A DNA stretch of 58,630 nt from an uncultured Bacteroidota bacterium (GTDB lineage Bacteria > Bacteroidota > Bacteroidia > Chitinophagales > Saprospiraceae). Position numbers and translations under genes: made by a program. The stretch covers positions 1 to 58,630 of the forward strand of contig CAIVGO010000253.1 of assembly GCA_903905445.1 (NCBI GenBank), read 5' to 3'. The notes under the pieces were generated by a model, which was given only the letters and a program-made list of their open reading frames with translations, was not told the DNA's origin and did not search any database. Below, piece by piece: positions 1-58,630 of the stretch. Numbering within the stretch: position 1 is the first letter of the stretch; each line of letters opens with the position of its first letter.

Positions 1-925
1 GCAATTTGCCTGAAAAGGGCAGGTTCATCTGGCAATTTAAGGTAGTTGTCGGGGTTGGGTTAGGATTCAGTTGCATTTGCAGGGGTTTGCTGGCAGGCGT
101 TTCGTGTACCCCGGTTGCACAAGCAGGTGGTACTTCCGGGCACCAGCTGCGGGCTGCAAGGGTACAATCGAGCACAAAAGGATTGGGTTTTCCATCCTGA
201 TAGGCCGCAATTTGCCAGGTTTTGCGCAATTCAACCGAATCGGCCGGATCTTGTTCATTCCATTTACACAGCGTAAGGCGCTGAATTTCAAAGTAATTAG
301 GGTCGGCGATATTGGCCTGGGCGCGATACATGGTATAAAAGTAAAATACAGACCGCGCCAAATCGCCCTTTACTTTTTCGCGGGGTTCGAAAGCCGTTGC
401 CCGGGATTCGGAATAGGCGTTAATATTCGTGGTGGGAACAGCCGTAAATATCTGATTATTGATAAACCATTTATCCACCTGCGTATCCACAATATCCAGG
501 TAAGGCTTGTCCGCGCGTGCCTCATTTACAGGAATGCGAGCAGGGTAGAGGTGGTGCATGTCGCTGCGGGCATTGCCGTCGGCTGCACCTTTGCCTTGCG
601 GATAGGCGTGTTCGGTATTCATGCCATTGGTACCGCCGCCCAGGTAAATATACTGCGTAGGATCTTGATTAGGAGCAAGATATAAAGTATGGCCGGAGTA
701 TATACATCGAATGCTGTCGTCATCGGCAGCCAAAATTTTGGCATAGAGTGTATCCCGTGCATCCGCGTAAGTAAGCACATTGACCGGGCGGTAGTGGCTG
801 GCCAGGCTATCAATGAGTTCGTCTCCAAACAGGTTAAAGAATACGTTTTCAAATCCCTGTTGGGCTTGAAGGGTGCTGTTACCGAGCAAAAAGAACAGAA
901 AAATGAACTGGAAATTGTTTTTCAT
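1..925 (-). CDS. Secreted endonuclease I family nuclease (3' end outside window)
   Basis: This reading frame is open from an ATG at 925 to the window edge (about 308 codons), so the ORF track, which needs a stop, missed it. It begins with a signal peptide (MKNNFQFIFLFFLLGNSTLQAQ). The segment TEHAYPQ (Glu105, His106) followed by SDMHHLYP (His124/His125) is the signature of endonuclease I (EndA/Vvn, PF04231), a beta-beta-alpha-metal nuclease that cuts DNA or RNA without sequence specificity outside the cytoplasm. Further on CKWNEQDP is also typical of the family. Secreted Bacteroidota members often carry additional domains and a T9SS tail, which would lie beyond the edge. The listed + strand 204-aa ORF (71..685) is its shadow. 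Role inferred: scavenging of extracellular nucleic acid or biofilm DNA. Confidence 0.9.
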   Translation of the reverse strand, partial: MKNNFQFIFLFFLLGNSTLQAQQGFENVFFNLFGDELIDSLASHYRPVNVLTYADARDTLYAKILAADDDSIRCIYSGHTLYLAPNQDPTQYIYLGGGTNGMNTEHAYPQGKGAADGNARSDMHHLYPARIPVNEARADKPYLDIVDTQVDKWFINNQIFTAVPTTNINAYSESRATAFEPREKVKGDLARSVFYFYTMYRAQANIADPNYFEIQRLTLCKWNEQDPADSVELRKTWQIAAYQDGKPNPFVLDCTLAARSWCPEVPPACATGVHETPASKPLQMQLNPNPTPTTTLNCQMNLPFSGKL

Positions 926-961
926 AGAAAAGTAGGCCGCGTGCTGTTTGGATGTTGGGCG

Positions 962-969
962 CAAAGATA
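962..969 (-). promoter_or_regulatory. -7 promoter box of the endonuclease gene
   Basis: Read on the minus strand this is TATCTTTG, an exact match to the Bacteroidota -7 consensus TAnnTTTG. It would give a 5' leader of roughly 30 nt before the ATG at 925. I see no good TTTG -33 element at the usual distance. Confidence 0.5.
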
Positions 970-1090
970 GGGCACAAAAACCAGGAAGTCTATTAGATCA
1001 CAGTTATAGTCAACGCAAAGTGGTTATCAAAACGGCTGGATTCGAATCCATTGAAAATCAATTTTTATCCATCCATCCCTCAAATCCACT

Positions 1091-2500
1091 TTAATCTTGG
1101 TATAAGTCCGCATGTAGTATTTTTTCAAAATAGCCTTTTTCGGTTAAAATCTTTTCCGCTTCAATTTCCTGCCAGAGACGTTCCACGGCTTTTCGGTTGC
1201 GGAGGTCGGTATGCATGAGTTTTTCGGTGTATTTGATCACATTCAGGTAATTGCTGCGGTGATACCCTAATACGTGTTTGCGGTGGATGTAATTGCGCAT
1301 GGCATCGAGGTGCGATTGGAGGGCGTCAAAGGCATTGGTTTCATAATAGGTCTTGAGTAGCAGTGTTTTGGCGGCCAAATTGCGCAAAGGATCGCGGTAA
1401 TTGGTTTTTTGAAGCAATTCGAGCACAAAATCGTAGTGTTTGCTGGCATATTCAAGGCGGGCCAGGTTGAAACTAAAGGCGCTTTCCCGATATTTTTTTT
1501 CCAGTTTGTGTTTGAATTCATTGATGAAATACCGCACCCAGTCTAGTTCTCCTGCCTGCAAGCCAGCGGCTACGATATTGTGGTAGGTAAACCTGGAAAG
1601 TATCCCGTTTTCAAACAAATATCCCTTTAATAGGCCCTCTTTATACAAATCCAATACTTCTTGCAAATATTCGGCTTTGCCTGCGTTCAGGCAGCGCACG
1701 CAAAAATTGATGGCCCAAATGTATAAACCATGCATTTCTTCCAAATTAAAGCGCAAAGCATGGACAAAAAGGGCATTTTTGAAATTTTTGAAATGAAGTT
1801 CCTGCTCCGGAAAGCTGAGCATATAATAACACAAGAGGTACACTTCCAGGGCCGGATGCGCTTTTAAATCCTGTTTTTCCGCTTGGGCAATGATGGGTTG
1901 TGCCCAATCCATATCATTTTGCTCCGAGGGGTACACCGATTGATGGGCCGTGCGCAAACAAAAAAGCCGCAATTTTCGAATCAAATACTCCACATCGGCC
2001 GTGTCGGAGATGGTATGCAGCAATGCAATTTCCGTCGGATTTTTGACATATACCGTTTGAAATCGCGCCCATTGCAGGCGGTGTTGGAGGCCATAAAACG
2101 ATTCGTCCCGCAGCGGTTGTTTTTGCAAATTGCGGTCCAGGTCCTTCTGAACCCGCTCAAAAGCATCAGGAAGTGCCCGTTTGCGGTACGCAATCGACAA
2201 CATTAAATTAGCCTCCAAAGGGTTGGATTCCAGTTCTTTAATGATAAAATAGCGCTCCATCAATTGCAATAAGTAACTCATCAGCAGCCGCATTTTCTGA
2301 TCGTCATATGCGACATCAGGTTGTACTTGCTGCCAGATTTCCTCCTTGCTGGGCGGGGTTGTATATTGTGCCAACAACTCAAAAAGCACCGCCAGATCTT
2401 CCCGCTGGTTGAAGTAGGGGGAGCGTAAAAACTTGCGCAATTCCCGCTTTTCAATGGGCGTAAGCGTGGTAATCAGTTGAAAAAGACTACTTTTTTCCAT
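1091..2500 (-). CDS. Helical protein of unknown function (469 aa)
   Basis: No signal peptide or membrane segment is visible, so it is probably cytoplasmic. The sequence is almost entirely predicted alpha-helical and rich in Leu, Glu, Arg, Tyr and Phe. The N-terminal region (about residues 1-30, TPIEKRELRKFLRSPYFNQRED) resembles a conserved opening I associate with uncharacterised Saprospiraceae proteins; repeated helix pairs after residue 200 hint at a TPR/HEAT-like solenoid, but I cannot name a family. It is monocistronic: endonuclease I lies downstream on the same strand behind its own promoter, and the gene upstream is divergent. The ATG at 2500 is the only reasonable start. Confidence 0.75.
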   Translation of the reverse strand: MEKSSLFQLITTLTPIEKRELRKFLRSPYFNQREDLAVLFELLAQYTTPPSKEEIWQQVQPDVAYDDQKMRLLMSYLLQLMERYFIIKELESNPLEANLMLSIAYRKRALPDAFERVQKDLDRNLQKQPLRDESFYGLQHRLQWARFQTVYVKNPTEIALLHTISDTADVEYLIRKLRLFCLRTAHQSVYPSEQNDMDWAQPIIAQAEKQDLKAHPALEVYLLCYYMLSFPEQELHFKNFKNALFVHALRFNLEEMHGLYIWAINFCVRCLNAGKAEYLQEVLDLYKEGLLKGYLFENGILSRFTYHNIVAAGLQAGELDWVRYFINEFKHKLEKKYRESAFSFNLARLEYASKHYDFVLELLQKTNYRDPLRNLAAKTLLLKTYYETNAFDALQSHLDAMRNYIHRKHVLGYHRSNYLNVIKYTEKLMHTDLRNRKAVERLWQEIEAEKILTEKGYFEKILHADLYQD

Positions 2501-2625
2501 AAAAGTACAAGGTAGTCAAATCTTTTTTTCATAATTTGATTTACAAAAATACTGTGAAATGTTCAATATAAAGAACTTACATTTAAAAAAGTCTGAAAAG
2601 TACTCTACAAAATGATTAAATTGAT

Positions 2626-2657
2626 TTTGGTGGCCTAATTACTTCGTTGCACTTTTG
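2626..2657 (+). promoter_or_regulatory. Bacteroidota-type promoter of the T9SS surface protein
   Basis: TTTG at 2626-2629 (-33) is followed after 20 bp by CACTTTTG at 2650-2657 (-7, one mismatch to TAnnTTTG). The predicted leader is about 90-130 nt depending on which ATG is used. It lies in the 251-bp divergent intergenic region, which otherwise shows only AT-rich sequence. Confidence 0.5.
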
Positions 2658-2751
2658 TATCGTTCAAAAGAAGTGTACACTTGAAAACGACACCTAACCG
2701 GCTGATTCATCCCAACTAAAACAACAACTTGCAAAAAAATCAGGTAATCCT

Positions 2752-5250
2752 ATGAAAAATGCTTTTATTCAACCAATGCAATTCGAATCCATGAAGATCC
2801 TCCTTCGAGCGGGATGTATCCTGCCATTGCTCTTGCTAGCCCTGTTTGGGCAGGCACAAGATTGTCAAAATGACATCATAAAGCCAATTTGTACGCCCCC
2901 CGCGAATGTGTCGGTGAGTTGCGAACAATTTGATCCAACTTTGGCGGCTTATAGTTATGCACTTGCCACCGATGATTGTTGCCTGGATACAATTACTGTT
3001 GCATTAAACTATGGTCTTTTTGATACGATTTGTAGCAAAGGAACCATTTTGCGTACATTTAAAGCCCTGGATTGCAGTGCCAACTCCGCTACTTGTTCGC
3101 AGCGCATCGTGGTTTCCCATGTACAAAATTATGCGGTACACTTTCCCGACGATTTAATCCTTTCAACCTTTAATGCCACCGGCAATTACGGCGAGCCTAG
3201 TTTTCTGGGCAAAGACTGCGAAGTGATCGGCGTTTCCTATTCGGATCAGGTGTTTAACATTGTCCAAGATTCTACGATTCGGTTGGAGCGCACCTGGACC
3301 ATCATTAACTGGTGTACCTATGATCCGAATTTGCCGGTAATTAATGTGCCGAACCCACAACCCAATGTGTTTCCAAAACATCCGGACAATTTTCCCGGCC
3401 CGATTGTGTCGGCTTCCGGTACGCCTTTTCCTTGGTCGCCTACCATCTCCAAGATTTTACCAGATGACCCTTTTCCAACTAATTTTTCTACCTTTTTTAA
3501 TCTAAATGCCAATGGCTACCGCTATTTGCAGATTATTTTGATCACGGATACGGTTTTAGCGGGCGTGCAGGGCCGGGTATTTGGAGACAATAACCAGAAT
3601 TGCAGTTTGGAAACAGGCGAGCCTTACCTGGCGGGTTGGAATGTGAAAGCAAGAGGACTCATTTCGGGCGTCGAAAACTTTGGTCGAACAGACGCGAATG
3701 GCTATTACGGTATTTCCCTACCGAATGTGGACACTTTGATGGAGGTAACCGTGCTTCCTAGTATTCCTACCGAAGAGATATGTCCATTAATCGACACGGT
3801 GCAGGCACAAGGCGGCATTCTTGCTGATTTGAATATGCCCGTTACCCTGAACAATACTTGCCGTTTGCTTACCATAAGCTTGTCTACCAATCGTTTACGC
3901 CGGTGTTTTCAAAACTCCTACTATTTTGAGGCTTGTAATTTGAGCACCCAGGATGTTCCCAATACCCGCGTAGAAGTGCAGTTAGATCCATTTTTTACTG
4001 ATCCGGTTTTCAGCGCACCTGCTACCGACTTGGGTAACAATAAATGGTCAGTGAGCCTGGATACCCTAAATACCGGGGAATGTAAAAATTTCTATGTGAA
4101 CTTTGTCCTCAGTTGCGAAGCAGAATTCGGTGCAACCCATTGTACAGAAGCCCATATTTTCCCGGATACCCTTTGCCGCACCAACGCCAACTGGTCGGGT
4201 GCCGATGTACGCCTGGAGATAACCTGTGAAGCCGATAGTGTCCGTATGCAAATCAAAAACCAGGGCGCTGGAAACATGGCCCAGGAACTTGATTTTGTGG
4301 TGGTAGAAGACATTATCATGTATCAGGAAGGCAAATTCCAGTTGTCTGCCGATGGTATCAAGGAACTCGTATTGCCTGCCAATGGCGCAACCTGGCGTTT
4401 GCAGGCCAACCAGGAGCCATTTCATCCTTATGGCGGACCAGCAGTGGCTGTTGTAGAAGGTTGTGGTGGTATCAACCAAACAGGTTTGGTACGGCAGTTT
4501 CCGGTAGACGATCCGAACCCGTTTGTTGCACTGGACTGCGAACAAAACATTGGCTCTTACGATCCCAACGACAAGCAAGCAATGCCGGAAGGATATGGCG
4601 CGCAGCATTTATTAAAAGCCAATACCGATTTGGAGTATAAAATCCGCTTCCAAAATACGGGTACCGATACGGCCTTCAATATTGTGGTATTGGATACTTT
4701 GTCGGAATTCCTGGATGCTAATTCGGTACGTCCCGGCGCTTCAAGCCATTTATATGCCTACGATTTGCTGGAAAACAACGTGTTACGGTTTTCATTTAAA
4801 AACATCATGTTGCCCGATAGCCATGTGAATCAAATTGCTTCCAACGGGTTTTTCAAATTCAGCGTAAAGCAAAAAGCCAATAATCCGGACGAAACCTTGT
4901 TGGAGAACAAAGCGGCCATTTATTTTGATTTCAATGCGCCGGTGATCACCAATATGGTTTATCACACCATTGGTACCCATTTTGTTCAAAGTGTGGGTGT
5001 AGATGCTGGGCAAAAGCAATCCGATGTAAAGATTTATCCGAACCCTGCAGGCGATCAATTATTTATTGAAATACCTTCCGGCGCGGGTTTCCTCACCTTG
5101 CGCAATAGCCAGGGACAATTAGTTCGTAATCAAGTGATTACCCAAACGATAACGCGTGTTGGACGGAGCAATCTACCCGCAGGATTGTATTTCTTTACCA
5201 TTCAGGATGGTAGCAAATCTGCGATTGAGGGTAAGATAATATTCCGGTAG
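2752..5250 (+). CDS. T9SS-exported surface protein with SdrD_B-like and DUF7619-like domains (832 aa)
   Basis: The N-terminus has a signal peptide (ILLRAGCILPLLLLALFGQAQ). An ATG at 2791 would give a more usual signal peptide length, so the start could be there. Order of parts: a Cys-rich Ig-like/HYR-like segment (about residues 40-120, with GTILRTFKALDCSAN), a prealbumin/SdrD_B-like domain (about 272-345, RVFGDNNQNCSLETGEP), a domain opening with SYDPNDKQAMPEGYG (about 602-745, DUF7619 style, frequent in Bacteroidota surface proteins), and a C-terminal T9SS type A sorting domain (about 755-832, with KIYPNPAGDQLFIE and a LPAGLYFFTI-type end). It is probably exported by the Por secretion system and anchored or released outside the cell. 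Adhesive or structural role inferred; no catalytic motif seen. Confidence 0.88.
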   Translation: MKNAFIQPMQFESMKILLRAGCILPLLLLALFGQAQDCQNDIIKPICTPPANVSVSCEQFDPTLAAYSYALATDDCCLDTITVALNYGLFDTICSKGTILRTFKALDCSANSATCSQRIVVSHVQNYAVHFPDDLILSTFNATGNYGEPSFLGKDCEVIGVSYSDQVFNIVQDSTIRLERTWTIINWCTYDPNLPVINVPNPQPNVFPKHPDNFPGPIVSASGTPFPWSPTISKILPDDPFPTNFSTFFNLNANGYRYLQIILITDTVLAGVQGRVFGDNNQNCSLETGEPYLAGWNVKARGLISGVENFGRTDANGYYGISLPNVDTLMEVTVLPSIPTEEICPLIDTVQAQGGILADLNMPVTLNNTCRLLTISLSTNRLRRCFQNSYYFEACNLSTQDVPNTRVEVQLDPFFTDPVFSAPATDLGNNKWSVSLDTLNTGECKNFYVNFVLSCEAEFGATHCTEAHIFPDTLCRTNANWSGADVRLEITCEADSVRMQIKNQGAGNMAQELDFVVVEDIIMYQEGKFQLSADGIKELVLPANGATWRLQANQEPFHPYGGPAVAVVEGCGGINQTGLVRQFPVDDPNPFVALDCEQNIGSYDPNDKQAMPEGYGAQHLLKANTDLEYKIRFQNTGTDTAFNIVVLDTLSEFLDANSVRPGASSHLYAYDLLENNVLRFSFKNIMLPDSHVNQIASNGFFKFSVKQKANNPDETLLENKAAIYFDFNAPVITNMVYHTIGTHFVQSVGVDAGQKQSDVKIYPNPAGDQLFIEIPSGAGFLTLRNSQGQLVRNQVITQTITRVGRSNLPAGLYFFTIQDGSKSAIEGKIIFR

Positions 5251-5277
5251 GAGCCCCTCATTCAGACCATAAACTTT

Positions 5278-5317
5278 AAAGGAGTCATCCTCTTAACAGG
5301 GTGACTCCTTTATTTTT
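5278..5317. terminator. Bidirectional rho-independent terminator
   Basis: The arms AAAGGAGTCA and TGACTCCTTT form a perfect stem with a 14-nt loop, followed by TTTATTTTT on the plus strand and TTTAAAG on the minus strand. It sits 27 nt after the stop of the T9SS protein and 20 nt beyond the end of the small minus-strand ORF, so it could serve both. Confidence 0.85.
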
Positions 5318-5336
5318 GATGGTGAATCAAATAAGT

Positions 5337-5459
5337 TTAATGTTTCCAGATGATCAGAGAAGCAATAATCATGAAAAACATCAACATGCAAACAAAACAC
5401 GCGATGTATTCATACTTTATTTCATTCAAGTCTGCCTTAAAGGGTAATTTTGAAAACAT
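5337..5459 (-). CDS. Candidate 40-aa single-pass membrane microprotein
   Basis: The ORF is below the track's size cut-off. It encodes a charged 18-residue N-terminus (MFSKLPFKADLNEIKYEY) followed by one hydrophobic helix (about residues 19-37, rich in Ile, Phe and Met) and ends WKH. It has a perfect -7 box (TAACTTTG at 5570-5577) about 110 nt upstream and the bidirectional terminator 20 nt downstream, so it looks like a complete small transcription unit in a region otherwise empty of genes. No Shine-Dalgarno sequence is visible, which is normal in Bacteroidota. It lies downstream of the histidine kinase on the same strand. Function unknown; conservation in relatives would decide whether it is real. 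Confidence 0.5.
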   Translation of the reverse strand: MFSKLPFKADLNEIKYEYIACFVCMLMFFMIIASLIIWKH

Positions 5460-5569
5460 GACGGCTAGTGTTGTTTAAAGCGGCAACCAACACGATGGCA
5501 GCAGCTAATCGTTATAAATCAAGATCATAAGAAGGGAGGAACCGCTAATATCCGATTAAAGTAAGTCAG

Positions 5570-5577
5570 CAAAGTTA
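5570..5577 (-). promoter_or_regulatory. -7 promoter box in front of the small membrane ORF
   Basis: The minus strand reads TAACTTTG, an exact TAnnTTTG match, in a 212-bp AT-rich stretch between the kinase stop and the micro-ORF. The -33 region (TGTA) is weak. Confidence 0.45.
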
Positions 5578-5671
5578 ATCTTTACTTTACATAAAATACA
5601 TACTTGTGTATATTTAATTTTAATTCTATTTTGATGGGAATTTTGAAGGTATTTCAGAATAAAATTTGGCG

Positions 5672-6727
5672 CTAAAGGGGCGTTTTTGCATTGTCGGGCA
5701 AAGGCATCCGCAAATAAAACGTGGCACCCTGATCTTTACCTAGGCTTTCCACCCAAATGTTACCCTGGTGACGGTTTACGATTCGTTTCACAATGGCCAG
5801 TCCGGCGCCGGATCCTTCGAAGGCCGAACGTGCGTGGGCGGTATGAAAAAGTTGGAAAATCTGATCTATTCCTTCCGGGGGAATGCCTGCTCCATTATCC
5901 GCTATGCTGATTTCGACAAAATCAATGCCTTTATAGCCATTAATATTTATATGTGGCTTCGGATTGTATTTCGTAAATTTAAATGCGTTGCTGATTAAGT
6001 TGGTAAATGCCTGCCGGATCAACAGTGGGTCGGCAAATATGGTGGGCAAGGGTGTCGTAATATCTACGGTAGTTTGGGCATATGCTTCAAACGATTGTTG
6101 CAACTGGCGGGTGATTTTATTCAACAACACCACCAAATCAATCTCCTGAATGCTCAAATCAACATTGTCGGCATAAGAATAGGCTGCGATGCTGTCAATC
6201 ATGTCGCGGCTATCAAGCAGCAAGTGTTTTGTTTGCTCCACATAGTAGATCAGTTCTTCGTCTTGTTCGGGCGATTTACGCGCCAAGGCTAAGTCCATGA
6301 AGTACAACGCATTATTTAAGGGCGTTTTCAGGTCGTGGCTGATGGTGTAATTAAAAGCCCGCAATTCCATTTCTTTGCGTGCTGCTATTTTTCGCAGGTG
6401 ATCGTGTACTTGTTGTTGGCGTTGGACGGTAATTTTTAGTAACGTCAACTGATTGTTCCATTTTTTATTATCAATCGGTTCTAGTTCAGGGATCGTTTCT
6501 AAGGTATTGATATTATCGTATGCTAAGGAGTTTTCGATCAGTTTTAAATCGGAATATAAAGGTTCCATCGCCGCATCGAGTTGGGTGCGGACGGCTTCAA
6601 TTTGTTTGCTCCATTTTCGGGTAAGCGATTGGCCTATCGTGCGACGACGGCGACGCTCAATTAAACTCCAAAAAAACAGCAAGCCACAAAGCGCAAGTAG
6701 CGCCAAATTCAAGGGTTGGAACAGCAT
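5672..6727 (-). CDS. Membrane-anchored sensor histidine kinase (351 aa)
   Basis: One N-terminal transmembrane helix (about residues 8-22) is followed by a basic patch (ERRRRRT), a helical linker without a recognisable sensory domain, a HisKA dimerisation region with the H-box SHDLKTPL (phospho-acceptor His131), and a HATPase_c domain with N, G1 and G2 boxes (NLISNAFKF, DNGAGIP, GSGAGLAI). It autophosphorylates and would pass phosphate to the response regulator encoded 10 nt upstream, so the two are co-transcribed. Having no periplasmic loop, it must sense either inside the membrane or in the cytoplasm. The pairing of a HisKA-type kinase with a NarL/LuxR-type regulator is less usual than HisKA_3 pairing. 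Confidence 0.9.
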   Translation of the reverse strand: MLFQPLNLALLALCGLLFFWSLIERRRRRTIGQSLTRKWSKQIEAVRTQLDAAMEPLYSDLKLIENSLAYDNINTLETIPELEPIDNKKWNNQLTLLKITVQRQQQVHDHLRKIAARKEMELRAFNYTISHDLKTPLNNALYFMDLALARKSPEQDEELIYYVEQTKHLLLDSRDMIDSIAAYSYADNVDLSIQEIDLVVLLNKITRQLQQSFEAYAQTTVDITTPLPTIFADPLLIRQAFTNLISNAFKFTKYNPKPHININGYKGIDFVEISIADNGAGIPPEGIDQIFQLFHTAHARSAFEGSGAGLAIVKRIVNRHQGNIWVESLGKDQGATFYLRMPLPDNAKTPL

Positions 6728-6737
6728 CGTTGCCGTG

Positions 6738-7364
6738 TTATATCAGCTCGTCTTTCAAAGCGCGGATTGCATCGATCTTATTATTGACGTGCAGCTTTTT
6801 ATAGATGTTTTTGACGTGGTAGCGTATACCATCTATGGTCATGCTGAGCATTTCTGCTGCTTCTTCATAACTTTCCCCGGCCGCAAATATTTTCAAAATT
6901 TGCAATTCTTTTGGACTGAGCAGGTCGGAGGTAGGTGAGCTGGTAGGGTTATGGTAGGTGATCAGTTTTTTGGCCATTTTAGGCGATATCAAGGCCCCGC
7001 CCAAGGCAATGGATTGGATCATTTCTGGCAATTGCAAAATTGGAAAACCCTTCAACAGGTAACCGCTGGCTCCAGCATGCAAAGCCTTTAGCAAATGTTC
7101 TTCTTCTTCAAATTGCGTGAACATTACGATCTCGGCATCCGGGAAACGCTTTTTTAGATTGGGCAATACTTCAAGTCCCGATAAACCAGGCAATTGAATA
7201 TCAACAAAAATCACGTCTAATACAACACGATCTGGCAATAATTCCCAAAAACTTTCTACAGATTCAGCAGCAACAGAACAAACAATGGCTGGCTGCAATT
7301 TGAGCACTTCTTGGAGGCTTTTCAGGGTATTTAAATCGTCTTCAATGAAGGCTATTTTTAACAT
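6738..7364 (-). CDS. NarL/FixJ-family response regulator (208 aa)
   Basis: An N-terminal receiver domain has the acidic pair (EDD, residues 8-10), the phospho-acceptor Asp55 in FVDIQLPG and Lys in LLKGFP. A C-terminal LuxR-type helix-turn-helix (about residues 145-205, LSPKELQILKIFAAGESYEEAAE then DGIRYHVKNIYKKLHV) binds DNA. The gene is followed after 10 nt by the histidine kinase. The ATG at 7364 fits the receiver start exactly. Its target genes are not evident from the window; the only direct neighbours on the same strand are the kinase and the 40-aa membrane ORF. Confidence 0.93.
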   Translation of the reverse strand: MLKIAFIEDDLNTLKSLQEVLKLQPAIVCSVAAESVESFWELLPDRVVLDVIFVDIQLPGLSGLEVLPNLKKRFPDAEIVMFTQFEEEEHLLKALHAGASGYLLKGFPILQLPEMIQSIALGGALISPKMAKKLITYHNPTSSPTSDLLSPKELQILKIFAAGESYEEAAEMLSMTIDGIRYHVKNIYKKLHVNNKIDAIRALKDELI

Positions 7365-7620
7365 TTTGTTTTCGAATGGGTAGTCTGGTTCTGAATTTGG
7401 TTGATAATTTCAAGATTATATTCAGCAGTGAGGGAGCATTATTGACTACTATTAAAAAGAAGGCGTAAAAATCGGTGAAATTTCCTAGAATCCAACCGAC
7501 TTTCACTTTTATTTCGAACAAATAATGTACCAAGTCTATTGGGATATAAAAAATAAAAATAGAAAATATGTAAATCGTTTAAAAACAGTATATTATAAAA
7601 TAATTTATTTTATAAATAGA
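7365..7620. other. Intergenic, no gene seen
   Basis: AT-rich stretch between the response regulator and the icd terminator. The listed 63-aa minus-strand ORF (7342..7533) overlaps the regulator start in another frame and has no recognisable content. The regulator's promoter must lie here, but I could not pick a convincing -7 box. Confidence 0.5.
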
Positions 7621-7654
7621 AACACGGATCGAAATTGTGCATCGCCCGTGTTTC
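7621..7654 (-). terminator. Terminator of icd
   Basis: AAACACGG and CCGTGTTT pair perfectly across an 18-nt loop. On the minus strand the stem is followed by CTATTTATAAAA. It lies 32 nt after the icd stop. Confidence 0.6.
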
Positions 7655-7685
7655 TAGTTACTACGCGTAAACAAATTGTTATTTA

Positions 7686-9131
7686 TTAGGCTCCTTGTCC
7701 GGCAGAAAAAACAGGTTCGCCGTTCAGCGTACAGAGGTTTTCCGTTTTAATAATGTTATAGCCCGCCGAGGTAATCCGATGTTGCAAGGCAATAATATCG
7801 AGGTACGGAATCGCCTGCAGGGTTTCTGATTTGAACCGGCAACGCCAATGGTCGGTGCAAAATGTTTCCGGGATTCCGCCTGGATACACTTTTACCCCCC
7901 GGTTGGTGATCATGGAGAGGCTTAAGTCACCTGCACCAAAGGCTTGAATGGCATCACCCAATACCTGCGGGTTGCGGTTTTCGTGGTACAGAAAAATATC
8001 GACCCCAACCGTTTCAAGCGTTGCAGGTTTCGGGGTACTTAGTTTAATTTGAATGCGCTCTTTGGCCTTGCTGTAATCGACGGTTTTAAGTTTTTGAGGT
8101 TTTTGTCCGAGCCGTGCAATCACAGCATCGGCAAATTCGCGGGTACCTACCTTTTGGGTGCTTACGCTTTCGTCATATATATCATAGGTGTGTACACCGT
8201 CTTCCAAAGTACGAAGCCAGGCATTGTGGACCTTTTCGGCAACAGCAGCTTGTTCGATGTGTACCAGCATTTGTACAGCGCCGAGCAACAAGCCACTTGG
8301 ATTGGCCAGGTTTTGTCCGGCACGCCGTGGCGCCGAACCATGAATGGCTTCAAACATGGCCACCGAAGCACCAATATTGGCGGAACCTGCCAAGCCAACT
8401 GATCCTGCAATTTGTGCAGCTACATCCGAAAGAATATCCCCATACAGGTTGGGCATTACAATTACATCAAAGTTTTCGGGCGTATCAGCCAATTTCGCTG
8501 CGCCAATATCGACAATCCAGTGTTCGTTTTCCAAATCAGGGTATTCCAGGGCCACTTCATCAAAAACTTTGTGAAACAGTCCATCGGTCTGTTTCATGAT
8601 ATTGTCTTTGGTGAAACAAGTCACTTTTTTCCGGCCATATTGCCTTGCGTATTCAAAGGCATATCGGATAATTTTCTCGGTTCCAGGTCGGCTGATCACT
8701 TTTAGGCATTGTACAACCTCAGGGGTTTGTTGGTGTTCAATCCCGGCATACAAGTCTTCCTCATTTTCTCGAACAATTACCACGTCCATCACCGGGTGTT
8801 TGGTGGCCACATAAGGCGCATAAGAAACACAGGGGCGAATGTTGGCAAACAGGCCCAACATTTTACGGGTAGTTACATTCAAACTTTTAAAACCGCCCCC
8901 CTGTGGGGTGGTAATCGGTGCCTTTAAAAACACTTTAGTCCGACGAAGCGATTCCCAAGCAGCCGCATCAATGCCTGCGCTGTTGCCGCTCAGATATACT
9001 TTTTCGCCAATTTCAATAACCTCAGGCTCAATTTGAGCGCCTGCTGCCTGAATAATGCGCAAGGTTGCTTCCATGATTTCCGGGCCGATTCCATCGCCAT
9101 AAGCAACCGTAATAGGAGTAAGTGGTGTCAT
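7686..9131 (-). CDS. icd: NADP-dependent isocitrate dehydrogenase, Thermus type (481 aa)
   Basis: Oxidative decarboxylation of isocitrate to 2-oxoglutarate in the TCA cycle. The N-terminal two thirds is an isocitrate/isopropylmalate dehydrogenase fold: GDGIGPEI near the start, VVIVRENEEDLYAGIEH for substrate binding, the catalytic Lys region KKVTCFTKDNIMK, YGDILSDVAAQIAG with metal-binding Asp, and HGSAPRRAGQNLANP for the cofactor. The roughly 140-residue C-terminal extension (VGVDIFLYHENRNP, SMITNRGVKVYPG) is the one found in Thermus thermophilus isocitrate dehydrogenase and separates it from the 420-residue E. coli type and the monomeric type. It is a single-gene unit with its own promoter and terminator. 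Confidence 0.92.
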   Translation of the reverse strand: MTPLTPITVAYGDGIGPEIMEATLRIIQAAGAQIEPEVIEIGEKVYLSGNSAGIDAAAWESLRRTKVFLKAPITTPQGGGFKSLNVTTRKMLGLFANIRPCVSYAPYVATKHPVMDVVIVRENEEDLYAGIEHQQTPEVVQCLKVISRPGTEKIIRYAFEYARQYGRKKVTCFTKDNIMKQTDGLFHKVFDEVALEYPDLENEHWIVDIGAAKLADTPENFDVIVMPNLYGDILSDVAAQIAGSVGLAGSANIGASVAMFEAIHGSAPRRAGQNLANPSGLLLGAVQMLVHIEQAAVAEKVHNAWLRTLEDGVHTYDIYDESVSTQKVGTREFADAVIARLGQKPQKLKTVDYSKAKERIQIKLSTPKPATLETVGVDIFLYHENRNPQVLGDAIQAFGAGDLSLSMITNRGVKVYPGGIPETFCTDHWRCRFKSETLQAIPYLDIIALQHRITSAGYNIIKTENLCTLNGEPVFSAGQGA

Positions 9132-9187
9132 AACAAAATCTGTTTGGTGTTGTACCTTTAGTGAATAGGTAGTTTAACTTTTCGATG

Positions 9188-9218
9188 CAAAAGTATTGCT
9201 ATTATATTGAAACGCAAA
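9188..9218 (-). promoter_or_regulatory. Promoter of icd
   Basis: On the minus strand TTTG (9215-9218) is followed by exactly 19 bp and then TACTTTTG (9188-9195): a textbook Bacteroidota -33/-7 pair. The leader is about 50 nt. Confidence 0.7.
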
Positions 9219-9312
9219 ATTGCGGCCTTATTTTATGTAAAGCCTGGATCATTGATAAATATCGTACGTTTTACAGATTGGAATCGTACTCAAATGGAAT
9301 CATTCCGGCAAA

Positions 9313-9744
9313 TCATGCAGCGGTAATGAAAAAATCAACCAGGACGCTGTGCTTTTTTAGTTTTTCCAACGCTTCTATATTGAGCGGTTTGGGCAAAAAG
9401 TCAACGACCAAGGGGTGATTCAGGGCGCGGTCCTTTTCAAAAGGATCTACGCTCGAGGAAAGGATAAAGATTTTGGTTTGTGGCGTTTTTTCTGGAAACA
9501 TTTCGGCGAAAGCAGACAAAAACTCCCAGCCATTCATAACAGGCATGTTCAAGTCCAACAAAATGACTTCCGGATAAACCCGTGCTTCCATGGGTAAATT
9601 TTGTTGTTCCGAAAAATGTTCGAGTGCGTAGGCGCCGTTTTCTGCGGTCAACAATGTTTCGCAAAAGTTGGCTTTCTCCAAAATCAGTCGAATGAGCATG
9701 AGGGTCATTTTGTCGTCATCGACGCATAGCAAGGTGGGGATCAT
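9313..9744 (-). CDS. Single-domain response regulator (143 aa)
   Basis: A stand-alone receiver domain with no output domain: acidic residues in CVDDDKM (9-11), phospho-acceptor Asp64 in LLDLNMPVMNG, and Lys in FLPKPL near residue 120. Its start overlaps the stop of the giant histidine kinase by four bases (ATGA), so the two are translationally coupled and are almost certainly a cognate pair. Such proteins normally act by protein-protein interaction or as phosphate shuttles, so the output of this pathway is elsewhere. Confidence 0.93.
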   Translation of the reverse strand: MIPTLLCVDDDKMTLMLIRLILEKANFCETLLTAENGAYALEHFSEQQNLPMEARVYPEVILLDLNMPVMNGWEFLSAFAEMFPEKTPQTKIFILSSSVDPFEKDRALNHPLVVDFLPKPLNIEALEKLKKHSVLVDFFITAA

Positions 9745-12700
9745 GATGCATCAGGTTTAAAACATATGGTAAATTTGGTTCCTTCTAATGGCTTACTTTC
9801 GACAGCAATGGAGCCTCCTAACGCGGTTATTTGCGAATGAACCAGATATAGTCCGATCCCTTTGCTGTCTTTGTGGGTATGAAATTTTTGGTACAGGCCA
9901 AAAATTCGATCTTTCACTTTTTCCAAATCGAATCCCAGGCCTTGATCCTCAAAATTAAGGTGTATATTTTTATTTTTCATGTAACTGTATATTTTTATTT
10001 TAGGATTTTCGTTTTTCTTGGAATATTTGATGGAATTGGTCAGCAAGTTTAGAAAAATACTCTCTAAATATTCAACGTTGAATACAACTTCCGGCGCTTC
10101 GTGAAAATCGATTTCAATGATTGCGCCCGATTCATCAATCAGGTGCTGAATCGAATTTGTGACAGACTGGTAAACCCGAGCAAATTGGATAGACCGCAAC
10201 GTTAAATTGGTATTGCCTTTTACAATCAAAATATCGATCAGGTCATTCAGTGTATTGTTTAAATGTAACGTTGACTTTTTTAAGGCATCAATCAATACGA
10301 TGGTCTCTTTGTGGGTAATATGTTCCAAATCCAATAAATCGAATACGGAAAGCATATTTGTCAACGGAGAACGTAAGTTATGCGAAGTGATGTAAGAAAA
10401 CTGCTTTAACTCTCGGTTGTTATTTGTCAACGCCTCAATCAGTTGCTTTTTCTCTTCATCCATCGCTTTCTTTTGGGTGATGTCTTTAGCAACTGCATAG
10501 AGAAGTCCTTCTGATTTTAAGGGTACCATTTGCCATTCAAACCAAACAATTTTCCCGGATTTGGTAATGAAGCGGTTTTCAACCATTAAGGGTTGTAGTT
10601 CGTTGTGTGATTCCTTAAATCCGCCCAAATACATACCTCGGTCCTCCGGATGTACAAATTCTGGTATATATGTTGAAAGCAATTCTGCTTCTGTATATTC
10701 CATGATTTTTACCATGGCCGGATTTATTTTCCGGAAATAACAATCCTCACTGGCAATACAAAGTACATCCGGTGAAAGACTAAAGAAATGATTCAACTCT
10801 TCGTCAATTCTGTTTTTTTGAATGTCAGCCCCGATTTGTGTGCTGATGCTTTGTAATAAATTGCAGGTTTGAGGGGACTTTGAAAACAGTTTTTCAGAAT
10901 AAAGGCAAAAAACAGCAATGATCTCCGCTTTAAAGAAGATAGGAATGCCAATGGCACTTACCAAACCCACTTGTTTGGCAATCTCTTTTCTGAGGAAAGG
11001 GCGATCATTCAGAGTATCCCAATACACAATGTTTTTTTCCTCCAGGGTTGTTCCAATCAGGCCTTGCCCGAACACTACATTGTGCCGTACCAGCGCATCT
11101 GTCATGCTCATAAATCGGGGATCCGTCATCCAGCACGTACGGAACATCATTCTGGTCGCCTTGAAATTGATAGACCAGGCTTCTGCATAAGGACAATCGA
11201 AATGTTTGGCAAGGAGTGAAGCTGCAAGTTGCATGCCCTGATCAAGCGAATCATGTTGGTTGATGGCGCGCAATATCTGATTAAATGTTTCTCGTTCTGC
11301 TTCCGCTATTTTTCGTTCTGTAATATCTTTTTGTATGGAAATTACATGGGTAAATTGGCCCTTTGGGTTAAAAATGGGTACCACTGAGCAATTATTCCAA
11401 AAAGTATCACCATTTTTTTTATAGTTAATTGATTCAACTTCAATAGGTTGTCCAAGTTTAAGTGCATCATTTACGCGTTGAACATCCGTTTCATCTGTTT
11501 TGGGGCCTAATAATATGCGTGGAGGTATAAACTTAATTTCTTCAAGCGTATAGCCTGTTAGGCCAGTAAAGGCTGCATTGGCATAAATGACCACGACACG
11601 ATCGGAAAGGTGTTCATCAACTTCCATGATCATAATGGCATCCTTCGCATTGGTGATCACCGATTCCAGCAATTTCATTTGCTGCTCTTCTTCTTTTTGG
11701 TGGGTGATATCCTGCATCGCACCAATCATACGCACGGCCTTCCCGTTTTCATCGCGGATGGCCACCCCTTTATCGCTCACAAAGCCATATTGATGATTAG
11801 AACGCAAGTATCGATATGTCTCATGCCAAATACCTTTTTCGGTTTGAATGTGTCGAAGCAGGCTCTGTAATACCCGATCGCGGTCCTCTTCATGAACACG
11901 GTCTACCCAAAATTCAAGGTTTGTCTGCTGTGTGGTATTTTCATTTCCAAACAGGCGGGCATAAGAATCACCCCAAAATAACGTATTGGTAATCAGATCA
12001 TAATCCCAAATCGCATCCGAGGTAGCTTGCGTAGCATACTCAAAACGTTCATTGCTTAATTTTAAATTTTGCTCAATCGCCTTGTTTTCAATGATGATCT
12101 GTAAAATATTTCGGGCGCGCGTGATCGTTTGCATTTCCGAAGCATTGGGCGATTTCGGGGTGGGGTGGTATATCGCGAACGTGCCGACGATTGTTTCATT
12201 GGAGTCAAAAATTGGAATAGACCAGCATGACTTCAAATTATGTGCGATTGCAATTGCGCCATGTTTTGACCAACGGTGGTCTTTACTAATGTCGGGAATA
12301 ATCACCGTTTGTTTTGTAAAGGCTGCGGTGCCGCAAGACCCAACTTCCGGGCCGATTTCAATGCCTTCTATTAATTCCAAATAAGATTTTGGCAAGCCGA
12401 CAGAAACCCAGTTCAATAACTTATTATTGCGTAATTTTTGGATTGAACAAATCATATTCGGATGTAACCGTTCAATTTCTGTCAGGTAAAAACGGATCGT
12501 TTCTTCAATTTTACTATCTTTCTTAATGTTCATTTCCAGCACCTGTTGCTCCAATTGTTGCAAATGAAGCAAATGCCGGGTTTGTGTAATATCTTTAAAA
12601 TAAACGGAAAGCCCAATTTCGGAAGGATAAGCAGAAATCTCAAACCATTTGTCTATAAAGGGGTAATACTCCTCGAAATGTACGGGTACATGGGCTTCCA

Positions 12701-14099
12701 TCGACCGGTGGTATTCCCTGAAAAACACCATTTCACGCGCATCTCCATATACCTTCCACATATTTTTTCCGAGCACTTTTTCCCGAGGCAGGGTAGTAAT
12801 AACTTCTGCTGCCCGGTTCCAGTACGTCACTTCCCAATTGCGGTTGATGGTGCAAAAGCCGTCGGTAATACTTTCCAGAATGGTGTTCTTTTCTGCAAGC
12901 AAATCTATCAAGGTTTGCTCTGCGCGCTTCCGGTCGGTTATATCCTGACAAATACCATACATTCTGACAGGGATATCGCCACTTTTTTCGGTGCGGATCG
13001 TAAGTCTTTTCCAGCGTTCATTGCCCTTGGCCGTTACAAATTCCAATTCAACATCGACATCTAAGCCATCTAGTATCGCCTGGTTAAATATTGCATTCAT
13101 CCGATCGCGCGGTGCCCCTTCCTTAAAGAAACGCTCGGCATAATTCAGGTCTGGTACAAAATCATCGGAAACTTCATGGATTTGACGCATGGTTTCATTC
13201 CAGATGATCTTGTTTTGCGCAAAATCAAGTTCCCAACTACCAATTTTTGCCACCTCCTCTGTATCTTCCAGCAGCTTTTGTTTCTTTTTACTTTCACTGA
13301 TGTCGGTAATTGAGCCCGCCATGCGTATTGCGCGACCTTCCTGGTTCCAACTCGCTTGGGCCCGTACCAAAAACCAGGTATATACCCCCAAATGATCCTT
13401 CATGCGAAATTCTTGCAGAAAAGGCTCATTGTGTTTAAAGTGCAAGGTAAGTGCTTGCAATACCTGGTCGCGATCGGCGGGATATACCCGCTTGTTGAAA
13501 AAAAGCACCCCTTCATTGTCGCTTTGGGTATCTAAACCAAACATTTCTTTAAAGCGGGGCGAAAAAAAAGCAGTGTCCGATTCCAAATCCCATTCCCACA
13601 AGCCATCTCGTGCCGCCTCCATCGTGAGGTTGAACCGTTGAATGCCATCTACCAGGGCCTTCTCGGTCTTCAATTTTTTTGTAATATCCTGCAATGTGCC
13701 GTACATCCTGCACACTTTGCCATGTTCATCAAATTCGGGGGTAGCAATTGAATGGACAATCACTACTTCGCCATCCGGACGAACCAAACGCTTTTTTATA
13801 TCATAGCGCTGGCCATTTTCTACGGCATGGTAAAAGGTAAACAGGGTGCGTTCCCGGTCGTCGGGGTGAATCATCGCGATGGCCAATTCGGTGCTCGACT
13901 CCCGCTCACCCGGTTTTAATCCGCATATTTTATAATAATTGTCCGACCAAACTTGCTTACCTGTAGGAATATCCATTTCCCAACTCCCGGTATTGGACAG
14001 TTGTTCCATCAATTCAAGCATCCGCTTCTTTTGATGTAGTTGGTCCTGCAACATCGTTTTTTCCGCGTGTAATTCCGTGGCTTGTGTCTCAGTGTACAT
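9741..14099 (-). CDS. Multi-PAS/GAF hybrid-free sensor histidine kinase (1452 aa)
   Basis: A soluble kinase without signal peptide or transmembrane helix. From the N-terminus I read PAS1 (about 35-150), PAS2 (155-275), PAS3 (280-395), PAS4 (400-510), a GAF domain (about 520-680, SVGLPKSYLELIEGIEIGP), PAS5 (690-810), PAS6 (815-945), a second GAF (950-1090), PAS7 (1100-1220), a HisKA region with TSHNLRSPL (phospho-acceptor His1240) and a HATPase_c domain (about 1330-1452, NLLTNSIKYS and GIGLYLVHSQ). Each PAS is followed by the PAC-type segment (GTLQDITKK, GSITDISES, SIQKDITER). It has no receiver; the receiver is the next gene, overlapping by 4 bp. With seven PAS and two GAF modules it probably integrates several cytoplasmic signals (redox, light, small ligands), but no ligand can be named. 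Confidence 0.93.
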   Translation of the reverse strand: MYTETQATELHAEKTMLQDQLHQKKRMLELMEQLSNTGSWEMDIPTGKQVWSDNYYKICGLKPGERESSTELAIAMIHPDDRERTLFTFYHAVENGQRYDIKKRLVRPDGEVVIVHSIATPEFDEHGKVCRMYGTLQDITKKLKTEKALVDGIQRFNLTMEAARDGLWEWDLESDTAFFSPRFKEMFGLDTQSDNEGVLFFNKRVYPADRDQVLQALTLHFKHNEPFLQEFRMKDHLGVYTWFLVRAQASWNQEGRAIRMAGSITDISESKKKQKLLEDTEEVAKIGSWELDFAQNKIIWNETMRQIHEVSDDFVPDLNYAERFFKEGAPRDRMNAIFNQAILDGLDVDVELEFVTAKGNERWKRLTIRTEKSGDIPVRMYGICQDITDRKRAEQTLIDLLAEKNTILESITDGFCTINRNWEVTYWNRAAEVITTLPREKVLGKNMWKVYGDAREMVFFREYHRSMEAHVPVHFEEYYPFIDKWFEISAYPSEIGLSVYFKDITQTRHLLHLQQLEQQVLEMNIKKDSKIEETIRFYLTEIERLHPNMICSIQKLRNNKLLNWVSVGLPKSYLELIEGIEIGPEVGSCGTAAFTKQTVIIPDISKDHRWSKHGAIAIAHNLKSCWSIPIFDSNETIVGTFAIYHPTPKSPNASEMQTITRARNILQIIIENKAIEQNLKLSNERFEYATQATSDAIWDYDLITNTLFWGDSYARLFGNENTTQQTNLEFWVDRVHEEDRDRVLQSLLRHIQTEKGIWHETYRYLRSNHQYGFVSDKGVAIRDENGKAVRMIGAMQDITHQKEEEQQMKLLESVITNAKDAIMIMEVDEHLSDRVVVIYANAAFTGLTGYTLEEIKFIPPRILLGPKTDETDVQRVNDALKLGQPIEVESINYKKNGDTFWNNCSVVPIFNPKGQFTHVISIQKDITERKIAEAERETFNQILRAINQHDSLDQGMQLAASLLAKHFDCPYAEAWSINFKATRMMFRTCWMTDPRFMSMTDALVRHNVVFGQGLIGTTLEEKNIVYWDTLNDRPFLRKEIAKQVGLVSAIGIPIFFKAEIIAVFCLYSEKLFSKSPQTCNLLQSISTQIGADIQKNRIDEELNHFFSLSPDVLCIASEDCYFRKINPAMVKIMEYTEAELLSTYIPEFVHPEDRGMYLGGFKESHNELQPLMVENRFITKSGKIVWFEWQMVPLKSEGLLYAVAKDITQKKAMDEEKKQLIEALTNNNRELKQFSYITSHNLRSPLTNMLSVFDLLDLEHITHKETIVLIDALKKSTLHLNNTLNDLIDILIVKGNTNLTLRSIQFARVYQSVTNSIQHLIDESGAIIEIDFHEAPEVVFNVEYLESIFLNLLTNSIKYSKKNENPKIKIYSYMKNKNIHLNFEDQGLGFDLEKVKDRIFGLYQKFHTHKDSKGIGLYLVHSQITALGGSIAVESKPLEGTKFTICFKPDAS

Positions 14100-14245
14100 T
14101 TAAACAGGTTTGGCGAATAAATCTGAATGTATGCTAAAGTCAGCAATTATACCAACTCGTTCAAAAAGAATGCCACGAATGTACTTTAATTTACCGTTTT
14201 AAAGTAAAAATGCATGGTTTATTGATGCGTAACATTCAACATACG

Positions 14246-14430
14246 CTATTTTTCCAGACAAAATCGAAACGTACTTCCTGTTCCTATTTCCGATTCTACT
14301 TCGATGGTTCCTCCTAATCGCTCAATCAACTTCTTTACGTTAGAGATATTTTATCGCATTTGCCACCAAATTAATCAATATCTGGTTTAATGCAGCGCGG
14401 TGGCAATTAATCACTACCGGTTTTGTATAT
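14246..14430 (-). pseudogene. Remnant of a histidine kinase ATPase domain
   Basis: No ORF is listed here, but the minus strand encodes two adjoining pieces of a HATPase_c domain in different frames. The first reads HRAALNQILINLVANAIKYL then stop (N box). The second, beginning four bases after that stop's first base, reads NVKKLIERLGGTIEVESEIG and continues GTGSTFRFCLEK to a proper stop at 14246 (the G2-to-end part). The central ATP-lid section is missing and no upstream kinase frame is open, so this is the decayed 3' end of a kinase gene with an internal deletion and a frameshift. It sits 147 bp upstream of the 1452-aa kinase; between them I see no gene. Confidence 0.75.
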
Positions 14431-14564
14431 GTATTGTTTTAAAATCGAGATTCCAAAGCGGTTATTTAAATGTTGGTAACTTTTTATCAAAAAAGTACCT
14501 ACAATTTGTGTCAAATATAGAAATTTGTCCCCCGCTCCAATACCATTTAACACAATTATATCCC

Positions 14565-16682
14565 ATGAGTTACGCAAGCCGTATTTCCCAAATTCTGAGC
14601 ATCCCCTTTCGTCGGGTAGAAGCCACCGTCGAACTCCTCGAATCCGGTGCTACCATTCCGTTTATCGCCCGCTACCGCAAAGAAGCCACTGGCGAATTGG
14701 ATGAAGTGCAAATCGCTGATATTCAAGATGTCCTTAAAAAATTGATGGAACTCGATAAACGGCGCGAAGTGATTCTGCAAAGCATTGAGGAGCAAGGTAA
14801 ACTTACGCCTGAATTGCGCAAATCCATCGAATCGGCTGCAACCATGACCGAATTGGAAGACCTATACCTTCCATACCGCCCAAAACGCAAAACACGCGCT
14901 ACCATGGCCATCGAAAAAGGCCTGGAACCACTCGCACAACGACTCTTCGCACAACGCGATAAAGCCATCGAAACCATTGCTGCTCAATATATTACAGATC
15001 AAGTACCCAATGTTGACGAAGCCCTGCAAGGTGCGCGTGACATCATGGCTGAGTGGATTGCGGAGGACAAAAAAGCACGCGATAAAATACGCCGCCACTT
15101 TGATAAAGGGGCCATCATTGCCTCCAAACTGGTAAAAGGCAAGGAAGAAGCGGCCAAGAAATACCAGGATTACTTCGAATGGAGTGAAAAACTGTCCAAT
15201 TGTCCTTCACATCGCCTGCTGGCCATGCGCCGGGGCGAAGAAGAAGGCTTCCTGCGCGTGGGCATCGCACCCGATGAAGAAATGTCGATCAAAGACCTGG
15301 ATGCCTTGTATGTTACGACGTTTGGCGAGGCTGCTGATCAGGTGCGGCAAGCGGTAAAAGACAGTTACAAACGATTGTTGCAACCGGGCATCGAAACCGA
15401 ATTCCGTAATGTCAGCAAAGAAAAAGCAGACCTCGAGGCAATTCGCGTTTTTGCCGAAAACCTGCGCCAATTGCTGCTATCTGCCCCGTTGGGTGAAAAA
15501 TCTGTGCTGGGGATCGACCCTGGTTTCCGTACCGGCTGCAAGGTGGTTTGCCTGGATGCCAACGGTAACCTGCTGCACAATACCGCCATTTACCCGCACG
15601 AACCACAGCGCCAAGTGTTTGAAAGCCAGAGTATTATTGAAGGACTGGTCGACAAATATGGTATCGATGCCATTTCGGTTGGCAACGGAACAGCGGGCCG
15701 GGAAACCATGGATTTCCTGCACAAAATCAAATTTGCCCGCCCCATTGAAATATTTCAGGTCAATGAAGCCGGTGCCTCTATATATTCTGCCTCTGAAGTC
15801 GCGCGCGAAGAGTTTCCAAGCCAGGATTTGACGGTGCGTGGAGCAGTCAGTATCGGCCGCCGCTTAATGGATCCCCTGGCCGAATTGGTTAAAATTGACC
15901 CGAAAAGCATCGGGGTAGGGCAGTATCAGCACGATGTGAATCAAACCTTGCTCAAGGCTAGTTTGGATAGAACGGTCGAAAGTTGCGTAAATGCGGTAGG
16001 GATCAACCTGAATACCGCCAGCAAACACCTTTTAACGTACGTTTCGGGACTTGGCCCTGTGCTGGCGCAAAACATCGTGCAATACCGTGCTGAAAATGGC
16101 GCGTTTAAAAGTCGCACTGAAATAAAAAAAGTAGCCCGACTCGGTGATAAGGCCTTCGAACAATGCGCGGGCTTTTTACGCATCCGGGAGGCCAAAAATC
16201 CACTGGATAACACCGCAGTGCACCCCGAACGCTATGCCTTGGTGCAAAAAATGGCCGATGATTTGGGCTGTTCCCTCCAAGATTTAATCAAAGACCGCGC
16301 GCAACGCCAACGGATCAACCTCAAACAATATGTGCAAGGCGATGTGGGCTTACCGACCCTGCAAGACATTTTGAAAGAGTTGGAAAAACCCGGATTGGAT
16401 CCACGCGGGGCCGCCAAATCTTTCGAATTTGCCAATGTACATACCCTCGACGACCTTCAGGTAGGCATGGTATTGCCCGGAATCGTTACGAATATCACCA
16501 ATTTTGGCGCCTTTATCGATATTGGCATCAAGGATTCAGGCCTGGTGCACGTTTCTCAATTGTCGAACAAGTTTGTCACCAACCCGCTGGAAGTGGTGCA
16601 TTTGCAGCAACAAGTAATGGTGCGGGTGCTGGAAATAGACTACGCCCGCAAAAGGGTAGCCCTCACGATGAAGGATGTGTAA
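14565..16682 (+). CDS. tex: Tex family RNA-binding transcriptional accessory protein (705 aa)
   Basis: Tex binds nucleic acid and is thought to act with the transcription machinery. Order of domains: N-terminal helical Tex domain (SILSIPFRRVEATVELLESG-like opening, PFIARYRKEATGELDE), YqgF/RNase H-like domain (about 305-430, VLGIDPGFRTGCKVV), helix-hairpin-helix pairs (about 480-560, VSGLGPVLAQNIVQYR) and a C-terminal S1 RNA-binding domain (about 630-705, VTNITNFGAFIDIGIKDSGLVHVSQLS). The track starts the ORF at 14400, but the preceding 55 residues are unlike Tex; the ATG at 14565 gives the family's MSYASRISQILSIP-type start. It converges on the DUF5686 gene with two bases between the stops. 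Confidence 0.95.
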   Translation: MSYASRISQILSIPFRRVEATVELLESGATIPFIARYRKEATGELDEVQIADIQDVLKKLMELDKRREVILQSIEEQGKLTPELRKSIESAATMTELEDLYLPYRPKRKTRATMAIEKGLEPLAQRLFAQRDKAIETIAAQYITDQVPNVDEALQGARDIMAEWIAEDKKARDKIRRHFDKGAIIASKLVKGKEEAAKKYQDYFEWSEKLSNCPSHRLLAMRRGEEEGFLRVGIAPDEEMSIKDLDALYVTTFGEAADQVRQAVKDSYKRLLQPGIETEFRNVSKEKADLEAIRVFAENLRQLLLSAPLGEKSVLGIDPGFRTGCKVVCLDANGNLLHNTAIYPHEPQRQVFESQSIIEGLVDKYGIDAISVGNGTAGRETMDFLHKIKFARPIEIFQVNEAGASIYSASEVAREEFPSQDLTVRGAVSIGRRLMDPLAELVKIDPKSIGVGQYQHDVNQTLLKASLDRTVESCVNAVGINLNTASKHLLTYVSGLGPVLAQNIVQYRAENGAFKSRTEIKKVARLGDKAFEQCAGFLRIREAKNPLDNTAVHPERYALVQKMADDLGCSLQDLIKDRAQRQRINLKQYVQGDVGLPTLQDILKELEKPGLDPRGAAKSFEFANVHTLDDLQVGMVLPGIVTNITNFGAFIDIGIKDSGLVHVSQLSNKFVTNPLEVVHLQQQVMVRVLEIDYARKRVALTMKDV

Positions 16683-16684
16683 GT

Positions 16685-19219
16685 TTAGAAAGTGACTACC
16701 GCAGAGGCCCGAATACCAAACTGACTTACATTCGGGTGGTCGAGGTAGTTAAATCGGCGAATCAAATCGACCCGCAATACTTTCAGAATATTGCTGATGC
16801 CTACGCTGGCCTCTAAATAAGGGCGCGCACTCAGGCTGTAACTGAGGGGTGAACCATCGGGTTGCGTTGGGAAAAGATAAAGTCCCGAGCCTTCTTTGGG
16901 TTGGTTAATATCAGTTACCCGGCCGTAGATCATTTTAAAGGCACATACCTCCCGAAATTTTAACCTGCGAAACAAGGGTATTTTGTTGAAAATGAGGCCA
17001 TTAAAATAATGTTCCGTCATCACCGTGAAGTAACGGTCGCTGATGAATTCCATAAAATTCATCAGGTTGTATGAAAACGGCAAGTTGATGTACGACTGGT
17101 TACCGCGATGCACGGTAAGCAAAGGATATGGAACTTTCCCGAAAATAGCCCCAGCCTCCATGTATAGAAAATTATACCCAAACGGGGGCAAATCGGTGTA
17201 TTTGTATATGCTTGCCGTCAACTCATTATAGTTGTATTGGCCGTTCATAAATCCTTTAATGCCTTTGCTGTACCGAATGTTGGCGACATAATTAAAATCG
17301 ACCAGCACCCGACCATTCGTGCCCTGGTAGTTTTTTTCGCCTGGCGCATACCGCAACTGCAAGTAAGCACCAGATGCCGATACCGGATTGAACACCGGTT
17401 CACCACCTTCCGCAGGAATAAATGACAAGGCACCCAAGGGTTTGAAATCTTGTTGTACTAAACCCGTTTGAAACGAAAAATGGTTTTCAAACTCCTTTTC
17501 ATATTCCAAGTTTAGTTTTTTATTCAAGAAAAACTTATCATTTATCCCCCGCACAAAAGAGTTCCCCAAATTACTGCCAACGCCTTGGAAGTTTTGTCCA
17601 GGTATAATCACATCATTCACATAGCTTACGCGTAGCAGATTATAAGGGAATTTGTTAAAAGTACTACCCGGCAAGGCAAAGGTGCCTTTGATCCGATATT
17701 TCCATTGTTGATCCTTTAGCCCGTAGGCTGCATACCCTTCCAACCGATATCGATCGCTAAAATTGGTACTGGTACGCCCACCAAACCGAAATCGGGTCCC
17801 TTCTACGTCATTAAATGCATAAAAAGAGTTAATCGGCCCAATTTCCAACCAACGCCCTGCAGGGGCATAAGCCCCCACCAAGATGTAAAGTGATTTAGAT
17901 ACCACTTTAAAAAAGGAAGTGCGTTGCAGGCTATCCATATGGGTGTAGGTATAGTTTTCAGCCTGCGTTAAAGGGGTAGGGCGCTTGGTAGCCCAATAAG
18001 TGGTATCATTTTGGGTCGAACCCGGTAAAAATACAATTTCTGAAACCCCTTGTAAGGTACCTTCCGGAATCGATTGGTTGAATTCGGGGTTTTGATGCAA
18101 TACATACCGTTGGGCCGCCATACCCAAACTTTTTTCGGTAATGCCAAATTGAATACGATAATCTTCCGAAACAATAATGCACTTGCCGTTGGGCAAAAAA
18201 GTATAATCTTGCGTAATGTCTAAATCATTGACCCAGTTTAGGTTAATGTTTGGATTGATCGTGAAATTAATCCGGGTAACAGGGTAGGTACTATCTAGCG
18301 CAATGTATAATTCGCCTTGCAGCAGCATGTCAAATTTGTTCCGAGGGTAAAACTCCAACCTTACCACTTTTCGCCCATTTTCCACGGTCGTATCCTGCGG
18401 GTAATAGCGGTAAAAAAGCGGTGCATTATTGGCAATCGGGCTCAAAAATTTATCGGTGAGCAGCGTAATATAATTATCGTAAATATCAATTTCTTCGTAC
18501 AGGTATTGGAGCGATTTATTGAAGCCATCATGGTCGATAAAGCCCGGGAAACGCACTGATTTGGAGGCTTTAACCAGTTTTTTCCACTTTTTTGGGTCCG
18601 ATTGGCTGTAAAAATCCATGATGTTTTCTTGCAAAAACACGGGAATAACTGCCATGCCTTCCACTTTTGAGGTGTCAGTATTGTCGAGGAGAAATCGGAT
18701 GCCCTTCAACATCTTACGATCCTTCATCTCATTTTTGAGGTTTGTCAGACCAAAGAAGAGTTTTTCATATTGTTCGTCGTGATAAGCCGACATTTCTTCA
18801 ATGTGGTTTTTATCGCGGTTATCAATAACGTGCCTAATCAGTTCGACCGCAGGATTGTTTTTGTTGCGGTATTTTTCAGGTTTTATGACAATTTCGCCGA
18901 GTTGCCGGGATTCATCCAGCAGGGTAATATCAATTTCCTGGGTCTTACCCGTTCTGACCAGTATTTCCTGGGTTCGATAACCCAAGGCGCTGGCCTTAAT
19001 CATGGTAATTGGTTTATCCGTTTTAATCGCATAATGCCCGTTTTCATCCGTTTGTTGTCCCAATGGCAGCCCAGGCACACTTACAGTTGCAAATGAAATA
19101 GGCAATTTAGTCGCCGCATCGGTAACCGTACCTTTTACAATGGTAATACTGACTTTTTGCGCAACCAATACTGGTTGGAAAAGCACCAACAACGTAACAA
19201 GCCTAATGAAAATCCGCAT
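16685..19219 (-). CDS. DUF5686/CarboxypepD_reg outer-membrane protein (844 aa)
   Basis: A signal peptide (MRIFIRLVTLLVLFQPVLVAQ) is followed by a carboxypeptidase-regulatory-like beta-sandwich (about 26-110, VTDAATKLPISFATVSVPG ... NGHYAIKTD) as in TonB-dependent receptors, then the DUF5686 region, beginning with NPAVELIRHVIDNRDKN, and a long beta-barrel-like C-terminal half alternating aromatic and polar residues that ends in Phe (ASAVVTF), a normal outer-membrane barrel terminus. No TonB plug is visible. The family is widespread in Bacteroidota and its function is not established; location in the outer membrane is inferred. Monocistronic, convergent with tex. Confidence 0.88.
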   Translation of the reverse strand: MRIFIRLVTLLVLFQPVLVAQKVSITIVKGTVTDAATKLPISFATVSVPGLPLGQQTDENGHYAIKTDKPITMIKASALGYRTQEILVRTGKTQEIDITLLDESRQLGEIVIKPEKYRNKNNPAVELIRHVIDNRDKNHIEEMSAYHDEQYEKLFFGLTNLKNEMKDRKMLKGIRFLLDNTDTSKVEGMAVIPVFLQENIMDFYSQSDPKKWKKLVKASKSVRFPGFIDHDGFNKSLQYLYEEIDIYDNYITLLTDKFLSPIANNAPLFYRYYPQDTTVENGRKVVRLEFYPRNKFDMLLQGELYIALDSTYPVTRINFTINPNINLNWVNDLDITQDYTFLPNGKCIIVSEDYRIQFGITEKSLGMAAQRYVLHQNPEFNQSIPEGTLQGVSEIVFLPGSTQNDTTYWATKRPTPLTQAENYTYTHMDSLQRTSFFKVVSKSLYILVGAYAPAGRWLEIGPINSFYAFNDVEGTRFRFGGRTSTNFSDRYRLEGYAAYGLKDQQWKYRIKGTFALPGSTFNKFPYNLLRVSYVNDVIIPGQNFQGVGSNLGNSFVRGINDKFFLNKKLNLEYEKEFENHFSFQTGLVQQDFKPLGALSFIPAEGGEPVFNPVSASGAYLQLRYAPGEKNYQGTNGRVLVDFNYVANIRYSKGIKGFMNGQYNYNELTASIYKYTDLPPFGYNFLYMEAGAIFGKVPYPLLTVHRGNQSYINLPFSYNLMNFMEFISDRYFTVMTEHYFNGLIFNKIPLFRRLKFREVCAFKMIYGRVTDINQPKEGSGLYLFPTQPDGSPLSYSLSARPYLEASVGISNILKVLRVDLIRRFNYLDHPNVSQFGIRASAVVTF

Positions 19220-19287
19220 ATTTGTTTTAACGTAAAACGCAAAGATAAGGGTTTTTGCACCCCCACATGTCTTACGAGAACGTTAAT

Positions 19288-21228
19288 TTACTGCCCCAAT
19301 TGCCTGGTAAAATAGTCGGATTTGGTCATATCCCCTAATAAACGGTATCCAATGGCAAGGTTCTGGATGATCTCTTTGTCACCGGGCGCCTGTTCAAGGG
19401 CCATTTCATAGTAATAGATGGCTTCTCGGTGCTTGTTTTGAAGCCCATATGCAGTACCCAATTGTCGCAGCAATACCTGGTTCTTAGGGTACAATTTTAG
19501 GCCTTCCAGCATGCAAGCGGTGGAAGCCTCGTAATCTTTGTTAATTTGACCTTCATATTTACCCCAATCAATGTAGGTGGCAAGCAATCGATCGGTTGCT
19601 AATTTATTGTTGGGTTTTAGTTCGAGGGCTTGCTTGAACTTGGTTGCTGCAGCAGGATAGTTTTTTCGGAAAAAATCTACATTCCCTAAGCCGATCACGG
19701 CATTTTCGGTCGGTCGAATGGCATAACTCTTATCAAAGAACACCCGCGCCTGCTCCAATAATTTATCGGCCCCTGGCGCAGTAGGGCTTTTGAGGTATTG
19801 CAGGAAATACTGTTCCCCTGCCGCACGCGTACTCCGAAAACTATTGGGGGCGCTGTCTTTGTCATTGATAAACAAGGTATTACTATCTTTCCAAACGGGG
19901 GTACGAACAAATGTCCGATAACTCGCAGCAAAAATAAGCACCACCAGTATGCTTGTGAAAGTAGCCACATTTTTGGTTGCAAAGATGGAAGCCGATGCAT
20001 CCACTTTTTCATCAGGAATGCGTAACAGTTTCCAAATCAACAAACTAACGCCCAAGGCAAACCATAGCGATGCGCTGTAAGCCAAACGCTCTCCAGCCAC
20101 TGTACCAATGAGCATAAAAATATTGGCATATAAGGCAATCGATGCGAAATAGGCCAAAATGAGGTAAGAAAAAATACTGCGCTTTTTAAAGTTCCAAAGT
20201 GCATACCCCAACAAACCCAAATGCACCCCAAAGGCCAGTAAGCAAATCGGACTGGACCAACTTACGGTCGGGATTTGATTGAACGAATAATCCCACGACA
20301 ATACAGCCGGCCAAACCAGCAACTGTAAATATTTGCCTAAAAGCACAAATCCGGTGGCCCATCGATCCAACAATCCGGCTGCAACCAATTGATTGTCATT
20401 GAAATCAGGGGTGTAACCCATCCGGCCATGCATCACTGACCAGCGCAATAAAAACCACAAAAAGAACGGGATCAACAACCAACTGCTTTTGGACAAAGTA
20501 TCAGCAATGCTGCGTTTTGAGTCTAAAAAGTACAAACTGATCGGAATAAGCACCAACATGGTCACAGCGCCTTCTTTGGATAAGAGTGCAAGGAAAAACG
20601 CGGATAATGCAAGTATAAGTCGTTGTTTTTGTTGACTTTTTGTATAGTCCCAAAACCAATAGAGGCTCAACACGCTAAAGAAAAAACTCATTAATTCATC
20701 GCGGCTCTTGATATTCGCCACTACTTCAGTGTGCAAGGGATGGGCTGCAAACAAGGCCGTTGCCAGGGCAAACAATACCAAGGGGCGATTGGGCATTATT
20801 TTACTCAAACAAAGAAATACCAGACCAATCGTACAGGCATACCACAATACGTTCATAAAGTGGTAAAACCCGGGAGAATTGGGTGCAATGGCCCATTCAA
20901 TGGCAAAACTGGCCACCGATAAAGGACGGTATAGGTATTCCGAATCGGTCGCAACAGAAGAGCCCGCCCGGTAACTGTGCGTAAAAATATCGTATAATCC
21001 GCCAAATCCGGCCTGCACATATTGGTTGAGGGTAATCACCAGCGGGTCATCCAGTACGTAATCAAACCCAAACGTGTTGCTGTACAGCAGGAAAGCAAAA
21101 AGGGCCAACAAGCCCGCCAGGCGCCAGCGCTGGGTATCGCGTTGTACTACCGTTGGTGCAGGATTTTGGGTAGAAATTGCGGGTTTTGTGGGTTTGGACA
21201 CCTGATTTCTTTTCGTTTGTTTCGACAT
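19288..21228 (-). CDS. TMTC-like GT-C glycosyltransferase with C-terminal TPRs (646 aa)
   Basis: About ten hydrophobic helices (residues 35-400) precede a soluble tail with TPR motifs (about 480-646, FKQALELKPNNKLATDRLL, YYYEMALEQAPGDKEI). The segment AHPLHTEVVANIKSRDEL in the first luminal loop region is the signature of the TMTC/DUF1736 type of protein O-mannosyltransferases, which use a lipid-linked sugar. The likely job is therefore O-glycosylation of exported proteins, but the sugar and acceptor are inferred only. The track starts at 21327, within 15 nt of pyrR; the ATG at 21228 (MSKQTKRNQ) is preferred because it leaves a 113-bp divergent promoter region. Confidence 0.82.
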   Translation of the reverse strand: MSKQTKRNQVSKPTKPAISTQNPAPTVVQRDTQRWRLAGLLALFAFLLYSNTFGFDYVLDDPLVITLNQYVQAGFGGLYDIFTHSYRAGSSVATDSEYLYRPLSVASFAIEWAIAPNSPGFYHFMNVLWYACTIGLVFLCLSKIMPNRPLVLFALATALFAAHPLHTEVVANIKSRDELMSFFFSVLSLYWFWDYTKSQQKQRLILALSAFFLALLSKEGAVTMLVLIPISLYFLDSKRSIADTLSKSSWLLIPFFLWFLLRWSVMHGRMGYTPDFNDNQLVAAGLLDRWATGFVLLGKYLQLLVWPAVLSWDYSFNQIPTVSWSSPICLLAFGVHLGLLGYALWNFKKRSIFSYLILAYFASIALYANIFMLIGTVAGERLAYSASLWFALGVSLLIWKLLRIPDEKVDASASIFATKNVATFTSILVVLIFAASYRTFVRTPVWKDSNTLFINDKDSAPNSFRSTRAAGEQYFLQYLKSPTAPGADKLLEQARVFFDKSYAIRPTENAVIGLGNVDFFRKNYPAAATKFKQALELKPNNKLATDRLLATYIDWGKYEGQINKDYEASTACMLEGLKLYPKNQVLLRQLGTAYGLQNKHREAIYYYEMALEQAPGDKEIIQNLAIGYRLLGDMTKSDYFTRQLGQ

Positions 21229-21328
21229 AAAAGGCAATTTGAAAGGACGTAAGTCGGAATAAATGCAAATTTCATGTTTTACCCGCAGATTATTCAATAC
21301 TATTCGAAAAAACAGCGCACGAAGCATT

Positions 21329-21336
21329 TATCTTTG
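21329..21336 (+). promoter_or_regulatory. -7 box directly before pyrR
   Basis: TATCTTTG matches TAnnTTTG exactly and ends only five bases before the pyrR ATG, so transcription would start at or next to the start codon. The message would be leaderless or nearly so. A weak TTCG lies 22 bp upstream. Confidence 0.55.
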
Positions 21337-21341
21337 CGCCC

Positions 21342-21887
21342 ATGGAAACAGGAAAAATACTCCTCAACAGCGAACGATTCGCGCTGACCATCGACCGACT
21401 GAGTCACCAGCTGTTGGAAGATTGGGGCGATTTTTCCAATGCCTGTATTATCGGCATCCAACCTCGGGGTGTGTCCGTTTCCAACCGCATTTATAAGCGC
21501 TTGGTCGAACTCACCGGAAATACCGCCATCGATTATGGTAAAATGGATATTACGTTCTACCGCGACGATTTTCGCATGGAAGGTGGTCCGCTTGCTCCAT
21601 ATCCAAACGAAATTAACTTCATTGTAGCCAATAAAAAGGTGCTACTGGTAGATGACGTGCTGTACACCGGCCGTACCATCCAAGCAGCCCTGGCAGCCCT
21701 GCAACATTATGGCCGTCCATCCTCCGTTGAACTGTTGGTTTTGGTAGACCGACGGTTTAATCGTCATCTGCCGATACAAGCAGATTATATCGGCATCAGT
21801 GTGGATGCCGTGGATGAAGCCTATGTGCGGGTGCGCTGGCAAGAAACACACGGTGAAGATCAAATACTGTTATACGACAAAAAATGA
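21342..21887 (+). CDS. pyrR: PyrR-type phosphoribosyltransferase / uracil phosphoribosyltransferase (181 aa)
   Basis: Type I phosphoribosyltransferase fold with the PRPP loop VLLVDDVLYTGRTIQAAL (about residues 103-120), the N-terminal IIGIQPRGV and the family segment KMDITFYRDDF. PyrR proteins in Firmicutes bind pyr mRNA and attenuate transcription; many also convert uracil to UMP. Its stop overlaps the pyrB start by four bases (ATGA), so the two are coupled. Because the promoter box nearly abuts the ATG there is no room for an upstream attenuator RNA, so if it regulates at all it is not by a 5' leader here. Confidence 0.93.
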   Translation: METGKILLNSERFALTIDRLSHQLLEDWGDFSNACIIGIQPRGVSVSNRIYKRLVELTGNTAIDYGKMDITFYRDDFRMEGGPLAPYPNEINFIVANKKVLLVDDVLYTGRTIQAALAALQHYGRPSSVELLVLVDRRFNRHLPIQADYIGISVDAVDEAYVRVRWQETHGEDQILLYDKK

Positions 21888-22807
21888 AAGGACTTTCCAC
21901 GCGGCATCTCATTGGGATCAAAAACATCACCGAAGATGATATTCAACTCATTTTTGAAACAGCCGATAATTTTAAGGAAGTCATCAACCGTCCGATAAAA
22001 AAAGTGCCCAGTTTGCGGGATATCACGGTTGCGAACCTCTTTTTTGAAAGCAGCACCCGTACGCGTGTTTCGTTCGAACTGGCAGAACGCAGGCTCAGTG
22101 CCGATATCGTCAATTTTACGGCCTCTTCCTCCAGTGTAAGCAAAGGCGAAACCTTGCTGGATACAGTAAATAATATCCTTTCCATGAAGGTGGATATGGT
22201 GGTGATGCGGCATCCTGCACCGGGTGCTTGTGTGTACCTTTCGCAAAGAATTGATGCAAATATCGTAAATGCGGGTGATGGCACCCACGAACATCCGACC
22301 CAAGCCTTGTTGGATGCATTTTCTATTCGGGAAAAATTAGGGGATGTGGCAGGGAAAAAAGTGGCCATTATTGGAGATATCATCCACAGCCGCGTCGCTT
22401 TAAGCAATGTTTTTTGTTTACAAAAACTTGGGGCAAAAGTGCGGGTTTGTGGTCCGCCAACCCTCATTCCAAAATATTATGCCGATCTTGGCGTAGAAGT
22501 ATCACACGATATTCAGGATACCTTGCGCTGGTGCGATGTGGCCAATGTGCTCCGTATTCAACTCGAACGGCAGGACATCAAGTTTTTCCCCAGTATTCGG
22601 GAATACCATCAATATTTCGGAATTAGCAAACCCATGCTCGATGCATTGGACCGGGATATTGTCATTATGCATCCCGGTCCAATCAATCGCGGCGTGGAAC
22701 TCAATTCGGATGTAGCCGACGGTCCACACAATATTATTTTACAACAAGTAGAAAACGGCGTCGCCATTCGTATGGCTGTTTTATACTTGCTGGCAGCGGG
22801 CAATTAG
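21884..22807 (+). CDS. pyrB: Aspartate carbamoyltransferase catalytic chain (307 aa)
   Basis: Condenses carbamoyl phosphate and aspartate to carbamoyl aspartate, the committed step of pyrimidine synthesis. Signature sites are present: FFESSTRTRVSFELAERRL (about 51-69, carbamoyl-phosphate loop), MVVMRHPAPGA, HPTQALLD, and IMHPGPINRGVEL near residue 265. Length is normal. No pyrI regulatory chain follows. The stop (TAG) overlaps the stop (TAA) of the convergent lipoprotein gene. Confidence 0.96.
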   Translation: MKGLSTRHLIGIKNITEDDIQLIFETADNFKEVINRPIKKVPSLRDITVANLFFESSTRTRVSFELAERRLSADIVNFTASSSSVSKGETLLDTVNNILSMKVDMVVMRHPAPGACVYLSQRIDANIVNAGDGTHEHPTQALLDAFSIREKLGDVAGKKVAIIGDIIHSRVALSNVFCLQKLGAKVRVCGPPTLIPKYYADLGVEVSHDIQDTLRWCDVANVLRIQLERQDIKFFPSIREYHQYFGISKPMLDALDRDIVIMHPGPINRGVELNSDVADGPHNIILQQVENGVAIRMAVLYLLAAGN

Positions 22808-24039
22808 TTGCCTTGTTGTGCTTCCTGTTGTTCAGGATACAACTTTTGGGTATAGTCCTTGATCCAGGCTTCCACTTTCGGGGTAAGTTTCCAACCCTCT
22901 GCGGCATAAAGATCCTGTAATGTTTTTATAGAAGTAGCCAGGGCGGTACCAGGATATTTTTGTACCACATAAGCCCACAACTTTTTATAGTCGTCCATTA
23001 CCTCTTTGGTATCATAATTATACACCTGGGTGTTATCGGCGCCATTATGCACCACCAAGGCCGTCCAGCGCTCCGACTCTTTGGTCTGGTCTTTCAGCAA
23101 GAAATAAGGGTTATTCTGGTTGAATTTTTCCCAAAAAATAGCACGGTCGGCAATTTGTTCCAATGGTACAATAATACCACCATCATCCCAAGCCTGGTTA
23201 CTAAATTCCATCAATTCCTGATCAAGGAAGATTTTAAAGGCAGGGCTGCATTTTGGGGCAAAAAAGGCATGTAATTTTTTAAAATCAGTAATCGGAAACA
23301 CCTGACCTTCTCCCATTCCAATGGTAAACCCATTTTCCGCCAGCGATTTGGTGGCCGGGTATTTTCCCATATCAAATTTATCGTCGGCCATGGCTTTATA
23401 GTCATCATCCGACCAATTGATCGCTTCTGTTATATTATAAAACTGACCGTCCATTTCCAAGCGCATCAAGAATTGCCTGAGTATTACGAACCCAGCATCT
23501 GCCAAAGCTCCGCTGGAATTGGAAAAGGATTTAGTTGCAGCGTCCCAAGCCTTTTTACCACTTTCCAATTTCTTGGTATTCAGGCCTTTGAGTGCCATAC
23601 TGAATTGTGATAAAATGCCCAGATCGGGTGTGGTATTACGTGCGCCGCTGTACACGGGCAACAAAGCACCACCATAAGCCCAGCCTTTTTTCTGTTCGGG
23701 TGTTGTGGAAATAACCTCTATGTAGGGCTCAAGAAGCACCATATTTTGAATGGTGGCTTCTTCTTTTTGTTCAGAAACAACACCGGTTCCTTCAACAAAA
23801 TCGCCTGCGGCAAACTTGGTGGTCACCTGCGAACCGGTTTTGGAAGGCAAATTGCGCAGTAAAAGGTTGTCTACCTTTACCATATACAACTGCAATTCCG
23901 GTTTTACCGCAATAGGCTGCGTAGTTGTTGGGGTAGATGGTTGTGTCTTGTCGGTGACTTTATTGTCTGTACCCGTGGTACATGCACCCATGAAGATGCA
24001 AATACCCAAAAGAAAAGCACTTAATTTAGTTTTTTGCAT
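22804..24039 (-). CDS. Lipoprotein with SH3-like N-terminal domain, at the end of the nuo operon (411 aa)
   Basis: Signal peptide with lipobox (LLGICIFMGAC, lipid-modified Cys20), a Thr/Pro-rich linker, then a bacterial SH3-like segment (about 50-115, VDNLLLRNLPSKTGSQVTTKFAAGD) and a long C-terminal region of unknown family with several aromatic patches. It starts 30 nt after the nuoN stop on the same strand and so probably belongs to the nuo transcript. Its signal peptide is similar in style to the lipoprotein between nuoL and nuoK. Function unknown; a periplasmic or outer-membrane accessory role is possible. Confidence 0.8.
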   Translation of the reverse strand: MQKTKLSAFLLGICIFMGACTTGTDNKVTDKTQPSTPTTTQPIAVKPELQLYMVKVDNLLLRNLPSKTGSQVTTKFAAGDFVEGTGVVSEQKEEATIQNMVLLEPYIEVISTTPEQKKGWAYGGALLPVYSGARNTTPDLGILSQFSMALKGLNTKKLESGKKAWDAATKSFSNSSGALADAGFVILRQFLMRLEMDGQFYNITEAINWSDDDYKAMADDKFDMGKYPATKSLAENGFTIGMGEGQVFPITDFKKLHAFFAPKCSPAFKIFLDQELMEFSNQAWDDGGIIVPLEQIADRAIFWEKFNQNNPYFLLKDQTKESERWTALVVHNGADNTQVYNYDTKEVMDDYKKLWAYVVQKYPGTALATSIKTLQDLYAAEGWKLTPKVEAWIKDYTQKLYPEQQEAQQGN

Positions 24040-24069
24040 AATGCGTTATTTTGGTAGATTGAATGTTCT

Positions 24070-25461
24070 TTAAATCAAACCGTAAACGCTGCCAGGTGCC
24101 AAGGTCAACAAGGCAATAAGCACCAAACCTCCTGCAACGACCCATTTAAAACCAACCGGGGTTACAACAACCGGCGATGCTTCATCCCGCACAAAATACA
24201 TCGCAATGATTACCTTAAAATAATAGTAAATGGAAATCGCGGAATTGATCACCGCCAAACCAATCAACCATGGATACCGTTCAAATGCAGCGGTAAACAA
24301 GAAGTATTTACCAAAAAAACCAGCAGTTGGTGGAATACCCGCCAATGACAACATTGAAATCACCATCACCGCAGCAAGAAATGGCTCCCTTTTACTCAAA
24401 CCATTGAAGGCATCCAGCGATGCATTGTTATTTTGCTCGGCTACCAATATATATACCGCAAATGCACAAATGGTCGCAATGGAATAACTTAACGTGTACA
24501 GCAACATCGCGCCCGCGCTGCCTGCTTGACCAATGGCCAATACCGCCAACAACAAATAGCCAGCATGGGAGATGGAAGAATAAGCCATCATCCGTTTGAA
24601 ATTGGTTTGAAACAGGGCCGTTACGTTGGCTAAAGTCATCGTAAGTGCCGCAATCGCTGCAACCGTAATGCCCCAAAAGTCAATGGCATCCACAAAAGCG
24701 CTGGAAAACAGGCGATATAATGCTGCAAAACCTGCCGTTTTTACGACCGTAGACATAAATGCAGTTACCAAATTGGGGCTCCCGGTATATACGTCTGGCG
24801 CCCAAAAATGGAATGGAACCGCCGAAACTTTGAAACTTAATCCGACCAGCATCAACAAGATACCCATGTGCAGCATACCCAACGAATGTTTACCCTCTGC
24901 AATGGCCCGCGCAATAACTTGCATATCAAAACTGGCCGTTGCGCCATACACCAACGCAATACCAAACAACAAAAAGCCGGTAGCAAAAGCACCCATCAAA
25001 AAATACTTCAAAGCAGCCTCGTTGGATTCTGGTTCGTCGCGTCGACTGCCCGCCATCACGTACATGGGAATGCTCAATATTTCAATACCCAGGAATAACA
25101 TCACCATATTGGTAAAGGAAAACATGCACAAGGCACCACACAAACTGAACAAAATCAGGCCATAGTTATCCCCCAGGGTATCGGTTAAGGCCCGGAATCC
25201 CCAGCCGGACAAACCCAAAATGAGCACGGTGCCGATTAATACCACCGCCGAAAATGCAAGTGCATATTGGTCGAACCGAAACATGGTTGCGTAATGCTCG
25301 TTCAGCCCTGTCGTGTCGCCCAACATCAGGTCAATACCAGTGGCCAACAAAGCCAAAATGGAACCTGCCAAGGCAATGGTTTGTAAGGTTTTGCGATTTT
25401 TAGACAGACCGGCAAACAACACTGCGATTGCCGTAAAGAATAAAATCAGTAATGCTTTCAT
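24070..25461 (-). CDS. nuoN: NADH-quinone oxidoreductase subunit N (463 aa)
   Basis: Antiporter-like proton-pumping membrane subunit of complex I with about 14 transmembrane helices. The conserved core is visible: LFLGIEILSIPMYVMAG (charged Glu in helix 5), SFKVSAVPFHFWAPDVYTG (Lys in helix 7) and NFKRMMAYSSISHAGYLLL. It is the last core nuo gene, 58 nt after nuoM. Confidence 0.95.
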   Translation of the reverse strand: MKALLILFFTAIAVLFAGLSKNRKTLQTIALAGSILALLATGIDLMLGDTTGLNEHYATMFRFDQYALAFSAVVLIGTVLILGLSGWGFRALTDTLGDNYGLILFSLCGALCMFSFTNMVMLFLGIEILSIPMYVMAGSRRDEPESNEAALKYFLMGAFATGFLLFGIALVYGATASFDMQVIARAIAEGKHSLGMLHMGILLMLVGLSFKVSAVPFHFWAPDVYTGSPNLVTAFMSTVVKTAGFAALYRLFSSAFVDAIDFWGITVAAIAALTMTLANVTALFQTNFKRMMAYSSISHAGYLLLAVLAIGQAGSAGAMLLYTLSYSIATICAFAVYILVAEQNNNASLDAFNGLSKREPFLAAVMVISMLSLAGIPPTAGFFGKYFLFTAAFERYPWLIGLAVINSAISIYYYFKVIIAMYFVRDEASPVVVTPVGFKWVVAGGLVLIALLTLAPGSVYGLI

Positions 25462-25519
25462 ATCGTAGGCGCAGCCGTTGGACTGCTTTTTTTATCAATT
25501 CCGCAATTGCGGTAAATGT

Positions 25520-26989
25520 TTAAATTTGAACAGCGCCAAGGATGGCATTTACGCTTTGATCCGTTAAACCCAAAATGGTTTGTGGGAAAAAGCCCAAAAC
25601 AAGCACTAAAAAGGCCAAAACGCCCAAAATGGTCAATTCGCGGGTATCCAAATCCGCAAATTGTGCAGTCGCCTCATTGGGTTCGCCAAACATCGCAAGG
25701 CCATAAGCACGCAACATATACACCGCGCCGAAAATGATGGTCAAACCTGCCACTGCGCCCATCCAGGCATTGTAGTTCCATATGCCATTGAGCAACAAAA
25801 ACTCACCGGGAAAACCATTGGTAAGCGGTACAGCCACTGCACCAAGCATGATAATCATAAATAAAGTGGCCAAACGGGGTGCGCTTTTCGCAATACCACC
25901 CATATCCGCCAAACTGCGGGTGCCCAGGCGGCGCTCAATCAAATCGGCTACAAAAAACAAACCCACCACGTTGATACCGTGGTTGAACATTTGAATCAAA
26001 CTGCCTTGTACCCCTGTTTTGTTCCAGGCAAATACACCGGCAGCAATCAGGCCAACGTGGGCAATGGAGGAATAGGCGATGAGGCGTTTGAAATCACTTT
26101 GTTTAACCGCAATAATACTGGCATACACGATGCCAACTACGGCTAAAGTCATAAAGGTGGGTACCAAGGTATGCATCGCTTCAGGTGCTAATGGCACCAT
26201 CCAGCGAATCACACCATATACCCCCATTTTTAACATAATACCCGAAAGCAGCATGGTGCCGCCTGTTGGTGCAGTCGTATAAGTGTCTGGTTGCCAGGTA
26301 TGGAATGGGAAAATGGGCATTTTAACCGCAAATGCAACAAAAAAGCCTAACATAACCCACCATGCAGTTGAAGGCGAAAGTGGTACTGCTACCAAATCAC
26401 GCCACAAAAAGGAATGCCGAATAACATCGTTGCCTGCCAATGGATCGCCTGTTTGCAAATAAACATAGATCAATGACATCAGCATAAACAAGGAGCCAAT
26501 AAAGGTATAGATGAAAAACTTCAGCGTTACCCGGATCCGATCTTGTCCGCCCCAAATTGCGCAAATAAAATAGATCGGGATCAGTGCCAATTCATAAAAA
26601 ACGTAAAACAACAGCCCGTCTTCCGCCATAAAAACGCCGTTTAAAGCGCCCAACATCATCAAAACCATGCCATAGTAGCGGTTTTCATGCTCGTACGTCC
26701 GGCCAAAACTACTCAACACGATGATCGGAGCAAGCAGGTTGGTCAACACGACCAACAACAAACTAATGCCATCGAGGCTAAGGCTGAAGCTGATACCCGC
26801 ATTGGGCACCCAAGGCGTACGGAAGGCCAGCGCTTCTCCGCCACCGGATTGAAATGCCATCACTACATAAGCAGTCAGGGCAAGATTTGCCAGGGTGAAC
26901 AATAGCGCAATTTGCCGTCCGTTGCTCGGACGAGCCACCAACACAAATCCAGCGGCTATAAGAGGTATGAGTAGGAGTAAAAGAGACAT
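25520..26989 (-). CDS. nuoM: NADH-quinone oxidoreductase subunit M (489 aa)
   Basis: Second antiporter-like proton channel of complex I. Typical segments: FYVFYELALIPIYFICAIWGG (helix 5 Glu), AFAVKMPIFPFHTWQPDTYTTAP (helix 7 Lys), KQSDFKRLIAYSSIAHVG and the late FFQTILGL-type end. Fourteen hydrophobic helices. 34 nt after nuoL. Confidence 0.96.
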   Translation of the reverse strand: MSLLLLLIPLIAAGFVLVARPSNGRQIALLFTLANLALTAYVVMAFQSGGGEALAFRTPWVPNAGISFSLSLDGISLLLVVLTNLLAPIIVLSSFGRTYEHENRYYGMVLMMLGALNGVFMAEDGLLFYVFYELALIPIYFICAIWGGQDRIRVTLKFFIYTFIGSLFMLMSLIYVYLQTGDPLAGNDVIRHSFLWRDLVAVPLSPSTAWWVMLGFFVAFAVKMPIFPFHTWQPDTYTTAPTGGTMLLSGIMLKMGVYGVIRWMVPLAPEAMHTLVPTFMTLAVVGIVYASIIAVKQSDFKRLIAYSSIAHVGLIAAGVFAWNKTGVQGSLIQMFNHGINVVGLFFVADLIERRLGTRSLADMGGIAKSAPRLATLFMIIMLGAVAVPLTNGFPGEFLLLNGIWNYNAWMGAVAGLTIIFGAVYMLRAYGLAMFGEPNEATAQFADLDTRELTILGVLAFLVLVLGFFPQTILGLTDQSVNAILGAVQI

Positions 26990-27023
26990 TAGTCTTTTTT
27001 TGTTTTGTAAATCCTGAAATCGT

Positions 27024-28931
27024 TTATAAAAACATGGTCAAAACCAATAAAATCGCACCGGCTACCATGCCGATCAGATAATATTCGATGTTGCCATTTT
27101 GTAATTTTCTGAATTGAGCGCCCACGCTTTGCACGCCTTTACCTACGCCATTCACCAAGCCATCAAGTGCCCAAACATCTACATAATAATGCAGCAGTTT
27201 CGACAGTTTTTCGGTAGAACGCACAAACAGGAAGTTGTATATTTCATCCACATAAAATTTGTGGGCAAATAATTTACTCAAACCAACCTGGGCTTCATCT
27301 GCAACGGGCAAGTTTTTGCTGCGCTGGTAAATGAAATAGGATCCCAGCAATACGATCAAGGCCAAAACGGTGGTGATGGCCATCAATCCCCATTCCAGGC
27401 TTTCCTCCAAATGCAACGGGTTCATAGGAACGACTGGCATGTTGTTCAAACCATTGCCGCCAAACCAATGCGCCAACCATTCGCCTTCGCCCAAGCCCAT
27501 AAAATGGGGTAGGTTCAACAAGCCACCCACAACCGACAATACCGCCAAAACCATTAAAGGCGCCGTCATCACCAACGGGCTTTCATGCAAATGGTGTTCT
27601 TGTTCGTGTGTACCGCGGAAGTCTCCAAAAAAGGTGACGTAGAGCAAACGGCTCATGTAAACGGCGGTTAAAGTGGCACTTAAAGCACCCAAAGCCCACC
27701 AAATGATGCCGCCATGCGCATACGTGTAGGCAAAAATTTCATCTTTCGAAAAGAACCCAGACAAGAATGGGAAGCCGGAAATGGCAAAAGTACCAATCAA
27801 AAATACCCAAAAGGTAATGGGCATTGCTTTGCGCAAACCACCCATATTGCGGATATCCTGTTCGCCACCCATCCCGTGAATCACACTACCCGCCGCAAGG
27901 AACAGCAAGGCCTTGAAAAATGCATGGGTGGTTACATGGAAAATCGCCGTAGTGTAAGCGCCCATGCCCAGCGCCAAAAACATCAAACCCAATTGGGATA
28001 CGGTAGAATAGGCAAGTACTTTCTTTATATCATTTTGCCGCAGGCCAATCAAGGCTGCTACAATCGAAGTGGTCAAACCAATAATAGCAATAAATTCGCT
28101 GGCTTCATGCGACATCGCATACAAACCATTGCAACGCGCAACTAAATATACACCCGCCGTTACCATGGTCGCAGCGTGGATGAGCGCCGAAACAGGGGTT
28201 GGACCTGCCATCGCATCCGGTAACCAGGTGTACAAGGGAATTTGAGCACTTTTACCCATTGCACCTACAAACAGCAACATACAAATGGCCGTGATTACAC
28301 CAGGTTCTACCCGAATTAAAGGCAGTTTGGCAAAGATCTCCGCATAGTTCAAACTTCCAAATGTTTGATAAATCAGGAACATGCCCAACAACAATCCAAG
28401 GTCACCGATGCGGTTCATGATAAAGGCTTTCCGTGCAGCCTCTCCATACGAGCGGTTTTCGTACCAAAAACCAATCAGCAGGTAAGAACACAAGCCTACG
28501 CCTTCCCAGCCAAAGAACAACATCATGAAGTTATCGCCCATCACGAGCAACAACATCGAAAACACAAACAAATTCAGGTAAGCAAAAAACTTGTAAAACC
28601 CATCATCATCGTGCATGTACCCCACGGAGTACACATGGATCAGGAAACCTACACCCGTGATGATCAGCATCATCCAGACAGAAAGTTGGTCTACCAAAAA
28701 TCCGAAACCAACATTCAGCCCATCCACGGCTAAAAACTGATACAAATTGACCTGAATCGGGCCAGATGCACCAATTTGATTAAAACAGGCAACGCTCAAA
28801 ATCAGCGAACCCAGCAAGGTGCCGGAACCGATTAGACCTACTGCGTTTTTAGATAACTGCTTTCCAAATAAACCATTGATAATGAATCCTATCAAAGGCA
28901 AAAATGGAATAAAGGGTACAAGTGTATTCAT
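27024..28931 (-). CDS. nuoL: NADH-quinone oxidoreductase subunit L (635 aa)
   Basis: The largest antiporter-like subunit, with the distal proton channel and the lateral HL helix. FFGWEGVGLCSYLLIGFWYE (helix 5 Glu), AQIPLYTWLPDAMAGPTPVSALIHAATMV and NDIKKVLAYSTVSQLGLM are diagnostic. The C-terminal amphipathic stretch (about 540-600) and last helix fit the arm that clamps M and N. The spacing from the lipoprotein stop upstream (62 nt) is the widest inside the J-to-N part. Confidence 0.97.
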   Translation of the reverse strand: MNTLVPFIPFLPLIGFIINGLFGKQLSKNAVGLIGSGTLLGSLILSVACFNQIGASGPIQVNLYQFLAVDGLNVGFGFLVDQLSVWMMLIITGVGFLIHVYSVGYMHDDDGFYKFFAYLNLFVFSMLLLVMGDNFMMLFFGWEGVGLCSYLLIGFWYENRSYGEAARKAFIMNRIGDLGLLLGMFLIYQTFGSLNYAEIFAKLPLIRVEPGVITAICMLLFVGAMGKSAQIPLYTWLPDAMAGPTPVSALIHAATMVTAGVYLVARCNGLYAMSHEASEFIAIIGLTTSIVAALIGLRQNDIKKVLAYSTVSQLGLMFLALGMGAYTTAIFHVTTHAFFKALLFLAAGSVIHGMGGEQDIRNMGGLRKAMPITFWVFLIGTFAISGFPFLSGFFSKDEIFAYTYAHGGIIWWALGALSATLTAVYMSRLLYVTFFGDFRGTHEQEHHLHESPLVMTAPLMVLAVLSVVGGLLNLPHFMGLGEGEWLAHWFGGNGLNNMPVVPMNPLHLEESLEWGLMAITTVLALIVLLGSYFIYQRSKNLPVADEAQVGLSKLFAHKFYVDEIYNFLFVRSTEKLSKLLHYYVDVWALDGLVNGVGKGVQSVGAQFRKLQNGNIEYYLIGMVAGAILLVLTMFL

Positions 28932-28993
28932 GTTCTTTTATGCGTTAGGTGTTGCGTGTTTGTAATCGAGCGCAACGACGAGTAACTTTTTTC

Positions 28994-29455
28994 CTATTTG
29001 GTCCAACTTTCTGGCACCCCATTTGGGTCGCCCATTTTGACGAAATCAATACGTTGCGGGGTAAAACCTTGTACAGCCATGCACACATCATCCTGTCCAC
29101 GCAACATCACACAGGCAATGACTTCGCGGTATTTTTTATTCATGGCCCCGCAAGTAAGTTCTGGGTAAAGCGCATATTTTACCGAAAGACTAGGTCCGGG
29201 TTTGCCATTTTCATAGCGAATACAAGTACCATCCTTGATTTCATATTCAATGCCGGGCTCTGCGGATGCTTTCCAACGGCCTTGCAAAGATGATTTTAGC
29301 AATGCAACAACGCCTTCATCGGCAGCCTGTTTCTGTTCGGATTCCGTTTGGGGCGCACCAACCGGTTTTTCCTTTTTCTCAGGTGTTTGCTGGTTGCAGG
29401 CACCTAAAAACATCAAAATGCCTAGTAAAGCGCAGGTAAATTGGATATACTTCAT
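28994..29455 (-). CDS. Small lipoprotein inserted between nuoK and nuoL (153 aa)
   Basis: Signal peptide and lipobox (LLGILMFLGAC, Cys20), a Lys/Glu/Gln-rich linker, then a compact domain of about 95 residues (LQGRWKASAEPGIEYEIKDG ... YREVIACVMLRGQDDVCMAV) with three cysteines (CGAMNKK, IACVM, DDVCMA). No family recognised; the pattern LQGRW then IEYEI resembles lipocalin-like or DUF4488-like small beta proteins, which is only a guess. It sits 14 nt downstream of nuoK, within a complex I operon, where no known subunit belongs. Could be an assembly or periplasm-facing accessory of this lineage's complex I, or a passenger. Confidence 0.82.
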   Translation of the reverse strand: MKYIQFTCALLGILMFLGACNQQTPEKKEKPVGAPQTESEQKQAADEGVVALLKSSLQGRWKASAEPGIEYEIKDGTCIRYENGKPGPSLSVKYALYPELTCGAMNKKYREVIACVMLRGQDDVCMAVQGFTPQRIDFVKMGDPNGVPESWTK

Positions 29456-29469
29456 GGTTAAATTGGTTT

Positions 29470-29790
29470 TTAGTTGCGAATTTTATCCAAAAATGAAATA
29501 TCAGTCGATTTTGTATTGCGGTAGATCATCACCAGAATACCTAAGCCAACCGCCGCTTCAGCAGCAGCAACGACCATGATGAAAAATACCATGATTTGGC
29601 CCTGTCCATCCGACAAATAGGTGGAAAATGCGGCCAACAACAGGTTTACAGCATTGAGCATCAACTCAATACACATTAATACTACGATTGCATTACGGCG
29701 TATGAGCACCCCAAATACCCCAATACAAAACAGGATGGAACTGAGGTACACGTAATAATCGATCGGAACAGATTTTATGATTTCGAGCAT
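29470..29790 (-). CDS. nuoK: NADH-quinone oxidoreductase subunit K (106 aa)
   Basis: Three transmembrane helices (MrpC-like) with the two buried glutamates in VLMCIELMLNAVNLLL and VAAAEAAVGLGILVMIYR, which form the central E-channel of complex I. Length is typical. Twenty nucleotides after nuoJ. Confidence 0.96.
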   Translation of the reverse strand: MLEIIKSVPIDYYVYLSSILFCIGVFGVLIRRNAIVVLMCIELMLNAVNLLLAAFSTYLSDGQGQIMVFFIMVVAAAEAAVGLGILVMIYRNTKSTDISFLDKIRN

Positions 29791-29810
29791 GGCTGCGCTG
29801 AGTTGTCAGT

Positions 29811-30311
29811 TTAAATTTTAAGATCGCGTTTTCCTACCAATACGGCGCCGACCATGGCGGCCAAAAACAAAATACCGGCAATTTCAAAAGGCACCACGAA
29901 ATCGCGGAATAACACGGTTCCAAGGTTTTTGACCAGGCCCACAGCAGGATCGGCATTGGCCACTTGCTGCAGTTGAATGGTACCTTTTAGTGCACCCAAA
30001 AAGGTAAGCAGGAGCAAACCTGCGGCAATTGCTGCGGCAAATTTCCAACCCACCGATTTTTGTGGTTCAGTATCTTTATTCAAGTTGAGGAGCATCAGTA
30101 CAAACAGGAACAATACCATAATGGCACCTGCATACACGATAATATGGACCACTGCCAAAAATTGCGCATTGAGCAGAATGTAATGCGCTGCAATGGAAAA
30201 AAAGGTAAGAATCAAGTACAACACACTGTGAATTGGGTTTTTAGTAAACACCATCATCAGTGAAAAGAAGACTGAAACAACCGCCAGGGTCAGAAAAATG
30301 GCAAGTGTCAT
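29811..30311 (-). CDS. nuoJ: NADH-quinone oxidoreductase subunit J (166 aa)
   Basis: Five transmembrane helices with the conserved SVLYLILTFFSIAAHYILL and VHIIVYAGAIMVLFLFVLMLLN, whose pi-bulge segment rearranges during turnover of complex I. The nuoI to nuoJ gap is 128 bp, the longest inside the operon; I see neither a terminator nor a clear promoter in it. Confidence 0.95.
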   Translation of the reverse strand: MTLAIFLTLAVVSVFFSLMMVFTKNPIHSVLYLILTFFSIAAHYILLNAQFLAVVHIIVYAGAIMVLFLFVLMLLNLNKDTEPQKSVGWKFAAAIAAGLLLLTFLGALKGTIQLQQVANADPAVGLVKNLGTVLFRDFVVPFEIAGILFLAAMVGAVLVGKRDLKI

Positions 30312-30439
30312 GTCGGTTAGTCGTTAGTTAGCGCGCGGCTTGAATTAGGTGCGGCAAAGAAAAAATTCAGAATACTCTGGTTGAATGTCAGGAGGTTCTT
30401 GGGATAAAACAAGTTCCAGTAATCGGTAATGGGACAAGG

Positions 30440-31003
30440 TTATTTTGCCGTTTCAGAAGCCCATTTTGGCTCTTGCACATGCTTTTGGCGCTTGGTTACA
30501 TCAATGCGCGTATCGGGCGTTGTACCTTCAACCAACATATCTTTCCCAAAAATAAACCCATCGCGTGCATAATCGGAAGGCACAATACGATCCGTCAAGA
30601 AAATCGCTTCTTTTGGACATGCTTCCTCGCACAATCCGCAAAAAATACAACGCAACATGTTGATTTCGTACACTGCGGCGTATTTTTCCTCTTTATAAAG
30701 GTGTTCTTCGCCTTTTTCACGTTCTTCTGCTACCATGGTGATGGCTTCTGCTGGACAAGCCACGGCACACAACCCGCAAGCTGTACAGTTTTCACGGCCT
30801 TGTTCATCGCGTTTCAATACATGCCAGCCCCGAAAAACGGGTGCAAATTCGCGCTGCTGATCGGGGTACTTCACCGTAGCAGGCTTCATGAAAAAGTGCC
30901 GTATAGTAATCGACATCCCTTTGAGAATAGCTGGAAGGTAAATACGCTCCCAAAAATTCATCTTTTTATTGACAACGTGTACGGAACGGTTAGTCAGTTG
31001 CAT
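30440..31003 (-). CDS. nuoI: NADH-quinone oxidoreductase subunit I (187 aa)
   Basis: Carries the two [4Fe-4S] clusters N6a and N6b that pass electrons to NuoB. Both motifs are intact: CTACGLCAVACPAEAI (about 79-94) and CIFCGLCEEACPKEAI (about 120-135). The N-terminal amphipathic region attaches to the membrane arm. Confidence 0.96.
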   Translation of the reverse strand: MQLTNRSVHVVNKKMNFWERIYLPAILKGMSITIRHFFMKPATVKYPDQQREFAPVFRGWHVLKRDEQGRENCTACGLCAVACPAEAITMVAEEREKGEEHLYKEEKYAAVYEINMLRCIFCGLCEEACPKEAIFLTDRIVPSDYARDGFIFGKDMLVEGTTPDTRIDVTKRQKHVQEPKWASETAK

Positions 31004-31055
31004 ATTTTTTTAATATTTCTTTTGCTGATCGAATAGGATCGCTTTAATCCCAATT

Positions 31056-32090
31056 TTAATTCCCAAATAACAGAATGCCACCCCCTGTTAATACCATGTT
31101 CAAAATGGCCAATGGAATGAGTGATTTCCAGCCCAGGTGCATCAATTGGTCGTACCGGAAGCGCGGAAGCGTCCAACGAATCCACATGAACACAAAAATG
31201 AAAAAGAAAATTTTGGCAAACAACACAATCGGGCCCATGAGTCCACCCAGCCATGCCGGATCCAAGCCCGGGAAATTGTACCCGCCAAAATAGAGGGTAG
31301 AAATCACTGCGCAGGAAATAAACATATTGATGTATTCGGCAAACAGGAAAAAGCCTAGTTTCATCGAACTATATTCGGTGTGGTAACCGCCAATCAATTC
31401 TGTTTCACATTCTGCCATATCAAAAGGCGCGCGGTTGCACTCTGCCAGGGCACAGGTAAAGAAGATGATAAAACCCAATGGCTGATAAATGATGTTCCAG
31501 CCAAAACCGGTTTGTTGTTCGGCAATATCGCGCAAACTCAAACTGCCGGAAATCATCACCACCGAAATAAGCGCAAGGCCCATCGCCAATTCGTACGAAA
31601 TCATCTGCGAACTGGCACGAATCGCACCATACAGCGAATATTTATTATTAGATGCCCAGCCGCCAATCATGATGCCATACACACCCAGGGATACAAAACC
31701 CATGATGTACAAAATACCAATGTTGATGTTGGTCACCTGCAAATCAATGGAACCGCCAAATAAGGTCAGTTGCGTACCCCAAGGAATCACCGCACTGGTC
31801 ATACAAGCCACAAAAATGAACGCCCCAGGCGCCAGGATATACAACCATTTTTCTGCCTGATTGGGCATAAAATCTTCTTTGGTAAACATTTTTACCCCGT
31901 CGGCAATCGGTTGCAAAAGTCCCCAGGGGCCAGCGCGATCCGGACCAATGCGATCCTGCATGAACGCGGCAATTTTGCGCTCGCCATAAGTAGAGTAGGC
32001 TGCAACACCCAACGTAATGGTAAACAAAACGACAATCAAGATCATTTTTTCAACCACAACGGCAAACACGAACAGTAATAAAATACTCAT
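31056..32090 (-). CDS. nuoH: NADH-quinone oxidoreductase subunit H (344 aa)
   Basis: Membrane subunit forming the quinone chamber with NuoB and NuoD. Eight helices; signature segments ERKIAAFMQDRIGPDRAGPWG, EYSSMKLGFFLFAEYINM and the Glu-rich loop FDMAECETELIGGYHTEYS. Followed by nuoI after 52 nt. Confidence 0.97.
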   Translation of the reverse strand: MSILLLFVFAVVVEKMILIVVLFTITLGVAAYSTYGERKIAAFMQDRIGPDRAGPWGLLQPIADGVKMFTKEDFMPNQAEKWLYILAPGAFIFVACMTSAVIPWGTQLTLFGGSIDLQVTNINIGILYIMGFVSLGVYGIMIGGWASNNKYSLYGAIRASSQMISYELAMGLALISVVMISGSLSLRDIAEQQTGFGWNIIYQPLGFIIFFTCALAECNRAPFDMAECETELIGGYHTEYSSMKLGFFLFAEYINMFISCAVISTLYFGGYNFPGLDPAWLGGLMGPIVLFAKIFFFIFVFMWIRWTLPRFRYDQLMHLGWKSLIPLAILNMVLTGGGILLFGN

Positions 32091-32131
32091 ATTAATTGGT
32101 ATTTAACCAGAATTCAACTTTTTTGAATGAA

Positions 32132-33064
32132 TTAGCGGACCGTTAGTGCCTTTTGGCCATAATGACCTTGGGCAATTACAGAATGCCGATCAATGCTGCG
32201 TGGACCTTCCACCACCCAATCGCCGGGTGCTTTTTTCTCAAAACGACAAGTATTGCAAATGAAATCATGCACCTCACCGTATTTGTCTTTGCGGGCGGTT
32301 ACGCGGAAAACTTCGTTGCCATACATCCACACCACGGCTTTACCGCTGCAGGTTGGACATTCGCGGTGGGCATCCATCGGATCGAGGAACCAAACGCGGC
32401 TTTTGAAGCGGAAGGTACGATCGGTCAAGGCACCCACTGGACAAACATCAATGACGTTGCCAGAGAAATCATTGTCAATCGCCTTTTCAATCATCGTACT
32501 GATTTCCGAATGGTCGCCGCGGTTCAAAATACCGTGTACGCGGTTGTCGGTCAACTGATTGGCGACATACACACAACGGTAGCACAAAATGCAACGGGTC
32601 ATGTGTAATTTGATATAAGGACCGATGTCGATTTTTTCGAACGTACGGCGTTCAAATTCATAACGCGTGCCTGCTGCGCCGTGTTCGAAAGCCAAATCCT
32701 GCAAATGACACTCACCTGCCTGATCGCAAATAGGGCAATCGAGCGGGTGGTTGAGCAGCAAAAACTCCACCACACCGGCGCGTGCTTTTTGCACTTCCTC
32801 GCTGGTGATATTGGCCACTTCCATCCCATCCATGACCATGGTTTGGCAGGAAGTAACGAGTTTGGGCATTGGGCGCGGGTCTTTTTCAGAGCCTTTAGTT
32901 ACTTTCACCAAACAGGTGCGGCATTTGCTGCCCGAACCTTGTAGGGTAGAGTAGTAGCACATGGCGGGCGGCACAATATCGCCTCCAATCATGCGGGCTG
33001 CCTGCAGGATGGTGGTGCCATCGGGCACTTCCATTTCGAATCCGTCTATTTTTACTTTTGGCAT
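32132..33064 (-). CDS. nuoG: Short NADH-quinone oxidoreductase subunit G, Fe-S domains only (310 aa)
   Basis: N-terminal [2Fe-2S] ferredoxin domain (PAMCYYSTLQGSGSKCRTC), the His/Cys [4Fe-4S] motif (HPLDCPICDQAGEC), and the CILCYRC ... CPVGAL cluster site are present. After that comes only a short tail with CPTC-x30-CNTC, and the roughly 600-residue molybdopterin-type domain of E. coli NuoG is absent. Short NuoG is, as far as I recall, usual in Bacteroidota, so this is not a truncation by mutation. The CxxC...CxxC tail sits where the N7 cluster (CxxCxxxC...C) begins in long NuoG and may bind iron-sulfur or zinc. The track's start at 33154 is too long; MPKVKIDG at 33064 matches the family. Confidence 0.93.
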   Translation of the reverse strand: MPKVKIDGFEMEVPDGTTILQAARMIGGDIVPPAMCYYSTLQGSGSKCRTCLVKVTKGSEKDPRPMPKLVTSCQTMVMDGMEVANITSEEVQKARAGVVEFLLLNHPLDCPICDQAGECHLQDLAFEHGAAGTRYEFERRTFEKIDIGPYIKLHMTRCILCYRCVYVANQLTDNRVHGILNRGDHSEISTMIEKAIDNDFSGNVIDVCPVGALTDRTFRFKSRVWFLDPMDAHRECPTCSGKAVVWMYGNEVFRVTARKDKYGEVHDFICNTCRFEKKAPGDWVVEGPRSIDRHSVIAQGHYGQKALTVR

Positions 33065-33105
33065 AGCAGTTATGCTGGTTGTATTATTTGTAAGTGTTGG
33101 ATTAA

Positions 33106-34446
33106 TTATACGGCAACCGGTTCGCGCACCAACCCATAATTCCGTTCCATACAAGCTTTCGGCTCATGTACGTGCCACTCAAATTCTTCCCGGAAATGCC
33201 GCACCGCTGCTGCAACCGGCCAGGCCGCTGCATCACCCAGTGGACAAATGGTATTACCTTCAATCTTTTTCGCGATATCCACCAACATATCAATGTCCGA
33301 TAGTTTGCCTTGGCCATTTTCCATGCGCCAAAGTACTTTTTCCATCCAGCCTGTACCTTCGCGGCAAGGAGAACATTGTCCGCAAGATTCGTGGCGGTAA
33401 AAACGCGCAAAATTCCAGGTATTGCGCACAATGCATTGATCTTCATCGTACACAATGAATCCACCCGAACCCAACATAGAGCCGGAAACGAAACCACCAT
33501 CCGACAAACTTTCGTAGGTCATCAGGCGCTGTTCGCCGTTGGCTGTTTTATTAATCAGGAAATGCGGCAAAATAGGCACTGAAGACCCACCTGGCACACA
33601 AGCCTTTAATTTTTTACCATTTTTAATACCACCGCAGTATTCATCCGAGTAGATGAACTCTTCCACGGGAACGCCCAATTCAATTTCATACACCCCAGGA
33701 CGGTTGATATTTCCGCCTGCGCTGATCAATTTGGTACCTGTGCTTTTGCCGATGCCGATTTTAGCATATTCGTCGCCGCCATCGTTGATAATTGGCACGA
33801 CGGCAGCAATGGTTTCTACGTTATTTACCACCGTTGGACTTGCCCACAAGCCTTTTACGGCCGGAAACGGTGGTTTTACGCGTGGATTACCGCGTTTGCC
33901 TTCCAGACTTTCGATCAAAGCCGTTTCTTCCCCGCAGATATACGCACCTGCGCCCGGAGCTACATATAAATCGAGGTCGTAACCCGATCCGAGGATGTTT
34001 TTACCTAACCAGCCATTGGCATAAGCCTCTTGAATGGCTTTTTCCAGGATAAACACGATCCAGGAATACTCACCGCGGATATAGATATAGGAAGTATTGG
34101 CACCCAATGCATAACTGGAGGTAATCATACCTTCAATCAGCAAATGCGGGATTTTTTCCATCAAATAGCGGTCCTTGAACGTACCAGGCTCGCTTTCGTC
34201 GGCATTGCACAACAAATAGCGTGGTACCCCTTCCGGTTTTGCCAGAAAAGACCATTTCATACCCGTTGGAAAGCCCGCGCCACCGCGACCGCGTAAGCCG
34301 GATTTTTTCACTTCTTCCAAAACGCCGTCGGGCGACATGGTTTTCAGTGCTTTTTCCACAGAGCGGTAGCCGCCTTGTTTGCGGTACACTTCGTAGGTGC
34401 GGATGCCCTCTACTTGGGCGTGTTCAATCAGGAGTTTGCGTCCCAT
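33106..34446 (-). CDS. nuoF: NADH-quinone oxidoreductase subunit F (446 aa)
   Basis: NADH- and FMN-binding subunit. GLRGRGGAGFPTGMKW (about 50-65) binds NADH/FMN, GAGAYICGEETALIESLEG contacts FMN, and SCGQCSPCREGTGWM plus a later Cys (NTICPLGDAAAWP) hold cluster N3. Followed by nuoG after 41 nt and preceded by the DUF2750 gene after 30 nt. Confidence 0.97.
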   Translation of the reverse strand: MGRKLLIEHAQVEGIRTYEVYRKQGGYRSVEKALKTMSPDGVLEEVKKSGLRGRGGAGFPTGMKWSFLAKPEGVPRYLLCNADESEPGTFKDRYLMEKIPHLLIEGMITSSYALGANTSYIYIRGEYSWIVFILEKAIQEAYANGWLGKNILGSGYDLDLYVAPGAGAYICGEETALIESLEGKRGNPRVKPPFPAVKGLWASPTVVNNVETIAAVVPIINDGGDEYAKIGIGKSTGTKLISAGGNINRPGVYEIELGVPVEEFIYSDEYCGGIKNGKKLKACVPGGSSVPILPHFLINKTANGEQRLMTYESLSDGGFVSGSMLGSGGFIVYDEDQCIVRNTWNFARFYRHESCGQCSPCREGTGWMEKVLWRMENGQGKLSDIDMLVDIAKKIEGNTICPLGDAAAWPVAAAVRHFREEFEWHVHEPKACMERNYGLVREPVAV

Positions 34447-34476
34447 TTTATCGAAAATAGTTGAAATTCAACAAAT

Positions 34477-34884
34477 TTATTTTGTGATGCGCTTGCCGTC
34501 CTCGTCGTACTGCTCCAATTCTTTCAGCAAATCTTCTTTCAACAAACTGGGTTCAACGACCGCGCCATTGAATTCAGTGTTGGGGCAAACCGCTACCAGC
34601 ATGCCTTCTGTTTCCATCTCATCCAGCCACTCAAGGAGTTCATTTACATCAAGTTCCATCACATCGTACTCCTCAAAATCGGCGGCTTTGCGGAAGGTTT
34701 CTGCAATTTCAGGATCCGGGAAAAACGGCAGAATGTCTGCATTATCGTCATCGCCCAACATGGCCCAGCCTTCTTCGTCGCCCAAACCAAACACGACTTC
34801 GGATTCTGCTACTTTCTTGATGAAATATTCGTAGCGTTTCTCTCCTGGTTTTTTGAATATTTTTTCTACTTCTGCAGGTGTCAT
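34477..34884 (-). CDS. DUF2750-like acidic protein inside the nuo operon (135 aa)
   Basis: A small very acidic soluble protein. RYEYFIKKVAESEVVFGLGDEEGWAMLGDDD, followed by a proline-rich strand (LPFFPDPEIA) and later VAVCPNTEFNGAVVEP, is the layout of DUF2750 proteins, whose function is unknown. It lies 21 nt after nuoE and 30 nt before nuoF, splitting genes for two subunits that touch in the NADH-oxidising module. The track begins it at a TTG (34905); the ATG at 34884 (MTPAEVEK) leaves normal spacing. Possible roles are assembly or regulation of the E-F-G module; this is inference from position only. Confidence 0.85.
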   Translation of the reverse strand: MTPAEVEKIFKKPGEKRYEYFIKKVAESEVVFGLGDEEGWAMLGDDDNADILPFFPDPEIAETFRKAADFEEYDVMELDVNELLEWLDEMETEGMLVAVCPNTEFNGAVVEPSLLKEDLLKELEQYDEDGKRITK

Positions 34885-34905
34885 TGCAATTTGTTTAAGG
34901 ATCAA

Positions 34906-35451
34906 TTAATGCATTTTCCAGGTGCCCTTGTCAATTTTACCCGCGCGACAATCTTCCAAAAATTGGTCAATCTTGGCCTCTGTCAGGTGTTCATGGTAAA
35001 ATTCGCCGACTTGCATCATGGGTGCGTATCCGCAGGCGCCTAAGCATTCCACTTCTTTGATGGTAAAAACGCCATCGGCAGTAGTTTCGCCGGTAGCGAT
35101 GCCCAATTTTTGTTGGGTATAGGCAATGATTCGCTCTGCTCCTTCAATCGCACAAGGGCCGGTATGGCAAAATTCCAAAACATAGTTACCGACCGGCTGC
35201 AAGTTGTACATGGAATAAAAAGTTGCCACTTCATACACCTCAATCGGTTGAATGCCCATGACCGCTGCCACCTGGTCCATCGCAGCGATGCTGAGCCAAC
35301 CGTGGTTTTCTTCCTGTGCAATGTGCAGAATACGCAGGATTGCACTTTTATGTTTTCCTTCCGGAAATTTTTGCATCAATGCTTTCGCTTCCGCCAAAGC
35401 GGCTTCAGAGAACTGGAACGGTGTTCCGTGGGTAGCACTTGTGGTTGTCAT
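34906..35451 (-). CDS. nuoE: NADH-quinone oxidoreductase subunit E (181 aa)
   Basis: Thioredoxin-fold subunit with the N1a [2Fe-2S] cluster. The cysteines are in FCHTGPCAIEGAE and VECLGACGYAPM. Helical N-terminal region with VAAVMGIQPIEVYEVATFYSMY is typical of the family. 12 nt after nuoD. Confidence 0.96.
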   Translation of the reverse strand: MTTTSATHGTPFQFSEAALAEAKALMQKFPEGKHKSAILRILHIAQEENHGWLSIAAMDQVAAVMGIQPIEVYEVATFYSMYNLQPVGNYVLEFCHTGPCAIEGAERIIAYTQQKLGIATGETTADGVFTIKEVECLGACGYAPMMQVGEFYHEHLTEAKIDQFLEDCRAGKIDKGTWKMH

Positions 35452-35463
35452 TTATTCTAATAT

Positions 35464-36669
35464 TTAAGCGTCTAATTCTCCGGCGATTACATTCATAGAG
35501 CTCATCGTCAGGATGGCATCTGAAAGCATAGCGCCTTTAATCATTTCGGGATAGGCCTGGTAGAAAATGAAACAAGGCCGACGGAAGTGCAAACGGTAAG
35601 GGGTACGGCCGCCATCGCTGGTGAGGTAAAACCCAAGTTCGCCATTACCGCCTTCTACTGCATGGTACACTTCTCCTTTTGGAATCGGAACTTCACCCAT
35701 CACCACTTTAAAGTGATAAATGAGGGCTTCCATTTTGGTGTACACATCGGGTTTATCGGGCAAGTAATAATCGGGCACATCGGCGTGGTAAGCGCCTTCT
35801 GGCAAGTTATTGTAAGCGTCGTTGATCAGTTTGAGCGATTGGCGAATTTCTTCCTGGCGCACCATAAAGCGGTCGTAGGTATCGCCGTTTTCGCCCACCG
35901 GGATGGTAAAATCGAAATCGTTGTAGCTGGAATAAGGTTCCATCACGCGAACATCGTAATCGACACCGGCTGCGCGCAGGTTTGGACCCGTAAATCCGTA
36001 GCTAAGCGCCTTGTCGGCAGTAATCGGGCCAGCGCCAATGCAACGATCCATAAAGATCCGGTTGCGTTCGAGCAGGCTGCCAAATTCTTCAAATTTCGGT
36101 GGGAAGGTTTTCAAAAAGTCCTTCAACAAGCGGTGAAAACGCGGAGAAAAATCACGCTCCATGCCGCCAATCCGGCCAATATTGGTCGTCAAACGCGTGC
36201 CACAAACTTCCTCAAACAGGTCGTAAATGCGTTCGCGTTCTTGGAAAACGTAGGTAAAGCCCGTCAAAGCGCCCGTATCTACCCCAATTACTGAGTTGCA
36301 CACCAGGTGGTCGGCAATACGTGAGAGTTCCATAATGATGATGCGCATGTACTGTGCGCGTTTTGGAAGCTCAATTTTGGCGAGTTTTTCGACCGTCATG
36401 TGCCAGCCCATGTTGTTGATGGGGGAGGAGCAATAGTTGAGTCGGTCGGTAATGGGTGTCACCTGATTGAAAGGACGGCGTTCGGCCAGTTTTTCAAATG
36501 CGCGGTGGATATATCCGATGGTAGGCTCGGCGCTCACGATTTTTTCCCCGTCCATTTTCAGGACATTTTGGAAAATGCCGTGGGTGGCGGGGTGGGTTGG
36601 ACCCAAATTGAGCGTCGCTAATTCGCCTTCGAAGTTATCTAATTGAGAAAAATAGGATTGAACCTGCAT
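35464..36669 (-). CDS. nuoD: NADH-quinone oxidoreductase subunit D (401 aa)
   Basis: 49-kDa quinone-site subunit. NLGPTHPATHG near the N-terminus carries the quinone-ligand His; GYIHRAFEKLAERRPF, YCSSPINNMGWHM and the C-terminal SDAILTMSSMNVIAGELDA follow the family. It is a separate gene, not fused to nuoC as in E. coli. 18 nt after nuoC. Confidence 0.97.
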   Translation of the reverse strand: MQVQSYFSQLDNFEGELATLNLGPTHPATHGIFQNVLKMDGEKIVSAEPTIGYIHRAFEKLAERRPFNQVTPITDRLNYCSSPINNMGWHMTVEKLAKIELPKRAQYMRIIIMELSRIADHLVCNSVIGVDTGALTGFTYVFQERERIYDLFEEVCGTRLTTNIGRIGGMERDFSPRFHRLLKDFLKTFPPKFEEFGSLLERNRIFMDRCIGAGPITADKALSYGFTGPNLRAAGVDYDVRVMEPYSSYNDFDFTIPVGENGDTYDRFMVRQEEIRQSLKLINDAYNNLPEGAYHADVPDYYLPDKPDVYTKMEALIYHFKVVMGEVPIPKGEVYHAVEGGNGELGFYLTSDGGRTPYRLHFRRPCFIFYQAYPEMIKGAMLSDAILTMSSMNVIAGELDA

Positions 36670-36687
36670 TTCGCGGAATATTAAAGT

Positions 36688-37224
36688 TTAGTCGAGCCTT
36701 TGTTGATAGTTTCCTTCGCGGCCAAAAAAGCGGTCGTCTTTATCGGTACGGGTTCCGTCTTCCAGTTTGAATTCTTTCCGCATTGGGAAAACGTCCATGT
36801 CGTCCACATTCAGGATACGGCGCAAGTCGGGATGTCCTGTAAAAATTACCCCGAAAAAGTCGTACTCCTGGCGTTCCATCCAGTTGGCAGAAGGCCATAA
36901 GCCGGTGAGGCTAGGAATATGTGGATCTGCCACCGGAATCCAAACGCGCACCCGAATACGGCGGTTATCCATCCAGTTATGCAAGTGGTAGGTAAGTCCC
37001 AATTCCCGGCCAGTTTGGTCGGGGTAATGGATCGCATTGAGGGTAGTCAGGAAGTGATAGTTCAAATCCTTGTCTTCCTTTAGCAGGGTGAGCAGTCCGA
37101 TCAGACTTTCTCTTGCGGTTTCAACGATCAGGATTCCGTCATAGGCCGTTTCCGAACCGAGCACCATTTCAGCGGCGTGCTGCATGATCCGGGCGTGCAC
37201 TAATTCATTTGTTAAACTGCTCAT
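36688..37224 (-). CDS. nuoC: NADH-quinone oxidoreductase subunit C (178 aa)
   Basis: 30-kDa subunit of the connecting module. FLTTLNAIHYPDQTGRELGLTYHL and WPSANWMERQEYDFFGVIFTGHPDLRRIL contain the family signature (ERExyDxxGxxFxxHPDLRRIL). Ends with the acidic tail RTDKDDRFFGREGN. 48 nt after nuoB. Confidence 0.96.
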   Translation of the reverse strand: MSSLTNELVHARIMQHAAEMVLGSETAYDGILIVETARESLIGLLTLLKEDKDLNYHFLTTLNAIHYPDQTGRELGLTYHLHNWMDNRRIRVRVWIPVADPHIPSLTGLWPSANWMERQEYDFFGVIFTGHPDLRRILNVDDMDVFPMRKEFKLEDGTRTDKDDRFFGREGNYQQRLD

Positions 37225-37272
37225 ATAAAAGGTATGGCTGAATGTTCGTTTTGTCTCGACTTGGCCGAAAAG

Positions 37273-37812
37273 TTATCCGATCTGGTATTTTTCGAGCAGG
37301 TGTTGGTATTCAGGAGAGTAACGGCGGCGTGCTGGTTCATTTTTAACCAACTCCTGAATTTTCATGACCCCGTCAATAATTTGTTCCGGGCGTGGCGGGC
37401 AACCTGGCACGTACACGTCTACAGGAATGACTTTATCAATCCCTTGCAGTACCGAATAGGTATCAAAAATGCCGCCAGAACTTGCGCAAGCACCTACGGC
37501 AATCACCCATTTAGGTTCAGCCATTTGGGTGTACACTTGTTTGAGGATCGGACCCATTTTTTTGGCAATGGTACCCATGACCATCAGCAAGTCGGCCTGA
37601 CGTGGCGAGAACGAAAGCCGTTCCATGCCGAACCGGGCAAGGTCGTAATTGGCACCCATGGTAGCCATGAATTCAATACCGCAACAAGAAGTAGCGAATG
37701 GAAGGGGCCAAATGGAGTTGGCGCGGGCCAAACCGATGGCTTTGCTCATAGAAGTGGCGTAAAAACCTTCTCCGCCAAATCCTTCAGGCATTTCTGCAGC
37801 GTTGATCGACAT
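37273..37812 (-). CDS. nuoB: NADH-quinone oxidoreductase subunit B (179 aa)
   Basis: Holds cluster N2, the final electron donor to quinone. The tandem cysteines are in [12 protein letters not shown] (about 40-51), with [10 protein letters not shown] and [12 protein letters not shown] completing the site. Preceded by nuoA after 78 nt. Confidence 0.97.
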
Positions 37813-37890
37813 AATACTTTATGTTATACGTGAACAGACAGGGTAAAATTTATTGATTTGATTTTCAAGGGATTATCTAAAATTTAGATG

Positions 37891-38253
37891 CTATTTTTCC
37901 CAGTTTAAGGCACCTTTTAGCAGCACGTAGTAAAAGCCTACTAAAAAGACGCCCACAAACATCAGCACCGCGGAGAAGCCTTCCCAACCCATTGCCCGGA
38001 AGTTAACCGCATACGGATAAAAGAAAATGACCTCCACGTCGAATAAAACGAACAAAATGGCGGTCATGAAATATTTGATTGAAACGGGTATCCGGGCATT
38101 TCCTTGTCCTTCAATACCACATTCAAAGTTTTCGTTTTTCTTACTGCTTTTGCGACGTGGTCCCAAAAACGGCACCACAATGAGTACAAACGCAACAAAT
38201 GCGATTGCAACGAGTGCTTGCAGCACGATGGGCAAGTATCCAGATGGCTCCAT
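37891..38253 (-). CDS. nuoA: NADH-quinone oxidoreductase subunit A (120 aa)
   Basis: Three-helix membrane subunit with the quinone-loop motif ENFECGIEGQGNARIPVSIKYFM and VLFDVEVIFFYPYAV. First gene of the 14-subunit operon. Confidence 0.96.
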   Translation of the reverse strand: MEPSGYLPIVLQALVAIAFVAFVLIVVPFLGPRRKSSKKNENFECGIEGQGNARIPVSIKYFMTAILFVLFDVEVIFFYPYAVNFRAMGWEGFSAVLMFVGVFLVGFYYVLLKGALNWEK

Positions 38254-38344
38254 GCGTATGGTAGTTTTACTGTTATAAACAGATTAAATGATCAATGGTT
38301 TGAAACCTAAACTTACTTCAATGGGTAAGATCGGATTTCGGCGG

Positions 38345-38352
38345 CAAAGGTA
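38345..38352 (-). promoter_or_regulatory. -7 box of the nuo operon promoter
   Basis: Minus strand TACCTTTG, an exact TAnnTTTG match, about 90 nt upstream of the nuoA ATG. A -33 TTTG at normal spacing is not evident. It lies in the 248-bp divergent region before the CBM9 protein. Confidence 0.55.
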
Positions 38353-38501
38353 GAACAATTCGTTGCACATTTTGCCACTAACAAAATTGTACTTTTTACA
38401 CTATTTAAAAGAAATTTGCTTCTTTAGAATGATTCCAGGTGATTTATATCAAGAAGCATACCGCTTATTGCCAAAAAAAGTAGAACATTTGCAAAAAATT
38501 A

Positions 38502-39272
38502 ATGCAGATGAACAGAGATTCCATTCTTGGTTTGAGTATAGCCTTTCTGGCGGTGGTTTTTGTGATGTGGCAAACGCCCAGCAAAACAGTACATGAAAAC
38601 GAAGCGCCTGGACCAAAAGCCCATTTGGATGCGGCTTATGGAACGCCTTTAATTGATGGAAGTGGTACCGACGAAATTTGGCAGGAAGCGCCCTGGTTGC
38701 CACTCGATCAGGTCTGGATTGGTCAAACGCCTGCTCCGGAAGATTTTAACGGTCGCTACAAAATTGCCTGGGATGAAAACAACCTGTACATCCTGGCCGA
38801 AATAACCGATGATACTTTGATTGATATCCACCCGGATGGTTTGCTCAAATACTGGGACGATGATTGTTTGGAAATTTTCATTGATGAAGATGCTTCTGGC
38901 GGTAACCATCAGTACAATTACAACGCATTTGCCTATCATATTGCCCTGGATGGCAAGGTGGTCGATTGTGCTTCAGATTCTTCTTTTCAATATTTTAACG
39001 ACCATTGTTTGACCCGCAGAACAGGTTCGGGGAAAACCAGCACATGGGAAGTTGCTATGAAGATATTTGACGGCAATGATTACCAATTTGGCGGACAAAA
39101 CATTCCAAAATTACTTAAATCAGGCAAAAAAATGGGATTTGCCTTGGCGTACTGCGACAATGACCATTCGGCCGAGCGCGAGAATTTTATCGGCAATGTT
39201 TTTGTAGCAGGTACGGATAAAAACCGCGGCTGGATTGATGCCGGTATTTTTGGATTGCTCGAATTGAAATAA
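38502..39272 (+). CDS. CBM9-like carbohydrate-binding protein, membrane-anchored or secreted (256 aa)
   Basis: One N-terminal hydrophobic helix (about residues 8-24, [16 protein letters not shown]) with an upstream basic residue, then a single domain of the CBM9/DOMON-like type: [74 protein letters not shown]. In this family the fold binds sugars, or haem in DOMON relatives. No catalytic domain is attached. An ATG at 38508 is an equally likely start. It is 19 nt ahead of folD and probably co-transcribed, without an obvious functional link. Confidence 0.82.
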
Positions 39273-39291
39273 CCTTTACACCTTATTATAT

Positions 39292-40170
39292 ATGCAATTA
39301 CTCGACGGGAAGGTATTGTCCCAAACCATTAAAGCCGAATTAGCACTGGAGGTAGCGCAATTGCGTGAAAAAGGCATGAAAGTACCCCATTTAGTGGCAG
39401 TGTTGATCGGTGAGAACGCAGCCAGCCAGGTTTATGTGGCCAGTAAAATCAAATCCTGCGAGGAAGTGGGTTTTAAAAGCACCATGATTCGCAGGGATGC
39501 CGATACCACCGAGGAAGAAGTCCTGGATATCGTCCGCAAGCTCAATGAAGACCCCGATGTAGACGGGTTTATCGTACAATTACCCTTGCCCAAGCATATC
39601 AACGAAGAAAAAGTTACCCTCGCGATTGATCACCGTAAAGATGTGGACGGTTTTCATCCCATCAATTTTGGACGGATGGCCCAGGGCTTGCCTGCGTTTT
39701 TACCTGCAACACCTTATGGCATCGTAGAGATTCTGCGCCGTTACAACATTGAAACCTCCGGTAAAAACTGTGTGGTGGTAGGTCGCAGCAACATTGTAGG
39801 CACACCGATCAGTATTTTGTTATCACGCAAGGGTTATCCCGGCGATTGTACCGTTACGCTTACCCATTCCCGCACGAAAGATTTAGCCGCAGAAGTGCGC
39901 CGCGCGGACATTATTGTTGCTGCAATCGGCATTCCCAATTTTGTACAAGGCGACTGGGTAAAAGAAGGCGCAGTAGTCATTGATGTGGGCATCAACCGCA
40001 TAGAAGACCCCAGCAAAAAAAGCGGCTTCCGTTTGGTGGGCGACGTTGATTTTGAAGCCGTTGCGCCTAAATGTTCATATATCACCCCGGTGCCGGGTGG
40101 GGTAGGGTTGATGACCGTTACGGCGTTGTTGATGAATACGTTGAAGGCTTGTACGGGGGAGATTTATTAG
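39292..40170 (+). CDS. folD: Methylenetetrahydrofolate dehydrogenase / cyclohydrolase (292 aa)
   Basis: Bifunctional enzyme converting 5,10-methylene- to 10-formyl-tetrahydrofolate with NADP. Signature segments: [13 protein letters not shown] with catalytic Lys, [43 protein letters not shown] (Rossmann loop) and [21 protein letters not shown]. Length is normal. Confidence 0.97.
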
Positions 40171-40181
40171 ACCCATTATTT

Positions 40182-40202
40182 AAAAAAGTTTGAACATTTT
40201 TT
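40182..40202 (+). terminator. Weak terminator-like hairpin after folD
   Basis: AAAAAAGTT and AAC(A)TTTTTT can pair with one bulged base around a 2-3-nt loop. It has almost no G:C pairs, so it is at best a weak terminator separating folD from the next unit. Confidence 0.25.
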
Positions 40203-40207
40203 AGGCA

Positions 40208-40223
40208 TGTTACCTGCGTAACA
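40208..40223 (+). promoter_or_regulatory. Predicted Crp/Fnr-type operator, site 1
   Basis: TGTTACCTGCGTAACA is a perfect 6+6 palindrome with a 4-bp spacer. Its centre (40215.5) is 33.0 bp upstream of the centre of the -7-like box at 40245-40252, the same distance as at sites 2 and 3. It would place the operator near -40, the class II activator position. Predicted to be bound by the Crp/Fnr protein at 50212. Confidence 0.75.
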
Positions 40224-40244
40224 CCTTGGGCGAATTGGAACCCG

Positions 40245-40252
40245 GATCTTTG
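40245..40252 (+). promoter_or_regulatory. -7-like box of the glucosidase operon
   Basis: GATCTTTG, one mismatch to TAnnTTTG, with no TTTG -33 element (the position is occupied by the operator flank). A weak core box is what an activator-dependent promoter would show. Confidence 0.5.
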
Positions 40253-40281
40253 CTGTGTCAATTAAGAAAAACAAGGCAAAA

Positions 40282-42912
40282 ATGAAACAATCCGAACAGT
40301 TCCGCCTGCAGGAACATTATTCCGCACAAAAAAACTGGCTTAAATGGGGCCCTTACCTTTCCGAACGCCAATGGGGAACTGTCCGCGAGGATTACTCACC
40401 CAATGGAACGGCCTGGGATTATTTTCCGCACGATCATGCGCGCTCGCGGGTGTATCGCTGGGGGGAAGATGGCATTGCCGGTATTTCGGATGAAATGCAG
40501 CGCATTTGTTTTGCCATTGCTTTGTGGAACGGGAAAGATCCCATTTTGAAAGAGCGCCTATACGGCATGACGGGCAGTGAAGGTAATCACGGAGAAGATG
40601 TGAAAGAACTGTATTATTACTTAGATAATACGCCCTCTCATTCGTATATGAAACATTTGTATAAGTATCCCCAGCAGGCATTTCCTTATGCCGATTTGCA
40701 GGAGCAAAACCGGTGGCGCGATCGCAAGCAAGCAGAATACGAATTGTTGGATACCGGGATTTTTGCAAATGACCAATATTGGGATGTATTTACTGAATAT
40801 GCAAAAGGTTCGGAAGAAGACCTGCTGATCCAAATTACCGTACACAATCGGTTTTCAGAAAGTGCTGAGTTGCATTTATTGCCAACCCTTTGGATGCGCA
40901 ATGCCTGGTCATTCGGGTTGATGGATGCAAAACCGGAAATCCGCAGTGCCGGGAAAAATGAGGTGCTGCTGCAACACGAAAAAGCGGGTCAATATCATTT
41001 CTATTTTCAGGATCCGGCGCTACAGTTATTTACCGAAAATGAAAACAACCAGGAGCGCCTTTGGGGGCAGCCCAATCCGACGCCTTTTGTGAAGGATGCC
41101 TTTCACAGGGCAGTGGTACAGCAGCAATTTGAATTTTTGGCGGAAAAAACGAGCGGTACCAAATTTGCGCCGATGTATAAGGTGCAGGTAGCGGGCGGCG
41201 AAAAGGCTGTTTTTCAATTGCGTTTATCCAAAAATGCCTTAAAAAAGCCATTTGGAAAGGAGTTTAACCAGGTGTTTGAGGATCGAAAACTGGAAGCAGA
41301 CCAGTTTTACCAACAAATACAAACCGAAGCAGCCACAAAAATAACAACGGATCAGCAAAATATTCAACGCCAGGCATACGCGGGTATGTTGTGGTCAAAA
41401 CAGTATTTCAACATTGATATGCCGCGTTGGCTAGATGGCGACCCGGGGCAAATTCCGCCGCCAGCAAGCCGTAAAACGGGGCGCAACAGCCATTGGCGTA
41501 CGCTCAATAACGAGGATATTATTTCCATGCCCGACAAATGGGAATACCCCTGGTACGCCGCTTGGGACCTGGCCTTTCATTGCGTGCCTTTGGCGCAGTT
41601 GGATGCCGAATTTGCCAAAAGCCAATTGGTACTTTTTTTAAGAGAATGGTATATGCACCCCAATGGCCAATTGCCCGCGTATGAATGGGCATTTGGGGAT
41701 GTGAATCCTCCCGTGCATGCATGGGCTTGTTTGCAGGTATTTCAAATTGACAAAGCGAAAACCGGCAAAGAAGATATTGATTTCCTGAAAAAAGTGTTTC
41801 AAAAGTTATTAATCAATTTTACCTGGTGGGTCAACCGGAAAGACCAACAAGGTAACAATGTGTTTGAAGGCGGCTTTTTGGGCTTGGATAATATCGGTGT
41901 GTTTGATCGCTCCAACCAAATTCCGGGCGGCGGCTACCTGGAGCAAGCAGACGGCACCGCATGGATGGCTATGTATTGCCTAAATATGTTGGAAATGGCC
42001 TTGGAGATTGCCCAGCATGATGCCAGTTTTGAAGATGTTGCGACCAAGTTTTTTGAGCATTTTACGTACATCGCCGAAAGTTTGAACCGTATGGGCCACG
42101 ACTGGACCAGTTCGTGGGATAAGGATGAAGCCTTCTTTTATGACATCCTTGCCTTGCCCAACGGATCATACGTTCCTTTGAAAGTGCGGTCGCTGGTAGG
42201 TTTGAGTACCTTGTTTGCAGCCTACATTTTGCCCAAAGAGAAATTGGAAAAATTGCCTGATTTCACCAAAAGGATGCGTTGGTTTCAACGCTATCGTACA
42301 GACAACGGGCAATACTTAGTACTGGAAGAAGACGCTAATAATGGCGATATTTTGCTGTCTTTGATACCGAAAGATCGATTGAGTTCCCTGTTGAACGCAA
42401 TGTTGGATGAAAATGAATTCTTGTCGCCTGGTGGTATCCGATCTATTTCTAAAATCCATAAGGATGGTTATTACGTCCAAATTGACGGAACACAATTTGG
42501 CTTGACCTATGAGCCGGGCGAAAGCACAACAGGTTTGTTTGGCGGTAATTCCAATTGGCGCGGTCCTGTATGGATGCCAATGAACTATCTGTTAATCAGG
42601 GCTTTAAACACGTACGGTACTTTTTATGGCGAACAATATATGACCGAATTCCCGGCAAGATCGGGTCATAAAATCGACTTAAAACAGGTCGCAAATGCAT
42701 TGTCCAAACGGTTGATCTCAATTTTTGAAAAAGACGAACACGGGCATCGACTTGTAAACGGAGACGAGAAAATATACACTGAAAATCCTCATTTTCAGGA
42801 TCTTATCTTGTTTTATGAATATTTCCACGGCGATACGGCAAAAGGAATTGGTGCGAGTCATCAAACAGGTTGGACGGGATTGGTTGCCGATTTGATTGGC
42901 AAGGCGGAGTAA
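40282..42912 (+). CDS. GH63/MGH1-type glucosidase (876 aa)
   Basis: A cytoplasmic protein (no signal peptide) with an N-terminal beta-sandwich (about 1-330) and a C-terminal (alpha/alpha)6 toroid like GH63 enzymes (mannosyl-oligosaccharide glucosidase, mannosyl-/glucosylglycerate hydrolase). WEYPWYAAWDLAFHCVPLAQLD (about residue 415-440) contains the usual catalytic Asp, and FGGNSNWRGPVWMPMNYLLI (about 753-772) the second conserved site. The opening RLQEHYSAQKNWLKWGPYLSERQWGTVREDYS is typical of bacterial 'glucosidase' entries. Substrate unproven; glucosylated solutes or glycogen-derived oligosaccharides are likely from context. The track's 40255 start is a GTG; the ATG at 40282 fits better. 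First gene of a three-gene operon. Confidence 0.88.
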   Translation: MKQSEQFRLQEHYSAQKNWLKWGPYLSERQWGTVREDYSPNGTAWDYFPHDHARSRVYRWGEDGIAGISDEMQRICFAIALWNGKDPILKERLYGMTGSEGNHGEDVKELYYYLDNTPSHSYMKHLYKYPQQAFPYADLQEQNRWRDRKQAEYELLDTGIFANDQYWDVFTEYAKGSEEDLLIQITVHNRFSESAELHLLPTLWMRNAWSFGLMDAKPEIRSAGKNEVLLQHEKAGQYHFYFQDPALQLFTENENNQERLWGQPNPTPFVKDAFHRAVVQQQFEFLAEKTSGTKFAPMYKVQVAGGEKAVFQLRLSKNALKKPFGKEFNQVFEDRKLEADQFYQQIQTEAATKITTDQQNIQRQAYAGMLWSKQYFNIDMPRWLDGDPGQIPPPASRKTGRNSHWRTLNNEDIISMPDKWEYPWYAAWDLAFHCVPLAQLDAEFAKSQLVLFLREWYMHPNGQLPAYEWAFGDVNPPVHAWACLQVFQIDKAKTGKEDIDFLKKVFQKLLINFTWWVNRKDQQGNNVFEGGFLGLDNIGVFDRSNQIPGGGYLEQADGTAWMAMYCLNMLEMALEIAQHDASFEDVATKFFEHFTYIAESLNRMGHDWTSSWDKDEAFFYDILALPNGSYVPLKVRSLVGLSTLFAAYILPKEKLEKLPDFTKRMRWFQRYRTDNGQYLVLEEDANNGDILLSLIPKDRLSSLLNAMLDENEFLSPGGIRSISKIHKDGYYVQIDGTQFGLTYEPGESTTGLFGGNSNWRGPVWMPMNYLLIRALNTYGTFYGEQYMTEFPARSGHKIDLKQVANALSKRLISIFEKDEHGHRLVNGDEKIYTENPHFQDLILFYEYFHGDTAKGIGASHQTGWTGLVADLIGKAE

Positions 42913-42940
42913 ATCATTTTTAAAATTTCAACTGTAAATC

Positions 42941-44962
42941 ATGTTAAAGAATAAAGATAAAGATCCTGACTTCCAGGATCTAAGCTCCAAAGAATGGCTT
43001 TTTACCAATGGCCTGGGCGGGTATGCCGCTTCCACGGTATTAGGCGCCAATACACGGCGTTACCACGGATTATTGGTGGCAGCGCTCAATCCGCCTACCG
43101 GGCGCATGGTACTGGTTTCTAAAGTAGAAGAATCCATTGTTTTCAACCGGGACAGTGCCTTTGCTTTATCGAGCAACCAATACCCTGGGGCGGTACATCC
43201 GGATGGCTTTCAATACTTTAAGTTTTTTGAAAGAAAGCCTTTGCCTACGATGAAATTTGAGGCGCACGGTTGTCATTTGCTCAAAACGGTGTTCATGGTG
43301 CATGGTTCTAATACAACCGTGGTAGAATACGAAAATACCGGCGCTTCCAATTTCAAACTGCGCTTAACGCCGATTTTTGTACACCGCGACGATCACGGCT
43401 TAAACCACCCCGATGCGAAATCGGATTATTGGGTAAAACGGGAAAATGGGTATCAGACATTGTATGCACATTTTGGGGCACCAGCGCTGTATTTTTCCTT
43501 TACTAAAGGGGAATATCTTGAAAACCGGCAATGGTATTACAATTTAGAATATGTTCGAGAACAGGAACGTGGACTGGATTATCGGGAAGATGCTTGCTCG
43601 GTGGCTTCCTTGGAAGTGATCCTTGCGCCTGGAGAAAAGACACATATGGTTTTTTCTACAGATGAAAAAATGATGAAGGAAGATCCGGCAGTGCTGAAAG
43701 TGAATGCTTTGAAGCGGCAAGAGGAAATTGCACAACCATCGGATGGTGATACGTTTTTGCGAGATTTGCTGCTTTCGGGTGACCAGTTTATCGTGCAGCG
43801 CAGGAGCACGGAAGGGTATTCTTTGATTGCAGGTTACCATTGGTTTACCGATTGGGGGCGGGATACGATGATTGCCATGCGTGGACTAACCATCGCCCCT
43901 GGTAAACATGAAATTTCGAAATCCATTTTAGAGACCTTTTTGCGCTCGGTGAATGAGGGCATGTTGCCCAATCGTTTTCCGGATCGTCCGAACGATCCGG
44001 TGGAGTACAACACCATTGACGCAACCTTGTGGCTGTTTGTGGCGCTGTATGAGTATCATCAAAAGTTTCAGGATCTTGATTTTATACGTCAATATTTTGA
44101 TGTTTTAACAGCGATTATTGATCAACATTTTGAGGGCGCGCGGTACCAGATCAAGGTAAATTCGGAGGGGTTTTTATCGGGCGGTGAAGGGCTGGCGCAA
44201 TTGACCTGGATGGATGCACGGGTTGGTGATTTTGTGGTAACGCCCCGTCATGGTGCTCCGGTTGAGATTCAGGCACTTTGGTACAATGCCTTGCGTATTT
44301 ACCAATATTTTGCAGGCACTTTGCAGCGGCCATTTGAGCGCGTTCAAGAAGTTGCGGATAAATTGTTGTTGAATTTTGAGCGTGTTTATGTGCTTGGCAA
44401 TGGAAGTTTGGTGGATGTGGTAGATTTCAGTTCAACACCCCCGAAAAAGGATTCAGCCATTCGTCCGAACCAATTGTATATAGTGAGTTTGCCTTTCTCG
44501 CTTTTAGGTAAAGAAGCCGAAAAGAAAGTAGTGGCCATTGTAAAAGCGCATTTATTGACCGATTATGGTTTGCGCACCCTTTCACCCGAACATACCGATT
44601 TTAAACCCGTATATGAAGGCGATCCATGGCATCGGGATACTGCCTATCATCAAGGTACCGTGTGGCCATTTTTGTTGAGCGAGTACATTACCGCCTATCT
44701 AAAAGTGCATAATTGGTCTGAAAAAGCGCAAAAAGAGGCACTTGCCATGTTGGAGCCTTTAAAAAAGCACTTTTACCAGGATCAATGTATCTTAGGTATT
44801 TCGGAGGTTTTTGACGGGAAATTGCCGCGTGTTGGAAAAGGAACCGTGCAGCAAGCCTGGTCGGTGGCAGCACTGATCAAAGTATTGTTCGAATTGAAAA
44901 AGCTGCAAGGAAAGAAGTCTACTTCCATTCCATTTTCAGTTAAAAAATCGCACTTCCAATAA
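42941..44962 (+). CDS. Amylo-alpha-1,6-glucosidase / glycogen debranching enzyme type (673 aa)
   Basis: N-terminal GDE_N-like beta domain (about 1-260, KEWLFTNGLGGYAASTVLGANTRRYHGLLVAAL) and C-terminal (alpha/alpha)6 domain (about 270-650) with YHWFTDWGRDTMIAMRGLTI (catalytic Asp region), NTIDATLWLFVALYEY, LAQLTWMDARVGDFVVTPRHG and DPWHRDTAYHQGTVWPFLL. It hydrolyses alpha-1,6 branches in glycogen-like polymers. Cytoplasmic. Lies 28 nt after the GH63 gene and 2 nt before the aquaporin, so all three are one transcript. Confidence 0.92.
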   Translation: MLKNKDKDPDFQDLSSKEWLFTNGLGGYAASTVLGANTRRYHGLLVAALNPPTGRMVLVSKVEESIVFNRDSAFALSSNQYPGAVHPDGFQYFKFFERKPLPTMKFEAHGCHLLKTVFMVHGSNTTVVEYENTGASNFKLRLTPIFVHRDDHGLNHPDAKSDYWVKRENGYQTLYAHFGAPALYFSFTKGEYLENRQWYYNLEYVREQERGLDYREDACSVASLEVILAPGEKTHMVFSTDEKMMKEDPAVLKVNALKRQEEIAQPSDGDTFLRDLLLSGDQFIVQRRSTEGYSLIAGYHWFTDWGRDTMIAMRGLTIAPGKHEISKSILETFLRSVNEGMLPNRFPDRPNDPVEYNTIDATLWLFVALYEYHQKFQDLDFIRQYFDVLTAIIDQHFEGARYQIKVNSEGFLSGGEGLAQLTWMDARVGDFVVTPRHGAPVEIQALWYNALRIYQYFAGTLQRPFERVQEVADKLLLNFERVYVLGNGSLVDVVDFSSTPPKKDSAIRPNQLYIVSLPFSLLGKEAEKKVVAIVKAHLLTDYGLRTLSPEHTDFKPVYEGDPWHRDTAYHQGTVWPFLLSEYITAYLKVHNWSEKAQKEALAMLEPLKKHFYQDQCILGISEVFDGKLPRVGKGTVQQAWSVAALIKVLFELKKLQGKKSTSIPFSVKKSHFQ

Positions 44963-44964
44963 CC

Positions 44965-45714
44965 ATGATTCAAGTATTTAAACAAAACTGGCTCAATTAC
45001 GCTATTGAGGCCTGGGCTTTGGGTATGTTTATGTTGTCGGCTACATTTTTTGTATCGATCATTGAATTGCCTTACCTGCCAATTCGAGAAAACATTACCG
45101 ATCCGATGCTGCGTCGTTGTTTGATTGGCATCATGATGGGATGTACCGCAATCGCGTTGATTTATTCGCCCTGGGGCAGGCGTTCAGGTGCGCACATGAA
45201 CCCCGCCGTCACCCTTGCTTTTTTGTTTTTAAGGAAAATAGCACTTTGGGATGCTTTGGCGTATATCATTGCGCAAATAATGGGCGCAGTAGTGGCCATG
45301 CAAATAGCAAAAAGCATTTTTCCGATAATATTGAGCGATCCAGCAGTCAATTTTGTACAAACCCTACCTGGAAAGCAGGGCGTACTGGTTGCATTTATTG
45401 CCGAATACTTCCTAGCCATGGGCATGATCCTGCTGGTTTTATATAGCAGCAACGCGTCGAGAACGGCACCTTACACCGGAATTTTTGCGGGCATGTTGGT
45501 CATGGTTTACATCAGCCTGGAAGCGCCTTTGTCGGGCATGTCGATCAATCCGGCGCGTACCCTGGGTTCGGCCGTCGCTGCACTGCATTTCAACGATTAT
45601 TGGCTGTATTTAACAGCGCCCACGGCCGGTATGCTGAGTGCAGCCATGCTTTGGCGCTGGTACCTGTGTCAAAAATCCGAATTTGTCTGCAGTATGTCGG
45701 GAAAAGAAAAATAA
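44965..45714 (+). CDS. MIP-family aquaporin / glycerol channel (249 aa)
   Basis: Six transmembrane helices and both half-helix NPA boxes: SGAHMNPAVTLAF and SGMSINPARTLGS. The ar/R Arg follows the second NPA as usual. The residues after the first NPA and the overall length (249) fit orthodox aquaporins somewhat better than long-loop glycerol facilitators, but the permeant cannot be decided by eye. Placement behind two glucosidases suggests adjusting water or polyol flux when glucans are broken down (inference). Confidence 0.92.
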   Translation: MIQVFKQNWLNYAIEAWALGMFMLSATFFVSIIELPYLPIRENITDPMLRRCLIGIMMGCTAIALIYSPWGRRSGAHMNPAVTLAFLFLRKIALWDALAYIIAQIMGAVVAMQIAKSIFPIILSDPAVNFVQTLPGKQGVLVAFIAEYFLAMGMILLVLYSSNASRTAPYTGIFAGMLVMVYISLEAPLSGMSINPARTLGSAVAALHFNDYWLYLTAPTAGMLSAAMLWRWYLCQKSEFVCSMSGKEK

Positions 45715-45728
45715 GCTTTTAAGTCCAA

Positions 45729-45744
45729 TGTTACGTAGGTAAAC
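45729..45744 (+). promoter_or_regulatory. Predicted Crp/Fnr-type operator, site 2
   Basis: TGTTACGTAGGTAAAC: a perfect left half (TGTTAC) and a degenerate right half (GTAAAC against GTAACA). Its centre (45736.5) is again 33.0 bp upstream of the centre of the -7 box at 45766-45773. It heads the operon that contains the regulator gene, implying autoregulation. Confidence 0.65.
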
Positions 45745-45765
45745 TTTCAGCCTTTTTGGTTCCTT

Positions 45766-45773
45766 TAATTTTG
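45766..45773 (+). promoter_or_regulatory. -7 box of the SDR/Rieske/regulator operon
   Basis: TAATTTTG, an exact TAnnTTTG match, with no TTTG at -33. The leader to the ATG at 45816 is about 40 nt. Confidence 0.6.
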
Positions 45774-45815
45774 TGGCAATAAAAGGAAATCATTCATTTT
45801 CAACACGATCCAATT

Positions 45816-46514
45816 ATGAAATCTATCATTGTTACAGGCGCTGCGGGTAACCTCGGCCAGGCTGTTGTTCGTCGATTTGCCGAAGATGGTCATAAAATCT
45901 ATGCGGTTTTGGGCCTGGGAGAGAATTCTCGGCAGTTCAGCGAGACCGCGTTGGCTGGGCGGGTTCATACCCAGTTTTTGAATCTTGCCGATGAAACCGT
46001 TTCGGAGGGTTATGTAAAAAACATCATTGCGGTTGATCCGGCGGTGGAGACGGCGATCTGTATTGTGGGCGGCTGGCAACCGGGTGGTATTGCAGAAACG
46101 ACTGGTTATGAAATTGACAAAATGATCAGCCTGAATTTTACGACGGCCTACAATATCGTGCGCCCATTGATGGATTATTTTGAACGCCGGGGCAGCGGGC
46201 AATTTGTGTTTATTGGCGCGCGTCCGGCCATTAATCCTGCAGAAGGAAAAAGCCAATTGGCTTATGCTTTATCGAAGTCGCTGGTGTTCCGTTTGGCCGA
46301 AATCATCAACGACCAGGGCAAATTCAAGAATATCCGGGCCAGTGTCATTATTCCCTCTTTACTGGACACGCCACAGAATCGCAATGCCTTTCCGGACGCC
46401 GAAGCAGAGGAATGGGTCACCCCAGATGTCGCCGCCGAAACAATTGCCTTCCTTTTAGGAGCAACGGGTGAAAACTTTCGGGAAACCGTCGTAAAATTGT
46501 ACAATCAAGCGTAA
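45816..46514 (+). CDS. Short-chain dehydrogenase/reductase (232 aa)
   Basis: Classical SDR Rossmann fold: cofactor loop TGAAGNLGQAVV (residues 7-18), a mid-sequence FIGARPAIN in place of the usual catalytic-Ser strand, and the active-site YALSK (Tyr-x3-Lys) near residue 150. The cofactor and substrate are not evident. Quite short at the C-terminus for the family. First gene of the six- or seven-gene operon 2; 26 nt before the next gene. Confidence 0.88.
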   Translation: MKSIIVTGAAGNLGQAVVRRFAEDGHKIYAVLGLGENSRQFSETALAGRVHTQFLNLADETVSEGYVKNIIAVDPAVETAICIVGGWQPGGIAETTGYEIDKMISLNFTTAYNIVRPLMDYFERRGSGQFVFIGARPAINPAEGKSQLAYALSKSLVFRLAEIINDQGKFKNIRASVIIPSLLDTPQNRNAFPDAEAEEWVTPDVAAETIAFLLGATGENFRETVVKLYNQA

Positions 46515-46540
46515 CTGTTTGAAATTCAACATTTTTTAAC

Positions 46541-46777
46541 ATGGAACTCGCAACCTTACTGGTTACAATTTTTTACCTTTATGGAGCCATCGGGTGTGTT
46601 TTTGCCATCTGGTTTGTACTGCGTGGCGCACAACAATTGGACCACGATGCAAAAGGAATTTCCTGGCTGACACGGCTTTTATTCTTTCCTGGTAGCGTTG
46701 CCTTGTGGCCGTTCCTATGTTGGAAATGGCTGCAAAGCGTGACAAATCACCGCAACAACGATTCAAAAGCACCGTAA
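46541..46777 (+). CDS. Small two-helix membrane protein (78 aa)
   Basis: Two hydrophobic helices (about residues 3-28 and 42-62) joined by a polar loop with GAQQLDHDAKGISWLTR, and a polar tail (TNHRNNDSKAP). The WPFLCWKWLQS end of the second helix is rich in Trp and could pack against a haem or a partner subunit. No family recognised. It ends one base before the 36-aa ORF and shortly before the ferric-reductase/Rieske gene, so it is a likely small subunit of that membrane complex (inference). Confidence 0.75.
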   Translation: MELATLLVTIFYLYGAIGCVFAIWFVLRGAQQLDHDAKGISWLTRLLFFPGSVALWPFLCWKWLQSVTNHRNNDSKAP

Positions 46778-46778
46778 C

Positions 46779-46889
46779 ATGAACATCCGATTGCGTAAAA
46801 TGCACCGTTATTTCTGGTATTGTTTGGCCATTTTGTTGCCCATTGCCTGGCTTGCCGCCATATGGGTAATTCCAGACGTGCGCTGGTAA
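46779..46889 (+). CDS. 36-aa single-pass membrane microprotein
   Basis: Too short for the ORF track. Encodes MNIRLRKMHRYFWYCLAILL-type sequence followed by PIAWLAAIWVIPDVRW: a basic N-terminus, one transmembrane helix and a short end. It begins one base after the stop of the 78-aa protein and ends 36 nt before the ferric-reductase/Rieske start, with no other gene in the gap. The basic-in orientation and the His/Trp/Tyr-rich helix fit a small subunit of a cytochrome-like complex. The tight packing between two operon genes supports it being translated. Confidence 0.65.
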   Translation: MNIRLRKMHRYFWYCLAILLPIAWLAAIWVIPDVRW

Positions 46890-46925
46890 ATTTCCTTTTA
46901 AAAAACTTGAAAACTACCCATCATA

Positions 46926-47993
46926 ATGGCTCTTTCCTACGATCCTGTCCACTGGACACCCCATAAGCGTTTGTACGACCGGATTTTAATTTCGTTCATA
47001 GGGGTTTATCTCTTGTTGTTCATTGGATTACAGTCGGTTTTTCATCCAACATGTACCATCGAAACGACCCTCATTCGAGCAACCGGTACCCTGGGCTTTT
47101 TGATGTTGCACCTGATCCTGATCATTGGTCCGTTGTGCCGCTTCGATCGGCGGTTTTTACCTTTATTGTACAACAGAAGGCATTTTGGGGTAGCCATGTT
47201 TTTGGTAGCGCTAATGCATGGAATACTCAATTTGTTCCAGTTTCATGCCTTGGGTAATGTGGATCCGATGGTTTCCTTGTTTACTTCCAATACACAATAT
47301 GGTTCTTTAGCGCGATTTCCCTTTCAGTCCCTGGGCTTTTTTGCCTTGCTCATCTTGTTTTTGATGGCTGCAACCAGCCACGATTTTTGGCTTAAAAACT
47401 TGGGTCCACGGGTATGGAAAAGTTTACACATGAGCGTTTATTTTGCATATACCTTGTTGGTAATGCATGTGATGTTGGGGGTGATTCAACTTGAAAAATC
47501 GCCCGTGTTGATTGGAATGGTTGGCCTGGGTATGTTTTTAGTGCTTGGGTTTCACGTTGCCGCAGCAATGAAACAACATAAAACAGATGCTGCATCTGAG
47601 CGTGATGCCGATAAAACATCGAACCCGCAAGTACCCGAAGGCTTTGTTTACGCCTGCGAATGGTCAGAAATTGCTATGAATAAAGCCAAAATGCTGATTA
47701 TTGGCAAGGAGAACATTGCCTTATTTCGCTATGAGGACAAAGTTTCGGCAGTCCATAATTTGTGCAAACATCAAAATGGCCCGTTGAGTGAAGGACGCAT
47801 TATTGATGGTTGCATCACTTGTCCATGGCATGGGTACCAATATTTGCCGGAAAATGGGCAATCTCCACCGCCATTTACCGAAAAATTGGCCACTTATGAT
47901 GTGTTTGTATTGGGGTCCAGTGTTTATATAAACCCAAGTCCATTCCCGGAAGGTACAGCGCGGAACCCAGCACAAATTTCTATGTCCATCTAA
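46926..47993 (+). CDS. Ferric-reductase-like membrane protein fused to a Rieske domain (355 aa)
   Basis: Residues 1-220 hold about six transmembrane helices of the ferric reductase/MsrQ (YedZ) type: LMLHLILIIGP, RRHFGVAMFLVALMHGIL and SLHMSVYFAYTLLVMHVML supply paired histidines that probably bind haem b. A linker (about 220-240) leads to a C-terminal Rieske [2Fe-2S] domain with Cys280-x-His282 (NLCKHQNGPLSEG) and Cys299-x2-His302 (TCPWHGYQY). The C-terminal location after the last helix suggests the Rieske domain sits on the cytoplasmic or periplasmic face depending on topology; I favour the cytoplasmic side since no export signal is seen. It would move electrons between a soluble donor and haem across the membrane. 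Substrate unknown. Confidence 0.9.
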   Translation: MALSYDPVHWTPHKRLYDRILISFIGVYLLLFIGLQSVFHPTCTIETTLIRATGTLGFLMLHLILIIGPLCRFDRRFLPLLYNRRHFGVAMFLVALMHGILNLFQFHALGNVDPMVSLFTSNTQYGSLARFPFQSLGFFALLILFLMAATSHDFWLKNLGPRVWKSLHMSVYFAYTLLVMHVMLGVIQLEKSPVLIGMVGLGMFLVLGFHVAAAMKQHKTDAASERDADKTSNPQVPEGFVYACEWSEIAMNKAKMLIIGKENIALFRYEDKVSAVHNLCKHQNGPLSEGRIIDGCITCPWHGYQYLPENGQSPPPFTEKLATYDVFVLGSSVYINPSPFPEGTARNPAQISMSI

Positions 47994-48004
47994 ACGCCCC
48001 AAAA

Positions 48005-48811
48005 ATGCAAGAAGAAGAAGAATTTTATATTGGTTGGCTGGCGAAAGCGCCCCCGTCTTTTGCACGTCGGACCAGACAGTTTATTTTAGTAAGTGTTTTG
48101 TCGCTTCCATTGTTGATTTGCGGTCTTGTTTATTTCCAAAAGGGATTCTCCAATGGCGTTTTTGAATATGGGAAAGAAACCAGCCTCGTTGGAAAATTTA
48201 CCCCGAGCCCCTTACCTTTTTTGCGCTTAACCGATAAAGATCCGGTGTATGGACAACTGCCGCCCTGTTCTATTTTGTTGGTAGGGATGGGTAAACATGG
48301 TTTTTCTGCCGATCCGAACACCATTCCCGCAGAAAGTACGGTACGCGTCGACGGATTTTTGATTTACAGGGATGGTAAAATCGCCCTGCAAGTTAAAAAC
48401 ATCGCTTTATTGGATAAAAAAAGCCCAGAGGAGGGGAACAGCCCTTCCCGACCTGCGCCAGGTTCGACCTCTGTCAGCTTGCGGGGAGAAATAACAGACC
48501 CAAAGTGTTTTTTAGGCGTAATGAATCCAGGGGAAGGCAAGCCCCACCAGGACTGCGCCGTGCGCTGTTTGGCAGGCGGTATTCCGCCGCTGATGAAAGT
48601 GCGCGATGAACAGGGAAAAGATTCCTATTATCTTTTGGTGGGTGAAAATGGCAGCCCCCTTTTTCCATTTTTACAGCCTTATGTGGGGAGTGGGGTTGGA
48701 TTGTGCGGGCTTGTACAGGCCCATGATAATTGGAATGTCCTGTATGTTGACACCACTTCAGTTCAACGAATCAACAAATATGCACTCGACGCTGGTCCAA
48801 TGTGTCATTAA
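48005..48811 (+). CDS. Membrane-anchored Cys-rich protein of unknown family (268 aa)
   Basis: Short acidic cytoplasmic N-terminus, one transmembrane helix (about residues 28-46), then a large periplasmic-looking domain. The striking motif is DPKCFLGVMNPGEGKPHQDC followed by AVRCLAGGIPP (about residues 166-196), with three cysteines and a His that could bind a metal or form a redox disulfide; two further cysteines are CGLVQ and the C-terminal MCH. I have a memory of this motif in uncharacterised proteins beside Rieske/reductase genes but cannot name the family. It lies 11 nt after the ferric-reductase/Rieske gene and 9 nt before the esterase. Likely a partner of that membrane redox protein. 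Confidence 0.8.
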   Translation: MQEEEEFYIGWLAKAPPSFARRTRQFILVSVLSLPLLICGLVYFQKGFSNGVFEYGKETSLVGKFTPSPLPFLRLTDKDPVYGQLPPCSILLVGMGKHGFSADPNTIPAESTVRVDGFLIYRDGKIALQVKNIALLDKKSPEEGNSPSRPAPGSTSVSLRGEITDPKCFLGVMNPGEGKPHQDCAVRCLAGGIPPLMKVRDEQGKDSYYLLVGENGSPLFPFLQPYVGSGVGLCGLVQAHDNWNVLYVDTTSVQRINKYALDAGPMCH

Positions 48812-48820
48812 TTTAAACGG

Positions 48821-50176
48821 ATGTACCGCATAACATTTCAAATCCATTCTTTACCGATCAACACGCCGAAAGACGCGGTCTTTTATTTGGCAGGCAATTT
48901 CAATGAATGGATGCCCAATCATCTGGATTTTTGTTTTAAAATGCAATCTGATGGAGTGTACGAGTTGAATTTTGAAACAGACCTTACACAATTGGAATGC
49001 AAATTAACCCGCGGCGACTGGTCGGCCGAGGAAGGCGACGAATATGGGCGTATGATTCCAAACCGTATATTTCAAGTAGATTCAGAAAGTAGTTTGTATG
49101 TACAGGTAAATTCCTGGGTAGACATTCCTCCTAAGCACCCCGTAGGCATTGTGCGGCTCTTGCACCCAAACCTGTATATGCCTCAATTAGGGAGAAATCG
49201 CCGTATTTGGGCCTGTTTTCCGCCCGATTACTGGATGAATCCGAAAAAGCGTTATCCGGTGGTGTATATGCAGGACGGGCAGAATCTTTTTGACAATCCG
49301 GATGCAAAATTTGGTTCCTGGGACATTGACAAAGCCATGCACCAGTTATTTTTAAAACACCCCATGCTGCAAGCGCAAGCGCCCATTTTAATTGGCATTG
49401 AAAACGGGGAACATCACCGCATTGACGAATACGCCCCCTGGCCCAATCCCGAACACGGCGGCGGGGAAGGCGGGGCTTATCTTGATTTTATTTGCGAGAC
49501 GCTCAAGCCATACATCGATACGCATTTACGTACCCGTGTTGAACAGGAACATACCGGAATCATCGGCAGCAGCATGGGAGGCTTATTTTCCTTGTATGCT
49601 GTTTTGGAAAAACCGGATGTATTTGGTTTTGCGGGTGTCTTTTCACCCGCTTTATGGTTTTCAGAAAACCTGTTTGATTGGGTTAAATCCCGCATACCTA
49701 CCCAGCCAGTAAAAATATTGTTGATGGCCGGACAGCAGGAAAGTGAAGAAATGGTCGGCCAACTGCTGGATTTGTACGAAATTTTGTTGGAGACAGGTTA
49801 CAATGAGGATTTGATGCACTATGATTTACACTCCGATGGCACCCATTCCGAGCATTTTTGGGCACGCGAATTTGAACATGCTTTAGCCTGGTTACTGGGT
49901 GGCATGCCCGATCATTCGCATGGTATTTCCGACGAAATGATTCAATTCGGCTTAGACGCTGACAAAAAAGAATTGCTTATCAAAGTTGCACCGCGTTTGA
50001 AACATGCACAATTGGAAGTGCGCGATTACTGTCACAATCGCCAGTTCAAGCATCATTTAGGGCAAATTGATAACCGCGTACCGTATGCCGACTGGGAAGA
50101 CTGTATTTTTTCAATCCGTATGGTGTTGGGAAGCGACCTGGTTTTTTCCCGGCGTGTACCTTTAAATCATGTGTAA
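48821..50176 (+). CDS. Putative esterase with glycogen-binding-like N-terminal domain (451 aa)
   Basis: Residues 1-105 look like a CBM20/CBM48-type starch/glycogen-binding sandwich (FQIHSLPINTPKDAVFYLAGNFNEWMPN). Residues 120-360 form an alpha/beta hydrolase of the esterase D/Fes/IroE type (PF00756): YPVVYMQDGQNLFD, the nucleophile elbow GSSMGG (Ser251), and DGTHSEHFW with the catalytic His. A C-terminal extension (365-451) is unassigned. No signal peptide, so cytoplasmic. Deacylation of a sugar- or glycogen-linked ester is the natural guess; the family also contains siderophore esterases. Second-to-last gene of operon 2. Confidence 0.85.
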   Translation: MYRITFQIHSLPINTPKDAVFYLAGNFNEWMPNHLDFCFKMQSDGVYELNFETDLTQLECKLTRGDWSAEEGDEYGRMIPNRIFQVDSESSLYVQVNSWVDIPPKHPVGIVRLLHPNLYMPQLGRNRRIWACFPPDYWMNPKKRYPVVYMQDGQNLFDNPDAKFGSWDIDKAMHQLFLKHPMLQAQAPILIGIENGEHHRIDEYAPWPNPEHGGGEGGAYLDFICETLKPYIDTHLRTRVEQEHTGIIGSSMGGLFSLYAVLEKPDVFGFAGVFSPALWFSENLFDWVKSRIPTQPVKILLMAGQQESEEMVGQLLDLYEILLETGYNEDLMHYDLHSDGTHSEHFWAREFEHALAWLLGGMPDHSHGISDEMIQFGLDADKKELLIKVAPRLKHAQLEVRDYCHNRQFKHHLGQIDNRVPYADWEDCIFSIRMVLGSDLVFSRRVPLNHV

Positions 50177-50211
50177 AAAACAATTAATCAACCGATTTTA
50201 ATAAAGGCATT

Positions 50212-50892
50212 ATGAATCAGAAAAGCGTCTGGTTTTTTGAGGAAGTCGATTTGTACGAAATGTTGTGTCCGTACAAATACAAAGACCATTTGAAAACACA
50301 TCCCTTAAGTTGTTACAACAAAACCGACTTCTTATTCATGGAAGGAGACCCTGTACGCGAAATATTTTTAGTTGCGGAGGGCAAGGTCAAAGTCAGTTTT
50401 TATGATCCGGAGGGCAACGAACAGGTGCTCGCATTTTTGTCTAAGGGCGAAATTTTGGGTGAAACCGCCCTGATTGGACAGGCCCGTTACCGCGAGTTTG
50501 CACAAGCGGTAGTGGATCGTACCATGATTTGTAGATTAGGGGTGGATAAAGCCAGAGAACTGATGCGCGATTATGTGCCCTTTTCGCTCACAATTACCAA
50601 ACGTTTTGGCGAAAAATCCCAACGCCTTGAGCGCCGATTGCAAATTCTATTGTTCAAAGATGCCCGCCAACGCCTGGTCGCGTTTCTAAAAGACCTTTGT
50701 CGGGATATTGGCACCGCACACGCCAGTGGCACCAAAGTGGAATTGGACATTACCCAAAGCGATATTGCGGCGCTGATCGGGGCTTCCCGCAAAACTGTTT
50801 CACTTTTATTTACCGATCTTGAAATGGAGGGCGTCGTGCGGTTTAATGGCCGGAAAGAGTTATTTGTGTCCAATGTGGAACAATTAATTTGA
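50212..50892 (+). CDS. Crp/Fnr-family transcriptional regulator (226 aa)
   Basis: N-terminal cyclic-nucleotide-binding-like beta-roll (about 20-115, MEGDPVREIFLVAEGKVKVSFYDPEGNE, LSKGEILGETALIG), a long dimerisation helix (about 115-145) and a C-terminal winged helix-turn-helix (about 170-215, ITQSDIAALIGASRKTVSLLF). Four cysteines (19, 34, 107, 163) are not spaced like the FNR [4Fe-4S] ligands, so it is not a classical oxygen sensor; no complete cAMP-contact set is seen. The recognition helix reads ASRKTV where E. coli CRP has CSRETV: the Glu that reads the inner G:C of TGTGA is replaced by Lys, consistent with the TGTTA-N6-TAACA sites found before three units around it. Last gene of operon 2. 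Confidence 0.93.
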   Translation: MNQKSVWFFEEVDLYEMLCPYKYKDHLKTHPLSCYNKTDFLFMEGDPVREIFLVAEGKVKVSFYDPEGNEQVLAFLSKGEILGETALIGQARYREFAQAVVDRTMICRLGVDKARELMRDYVPFSLTITKRFGEKSQRLERRLQILLFKDARQRLVAFLKDLCRDIGTAHASGTKVELDITQSDIAALIGASRKTVSLLFTDLEMEGVVRFNGRKELFVSNVEQLI

Positions 50893-50906
50893 ACTAATTT
50901 TGGGGA

Positions 50907-50922
50907 TGTAACCCCCGTAACA
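50907..50922 (+). promoter_or_regulatory. Predicted Crp/Fnr-type operator, site 3
   Basis: TGTAACCCCCGTAACA: 11 of 12 half-site positions match the palindrome. Its centre (50914.5) is 33.0 bp upstream of the -7-like box centre (50947.5), identical to sites 1 and 2. It lies directly after the regulator stop and heads the GMC operon. Confidence 0.75.
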
Positions 50923-50943
50923 TTTGCTTGCTGCGAGGTCCCG

Positions 50944-50951
50944 CACCTTTG
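50944..50951 (+). promoter_or_regulatory. -7-like box of the GMC oxidoreductase operon
   Basis: CACCTTTG, one mismatch to TAnnTTTG, no -33 TTTG. The leader to the ATG at 50981 is about 25 nt. Confidence 0.5.
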
Positions 50952-50980
50952 TCCTATCATTTGAAAAAAGACAAAGCAGC

Positions 50981-52519
50981 ATGCAACAATTTGATTTTAT
51001 CATCATCGGAACGGGCGCAGGGGGAGGAACCTTGGCCCACCAACTGGCACCAAGCGGTAAGCGCATTTTAATTTTGGAGCGCGGCGATTTTTTGCCCAAA
51101 GAAAAAGAAAACTGGGATCCAATTGCCGTTGCCCAGGGACGATACAAGACCACGGAACTTTGGCGCGACCGCAACCAGCAATTGTTTTCACCTTATCAGC
51201 ATTACTGGGTGGGTGGAAACACAAAAATGTACGGTGGTGCGCTGTTGCGTTTGCGGGAACAGGATTTTGAAGCCCGGCCCCATTTCGATGGCGTTTCGCC
51301 AGCCTGGCCGCTCAAATATGCCGATTTTGCCCCTTGGTACGATCAGGCTGAAGCCCTTTATGCCGTACATGGCACCCGTGGACAAGACCCAACCGAGCCC
51401 CCAGCGGATACCGATTATCCATTTCCAGCCTTGCCTTTTGAACCACGTATGGAAACCCTGGCTACCCAAATACGCCAGCAAGGTTACCATCCAAGTGCCA
51501 TTCCACTCGCCATTCGGTTACCAGAAGATGCGCAGGGTTCTGTTACAGACCGCATCAACATGGAATTGTACGATGGTTATCCCGACCCAACCGGTGCAAA
51601 AGCGGATAGCCATGTGGTAGGCATTCAAGGAGCGTTACAGCACCCCAATGTGTCGCTTTTAACCAACCGTAAAGCATTGAAAATCAATACAGATTCCAGC
51701 GGTAAACGGGTCGAAAGTGTTACTGTAACGCATAACGGCACAGAAGAAACCTATTTTGCCGACACCATCGTAGTGGCTTGTGGCGCTGTAAATTCGGCCG
51801 CTTTATTGCTCAATTCTGCGAATGAACAACATCCGAACGGGCTGGCCAACAGCAGTGGCCTAGTGGGTCGCAACCTGATGGTACACAACAACGGCATCGT
51901 GTTGGCTTATTCGGCTACTCCAAATCCTTCCAAGTTTCAAAAAGCCATCCTGATTGCCGATTTTTACCATGGCGCTCCCGATAGCCTTTACCCGTTGGGT
52001 TCCATTCAAAATATGGGAAAAGCCGATCCATTGTTGTTGATTGACGCAGTAGGGGATGATATGGACACAAACGGCCGCGATATGGACCATTTTGCAGGTC
52101 ATATTGTCGATTTCTTTATCACTGCTGAAGATTTGCCACAACCCGAAAATCGCGTACTCGTAGATGAAACCGGCGAAATTCAGGTGCATTACACGGCCAA
52201 TAACCTGGAAGCCTACCAGCGTTTGCATGCTAAATTGGTGCAAATTATGGATCAAGTTGCCGAACAGGAAGGGGTAGGAGAGAGCACCAAATATTACGGT
52301 TTTAAACTTGGATCAGGTGGGGTGAGCCATCAAAATGGAACTTGTCGCTTTGGTACGGATCCTAAAGAATCGGTACTTGATCTTCATTGCAAAGCCCACG
52401 ACCTCGACAATCTGTATGTGGTAGATACTTCTTTTTTCCCTTCTTCCGGCGCGGTGAATCCATCGCTTACCGCCATGGCCAATGCTCTGCGGGTAGGCGC
52501 ACATCTGCTTGAAAATTAA
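50981..52519 (+). CDS. GMC-family FAD-dependent oxidoreductase (512 aa)
   Basis: FAD-binding N-terminus DFIIIGTGAGGGTLAHQLA then LILERG (residues 4-35), a GMC_N middle (HYWVGGNTKMYGGALLRL) and the C-terminal GMC signature (GVSHQNGTCRFGTDP, VVDTSFFPSSGAVNPSLTAMANALRVG) with the catalytic His. The family oxidises alcohol groups of sugars and polyols (glucose oxidase, choline dehydrogenase, fructose/gluconate dehydrogenases). No signal peptide or Tat motif, so cytoplasmic unless partnered. The track extends it to a TTG at 50924, inside the predicted promoter; the ATG at 50981 is the right start. First gene of operon 3. Confidence 0.93.
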   Translation: MQQFDFIIIGTGAGGGTLAHQLAPSGKRILILERGDFLPKEKENWDPIAVAQGRYKTTELWRDRNQQLFSPYQHYWVGGNTKMYGGALLRLREQDFEARPHFDGVSPAWPLKYADFAPWYDQAEALYAVHGTRGQDPTEPPADTDYPFPALPFEPRMETLATQIRQQGYHPSAIPLAIRLPEDAQGSVTDRINMELYDGYPDPTGAKADSHVVGIQGALQHPNVSLLTNRKALKINTDSSGKRVESVTVTHNGTEETYFADTIVVACGAVNSAALLLNSANEQHPNGLANSSGLVGRNLMVHNNGIVLAYSATPNPSKFQKAILIADFYHGAPDSLYPLGSIQNMGKADPLLLIDAVGDDMDTNGRDMDHFAGHIVDFFITAEDLPQPENRVLVDETGEIQVHYTANNLEAYQRLHAKLVQIMDQVAEQEGVGESTKYYGFKLGSGGVSHQNGTCRFGTDPKESVLDLHCKAHDLDNLYVVDTSFFPSSGAVNPSLTAMANALRVGAHLLEN

Positions 52520-52547
52520 ACCCATCCATCTTTAAAATATAAATAAT

Positions 52548-53363
52548 ATGTACCAGCAACCCAACAATCGCCTCAAAAAACAAACCTGCATTGTTACCGG
52601 TGCAAATTCAGGAATCGGTCGCGCCATTGTGTATGCCATGGCCCGTGAAGGCGCTAATGTGGTGGTCAATTATGTTTTTGGCGATGAAGCAGCCCAGCAA
52701 ATTGTGGATGAAATCACCCAATTGGGCGGACATGCCATTGCCTATAAAGCCGACGTCAGCAAAGAGGATCAAGTCATTGCGATGTTCCAGGAAACCATTT
52801 CCACTTTTGGCACCGTGGATATTTTAGTCAACAATGCCGGATTGCAGCGCGACGCCGCATTTCACGAAATGAGCCTGAAGGATTGGCAATTCGTATTAGA
52901 TGTAAACCTCACCGGACAGTTCTTGTGCGCGCGTGAGGCAGTGCGTGAATTTTTGCGCAGAGGTCCGCGTCCCGACGTTTCGGTCGCTTTGGGTAAGATC
53001 ATCTGCATGTCATCTGTGCATGAAGTAATACCTTGGGGGGGCCATGTAAATTACGCGGCATCCAAGGGCGGCGTCATGCTGATGATGAAATCCTTGGCGC
53101 AAGAATACGGCCCTATGAAAATACGGGTCAATTCCATCGGACCGGGTGCCATCAAAACGCCCATCAACCGATCAGCGTGGGAAACGCCGGAAGCCGAGCA
53201 AAAACTATTGGAACTCATTCCTTATTCGCGGGTGGGAGAAACCTCGGATATCGGTGCAGCAGCCGTGTGGTTGGCTTCAGATGAATCTGATTATATCCAC
53301 GGCACCACCATTTTTGTAGATGGTGGTATGACGCTTTATCCAGGTTTTACAGAAAACGGGTAA
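52548..53363 (+). CDS. Glucose 1-dehydrogenase-like SDR (271 aa)
   Basis: Classical SDR: TGANSGIGRAIVYAM (NAD(P) loop), LVNNAGLQRDA, ICMSSVHEVIPWGGHVNYAASKGG (catalytic Ser, Tyr-x3-Lys) and IKTPINRSAWE. Closest to glucose/ribitol 1-dehydrogenase types. Together with the GMC enzyme 28 nt upstream it would oxidise sugars or sugar alcohols. The pairing of a GMC oxidoreductase, a glucose-dehydrogenase-like SDR and a GH63 glucosidase is, from memory, repeated in several bacterial stress-associated gene clusters. Confidence 0.92.
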   Translation: MYQQPNNRLKKQTCIVTGANSGIGRAIVYAMAREGANVVVNYVFGDEAAQQIVDEITQLGGHAIAYKADVSKEDQVIAMFQETISTFGTVDILVNNAGLQRDAAFHEMSLKDWQFVLDVNLTGQFLCAREAVREFLRRGPRPDVSVALGKIICMSSVHEVIPWGGHVNYAASKGGVMLMMKSLAQEYGPMKIRVNSIGPGAIKTPINRSAWETPEAEQKLLELIPYSRVGETSDIGAAAVWLASDESDYIHGTTIFVDGGMTLYPGFTENG

Positions 53364-53383
53364 CAAACATAACCAAACATAAC

Positions 53384-54112
53384 ATGAAAAAAATACTTAA
53401 ATTGTCAGCGCTTTTAGGTGTATTATCGGTTTCGGCTTGTGTCGGAACCGATTACATCGACGATCCCATCGTACCAGAGCGGATCTCTATTTTTCCGCGC
53501 ATCACCACGTTACCTGCCTTGCAAACGCAAGTTTTTTCAGCCCAATATACCAACCAATATGGTATTGAGGAGGCTGCAGAATCAATCGTTTGGAGCAGCA
53601 GCGCCCCCGAAAAAGTATCGATTGATGCCAATGGTAAAGCCCAAACCCTTGCACCAGGTAAAGCCACGTTGTATGCCAGCAATGGGAATCTGGTAGACTC
53701 GCTCGTTTTAAACCAAGCGGGCGGCTCCGGCAATCCGGGCACCAGCGATACCACCTTTTTTAAACAAGGCGTATTTACGACGGTCAACACCCACTATTTT
53801 GCAAAAGGCAATGTGTATTTGCAAACCGTCAATGGGGTTACCCAGCTGCGCACAGCGTCCAATTTCGGCACCAGTCCCGGCCCAAGCGTGTACGTTTTAC
53901 TAACCAACCATCTCAACGGCAGTTATTCTGTTACACCGGGCAGCAACGTAATCAATGGGAGCAGCGCCCAAATTACGTCCAATAAACTAAGCGCCTTTTC
54001 CGGGGTGCAAAGTTGGACGGTCCCTGCCGGTGTTAATCCGGCCAATTATAAATACGTCGTGCTTTATTGCGTTTTGGGTCCCATTTTTGGCGCAGCCGAA
54101 TTAAAACAATAA
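53384..54112 (+). CDS. Lipoprotein with Ig-like (BIG2) and DM13 electron-transfer-type domains (242 aa)
   Basis: Signal peptide and lipobox (LSVSAC, Cys19). An Ig-like BIG2 repeat (about 32-112, TNQYGIEEAAESIVWSSSAPEKVSIDANGKAQTL) is followed by a DM13 domain (about 122-242): GVFTTVNTHYFAKGNVYL, FGTSPGPSVYVLLT, and the end NYKYVVLYCVLGPIFGAAEL with the near-invariant Cys. DM13 domains have been proposed to carry a cysteine-based redox role, as in some eukaryotic surface proteins. Outer-face or periplasmic lipoprotein of operon 3, linking a redox theme to the envelope. 20 nt after the SDR gene. Confidence 0.85.
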   Translation: MKKILKLSALLGVLSVSACVGTDYIDDPIVPERISIFPRITTLPALQTQVFSAQYTNQYGIEEAAESIVWSSSAPEKVSIDANGKAQTLAPGKATLYASNGNLVDSLVLNQAGGSGNPGTSDTTFFKQGVFTTVNTHYFAKGNVYLQTVNGVTQLRTASNFGTSPGPSVYVLLTNHLNGSYSVTPGSNVINGSSAQITSNKLSAFSGVQSWTVPAGVNPANYKYVVLYCVLGPIFGAAELKQ

Positions 54113-54121
54113 AAATTTTAT

Positions 54122-54976
54122 ATGAAAAAGATTGTTCAACATGCTTTTCGCTTGTTGCTGGTGATTTGCTTGCTCCCAAGTATGGCAAGCGCACAAGCCT
54201 GGACCAGAAGTAAAGGCAAGGGTTTTTACAAGCTGGATTTTGCCCGCATTTATGCCCAAAATATTTTTGATGAACGGGGTGATGTGGCGCCATTTCGAAC
54301 CCTTGGAAACTACACCAGCAGTTTTTACGGGGAATATGGCCTTTTAAACAAACTCACGGTTACCGCAAACGTGCCATTTTACGTGCGCAACGTAATCAAC
54401 GAAACCAAAGGCAGGCAAACGGGCCAGGTGATCGAACAGGGTATTGTCAATAATAACGTAGGCGATGTTGACCTGGCTTTGCGCTTTGCACTGCCCGTAA
54501 AACGGTTTGCTTTAAGCACAACGGTGATGTTCGGGCTACCTACAGGCGATGCCCGGCAAGTAGATGGCCTGTTTACCGGCGATGGGGAGTTCAATCAGAT
54601 GTTAAAAGTAAGCGCTGGGAAGGGCAGTGCGCGCTGGTGGGTGCAAGGTTCTCTTGGATTAAACAACCGGACCAAAGGTTTTTCCGATGAATTCCGCTAT
54701 GATTTTGAATTCGGGTACAAATTTTTCCAGGATCATTTACTGGCCATTTTAAAAGTAAACGGGATAGAAAGTTTACAAAATGGCTCGGTTGAAGCGGCTG
54801 CCTCTGGCTTGTTTTCCAACAATGTGGAATATATGGGCATCGGACCAGAAGTGTTGTATTACCTGAATGCAAAGAAAACCTTTGGTGTGTCGGCGCGTGT
54901 TACGGGCGCTTTAAGTGGGCAGAATGTTTTGGCAGCGCCTTCGACGGCGATTGGGGTATTTTTGGATTTTAAATAA
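54122..54976 (+). CDS. Outer-membrane beta-barrel protein (284 aa)
   Basis: Signal peptide (LLLVICLLPSMASAQA), then a transporter-like or porin-like barrel with many alternating amphipathic strands and turn motifs (GEYGLLNKLTVTANVPFYV, NVGDVDLALRFALPVK, FGLPTGDARQVDG), ending in FLDFK. I see no enzyme signature. Such barrels often export or import the product of the adjoining lipoprotein or act as a channel. Starts 9 nt after the DM13 lipoprotein, so it is the final gene of operon 3, closed by a terminator 4 nt after its stop. Confidence 0.82.
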   Translation: MKKIVQHAFRLLLVICLLPSMASAQAWTRSKGKGFYKLDFARIYAQNIFDERGDVAPFRTLGNYTSSFYGEYGLLNKLTVTANVPFYVRNVINETKGRQTGQVIEQGIVNNNVGDVDLALRFALPVKRFALSTTVMFGLPTGDARQVDGLFTGDGEFNQMLKVSAGKGSARWWVQGSLGLNNRTKGFSDEFRYDFEFGYKFFQDHLLAILKVNGIESLQNGSVEAAASGLFSNNVEYMGIGPEVLYYLNAKKTFGVSARVTGALSGQNVLAAPSTAIGVFLDFK

Positions 54977-54980
54977 AAAA

Positions 54981-55010
54981 ACGCCCTCCACCCAAGCGGG
55001 TGGAAGGCGT
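54981..55010. terminator. Strong bidirectional terminator between converging units
   Basis: ACGCCCTCCACCC and GGGTGGAAGGCGT form a 13-bp stem with one mismatch (C opposite A) around AAGC. An A/T run on the left (AAATAAAAAA) gives TTTTTTATTT on the minus strand after the stem. It ends operon 3 and the coiled-coil gene that reads leftwards. Confidence 0.88.
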
Positions 55011-55037
55011 AAGTTTGTTCATATAGGGGGGATACCT

Positions 55038-56063
55038 TTATTTCAGGTTGAATGCGCCGCTGCCTACGAGGTAACCTTTGTTGTAAACCTCCACTTTGTA
55101 TTTTCCTTTTGCAAAGTTTTGGCCAGGCTGCCAGCTACCACATACGTTTGTTTCGCCGTTTTGGTAGTTGCAAGTAGCAGTTGTTGTGTAACGCACGTCA
55201 GATTCGTTGCGTTTGTCGGTAGCAACACCAGAACCCAGGCTTTCGATCGCCAAAGGAGCGCCGGTTGGGTCGATGATGCGCAGGTAGAACGTTTCTTCAC
55301 CAGCAGGAACTACTTCATTTGGCTCAGTAGTGAAGCAGATATTCAATTTGTCTACTTTACCAGCACGGCTTTTGGTTTTTTCCTTGCCATTGCTTTTTAC
55401 TTGCACCGATTTGGTAGTTACGTTTTTCACACGGATAGCAGAAGCGATGTCCACTTTTTTAGCCAACTGTGTTTTTTCCGCTTCCAAAGTTGATTTTTCA
55501 GAAACCAATGCTGCTTTTGCAGTGCTTTCTTCGTCCAATTTGGTTTTGGTTTCGTTCAGCGTGGTAGAGAGCGAAGATATTTGCTGTCCTTGTTGCTGAT
55601 TGGTTTCAGTCAGGATACCTACTTGTTTTTTCAGCTCATCAATTTGCGCGAGGTATTCGTTTTTCTGTTTTTCCAGACGTGCCATACCAGCACGGTAGTC
55701 TTTTTTATCGCGGATAAGGCCCGTGATTTCATTCTTTTGTGCTTCCAACTGCTGCAACTGTTCGTTGATTTTGTTGTCCAATTCAGCGTTGATCCCTTTT
55801 TGTTGTTCTAACTGGGTAACTGCTTCGTTGTATTTAGAATCAAGGTCGGCAAAGGCAGATTTTTGCTCGGTCAACTCCGTTTGTGTCAACGTCAGCGCTT
55901 GTCCGGTTTTGTATTTGCTCACCAACAAGAAAACGCACAAACCAAGCAGGATGGCGATGGCAACACCCATGATGGTAGTAAGACGCTTTTGGCCGTTGTT
56001 GTCGTTAGAGCCACCGAAGTTAGAAGGGGTCGTGGGCTGATTGAAATTGGTGGGAGTGTTCAT
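55038..56063 (-). CDS. Membrane-anchored coiled-coil protein (341 aa)
   Basis: Low-complexity Asn/Thr/Pro/Gly N-terminus (1-26), one transmembrane helix (about 30-49), a long coiled coil of Glu/Lys/Leu heptads (about 55-210), then a C-terminal beta-rich domain (about 215-341, INICFTTEPNEVVPAGEETFYLRII and GKYKVEVYNKGYLVGSGAFNLK). This architecture recurs in uncharacterised Bacteroidota proteins and the C-terminal domain, from memory, is conserved. Function unknown; a periplasmic scaffold or envelope-spacing role is possible. Starts at an ATG at 56063; 312 bp of divergent region follows. Confidence 0.82.
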   Translation of the reverse strand: MNTPTNFNQPTTPSNFGGSNDNNGQKRLTTIMGVAIAILLGLCVFLLVSKYKTGQALTLTQTELTEQKSAFADLDSKYNEAVTQLEQQKGINAELDNKINEQLQQLEAQKNEITGLIRDKKDYRAGMARLEKQKNEYLAQIDELKKQVGILTETNQQQGQQISSLSTTLNETKTKLDEESTAKAALVSEKSTLEAEKTQLAKKVDIASAIRVKNVTTKSVQVKSNGKEKTKSRAGKVDKLNICFTTEPNEVVPAGEETFYLRIIDPTGAPLAIESLGSGVATDKRNESDVRYTTTATCNYQNGETNVCGSWQPGQNFAKGKYKVEVYNKGYLVGSGAFNLK

Positions 56064-56345
56064 ACTCTGAAAATGAAAGGTTTAACGTTAGTGATTGTAA
56101 TTGGTTTGAAAACATAATCAACCTTTCTCCCGAAGATTGTCATGCGATTAAATGGTTTCGCCGATTGAAAAACTGCACATTTAACCGCAATGGCTCTTGC
56201 TTTATTGCCTGGGTAGAAAGAAAGTTTTTGTAGGGACAAGCTGTTTTGTGGCGCAAATAACTGAAAATCAATTGAATAATTTGTTAAGAAAATAATATGA
56301 AATCGTCGCTTTTTTTTAGTTAAAACAGAAACAGCAGATAAATTA
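56064..56345. other. Intergenic, no gene seen
   Basis: AT-rich divergent region between the coiled-coil protein and the exonuclease. I see no RNA gene or repeat. The promoter of the coiled-coil gene must be here but no clear box stands out. Confidence 0.5.
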
Positions 56346-56353
56346 TACCTTTG
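56346..56353 (+). promoter_or_regulatory. -7 box of the exonuclease/rpe/permease unit
   Basis: TACCTTTG, an exact TAnnTTTG match, about 20-25 nt before the ATG at 56376. The -33 position is AT-rich without TTTG. Confidence 0.55.
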
Positions 56354-56375
56354 CCGCCACAAAAATTTTTGCCTT

Positions 56376-57134
56376 ATGTCTGTTTTTGATGCATTTGATC
56401 TGTACAATATTTTGTTTTTGGATATCGAAACGGTGCCGGGTGCAGCCGATTTCGAAGATCTGAATGAGGAGTTACAAGAATTGTGGGGGTACAAAACCCG
56501 CCAAATTCTGCGTCGGCAAGACGAGGAGTTGGAATACGATGAAATTGCGGAGGCTTTTCGCACCCGCGCGGGCATTTATGCGGAGTTTGGCAAGATCGTG
56601 TGCATCTCGGCTGGTTTTTTGACCAAGCAGCCGGGCGATGAGTTGCCTTTGTTGCGCCTCAAGTCTTTTACCAATCATATTGAAGCTAATTTGCTAGAAG
56701 ATTTCAGTGTGTTGCTCAACAAGCATTTTAACAACCCGGATAAGTTTGCCATTTGTGGCCATAATATCAAGGAGTTTGACATTCCTTACATTTGCAGACG
56801 CATGTTGGTCAATCAATTACCCCTTCCACGCCTGCTGGATATTGCCGGTAAAAAGCCCTGGGAGACCAAACATTTGGTAGACACCCTGGAGATGTGGAAG
56901 TTTGGTGATAACAAAAACTACACCTCTTTGCGTCTGTTGGCAGCGGTATTCAATTTCCCATCCCCCAAAGATGACATGGATGGCAGTGATGTAGCGGGGG
57001 TATATTGGGAAGAACGCGATTTGGACCGTATTGCGACCTATTGTGAAAAAGATGTGGTGGCAACGGCGCAATTATTTTTGCGGATGAAACGTATGCCCAT
57101 GATTTTACCAGAGCAAATTGTGATTGTACGGTAA
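56376..57134 (+). CDS. PolB-type 3'-5' exonuclease (252 aa)
   Basis: DEDD-type exonuclease of the 'DNA polymerase B exonuclease-like' family (PF10108). Exo I is LFLDIET (Asp16, Glu18), Exo II is GHNIKEFDIP (Asp135) and Exo III is TYCEKDVVATA (Tyr about 221, Asp about 225), so all four acidic residues are present. There is no polymerase domain. Probably a repair or proofreading-type nuclease; substrate unknown. 41 nt before rpe. Confidence 0.9.
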   Translation: MSVFDAFDLYNILFLDIETVPGAADFEDLNEELQELWGYKTRQILRRQDEELEYDEIAEAFRTRAGIYAEFGKIVCISAGFLTKQPGDELPLLRLKSFTNHIEANLLEDFSVLLNKHFNNPDKFAICGHNIKEFDIPYICRRMLVNQLPLPRLLDIAGKKPWETKHLVDTLEMWKFGDNKNYTSLRLLAAVFNFPSPKDDMDGSDVAGVYWEERDLDRIATYCEKDVVATAQLFLRMKRMPMILPEQIVIVR

Positions 57135-57175
57135 AAGTTTTAAACACCAAATATCGAACACCGAATTACGAACTT

Positions 57176-57850
57176 ATGGCACGACAACATCTTATAGCGC
57201 CTTCGGTACTGGCTGCTGATTTTACGAAACTGGGCGCCGAAATGGATATGGTGAATGGCAGTGAAGCCGATTGGTTTCACCTGGATGTGATGGATGGCCG
57301 GTTTGTGCCGAATATTACGTTTGGCATGTTTATCATAGAAGCGATGCACAAAATGGCCCAAAAGCCGCTGGATGTGCATTTAATGATCGTAGAACCCGAA
57401 AAATACATCGAATCTTTTCGAAAAGCAGGCGCAGCGGTGATTACGGTGCATTACGAGGCCTGTCCGCATTTACATCGAACCATTGCGCAAATCAAGGAAA
57501 CGGGCGCAAAAGCCGGGGTGGCCTTGAATCCGCATACGCCCATTGAGGTGTTGGAGGATTTGATTGAAGATGTAGACCTGGTGTGTTTGATGTCGGTAAA
57601 TCCGGGTTTTGGCGGGCAAAAATTCATTTACCGCACTTTGGATAAGGTGCGTCGTTTGCGCACCCTGATTGATACCCGCAATGCAGCGACCCTGATTGAA
57701 ATAGACGGCGGGGTGGGGCTTCAAAATGCGGAAGTTTTGTTGCAGGCTGGAGCTGATGTGCTGGTGGCGGGCAGCAGTGTATTTAGTGCTAAAGATCCGG
57801 TGGCAACGATTGCCGCCTTGAAAGCGTTTAAGCCAGTATTTGATATTTAG
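57176..57850 (+). CDS. rpe: Ribulose-phosphate 3-epimerase (224 aa)
   Basis: TIM-barrel enzyme interconverting D-ribulose 5-phosphate and D-xylulose 5-phosphate in the pentose phosphate pathway. Signature segments: IAPSVLAADFTKLG, HLDVMDGRFVPNITFG (catalytic Asp, metal His), DVHLMIVEPEKYI, MSVNPGFGGQKFI (phosphate loop) and IEIDGGV (second catalytic Asp). Length is normal. Confidence 0.97.
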   Translation: MARQHLIAPSVLAADFTKLGAEMDMVNGSEADWFHLDVMDGRFVPNITFGMFIIEAMHKMAQKPLDVHLMIVEPEKYIESFRKAGAAVITVHYEACPHLHRTIAQIKETGAKAGVALNPHTPIEVLEDLIEDVDLVCLMSVNPGFGGQKFIYRTLDKVRRLRTLIDTRNAATLIEIDGGVGLQNAEVLLQAGADVLVAGSSVFSAKDPVATIAALKAFKPVFDI

Positions 57851-57862
57851 AACCCACCCATT

Positions 57863-58630
57863 TTGAAAAAAATAGATCAATTATTGCTAAAGAGTTTTGT
57901 AGGGCCGTTTGCCGTGTCCTTTGGCATTGCGCTTTTCGTATTGATCATGCAATTTTTGTGGTTGTATATTGACGAAATCGCGGGCAAAGGGGTCAACATA
58001 TTGGTGATGGTGGAATTGATTGCCTATTTGTCCATTTCCACTTTTCCGATGGCTTTGCCGATTGCCGTGTTGATTGCTTCTGTGATGGTAATGGGCTCAT
58101 TAGCAGAACGTTATGAGTTGTCGAGTATGAAATCGGCGGGTGTATCGCTGCTGCGGGTGATGCGCAGTTTGATTGTTTGCGCGGTGGGCATTGCGGCATT
58201 TTCCTACGTTTGTTCCGACTTTCTGATTCCTATTTCCAATTTGAAATTCAAATCGCGCTTGTATGACATTCGCAAGCAAAAACCGGCATTAACGCTCGAA
58301 AAAGGCGTTTTTAACGAAGATTTTCGGCAGTTTGTGATCCGTATTGGCGATAAAGAAAAAGATGGCGAAACAATTTCGGATGTATTGATTGAGGATCAAA
58401 GTAACGTGGGTCGATTGAATTTTAATCAAATTTTATCGGATAGCGGGCAGATGTACACCACCGACGACAAGCGTTATTTTGTGATGAATTTGTTTCGAGG
58501 CACCCAGTATCAGGAGCCGGGCAGCAACAACAGCAGCCAAAAACAGCGTTATCCATTTATTCGTACCAATTTTAAGTCCTGGACAAAAGTGTGGGATATG
58601 AAAGAGTTTGAGATGACGCGCACGGATGAC
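57863..58630 (+). CDS. LptF/LptG-family lipopolysaccharide export permease (3' end outside window)
   Basis: Open to the window edge (256 codons), which is why the track lacks it. The start is a TTG (57863) 12 nt after rpe; there is no usable ATG upstream in frame and the resulting KKIDQLLLKSFVGPFAVSFG opening is exactly the Bacteroidota LptF/G (YjgP/YjgQ) style. Transmembrane helices at about 14-36, 50-75 and 98-120, then a periplasmic domain from about 125 (PISNLKFKSRLYDIRKQKPA). Transmembrane partner of LptB for moving LPS from the inner membrane to the periplasmic bridge. Which of F or G it is cannot be told from half the protein. Confidence 0.9.
   Translation, partial: MKKIDQLLLKSFVGPFAVSFGIALFVLIMQFLWLYIDEIAGKGVNILVMVELIAYLSISTFPMALPIAVLIASVMVMGSLAERYELSSMKSAGVSLLRVMRSLIVCAVGIAAFSYVCSDFLIPISNLKFKSRLYDIRKQKPALTLEKGVFNEDFRQFVIRIGDKEKDGETISDVLIEDQSNVGRLNFNQILSDSGQMYTTDDKRYFVMNLFRGTQYQEPGSNNSSQKQRYPFIRTNFKSWTKVWDMKEFEMTRTDD

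Follow-up and report, generated by a model that had tools for sequence, protein, structure and literature searches.

Several described systems share parts with the locus analysed here. In NOX and FRE, a ferric reductase domain (FRD) that binds haem is fed by a C-terminal cytoplasmic redox domain, an FAD/NADPH dehydrogenase. MsrQ (YedZ) combines a six-helix FRD, in which an arginine replaces the first haem histidine, with cytoplasmic electron entry and a periplasmic protein partner, the molybdoenzyme MsrP. Very small membrane subunits are familiar from cytochrome bd, whose CydX-type subunit has a single span, measures about 30 to 40 amino acids (aa), and is co-encoded with the membrane haem enzyme. 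Rieske domains were named in 2013 among the electron-transfer domains that go with FRD proteins, in the available part of that paper (PMC3591440). A Rieske protein in Bizionia was interpreted by its authors as bc1 (PMC9478572).

We analysed a 58,630-nucleotide (nt) stretch of DNA (here, the window) from an uncultured bacterium of the Saprospiraceae (Bacteroidota; assembly GCA_903905445.1, contig CAIVGO010000253.1). It carries four consecutive plus-strand open reading frames, A to D, in which C joins an FRD to a Rieske domain. C shares with NOX and FRE the haem domain with a C-terminal, predicted cytoplasmic domain that would feed it, but has a Rieske [2Fe-2S] domain in place of the dehydrogenase, together with an obligate, predicted periplasmic partner, D. 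All the MsrQ features listed above have observed or proposed counterparts in C and its partner; the differences are that C has its own Rieske domain, that its partner is D and not MsrP, that two micro-subunits accompany it, and that it scores below the MsrQ cut-off. The complex had first struck us as novel; as a domain architecture the fusion is not, since FRD-Rieske fusions of the same architecture are listed in the 2013 source (PMC3591440), the available part of which gives the architecture only, with no operon, A, B, D, topology, or Rieske-fused neighbours. The open-licence literature that we searched held no description of the operon, the micro-subunits A and B, D, or the Rieske-fused partners, in line with the view in a preliminary description of the window that no complex of such composition had been characterised. 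A, B, C, and D probably build a membrane complex, absent from that literature, which takes electrons from the inside to D, a metal-binding-like protein of a new kind on the outer face of the inner membrane.

The A-B-C-D module and its small subunits

The genes lie at positions 46541 to 46777 (A), 46779 to 46889 (B), 46926 to 47993 (C), and 48005 to 48811 (D), separated by 1, 36, and 11 nt, in agreement with the gaps first reported (1 to 36 nt). The dN/dS ratios of 0.07 to 0.20 across all four genes indicate purifying selection and, together with conserved gene order and conserved residues, mark A to D as more than a chance arrangement. The closest relative of the window among the best 80 of 446 D-encoding stretches (see below) is a Saprospiraceae MAG (L065). 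Pfam and NCBIfam gave no family above the curated cut-off for A, B, or D, and PADLOC, which covers anti-phage defence, recognised neither A, C, and D nor the esterase gene downstream.

In a sample of 396 genomes from the phylum, 13 had a full-length match to C (E < 1e-100) and 13 a full-length match to D (E < 1e-20), and these were exactly the same genomes (chance probability about 1e-24 on the assumption of independent genomes, which does not hold; the figure is uncorrected for phylogeny). The idea of a joint complex had been staked in part on co-occurrence of the genes, and C and D were found together in 13 of 13 cases. Nine further genomes had weak D matches only, against short standalone proteins, and weaker C matches were mostly Rieske domains belonging to other proteins.

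In the GTDB genome collection, a scan detected 446 stretches with a gene for a D relative, some of them in the cultivated genera Flavobacterium, Niastella, Aquimarina, and Dokdonia; the 80 best were retained as named loci. D was called in 79 of these loci and C in 77, with gene order unchanged; the two genes are adjacent, mostly less than 150 nt apart, and frequently overlap. Profiles of A and B matched directly upstream of C in 74 of the 77 loci. One exception (L121) has just 64 nt of sequence 5' of C, and the other two (L072 and L085) have more than 7 kb upstream, yet no recognisable A and B. C and D evolve together, their pairwise distances being correlated across the 77 loci (r = 0.85). 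Gene order in same-genus genomes with D is as in the window, and one Chitinophagaceae MAG (DGQT01) has two copies of the module (L078 and L087). Outside the phylum, five Rhizobium plasmids carry C (42 to 44% identical) and D (27 to 29%), and on the three annotated ones the order SDR-A-B-C-D matches that of the window. The occurrence in Rhizobium (Alphaproteobacteria) means that the module crosses phyla, by either old descent or transfer. These observations support A-B-C-D as one conserved module.

A (78 aa) is a membrane protein that has two hydrophobic segments and carries the motif PG(S)xALWP; its homologues span 63 to 78 aa, and its dN/dS against the closest relative is 0.20. B is a 36-aa single-span protein with the motif LRKxHRxxW. 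In the closest relative B also has 36 aa, ends at the same point, and is identical at 27 of 36 residues (75%), with a dN/dS of 0.12 (NG86; only 36 codons). B in most loci is about 120 to 165 aa long (often around 145) and consists of one span plus a periplasmic domain, whereas the B of the window stops after the span. Proteins of 27 to 34 aa that retain the start LRxxHxxIW are encoded in many other loci, and the Rhizobium B has 54 aa; since such short forms (27 to 54 aa) recur, the span is the constant part of B. We considered whether the 36-aa B could be a pseudogene remnant of the form of about 145 aa and rejected this, given the unchanged length in the closest relative, the low dN/dS, and the short forms elsewhere. 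The early proposal of two micro-subunits thus holds in that A and B are both very small membrane proteins under purifying selection; for B it applies to the short form, which is real, but not to the frequent longer form with its periplasmic domain. B is like CydX in size and in its single span. B is a conserved micro-protein of a kind that gene callers easily overlook.

Haem and Rieske domains of C

C (355 aa) is predicted to comprise a six-helix, ferric-reductase-like haem domain (PF01794; residues 53 to 179, positions 47082 to 47462, plus strand; E = 1e-13, 51.8 bits against a cut-off of 28) and a C-terminal Rieske [2Fe-2S] domain (PF00355; residues 241 to 312, positions 47646 to 47861, plus strand; E = 9e-15). 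The AlphaFold model (mean pLDDT, 88.3) has long helices followed by a beta domain.

The histidines outside the Rieske domain that do not vary in an alignment of 55 sequences are H62, H86, H98, H152, H168, H181, and H210. The candidate haem ligands, H98, H168, and H181 plus R84 and H86, are all invariant in this alignment, and the histidines of the putative outer haem, on TM3 and TM5, are H98 and H181. When placed by spacing on the FRD scheme in the available part of PMC3591440, H98, H168, and H181 correspond to His-115, His-209, and His-222. The invariant R84 sits 14 residues before H98, at the canonical position of the first FRD histidine, where the same part of that source gives arginine as the YedZ/STEAP signature (PMC3591440). 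The spacing from H86 to H98 departs from the His-X12/14-His pattern of NOX. With an arginine at the first histidine position, two complete haem His pairs in C are not assured. The haem-type His pairs of the preliminary description are therefore borne out as far as the invariance of H98, H168, and H181 (and H86) goes, but not for the second pair. One outer haem is well supported by these residues, and an inner haem is possible, perhaps with H86 and H168 as its ligands.

The Rieske ligands C280, H282, C299, and H302, already recognised as a complete set, are invariant in the 55 sequences, and the pattern C-x-H...C-x2-H is present in all 77 C proteins from the best 80 of the 446 loci. In Foldseek searches the Rieske part of C matched Rieske ferredoxins of dioxygenases (TM-score to target, 0.80 to 0.88); CarAc and BphA3 are the closest solved folds, with the difference that the Rieske domain of C is fused to a membrane haem protein. 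Mean counts of lysine plus arginine in 55 homologues are 3.3 for the N-terminus, 4.2 for loop 2, 2.5 for loop 4, and 3.8 for the linker; the remaining three loops have only 0.1, 0.5, and 0.3. By the positive-inside rule both termini, and hence the Rieske domain, are predicted to be cytoplasmic. C has no cytochrome b Pfam match, and the charge rule places its Rieske domain in the cytoplasm, unlike the periplasmic one of the bc1 type, which sets it apart from cytochromes bc1 and b6f. In fold the Rieske domain resembles soluble dioxygenase ferredoxins, and on the predicted topology it is not bc1-like.

The haem domain also raises the question of whether C could be an MsrQ that reduces the periplasmic methionine sulfoxide reductase MsrP. 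The MsrQ model does match the FRD part (E = 4.6e-11), and C has the YedZ arginine signature, but the NCBIfam MsrQ score is 42.6 bits against a cut-off of 130, and no MsrP-type protein (PF00174) was found in 14 of the 23 C-positive genomes, that of the window among them. An MsrPQ identity is thus mostly ruled out, and we give it hardly any weight.

D, a predicted periplasmic partner

D (268 aa) is predicted to be a membrane-anchored, periplasmic protein with two OB-folds. Its AlphaFold model (mean pLDDT, 87.4) contains one helix (residues 17 to 43) and two beta domains. The best Foldseek matches are generic OB-fold proteins; their TM-scores are low, as the alignments cover just one of the two domains. 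A search of the D sequence against the PDB gave nothing significant. Judged by its sequence, D is a new family with no match in Pfam or NCBIfam.

The motif CFLGVMNPGEGKPHQDC (residues 168 to 184) had already drawn attention to D. It lies within a C-H-C-C signature at positions 48506 to 48568 (plus strand). All 64 sequences compared share the residues C168, M173, H181, C184, and C188 of this signature, and D165, K167, G171, P175, G191, and G192 are likewise invariant. The general pattern, C-x12-H-x2-C-x3-C, is present in 79 of 79 D proteins from the best 80 of the 446 loci. Such a set of three cysteines and one histidine could bind zinc, a [2Fe-2S] cluster, or copper, or could act as thiols. 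The suggestion that D is a redox protein thus narrows to a predicted anchored tandem OB-fold with a C-H-C-C site and a putative redox role.

An anchored OB-fold with such a site, next to a protein with a ferric reductase domain, would also suit iron or haem handling or a periplasmic metal reductase, with C reducing Fe(III) or Cu(II) and D serving as a metal chaperone loosely like CcmE. The likeness of D to the CcmE haem chaperone is in the predicted OB-fold; D has no Pfam match. The recurring neighbour families whose sequences were inspected included no recognised iron or copper transporter, and the FRD name need not mean metal reduction, MsrQ being a counterexample. We regard metal handling as unlikely.

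Standalone secreted proteins of 120 to 145 aa with a C, H, C, C pattern are encoded elsewhere in the phylum (L056 to L063, e.g., L059, positions 8037 to 8471). These short D-like proteins have no Pfam family above the cut-off, and their neighbours gave no consistent functional clue. The one in L059 adjoins proteins that we take to be a superoxide dismutase and an IscA-type protein. A few such neighbourhoods with a putative superoxide dismutase (L059), and the haem scaffold that C has in common with NOX, would fit a C that is a bacterial NOX variant producing superoxide outside the cell, with D tuning or sensing it. C nevertheless does without the FAD and NADPH domains specific to NOX (no FAD- or NAD(P)H-binding Pfam match at E values up to 1), and an obligate partner such as D suggests a protein acceptor. 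Superoxide production is accordingly a very improbable function, though less so than MsrP reduction.

Neighbouring genes and proposed direction of electron transfer

Directly 5' of A, at positions 45816 to 46514 (plus strand), is a gene for a 232-aa SDR-family oxidoreductase (Pfam adh_short, E = 1e-19). An SDR gene also directly precedes A-B-C-D on the Rhizobium plasmids (34 to 36% identical), and 22 of the 80 named loci (the best of 446) include an SDR family; SDR is likely a functional partner outside the core subunits. The esterase-family gene (positions 48821 to 50176, plus strand; Pfam Esterase, 4e-28) starts 9 nt after D and adjoins it only in near relatives of the window, which makes it lineage specific. 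GH63-like, GDE, MIP, SDR, esterase, CRP, and GMC genes surround the module and are kept in near relatives, which suggests carbohydrate or osmotic metabolism without identifying a substrate. The upstream region from 40255 to 44962 holds the GH63-like glycosidase and glycogen-debranching-type (GDE) genes, followed by the MIP channel and SDR, and near the module on one Rhizobium plasmid lies a glucosidase gene whose product shares 49% identity with the GH63-like protein. Further away, a minus-strand cluster at 24070 to 37812 appears, by eye from the list of open reading frames, to contain genes of the NADH dehydrogenase (complex I) type. In Chitinophagaceae and relatives, inspection by eye found YHS-domain-like, GlcG-like, and SMP-30-like proteins recurring near the module (L074_16, L084_16, and L069_01, among others).

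Additional genes with both Rieske ligand motifs lie beside the module in 33 of the 80 loci (the best of 446). There are 53 of them, including 30 Rieske-Glu_synthase and 21 Rieske-ThDP fusions; a further locus, L042, has a Rieske domain with an FMN reductase. Both of the main types are unusual proteins that recur beside the module, and L045 encodes the two together (Rieske-ThDP enzyme at 10418 to 12364 and Rieske-glutamate-synthase FMN fusion at 5629 to 7242). Of 23 C-positive genomes, 15 had the glutamate synthase fusion and 8 the ThDP fusion, against 2 and 0 of 23 C-negative ones, a comparison confounded by relatedness, as the C-negative set is mostly of the window's genus. At the thresholds used, the window's genome and the five C-positive relatives nearest to it had neither fusion, so such donors are not universal.

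On balance, we favour A-B-C-D as a NOX/MsrQ-like inner-membrane electron-transfer complex with a cytoplasmic Rieske entrance and D as the periplasmic acceptor. C would cross the membrane six times with both termini in the cytoplasm, and its Rieske domain would replace the FAD/NADPH domain of NOX or the separate flavin reductase of MsrQ. Soluble cytoplasmic redox proteins would hand electrons to this domain; in many relatives the donors are probably the co-encoded Rieske-bearing ThDP enzyme and the glutamate-synthase-like FMN enzyme. Electrons would cross the membrane through b haem, with H98 and H181 near the outside and, towards the inside, a probable second site that includes H168. D would receive them, and its C168/H181/C184/C188 site would bind a metal or cluster, or act as thiols, and pass them on to a final acceptor. 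A, with its two short spans, and B, with one, would be structural micro-subunits that dock C and D into a physical complex.

We infer the outward direction from likeness to the FRD superfamily; to our knowledge, every characterised system (NOX, FRE, MsrQ, and STEAP) sends electrons outward. The sequence itself does not fix direction, and a periplasmic donor could instead feed D and the haem, with electrons leaving through the Rieske domain of C to cytoplasmic Rieske enzymes such as the glutamate-synthase-like FMN enzyme. Soluble Rieske-bearing enzymes are indeed encoded beside the module, and a glutamate-synthase-type FMN domain is usually an electron consumer. The precedent of the superfamily argues against this inward path, the Rieske-ThDP partner would more naturally supply electrons, and the window's genome has neither enzyme at the thresholds used; we consider it about as unlikely as metal handling.

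More tentatively, and with the odds somewhat against it, the outward complex may represent a new class, in which cytoplasmic enzymes hand electrons, Rieske to Rieske, to a haem subunit that sends them on to a new periplasmic tandem OB-fold redox protein with a C-H-C-C centre, with two micro-subunits (one of which can be shorter than 30 aa) and conservation across phyla. The D relatives in cultivated genera and the module on Rhizobium plasmids make it testable. If the proposed reading is true, the NOX/MsrQ superfamily would gain a branch that is fed by a Rieske domain, not by a flavin, and that has its own periplasmic partner.

Follow-up and report, generated by a model that had tools for sequence, protein, structure and literature searches.

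A TGTTA-type operator variant in the Crp/Fnr family and its fixed distance to the -7 box at a Saprospiraceae locus

The σ factor of Bacteroidota uses unusual -33 and -7 boxes and, to our knowledge, the activator-dependent promoters of this phylum are poorly characterized. Substitutions of Glu181 in Escherichia coli CRP with an altered preference at base 7 of the operator were reportedly described by Ebright and colleagues in 1984, a report that is not used as evidence here. In CRP, the outer G of TGTGA is bound by Arg180, and the inner G:C pair (base pair 7) is bound jointly by Glu181 and Arg185 (PMC11253593). Other family members use other half-sites: the CooA operator is TGTCGGCNNGCCGACA (TGTCG), and HcpR sites are of the TTGTGA or the TTTGAC type, a shift accompanied by a change of Arg180 (PMC545781). 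On the promoter side, the -7 box of Bacteroidota is TAnnTTTG (PMC2483708). The locus described here lies in the window, that is, the whole 58,630-nucleotide stretch of DNA that was analysed (contig CAIVGO010000253.1, from an uncultured Saprospiraceae bacterium), and it presents a new operator variant within the known Crp/Fnr family, together with a useful promoter rule.

The regulator and its recognition helix

The regulator, a Crp/Fnr family protein of 226 aa with a Lys-type recognition helix, is encoded on the forward strand at 50212..50892, directly downstream of an esterase gene (48821..50176, +). Its assignment relies on orthologues and on three Pfam domains that score above cut-off and define the CRP/FNR superfamily: cNMP_binding (PF00027, E 1e-17), HTH_Crp_2 (PF13545, 2e-13) and Crp (PF00325, 5e-5). 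Within this superfamily, the protein falls below the NCBIfam cut-offs for both the CRP equivalog (76.7 bits vs 266) and FNR (63.7 bits vs 228), and no N-terminal CysX2CysX5Cys cluster of the FNR type occurs in its sequence. Alignment suggests that the Arg-Ser/Thr pair of the cAMP-phosphate site is not conserved. Two cysteines, Cys19 and Cys107, are invariant in 11/11 Lys-type proteins as well as in 44/44 proteins of the Pro type described below; a redox or metal role is possible for them.

The helix-turn-helix (Pfam Crp, residues 180-208) spans 50749..50835 (+), and its recognition helix, GASRKTVSLLF, aligns without gaps with GASRETV of mycobacterial CRP in an alignment to solved CRPs. Arg193 (codon 50788..50790, +) corresponds to CRP Arg180 and is invariant in 14/14 aligned proteins. 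Lys194 (50791..50793, +) corresponds to Glu181 and is fixed in the Lys clade, with Pro or Ser in the sister clade, Gln in the outgroups and Glu in a single relative (L028), whilst Leu198 (50803..50805, +) takes the place of Arg185, which in CRP contacts base pair 7 as well (PMC11253593). The gapless alignment confirms an earlier, sequence-only reading of the locus in that Lys stands where CRP has Glu181 and Arg180 is kept. That reading had singled out the change of Glu, which is real, but it missed the replacement of Arg185 by Leu, whose codon lies just outside the interval it gave. Given the contact map of CRP and the gapless alignment, both residues that bind the inner pair are changed, so that the E. 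coli-type contact set Arg180-Glu181-Arg185 is reduced here to its arginine at 180.

Orthologues are 76-94% identical in six genomes, all of which retain SRKTVSLLF, and 47-55% identical in four more. One contig labelled Thermoanaerobaculia (Acidobacteriota) (L037, JAKLJF010000048.1) carries an 80%-identical Crp together with the Saprospiraceae cluster; mis-binning of a Saprospiraceae-like contig is the probable explanation, and leaving it out alters no result.

Operators and the 21-bp distance to the -7 box

The predicted operator of the Lys-type regulator, TGTTAC-N4-GTAACA (i.e. TGTTA-N6-TAACA), has the dyad symmetry, 5-bp arms and 6-bp gap typical of the CRP/FNR superfamily, in which FNR-type sites have a 4-bp gap. 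A scan of the window places it at three positions on the forward strand, each followed at a distance of 21 bp by a -7 box. Operator 1 (TGTTACCTGCGTAACA, 40208..40223, +; box GATCTTTG, 40245..40252, +) precedes the genes for a GH63-like hydrolase, a glycogen debranching enzyme and an aquaporin; it is kept in L083, and its counterpart in L079 also precedes a GH63 gene. Operator 2 (TGTTACGTAGGTAAAC, 45729..45744, +; box TAATTTTG, 45766..45773, +), whose promoter-side half is imperfect, lies before a short-chain dehydrogenase (SDR) gene, and the same site is present in L083. Operator 3 (TGTAACCCCCGTAACA, 50907..50922, +; box CACCTTTG, 50944..50951, +) lies between crp and the gene for a GMC oxidoreductase, is found in orthologues as well, and has A instead of T in one half. 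The bare palindrome with up to two mismatches is uninformative in the window, its 39 matches against 32 expected being at chance level; when the -7 box at +21 is included, exactly three matches score 16-17 of 18, and 20 shuffles never exceeded 15.

Conservation of the operator follows the regulator. TGTTAC-N4-GTAACA is present in 10/11 genomes with a Lys-type regulator, it or a near-match precedes the GMC gene in 6/6 close orthologues and in L008 and L009, and the palindrome still adjoins crp in Lys-type relatives at 47-52% identity. These rows are related and their counts are not independent, since Lys arose once on the tree. The perfect palindrome is rare, with 25 copies in 100 family genomes, and 12/18 perfect sites of the 11 Lys genomes lie no further than 12 kb from crp. 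No perfect copy was found within 12 kb of crp in G091 and G101, of which the latter has a one-mismatch site near crp and the former has its sites in other parts of the genome. Within the window's own genome, every further site with at most one mismatch lies inside a gene, with a single exception. At four loci (L039, L084, L085 and L086), the operator accompanies the GMC gene and not crp; between crp and the operator, L039, L084 and L086 carry an extra gene of ~300 aa, and L085 carries other extra DNA.

The distance between operator and promoter is nearly invariant. NAnnTTTG stands at exactly +21 bp from the palindrome at 24/26 Lys-clade sites, including all three in the window, and TAnnTTTG does so at 39/39 sites of the Pro clade (loci L116-L145 and L164-L177); the palindrome at 9214 in L077 and the second palindrome of L087 (9727) have no -7 box at +21. 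In genomes without the Lys-type protein, the perfect palindrome is accompanied by a +21 box in 0/20 cases (0/12 in the family and 0/8 in Pro-type genomes), and among 24 further perfect sites only those of L056 and L057, both distant sites in Lys genomes, have one. When the spacing was varied from 17 to 26 over all loci, the sole peak was at 21, with 29 matches against 2-9 elsewhere; for perfect palindromes alone, 19 matches were obtained at 21 and 0-2 at other spacings. Taken together, the conservation in orthologues, the rarity of perfect copies and the fixed geometry of the -7 box establish the three window sites (40208, 45729 and 50907) as real, and thus bear out the TGTTA-N6-TAACA sites that had been proposed from the sequence. 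The lock between operator and -7 box extends across clades, and Crp/Fnr activation in Bacteroidota may obey it in general.

The genes behind these sites are the predicted targets of the regulator in the window. Operator 1 is followed on the forward strand by the MGH1-like/GH63-like glycoside hydrolase (40282..42912), the glycogen debranching enzyme (GDE_N/GDE_C, 42941..44962) and an aquaporin-family channel (MIP, 44965..45714). For the GH63-like gene, the longest open frame begins at GTG 40255, yet ATG 40282 is the likelier start, because GTG 40255 nearly coincides with the predicted transcription start. The other predicted targets, all on the same strand, are a short-chain dehydrogenase (45816..46514), a protein joining a ferric-reductase-like (MsrQ-like) membrane domain to a Rieske domain (46926..47993), the GMC oxidoreductase (ATG 50981; 50981..52519) and a second, glucose-1-dehydrogenase-like short-chain dehydrogenase (52548..53363). 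Elsewhere, Lys-type operators are followed by methionine sulfoxide reductase genes (msrA/msrB) in L057 and L087, by genes for a YHS/HbpS haem-related protein (L037) and YHS proteins (L085 and L086), and by a Na+/H+ exchanger gene in L077. The L056 operator, which is followed by a DoxX-like gene, overlaps the end of an msrB-like reading frame. For the signal that induces the regulator, our best guess is a redox or oxidative one, a guess that could well fall either way.

Residues and bases across the clades

The clade sister to the Lys clade (support 96/71) has Pro at position 181, with the helix TSRPTLNILLNEL, and shares with the Lys clade the N-terminal half and the two invariant cysteines; Flavobacteriaceae-like genomes (f55) carry this Pro type. 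The palindrome of the clade, TGTTAG-N4-CTAACA, adjoins crp in nearly all loci, most often 4 bp downstream of the stop codon, and only a few loci have no site beside crp. Given this position, a terminator was considered and ruled out by the -7 boxes at +21 and by second copies before other genes away from crp. Right behind the Pro-clade operator lies a gene for a lipoprotein that carries an RskA_C-like domain (L116 2250-3128 and orthologues), and the second gene encodes a thioredoxin-like protein.

This clade bears on which residue goes with which base. Its Pro/Ser proteins use TGTTA at 34/39 sites, all with TAnnTTTG at +21, and Pro changed to Ser three separate times with T at base 7 unaltered. 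A link between Lys and T is thereby refuted: T at base 7 is common to the Lys and Pro types, and Lys is probably not the change that matches it. The proposed match between the protein and DNA changes consequently survives only in part, in that the regulator and the TGTTA sites do belong together, and as independent support for this pairing it does not stand either, given the single origin of Lys. The comparison of helices and motifs across orthologues that had been suggested as a check returned the same helix and the same site type in close orthologues, but the clades differ at base 9 and not at T7. The tempting reading of one residue for one base is thus corrected by clade contrasts.

At base 9, two pairs further inward than base 7 and inside the motif of the sequence-only reading, the difference is consistent, with TGTTAC in the Lys clade and TGTTAG in proteins with Pro or Ser. 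TGTTAGN4CTAACA has no match in any of the 11 Lys genomes; among the 20 Pro genomes it has 23 matches, spread over 16 genomes, and 15 of these matches lie beside crp, whilst TGTTACN4GTAACA is never found beside crp in Pro genomes. As the two clades have different residues at 181, 183 and 184, base 9 is not assignable to one of these positions; it may be read by residue 184, or by Lys181 if this contacts the G that faces C9. Base 7 shows no association with residue 181 and tracks residue 185 instead, with Ile or Val accompanying T, and Leu, Ala or Ser accompanying A: for each of the four Pro-type proteins in which 185 is Leu, Ala or Ser, one or both operator halves carry A at base 7. This association (Fisher p 6e-5) corresponds to just two separate changes on the tree and is suggestive only. 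Residue 185 alone is not the full code, because Leu185 accompanies T in the Lys clade but A in L164.

Other Crp types were assigned operators by the composite of palindrome and -7 box. L028 (Glu181/Lys185; 36% identical and with the same conserved cysteines) has TGTGAACCAGCTCACA, of the TGTGA type. It is the one Glu relative encountered, and no Glu orthologue with TGTTA sites, the counterexample named in the sequence-only reading, was found. L178 (Gln181/Thr185) has TGTCA-N6-TGACA, and L162 and L163 have TGTAA. These are single cases, but 4 matches were obtained at a spacing of 21 against 0 or 1 at any other, and their operators fit the published precedents of CooA and HcpR (PMC545781) and of CprK (PMC2610375). 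Among 25 Gln-type crp genes, no shared palindrome was found within 1.5 kb, and family searches with the TGTAA-type L104 and L113 retrieved the query alone each time. It is possible, if still doubtful, that these proteins form a natural two-position series within a Bacteroidota Crp/Fnr lineage, with base 7 set jointly by residues 181 and 185 (G for Glu/Lys, C for Gln/Thr, T for Lys/Leu or Pro/Ile-Val, A for Pro/Ala-Ser-Leu), base 9 set on the side of 181/184 (C for Lys/Ser, G for Pro/Asn), and operators locked 21 bp before the -7 box, so that a composite search would find the operators of most Bacteroidota Crp/Fnr proteins.

Mechanism, rival readings and known systems

Considered as a whole, the locus is very probably explained by a Crp/Fnr activator acting mainly on its own neighbourhood, via TGTTAC-N4-GTAACA and in the class II manner. 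With the -7 box fixed at 21 bp, the operator centre is predicted at about -40, which is the class II position of CRP, and for this reason the regulator is read as an activator. From the observed helix, sites, conservation, fixed spacing and clade contrasts, we infer binding, activation as opposed to repression, and residue-base contacts, as follows. A dimer would bind TGTTAC-N4-GTAACA with its centre ~40 bp upstream of the transcription start and would activate the three promoters of the GH63, SDR and GMC operons, whose operators end exactly 21 bp before the -7 box. Arg180 would still read the outer G, and the loss of both Glu181 and Arg185 would lift the demand for G at base 7, where a branched aliphatic residue at 185 would go with T, perhaps by packing on the thymine methyl. 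Lys or Pro at 181, or Ser or Asn at 184, would accompany C or G at base 9.

One rival is that Lys, in replacing Glu181, directly reads T:A at base 7, so that a single Glu-to-Lys change turns TGTGA into TGTTA. CRP Glu181 does contact base pair 7 (PMC11253593), changes at the same position accompany the same base when CprK is compared with FNR (PMC2610375), and T occupies most half-sites throughout the Lys clade; nevertheless, this reading is improbable, since T persists with Pro and through each change to Ser, one half of the window's GMC site carries A, the loss extends to Arg185, which shares the contact to that pair in CRP, and Lys arose only once. Base 7 might instead escape side-chain readout altogether, a flexible step of T or A followed by A being selected for bendability once Glu181 and Arg185 were gone. 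The strict outer bases of CprK have been attributed to indirect readout (PMC2610375), and variants with T7 and with A7 are both found in close relatives, but the A7 variants accompany changes of residue 185 and are almost absent otherwise, which suggests some role for a side chain and leaves bendability rather unlikely.

The placement of the operator, which covers or abuts the expected position of the -33 TTTG, could also suit a repressor that blocks the -33 region. However, a distance to the -7 box held rigidly at 21 bp is what contact with polymerase would demand, and not blocking, many Lys-clade -7 boxes are weak, with C or G as their first base, as in activator-dependent promoters, and a fixed placement of the -41.5 type is the classic position of a class II activator; repression is thus quite improbable, slightly more so than direct reading of T by Lys. 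Least probable of all would be that another Crp/Fnr protein, such as the common Gln-type, uses the sites and that the Lys-type regulator has some other target. The window's genome (G000) does hold further Crp/Fnr genes, e.g. C29, C206 and C338, yet the Gln-type is present in most family genomes lacking the Lys-type, where none of the 12 palindromes has the +21 promoter, and the sites cluster around the Lys-type gene.

The fixed 21-bp distance from operator to -7 box across several Crp/Fnr clades offers a computable signature for direct targets in uncultured Bacteroidota. With one promoter position but different operators, the Lys, Pro/Ser, Gln and Glu clades amount to a natural experiment on two helix positions and two bases.

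Among known systems, the Crp homologue of Porphyromonas gingivalis is likewise a Crp-type protein of Bacteroidota and cAMP-independent; the accessible part of its account reports no defined operator, and the two proteins are compared by description only (PMC12040651). CooA and HcpR are family precedents for operator shifts, but with other base changes and in other phyla (PMC545781). In CprK (TTAAT-N4-ATTAA), Glu is lost at the same helix position and G:C at the same pair, although there the residue is Val and not Lys, and the changes extend to the outer bases and to the spacing class, which is FNR-like (PMC2610375). E. coli CRP (TGTGA-N6-TCACA) differs in having Glu181 where Lys is found here, Arg185 where Leu is found, and TGTGAT in place of TGTTAC, and its cAMP-phosphate site residues appear not to be conserved in this regulator (REFAQ-type stretch). 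Both nevertheless share the domain order, the half-site spacing and the pairing of Arg180 with the outer TG, and class II activation by E. coli CRP proceeds from an operator ~40 bp upstream of the start, as is predicted here.
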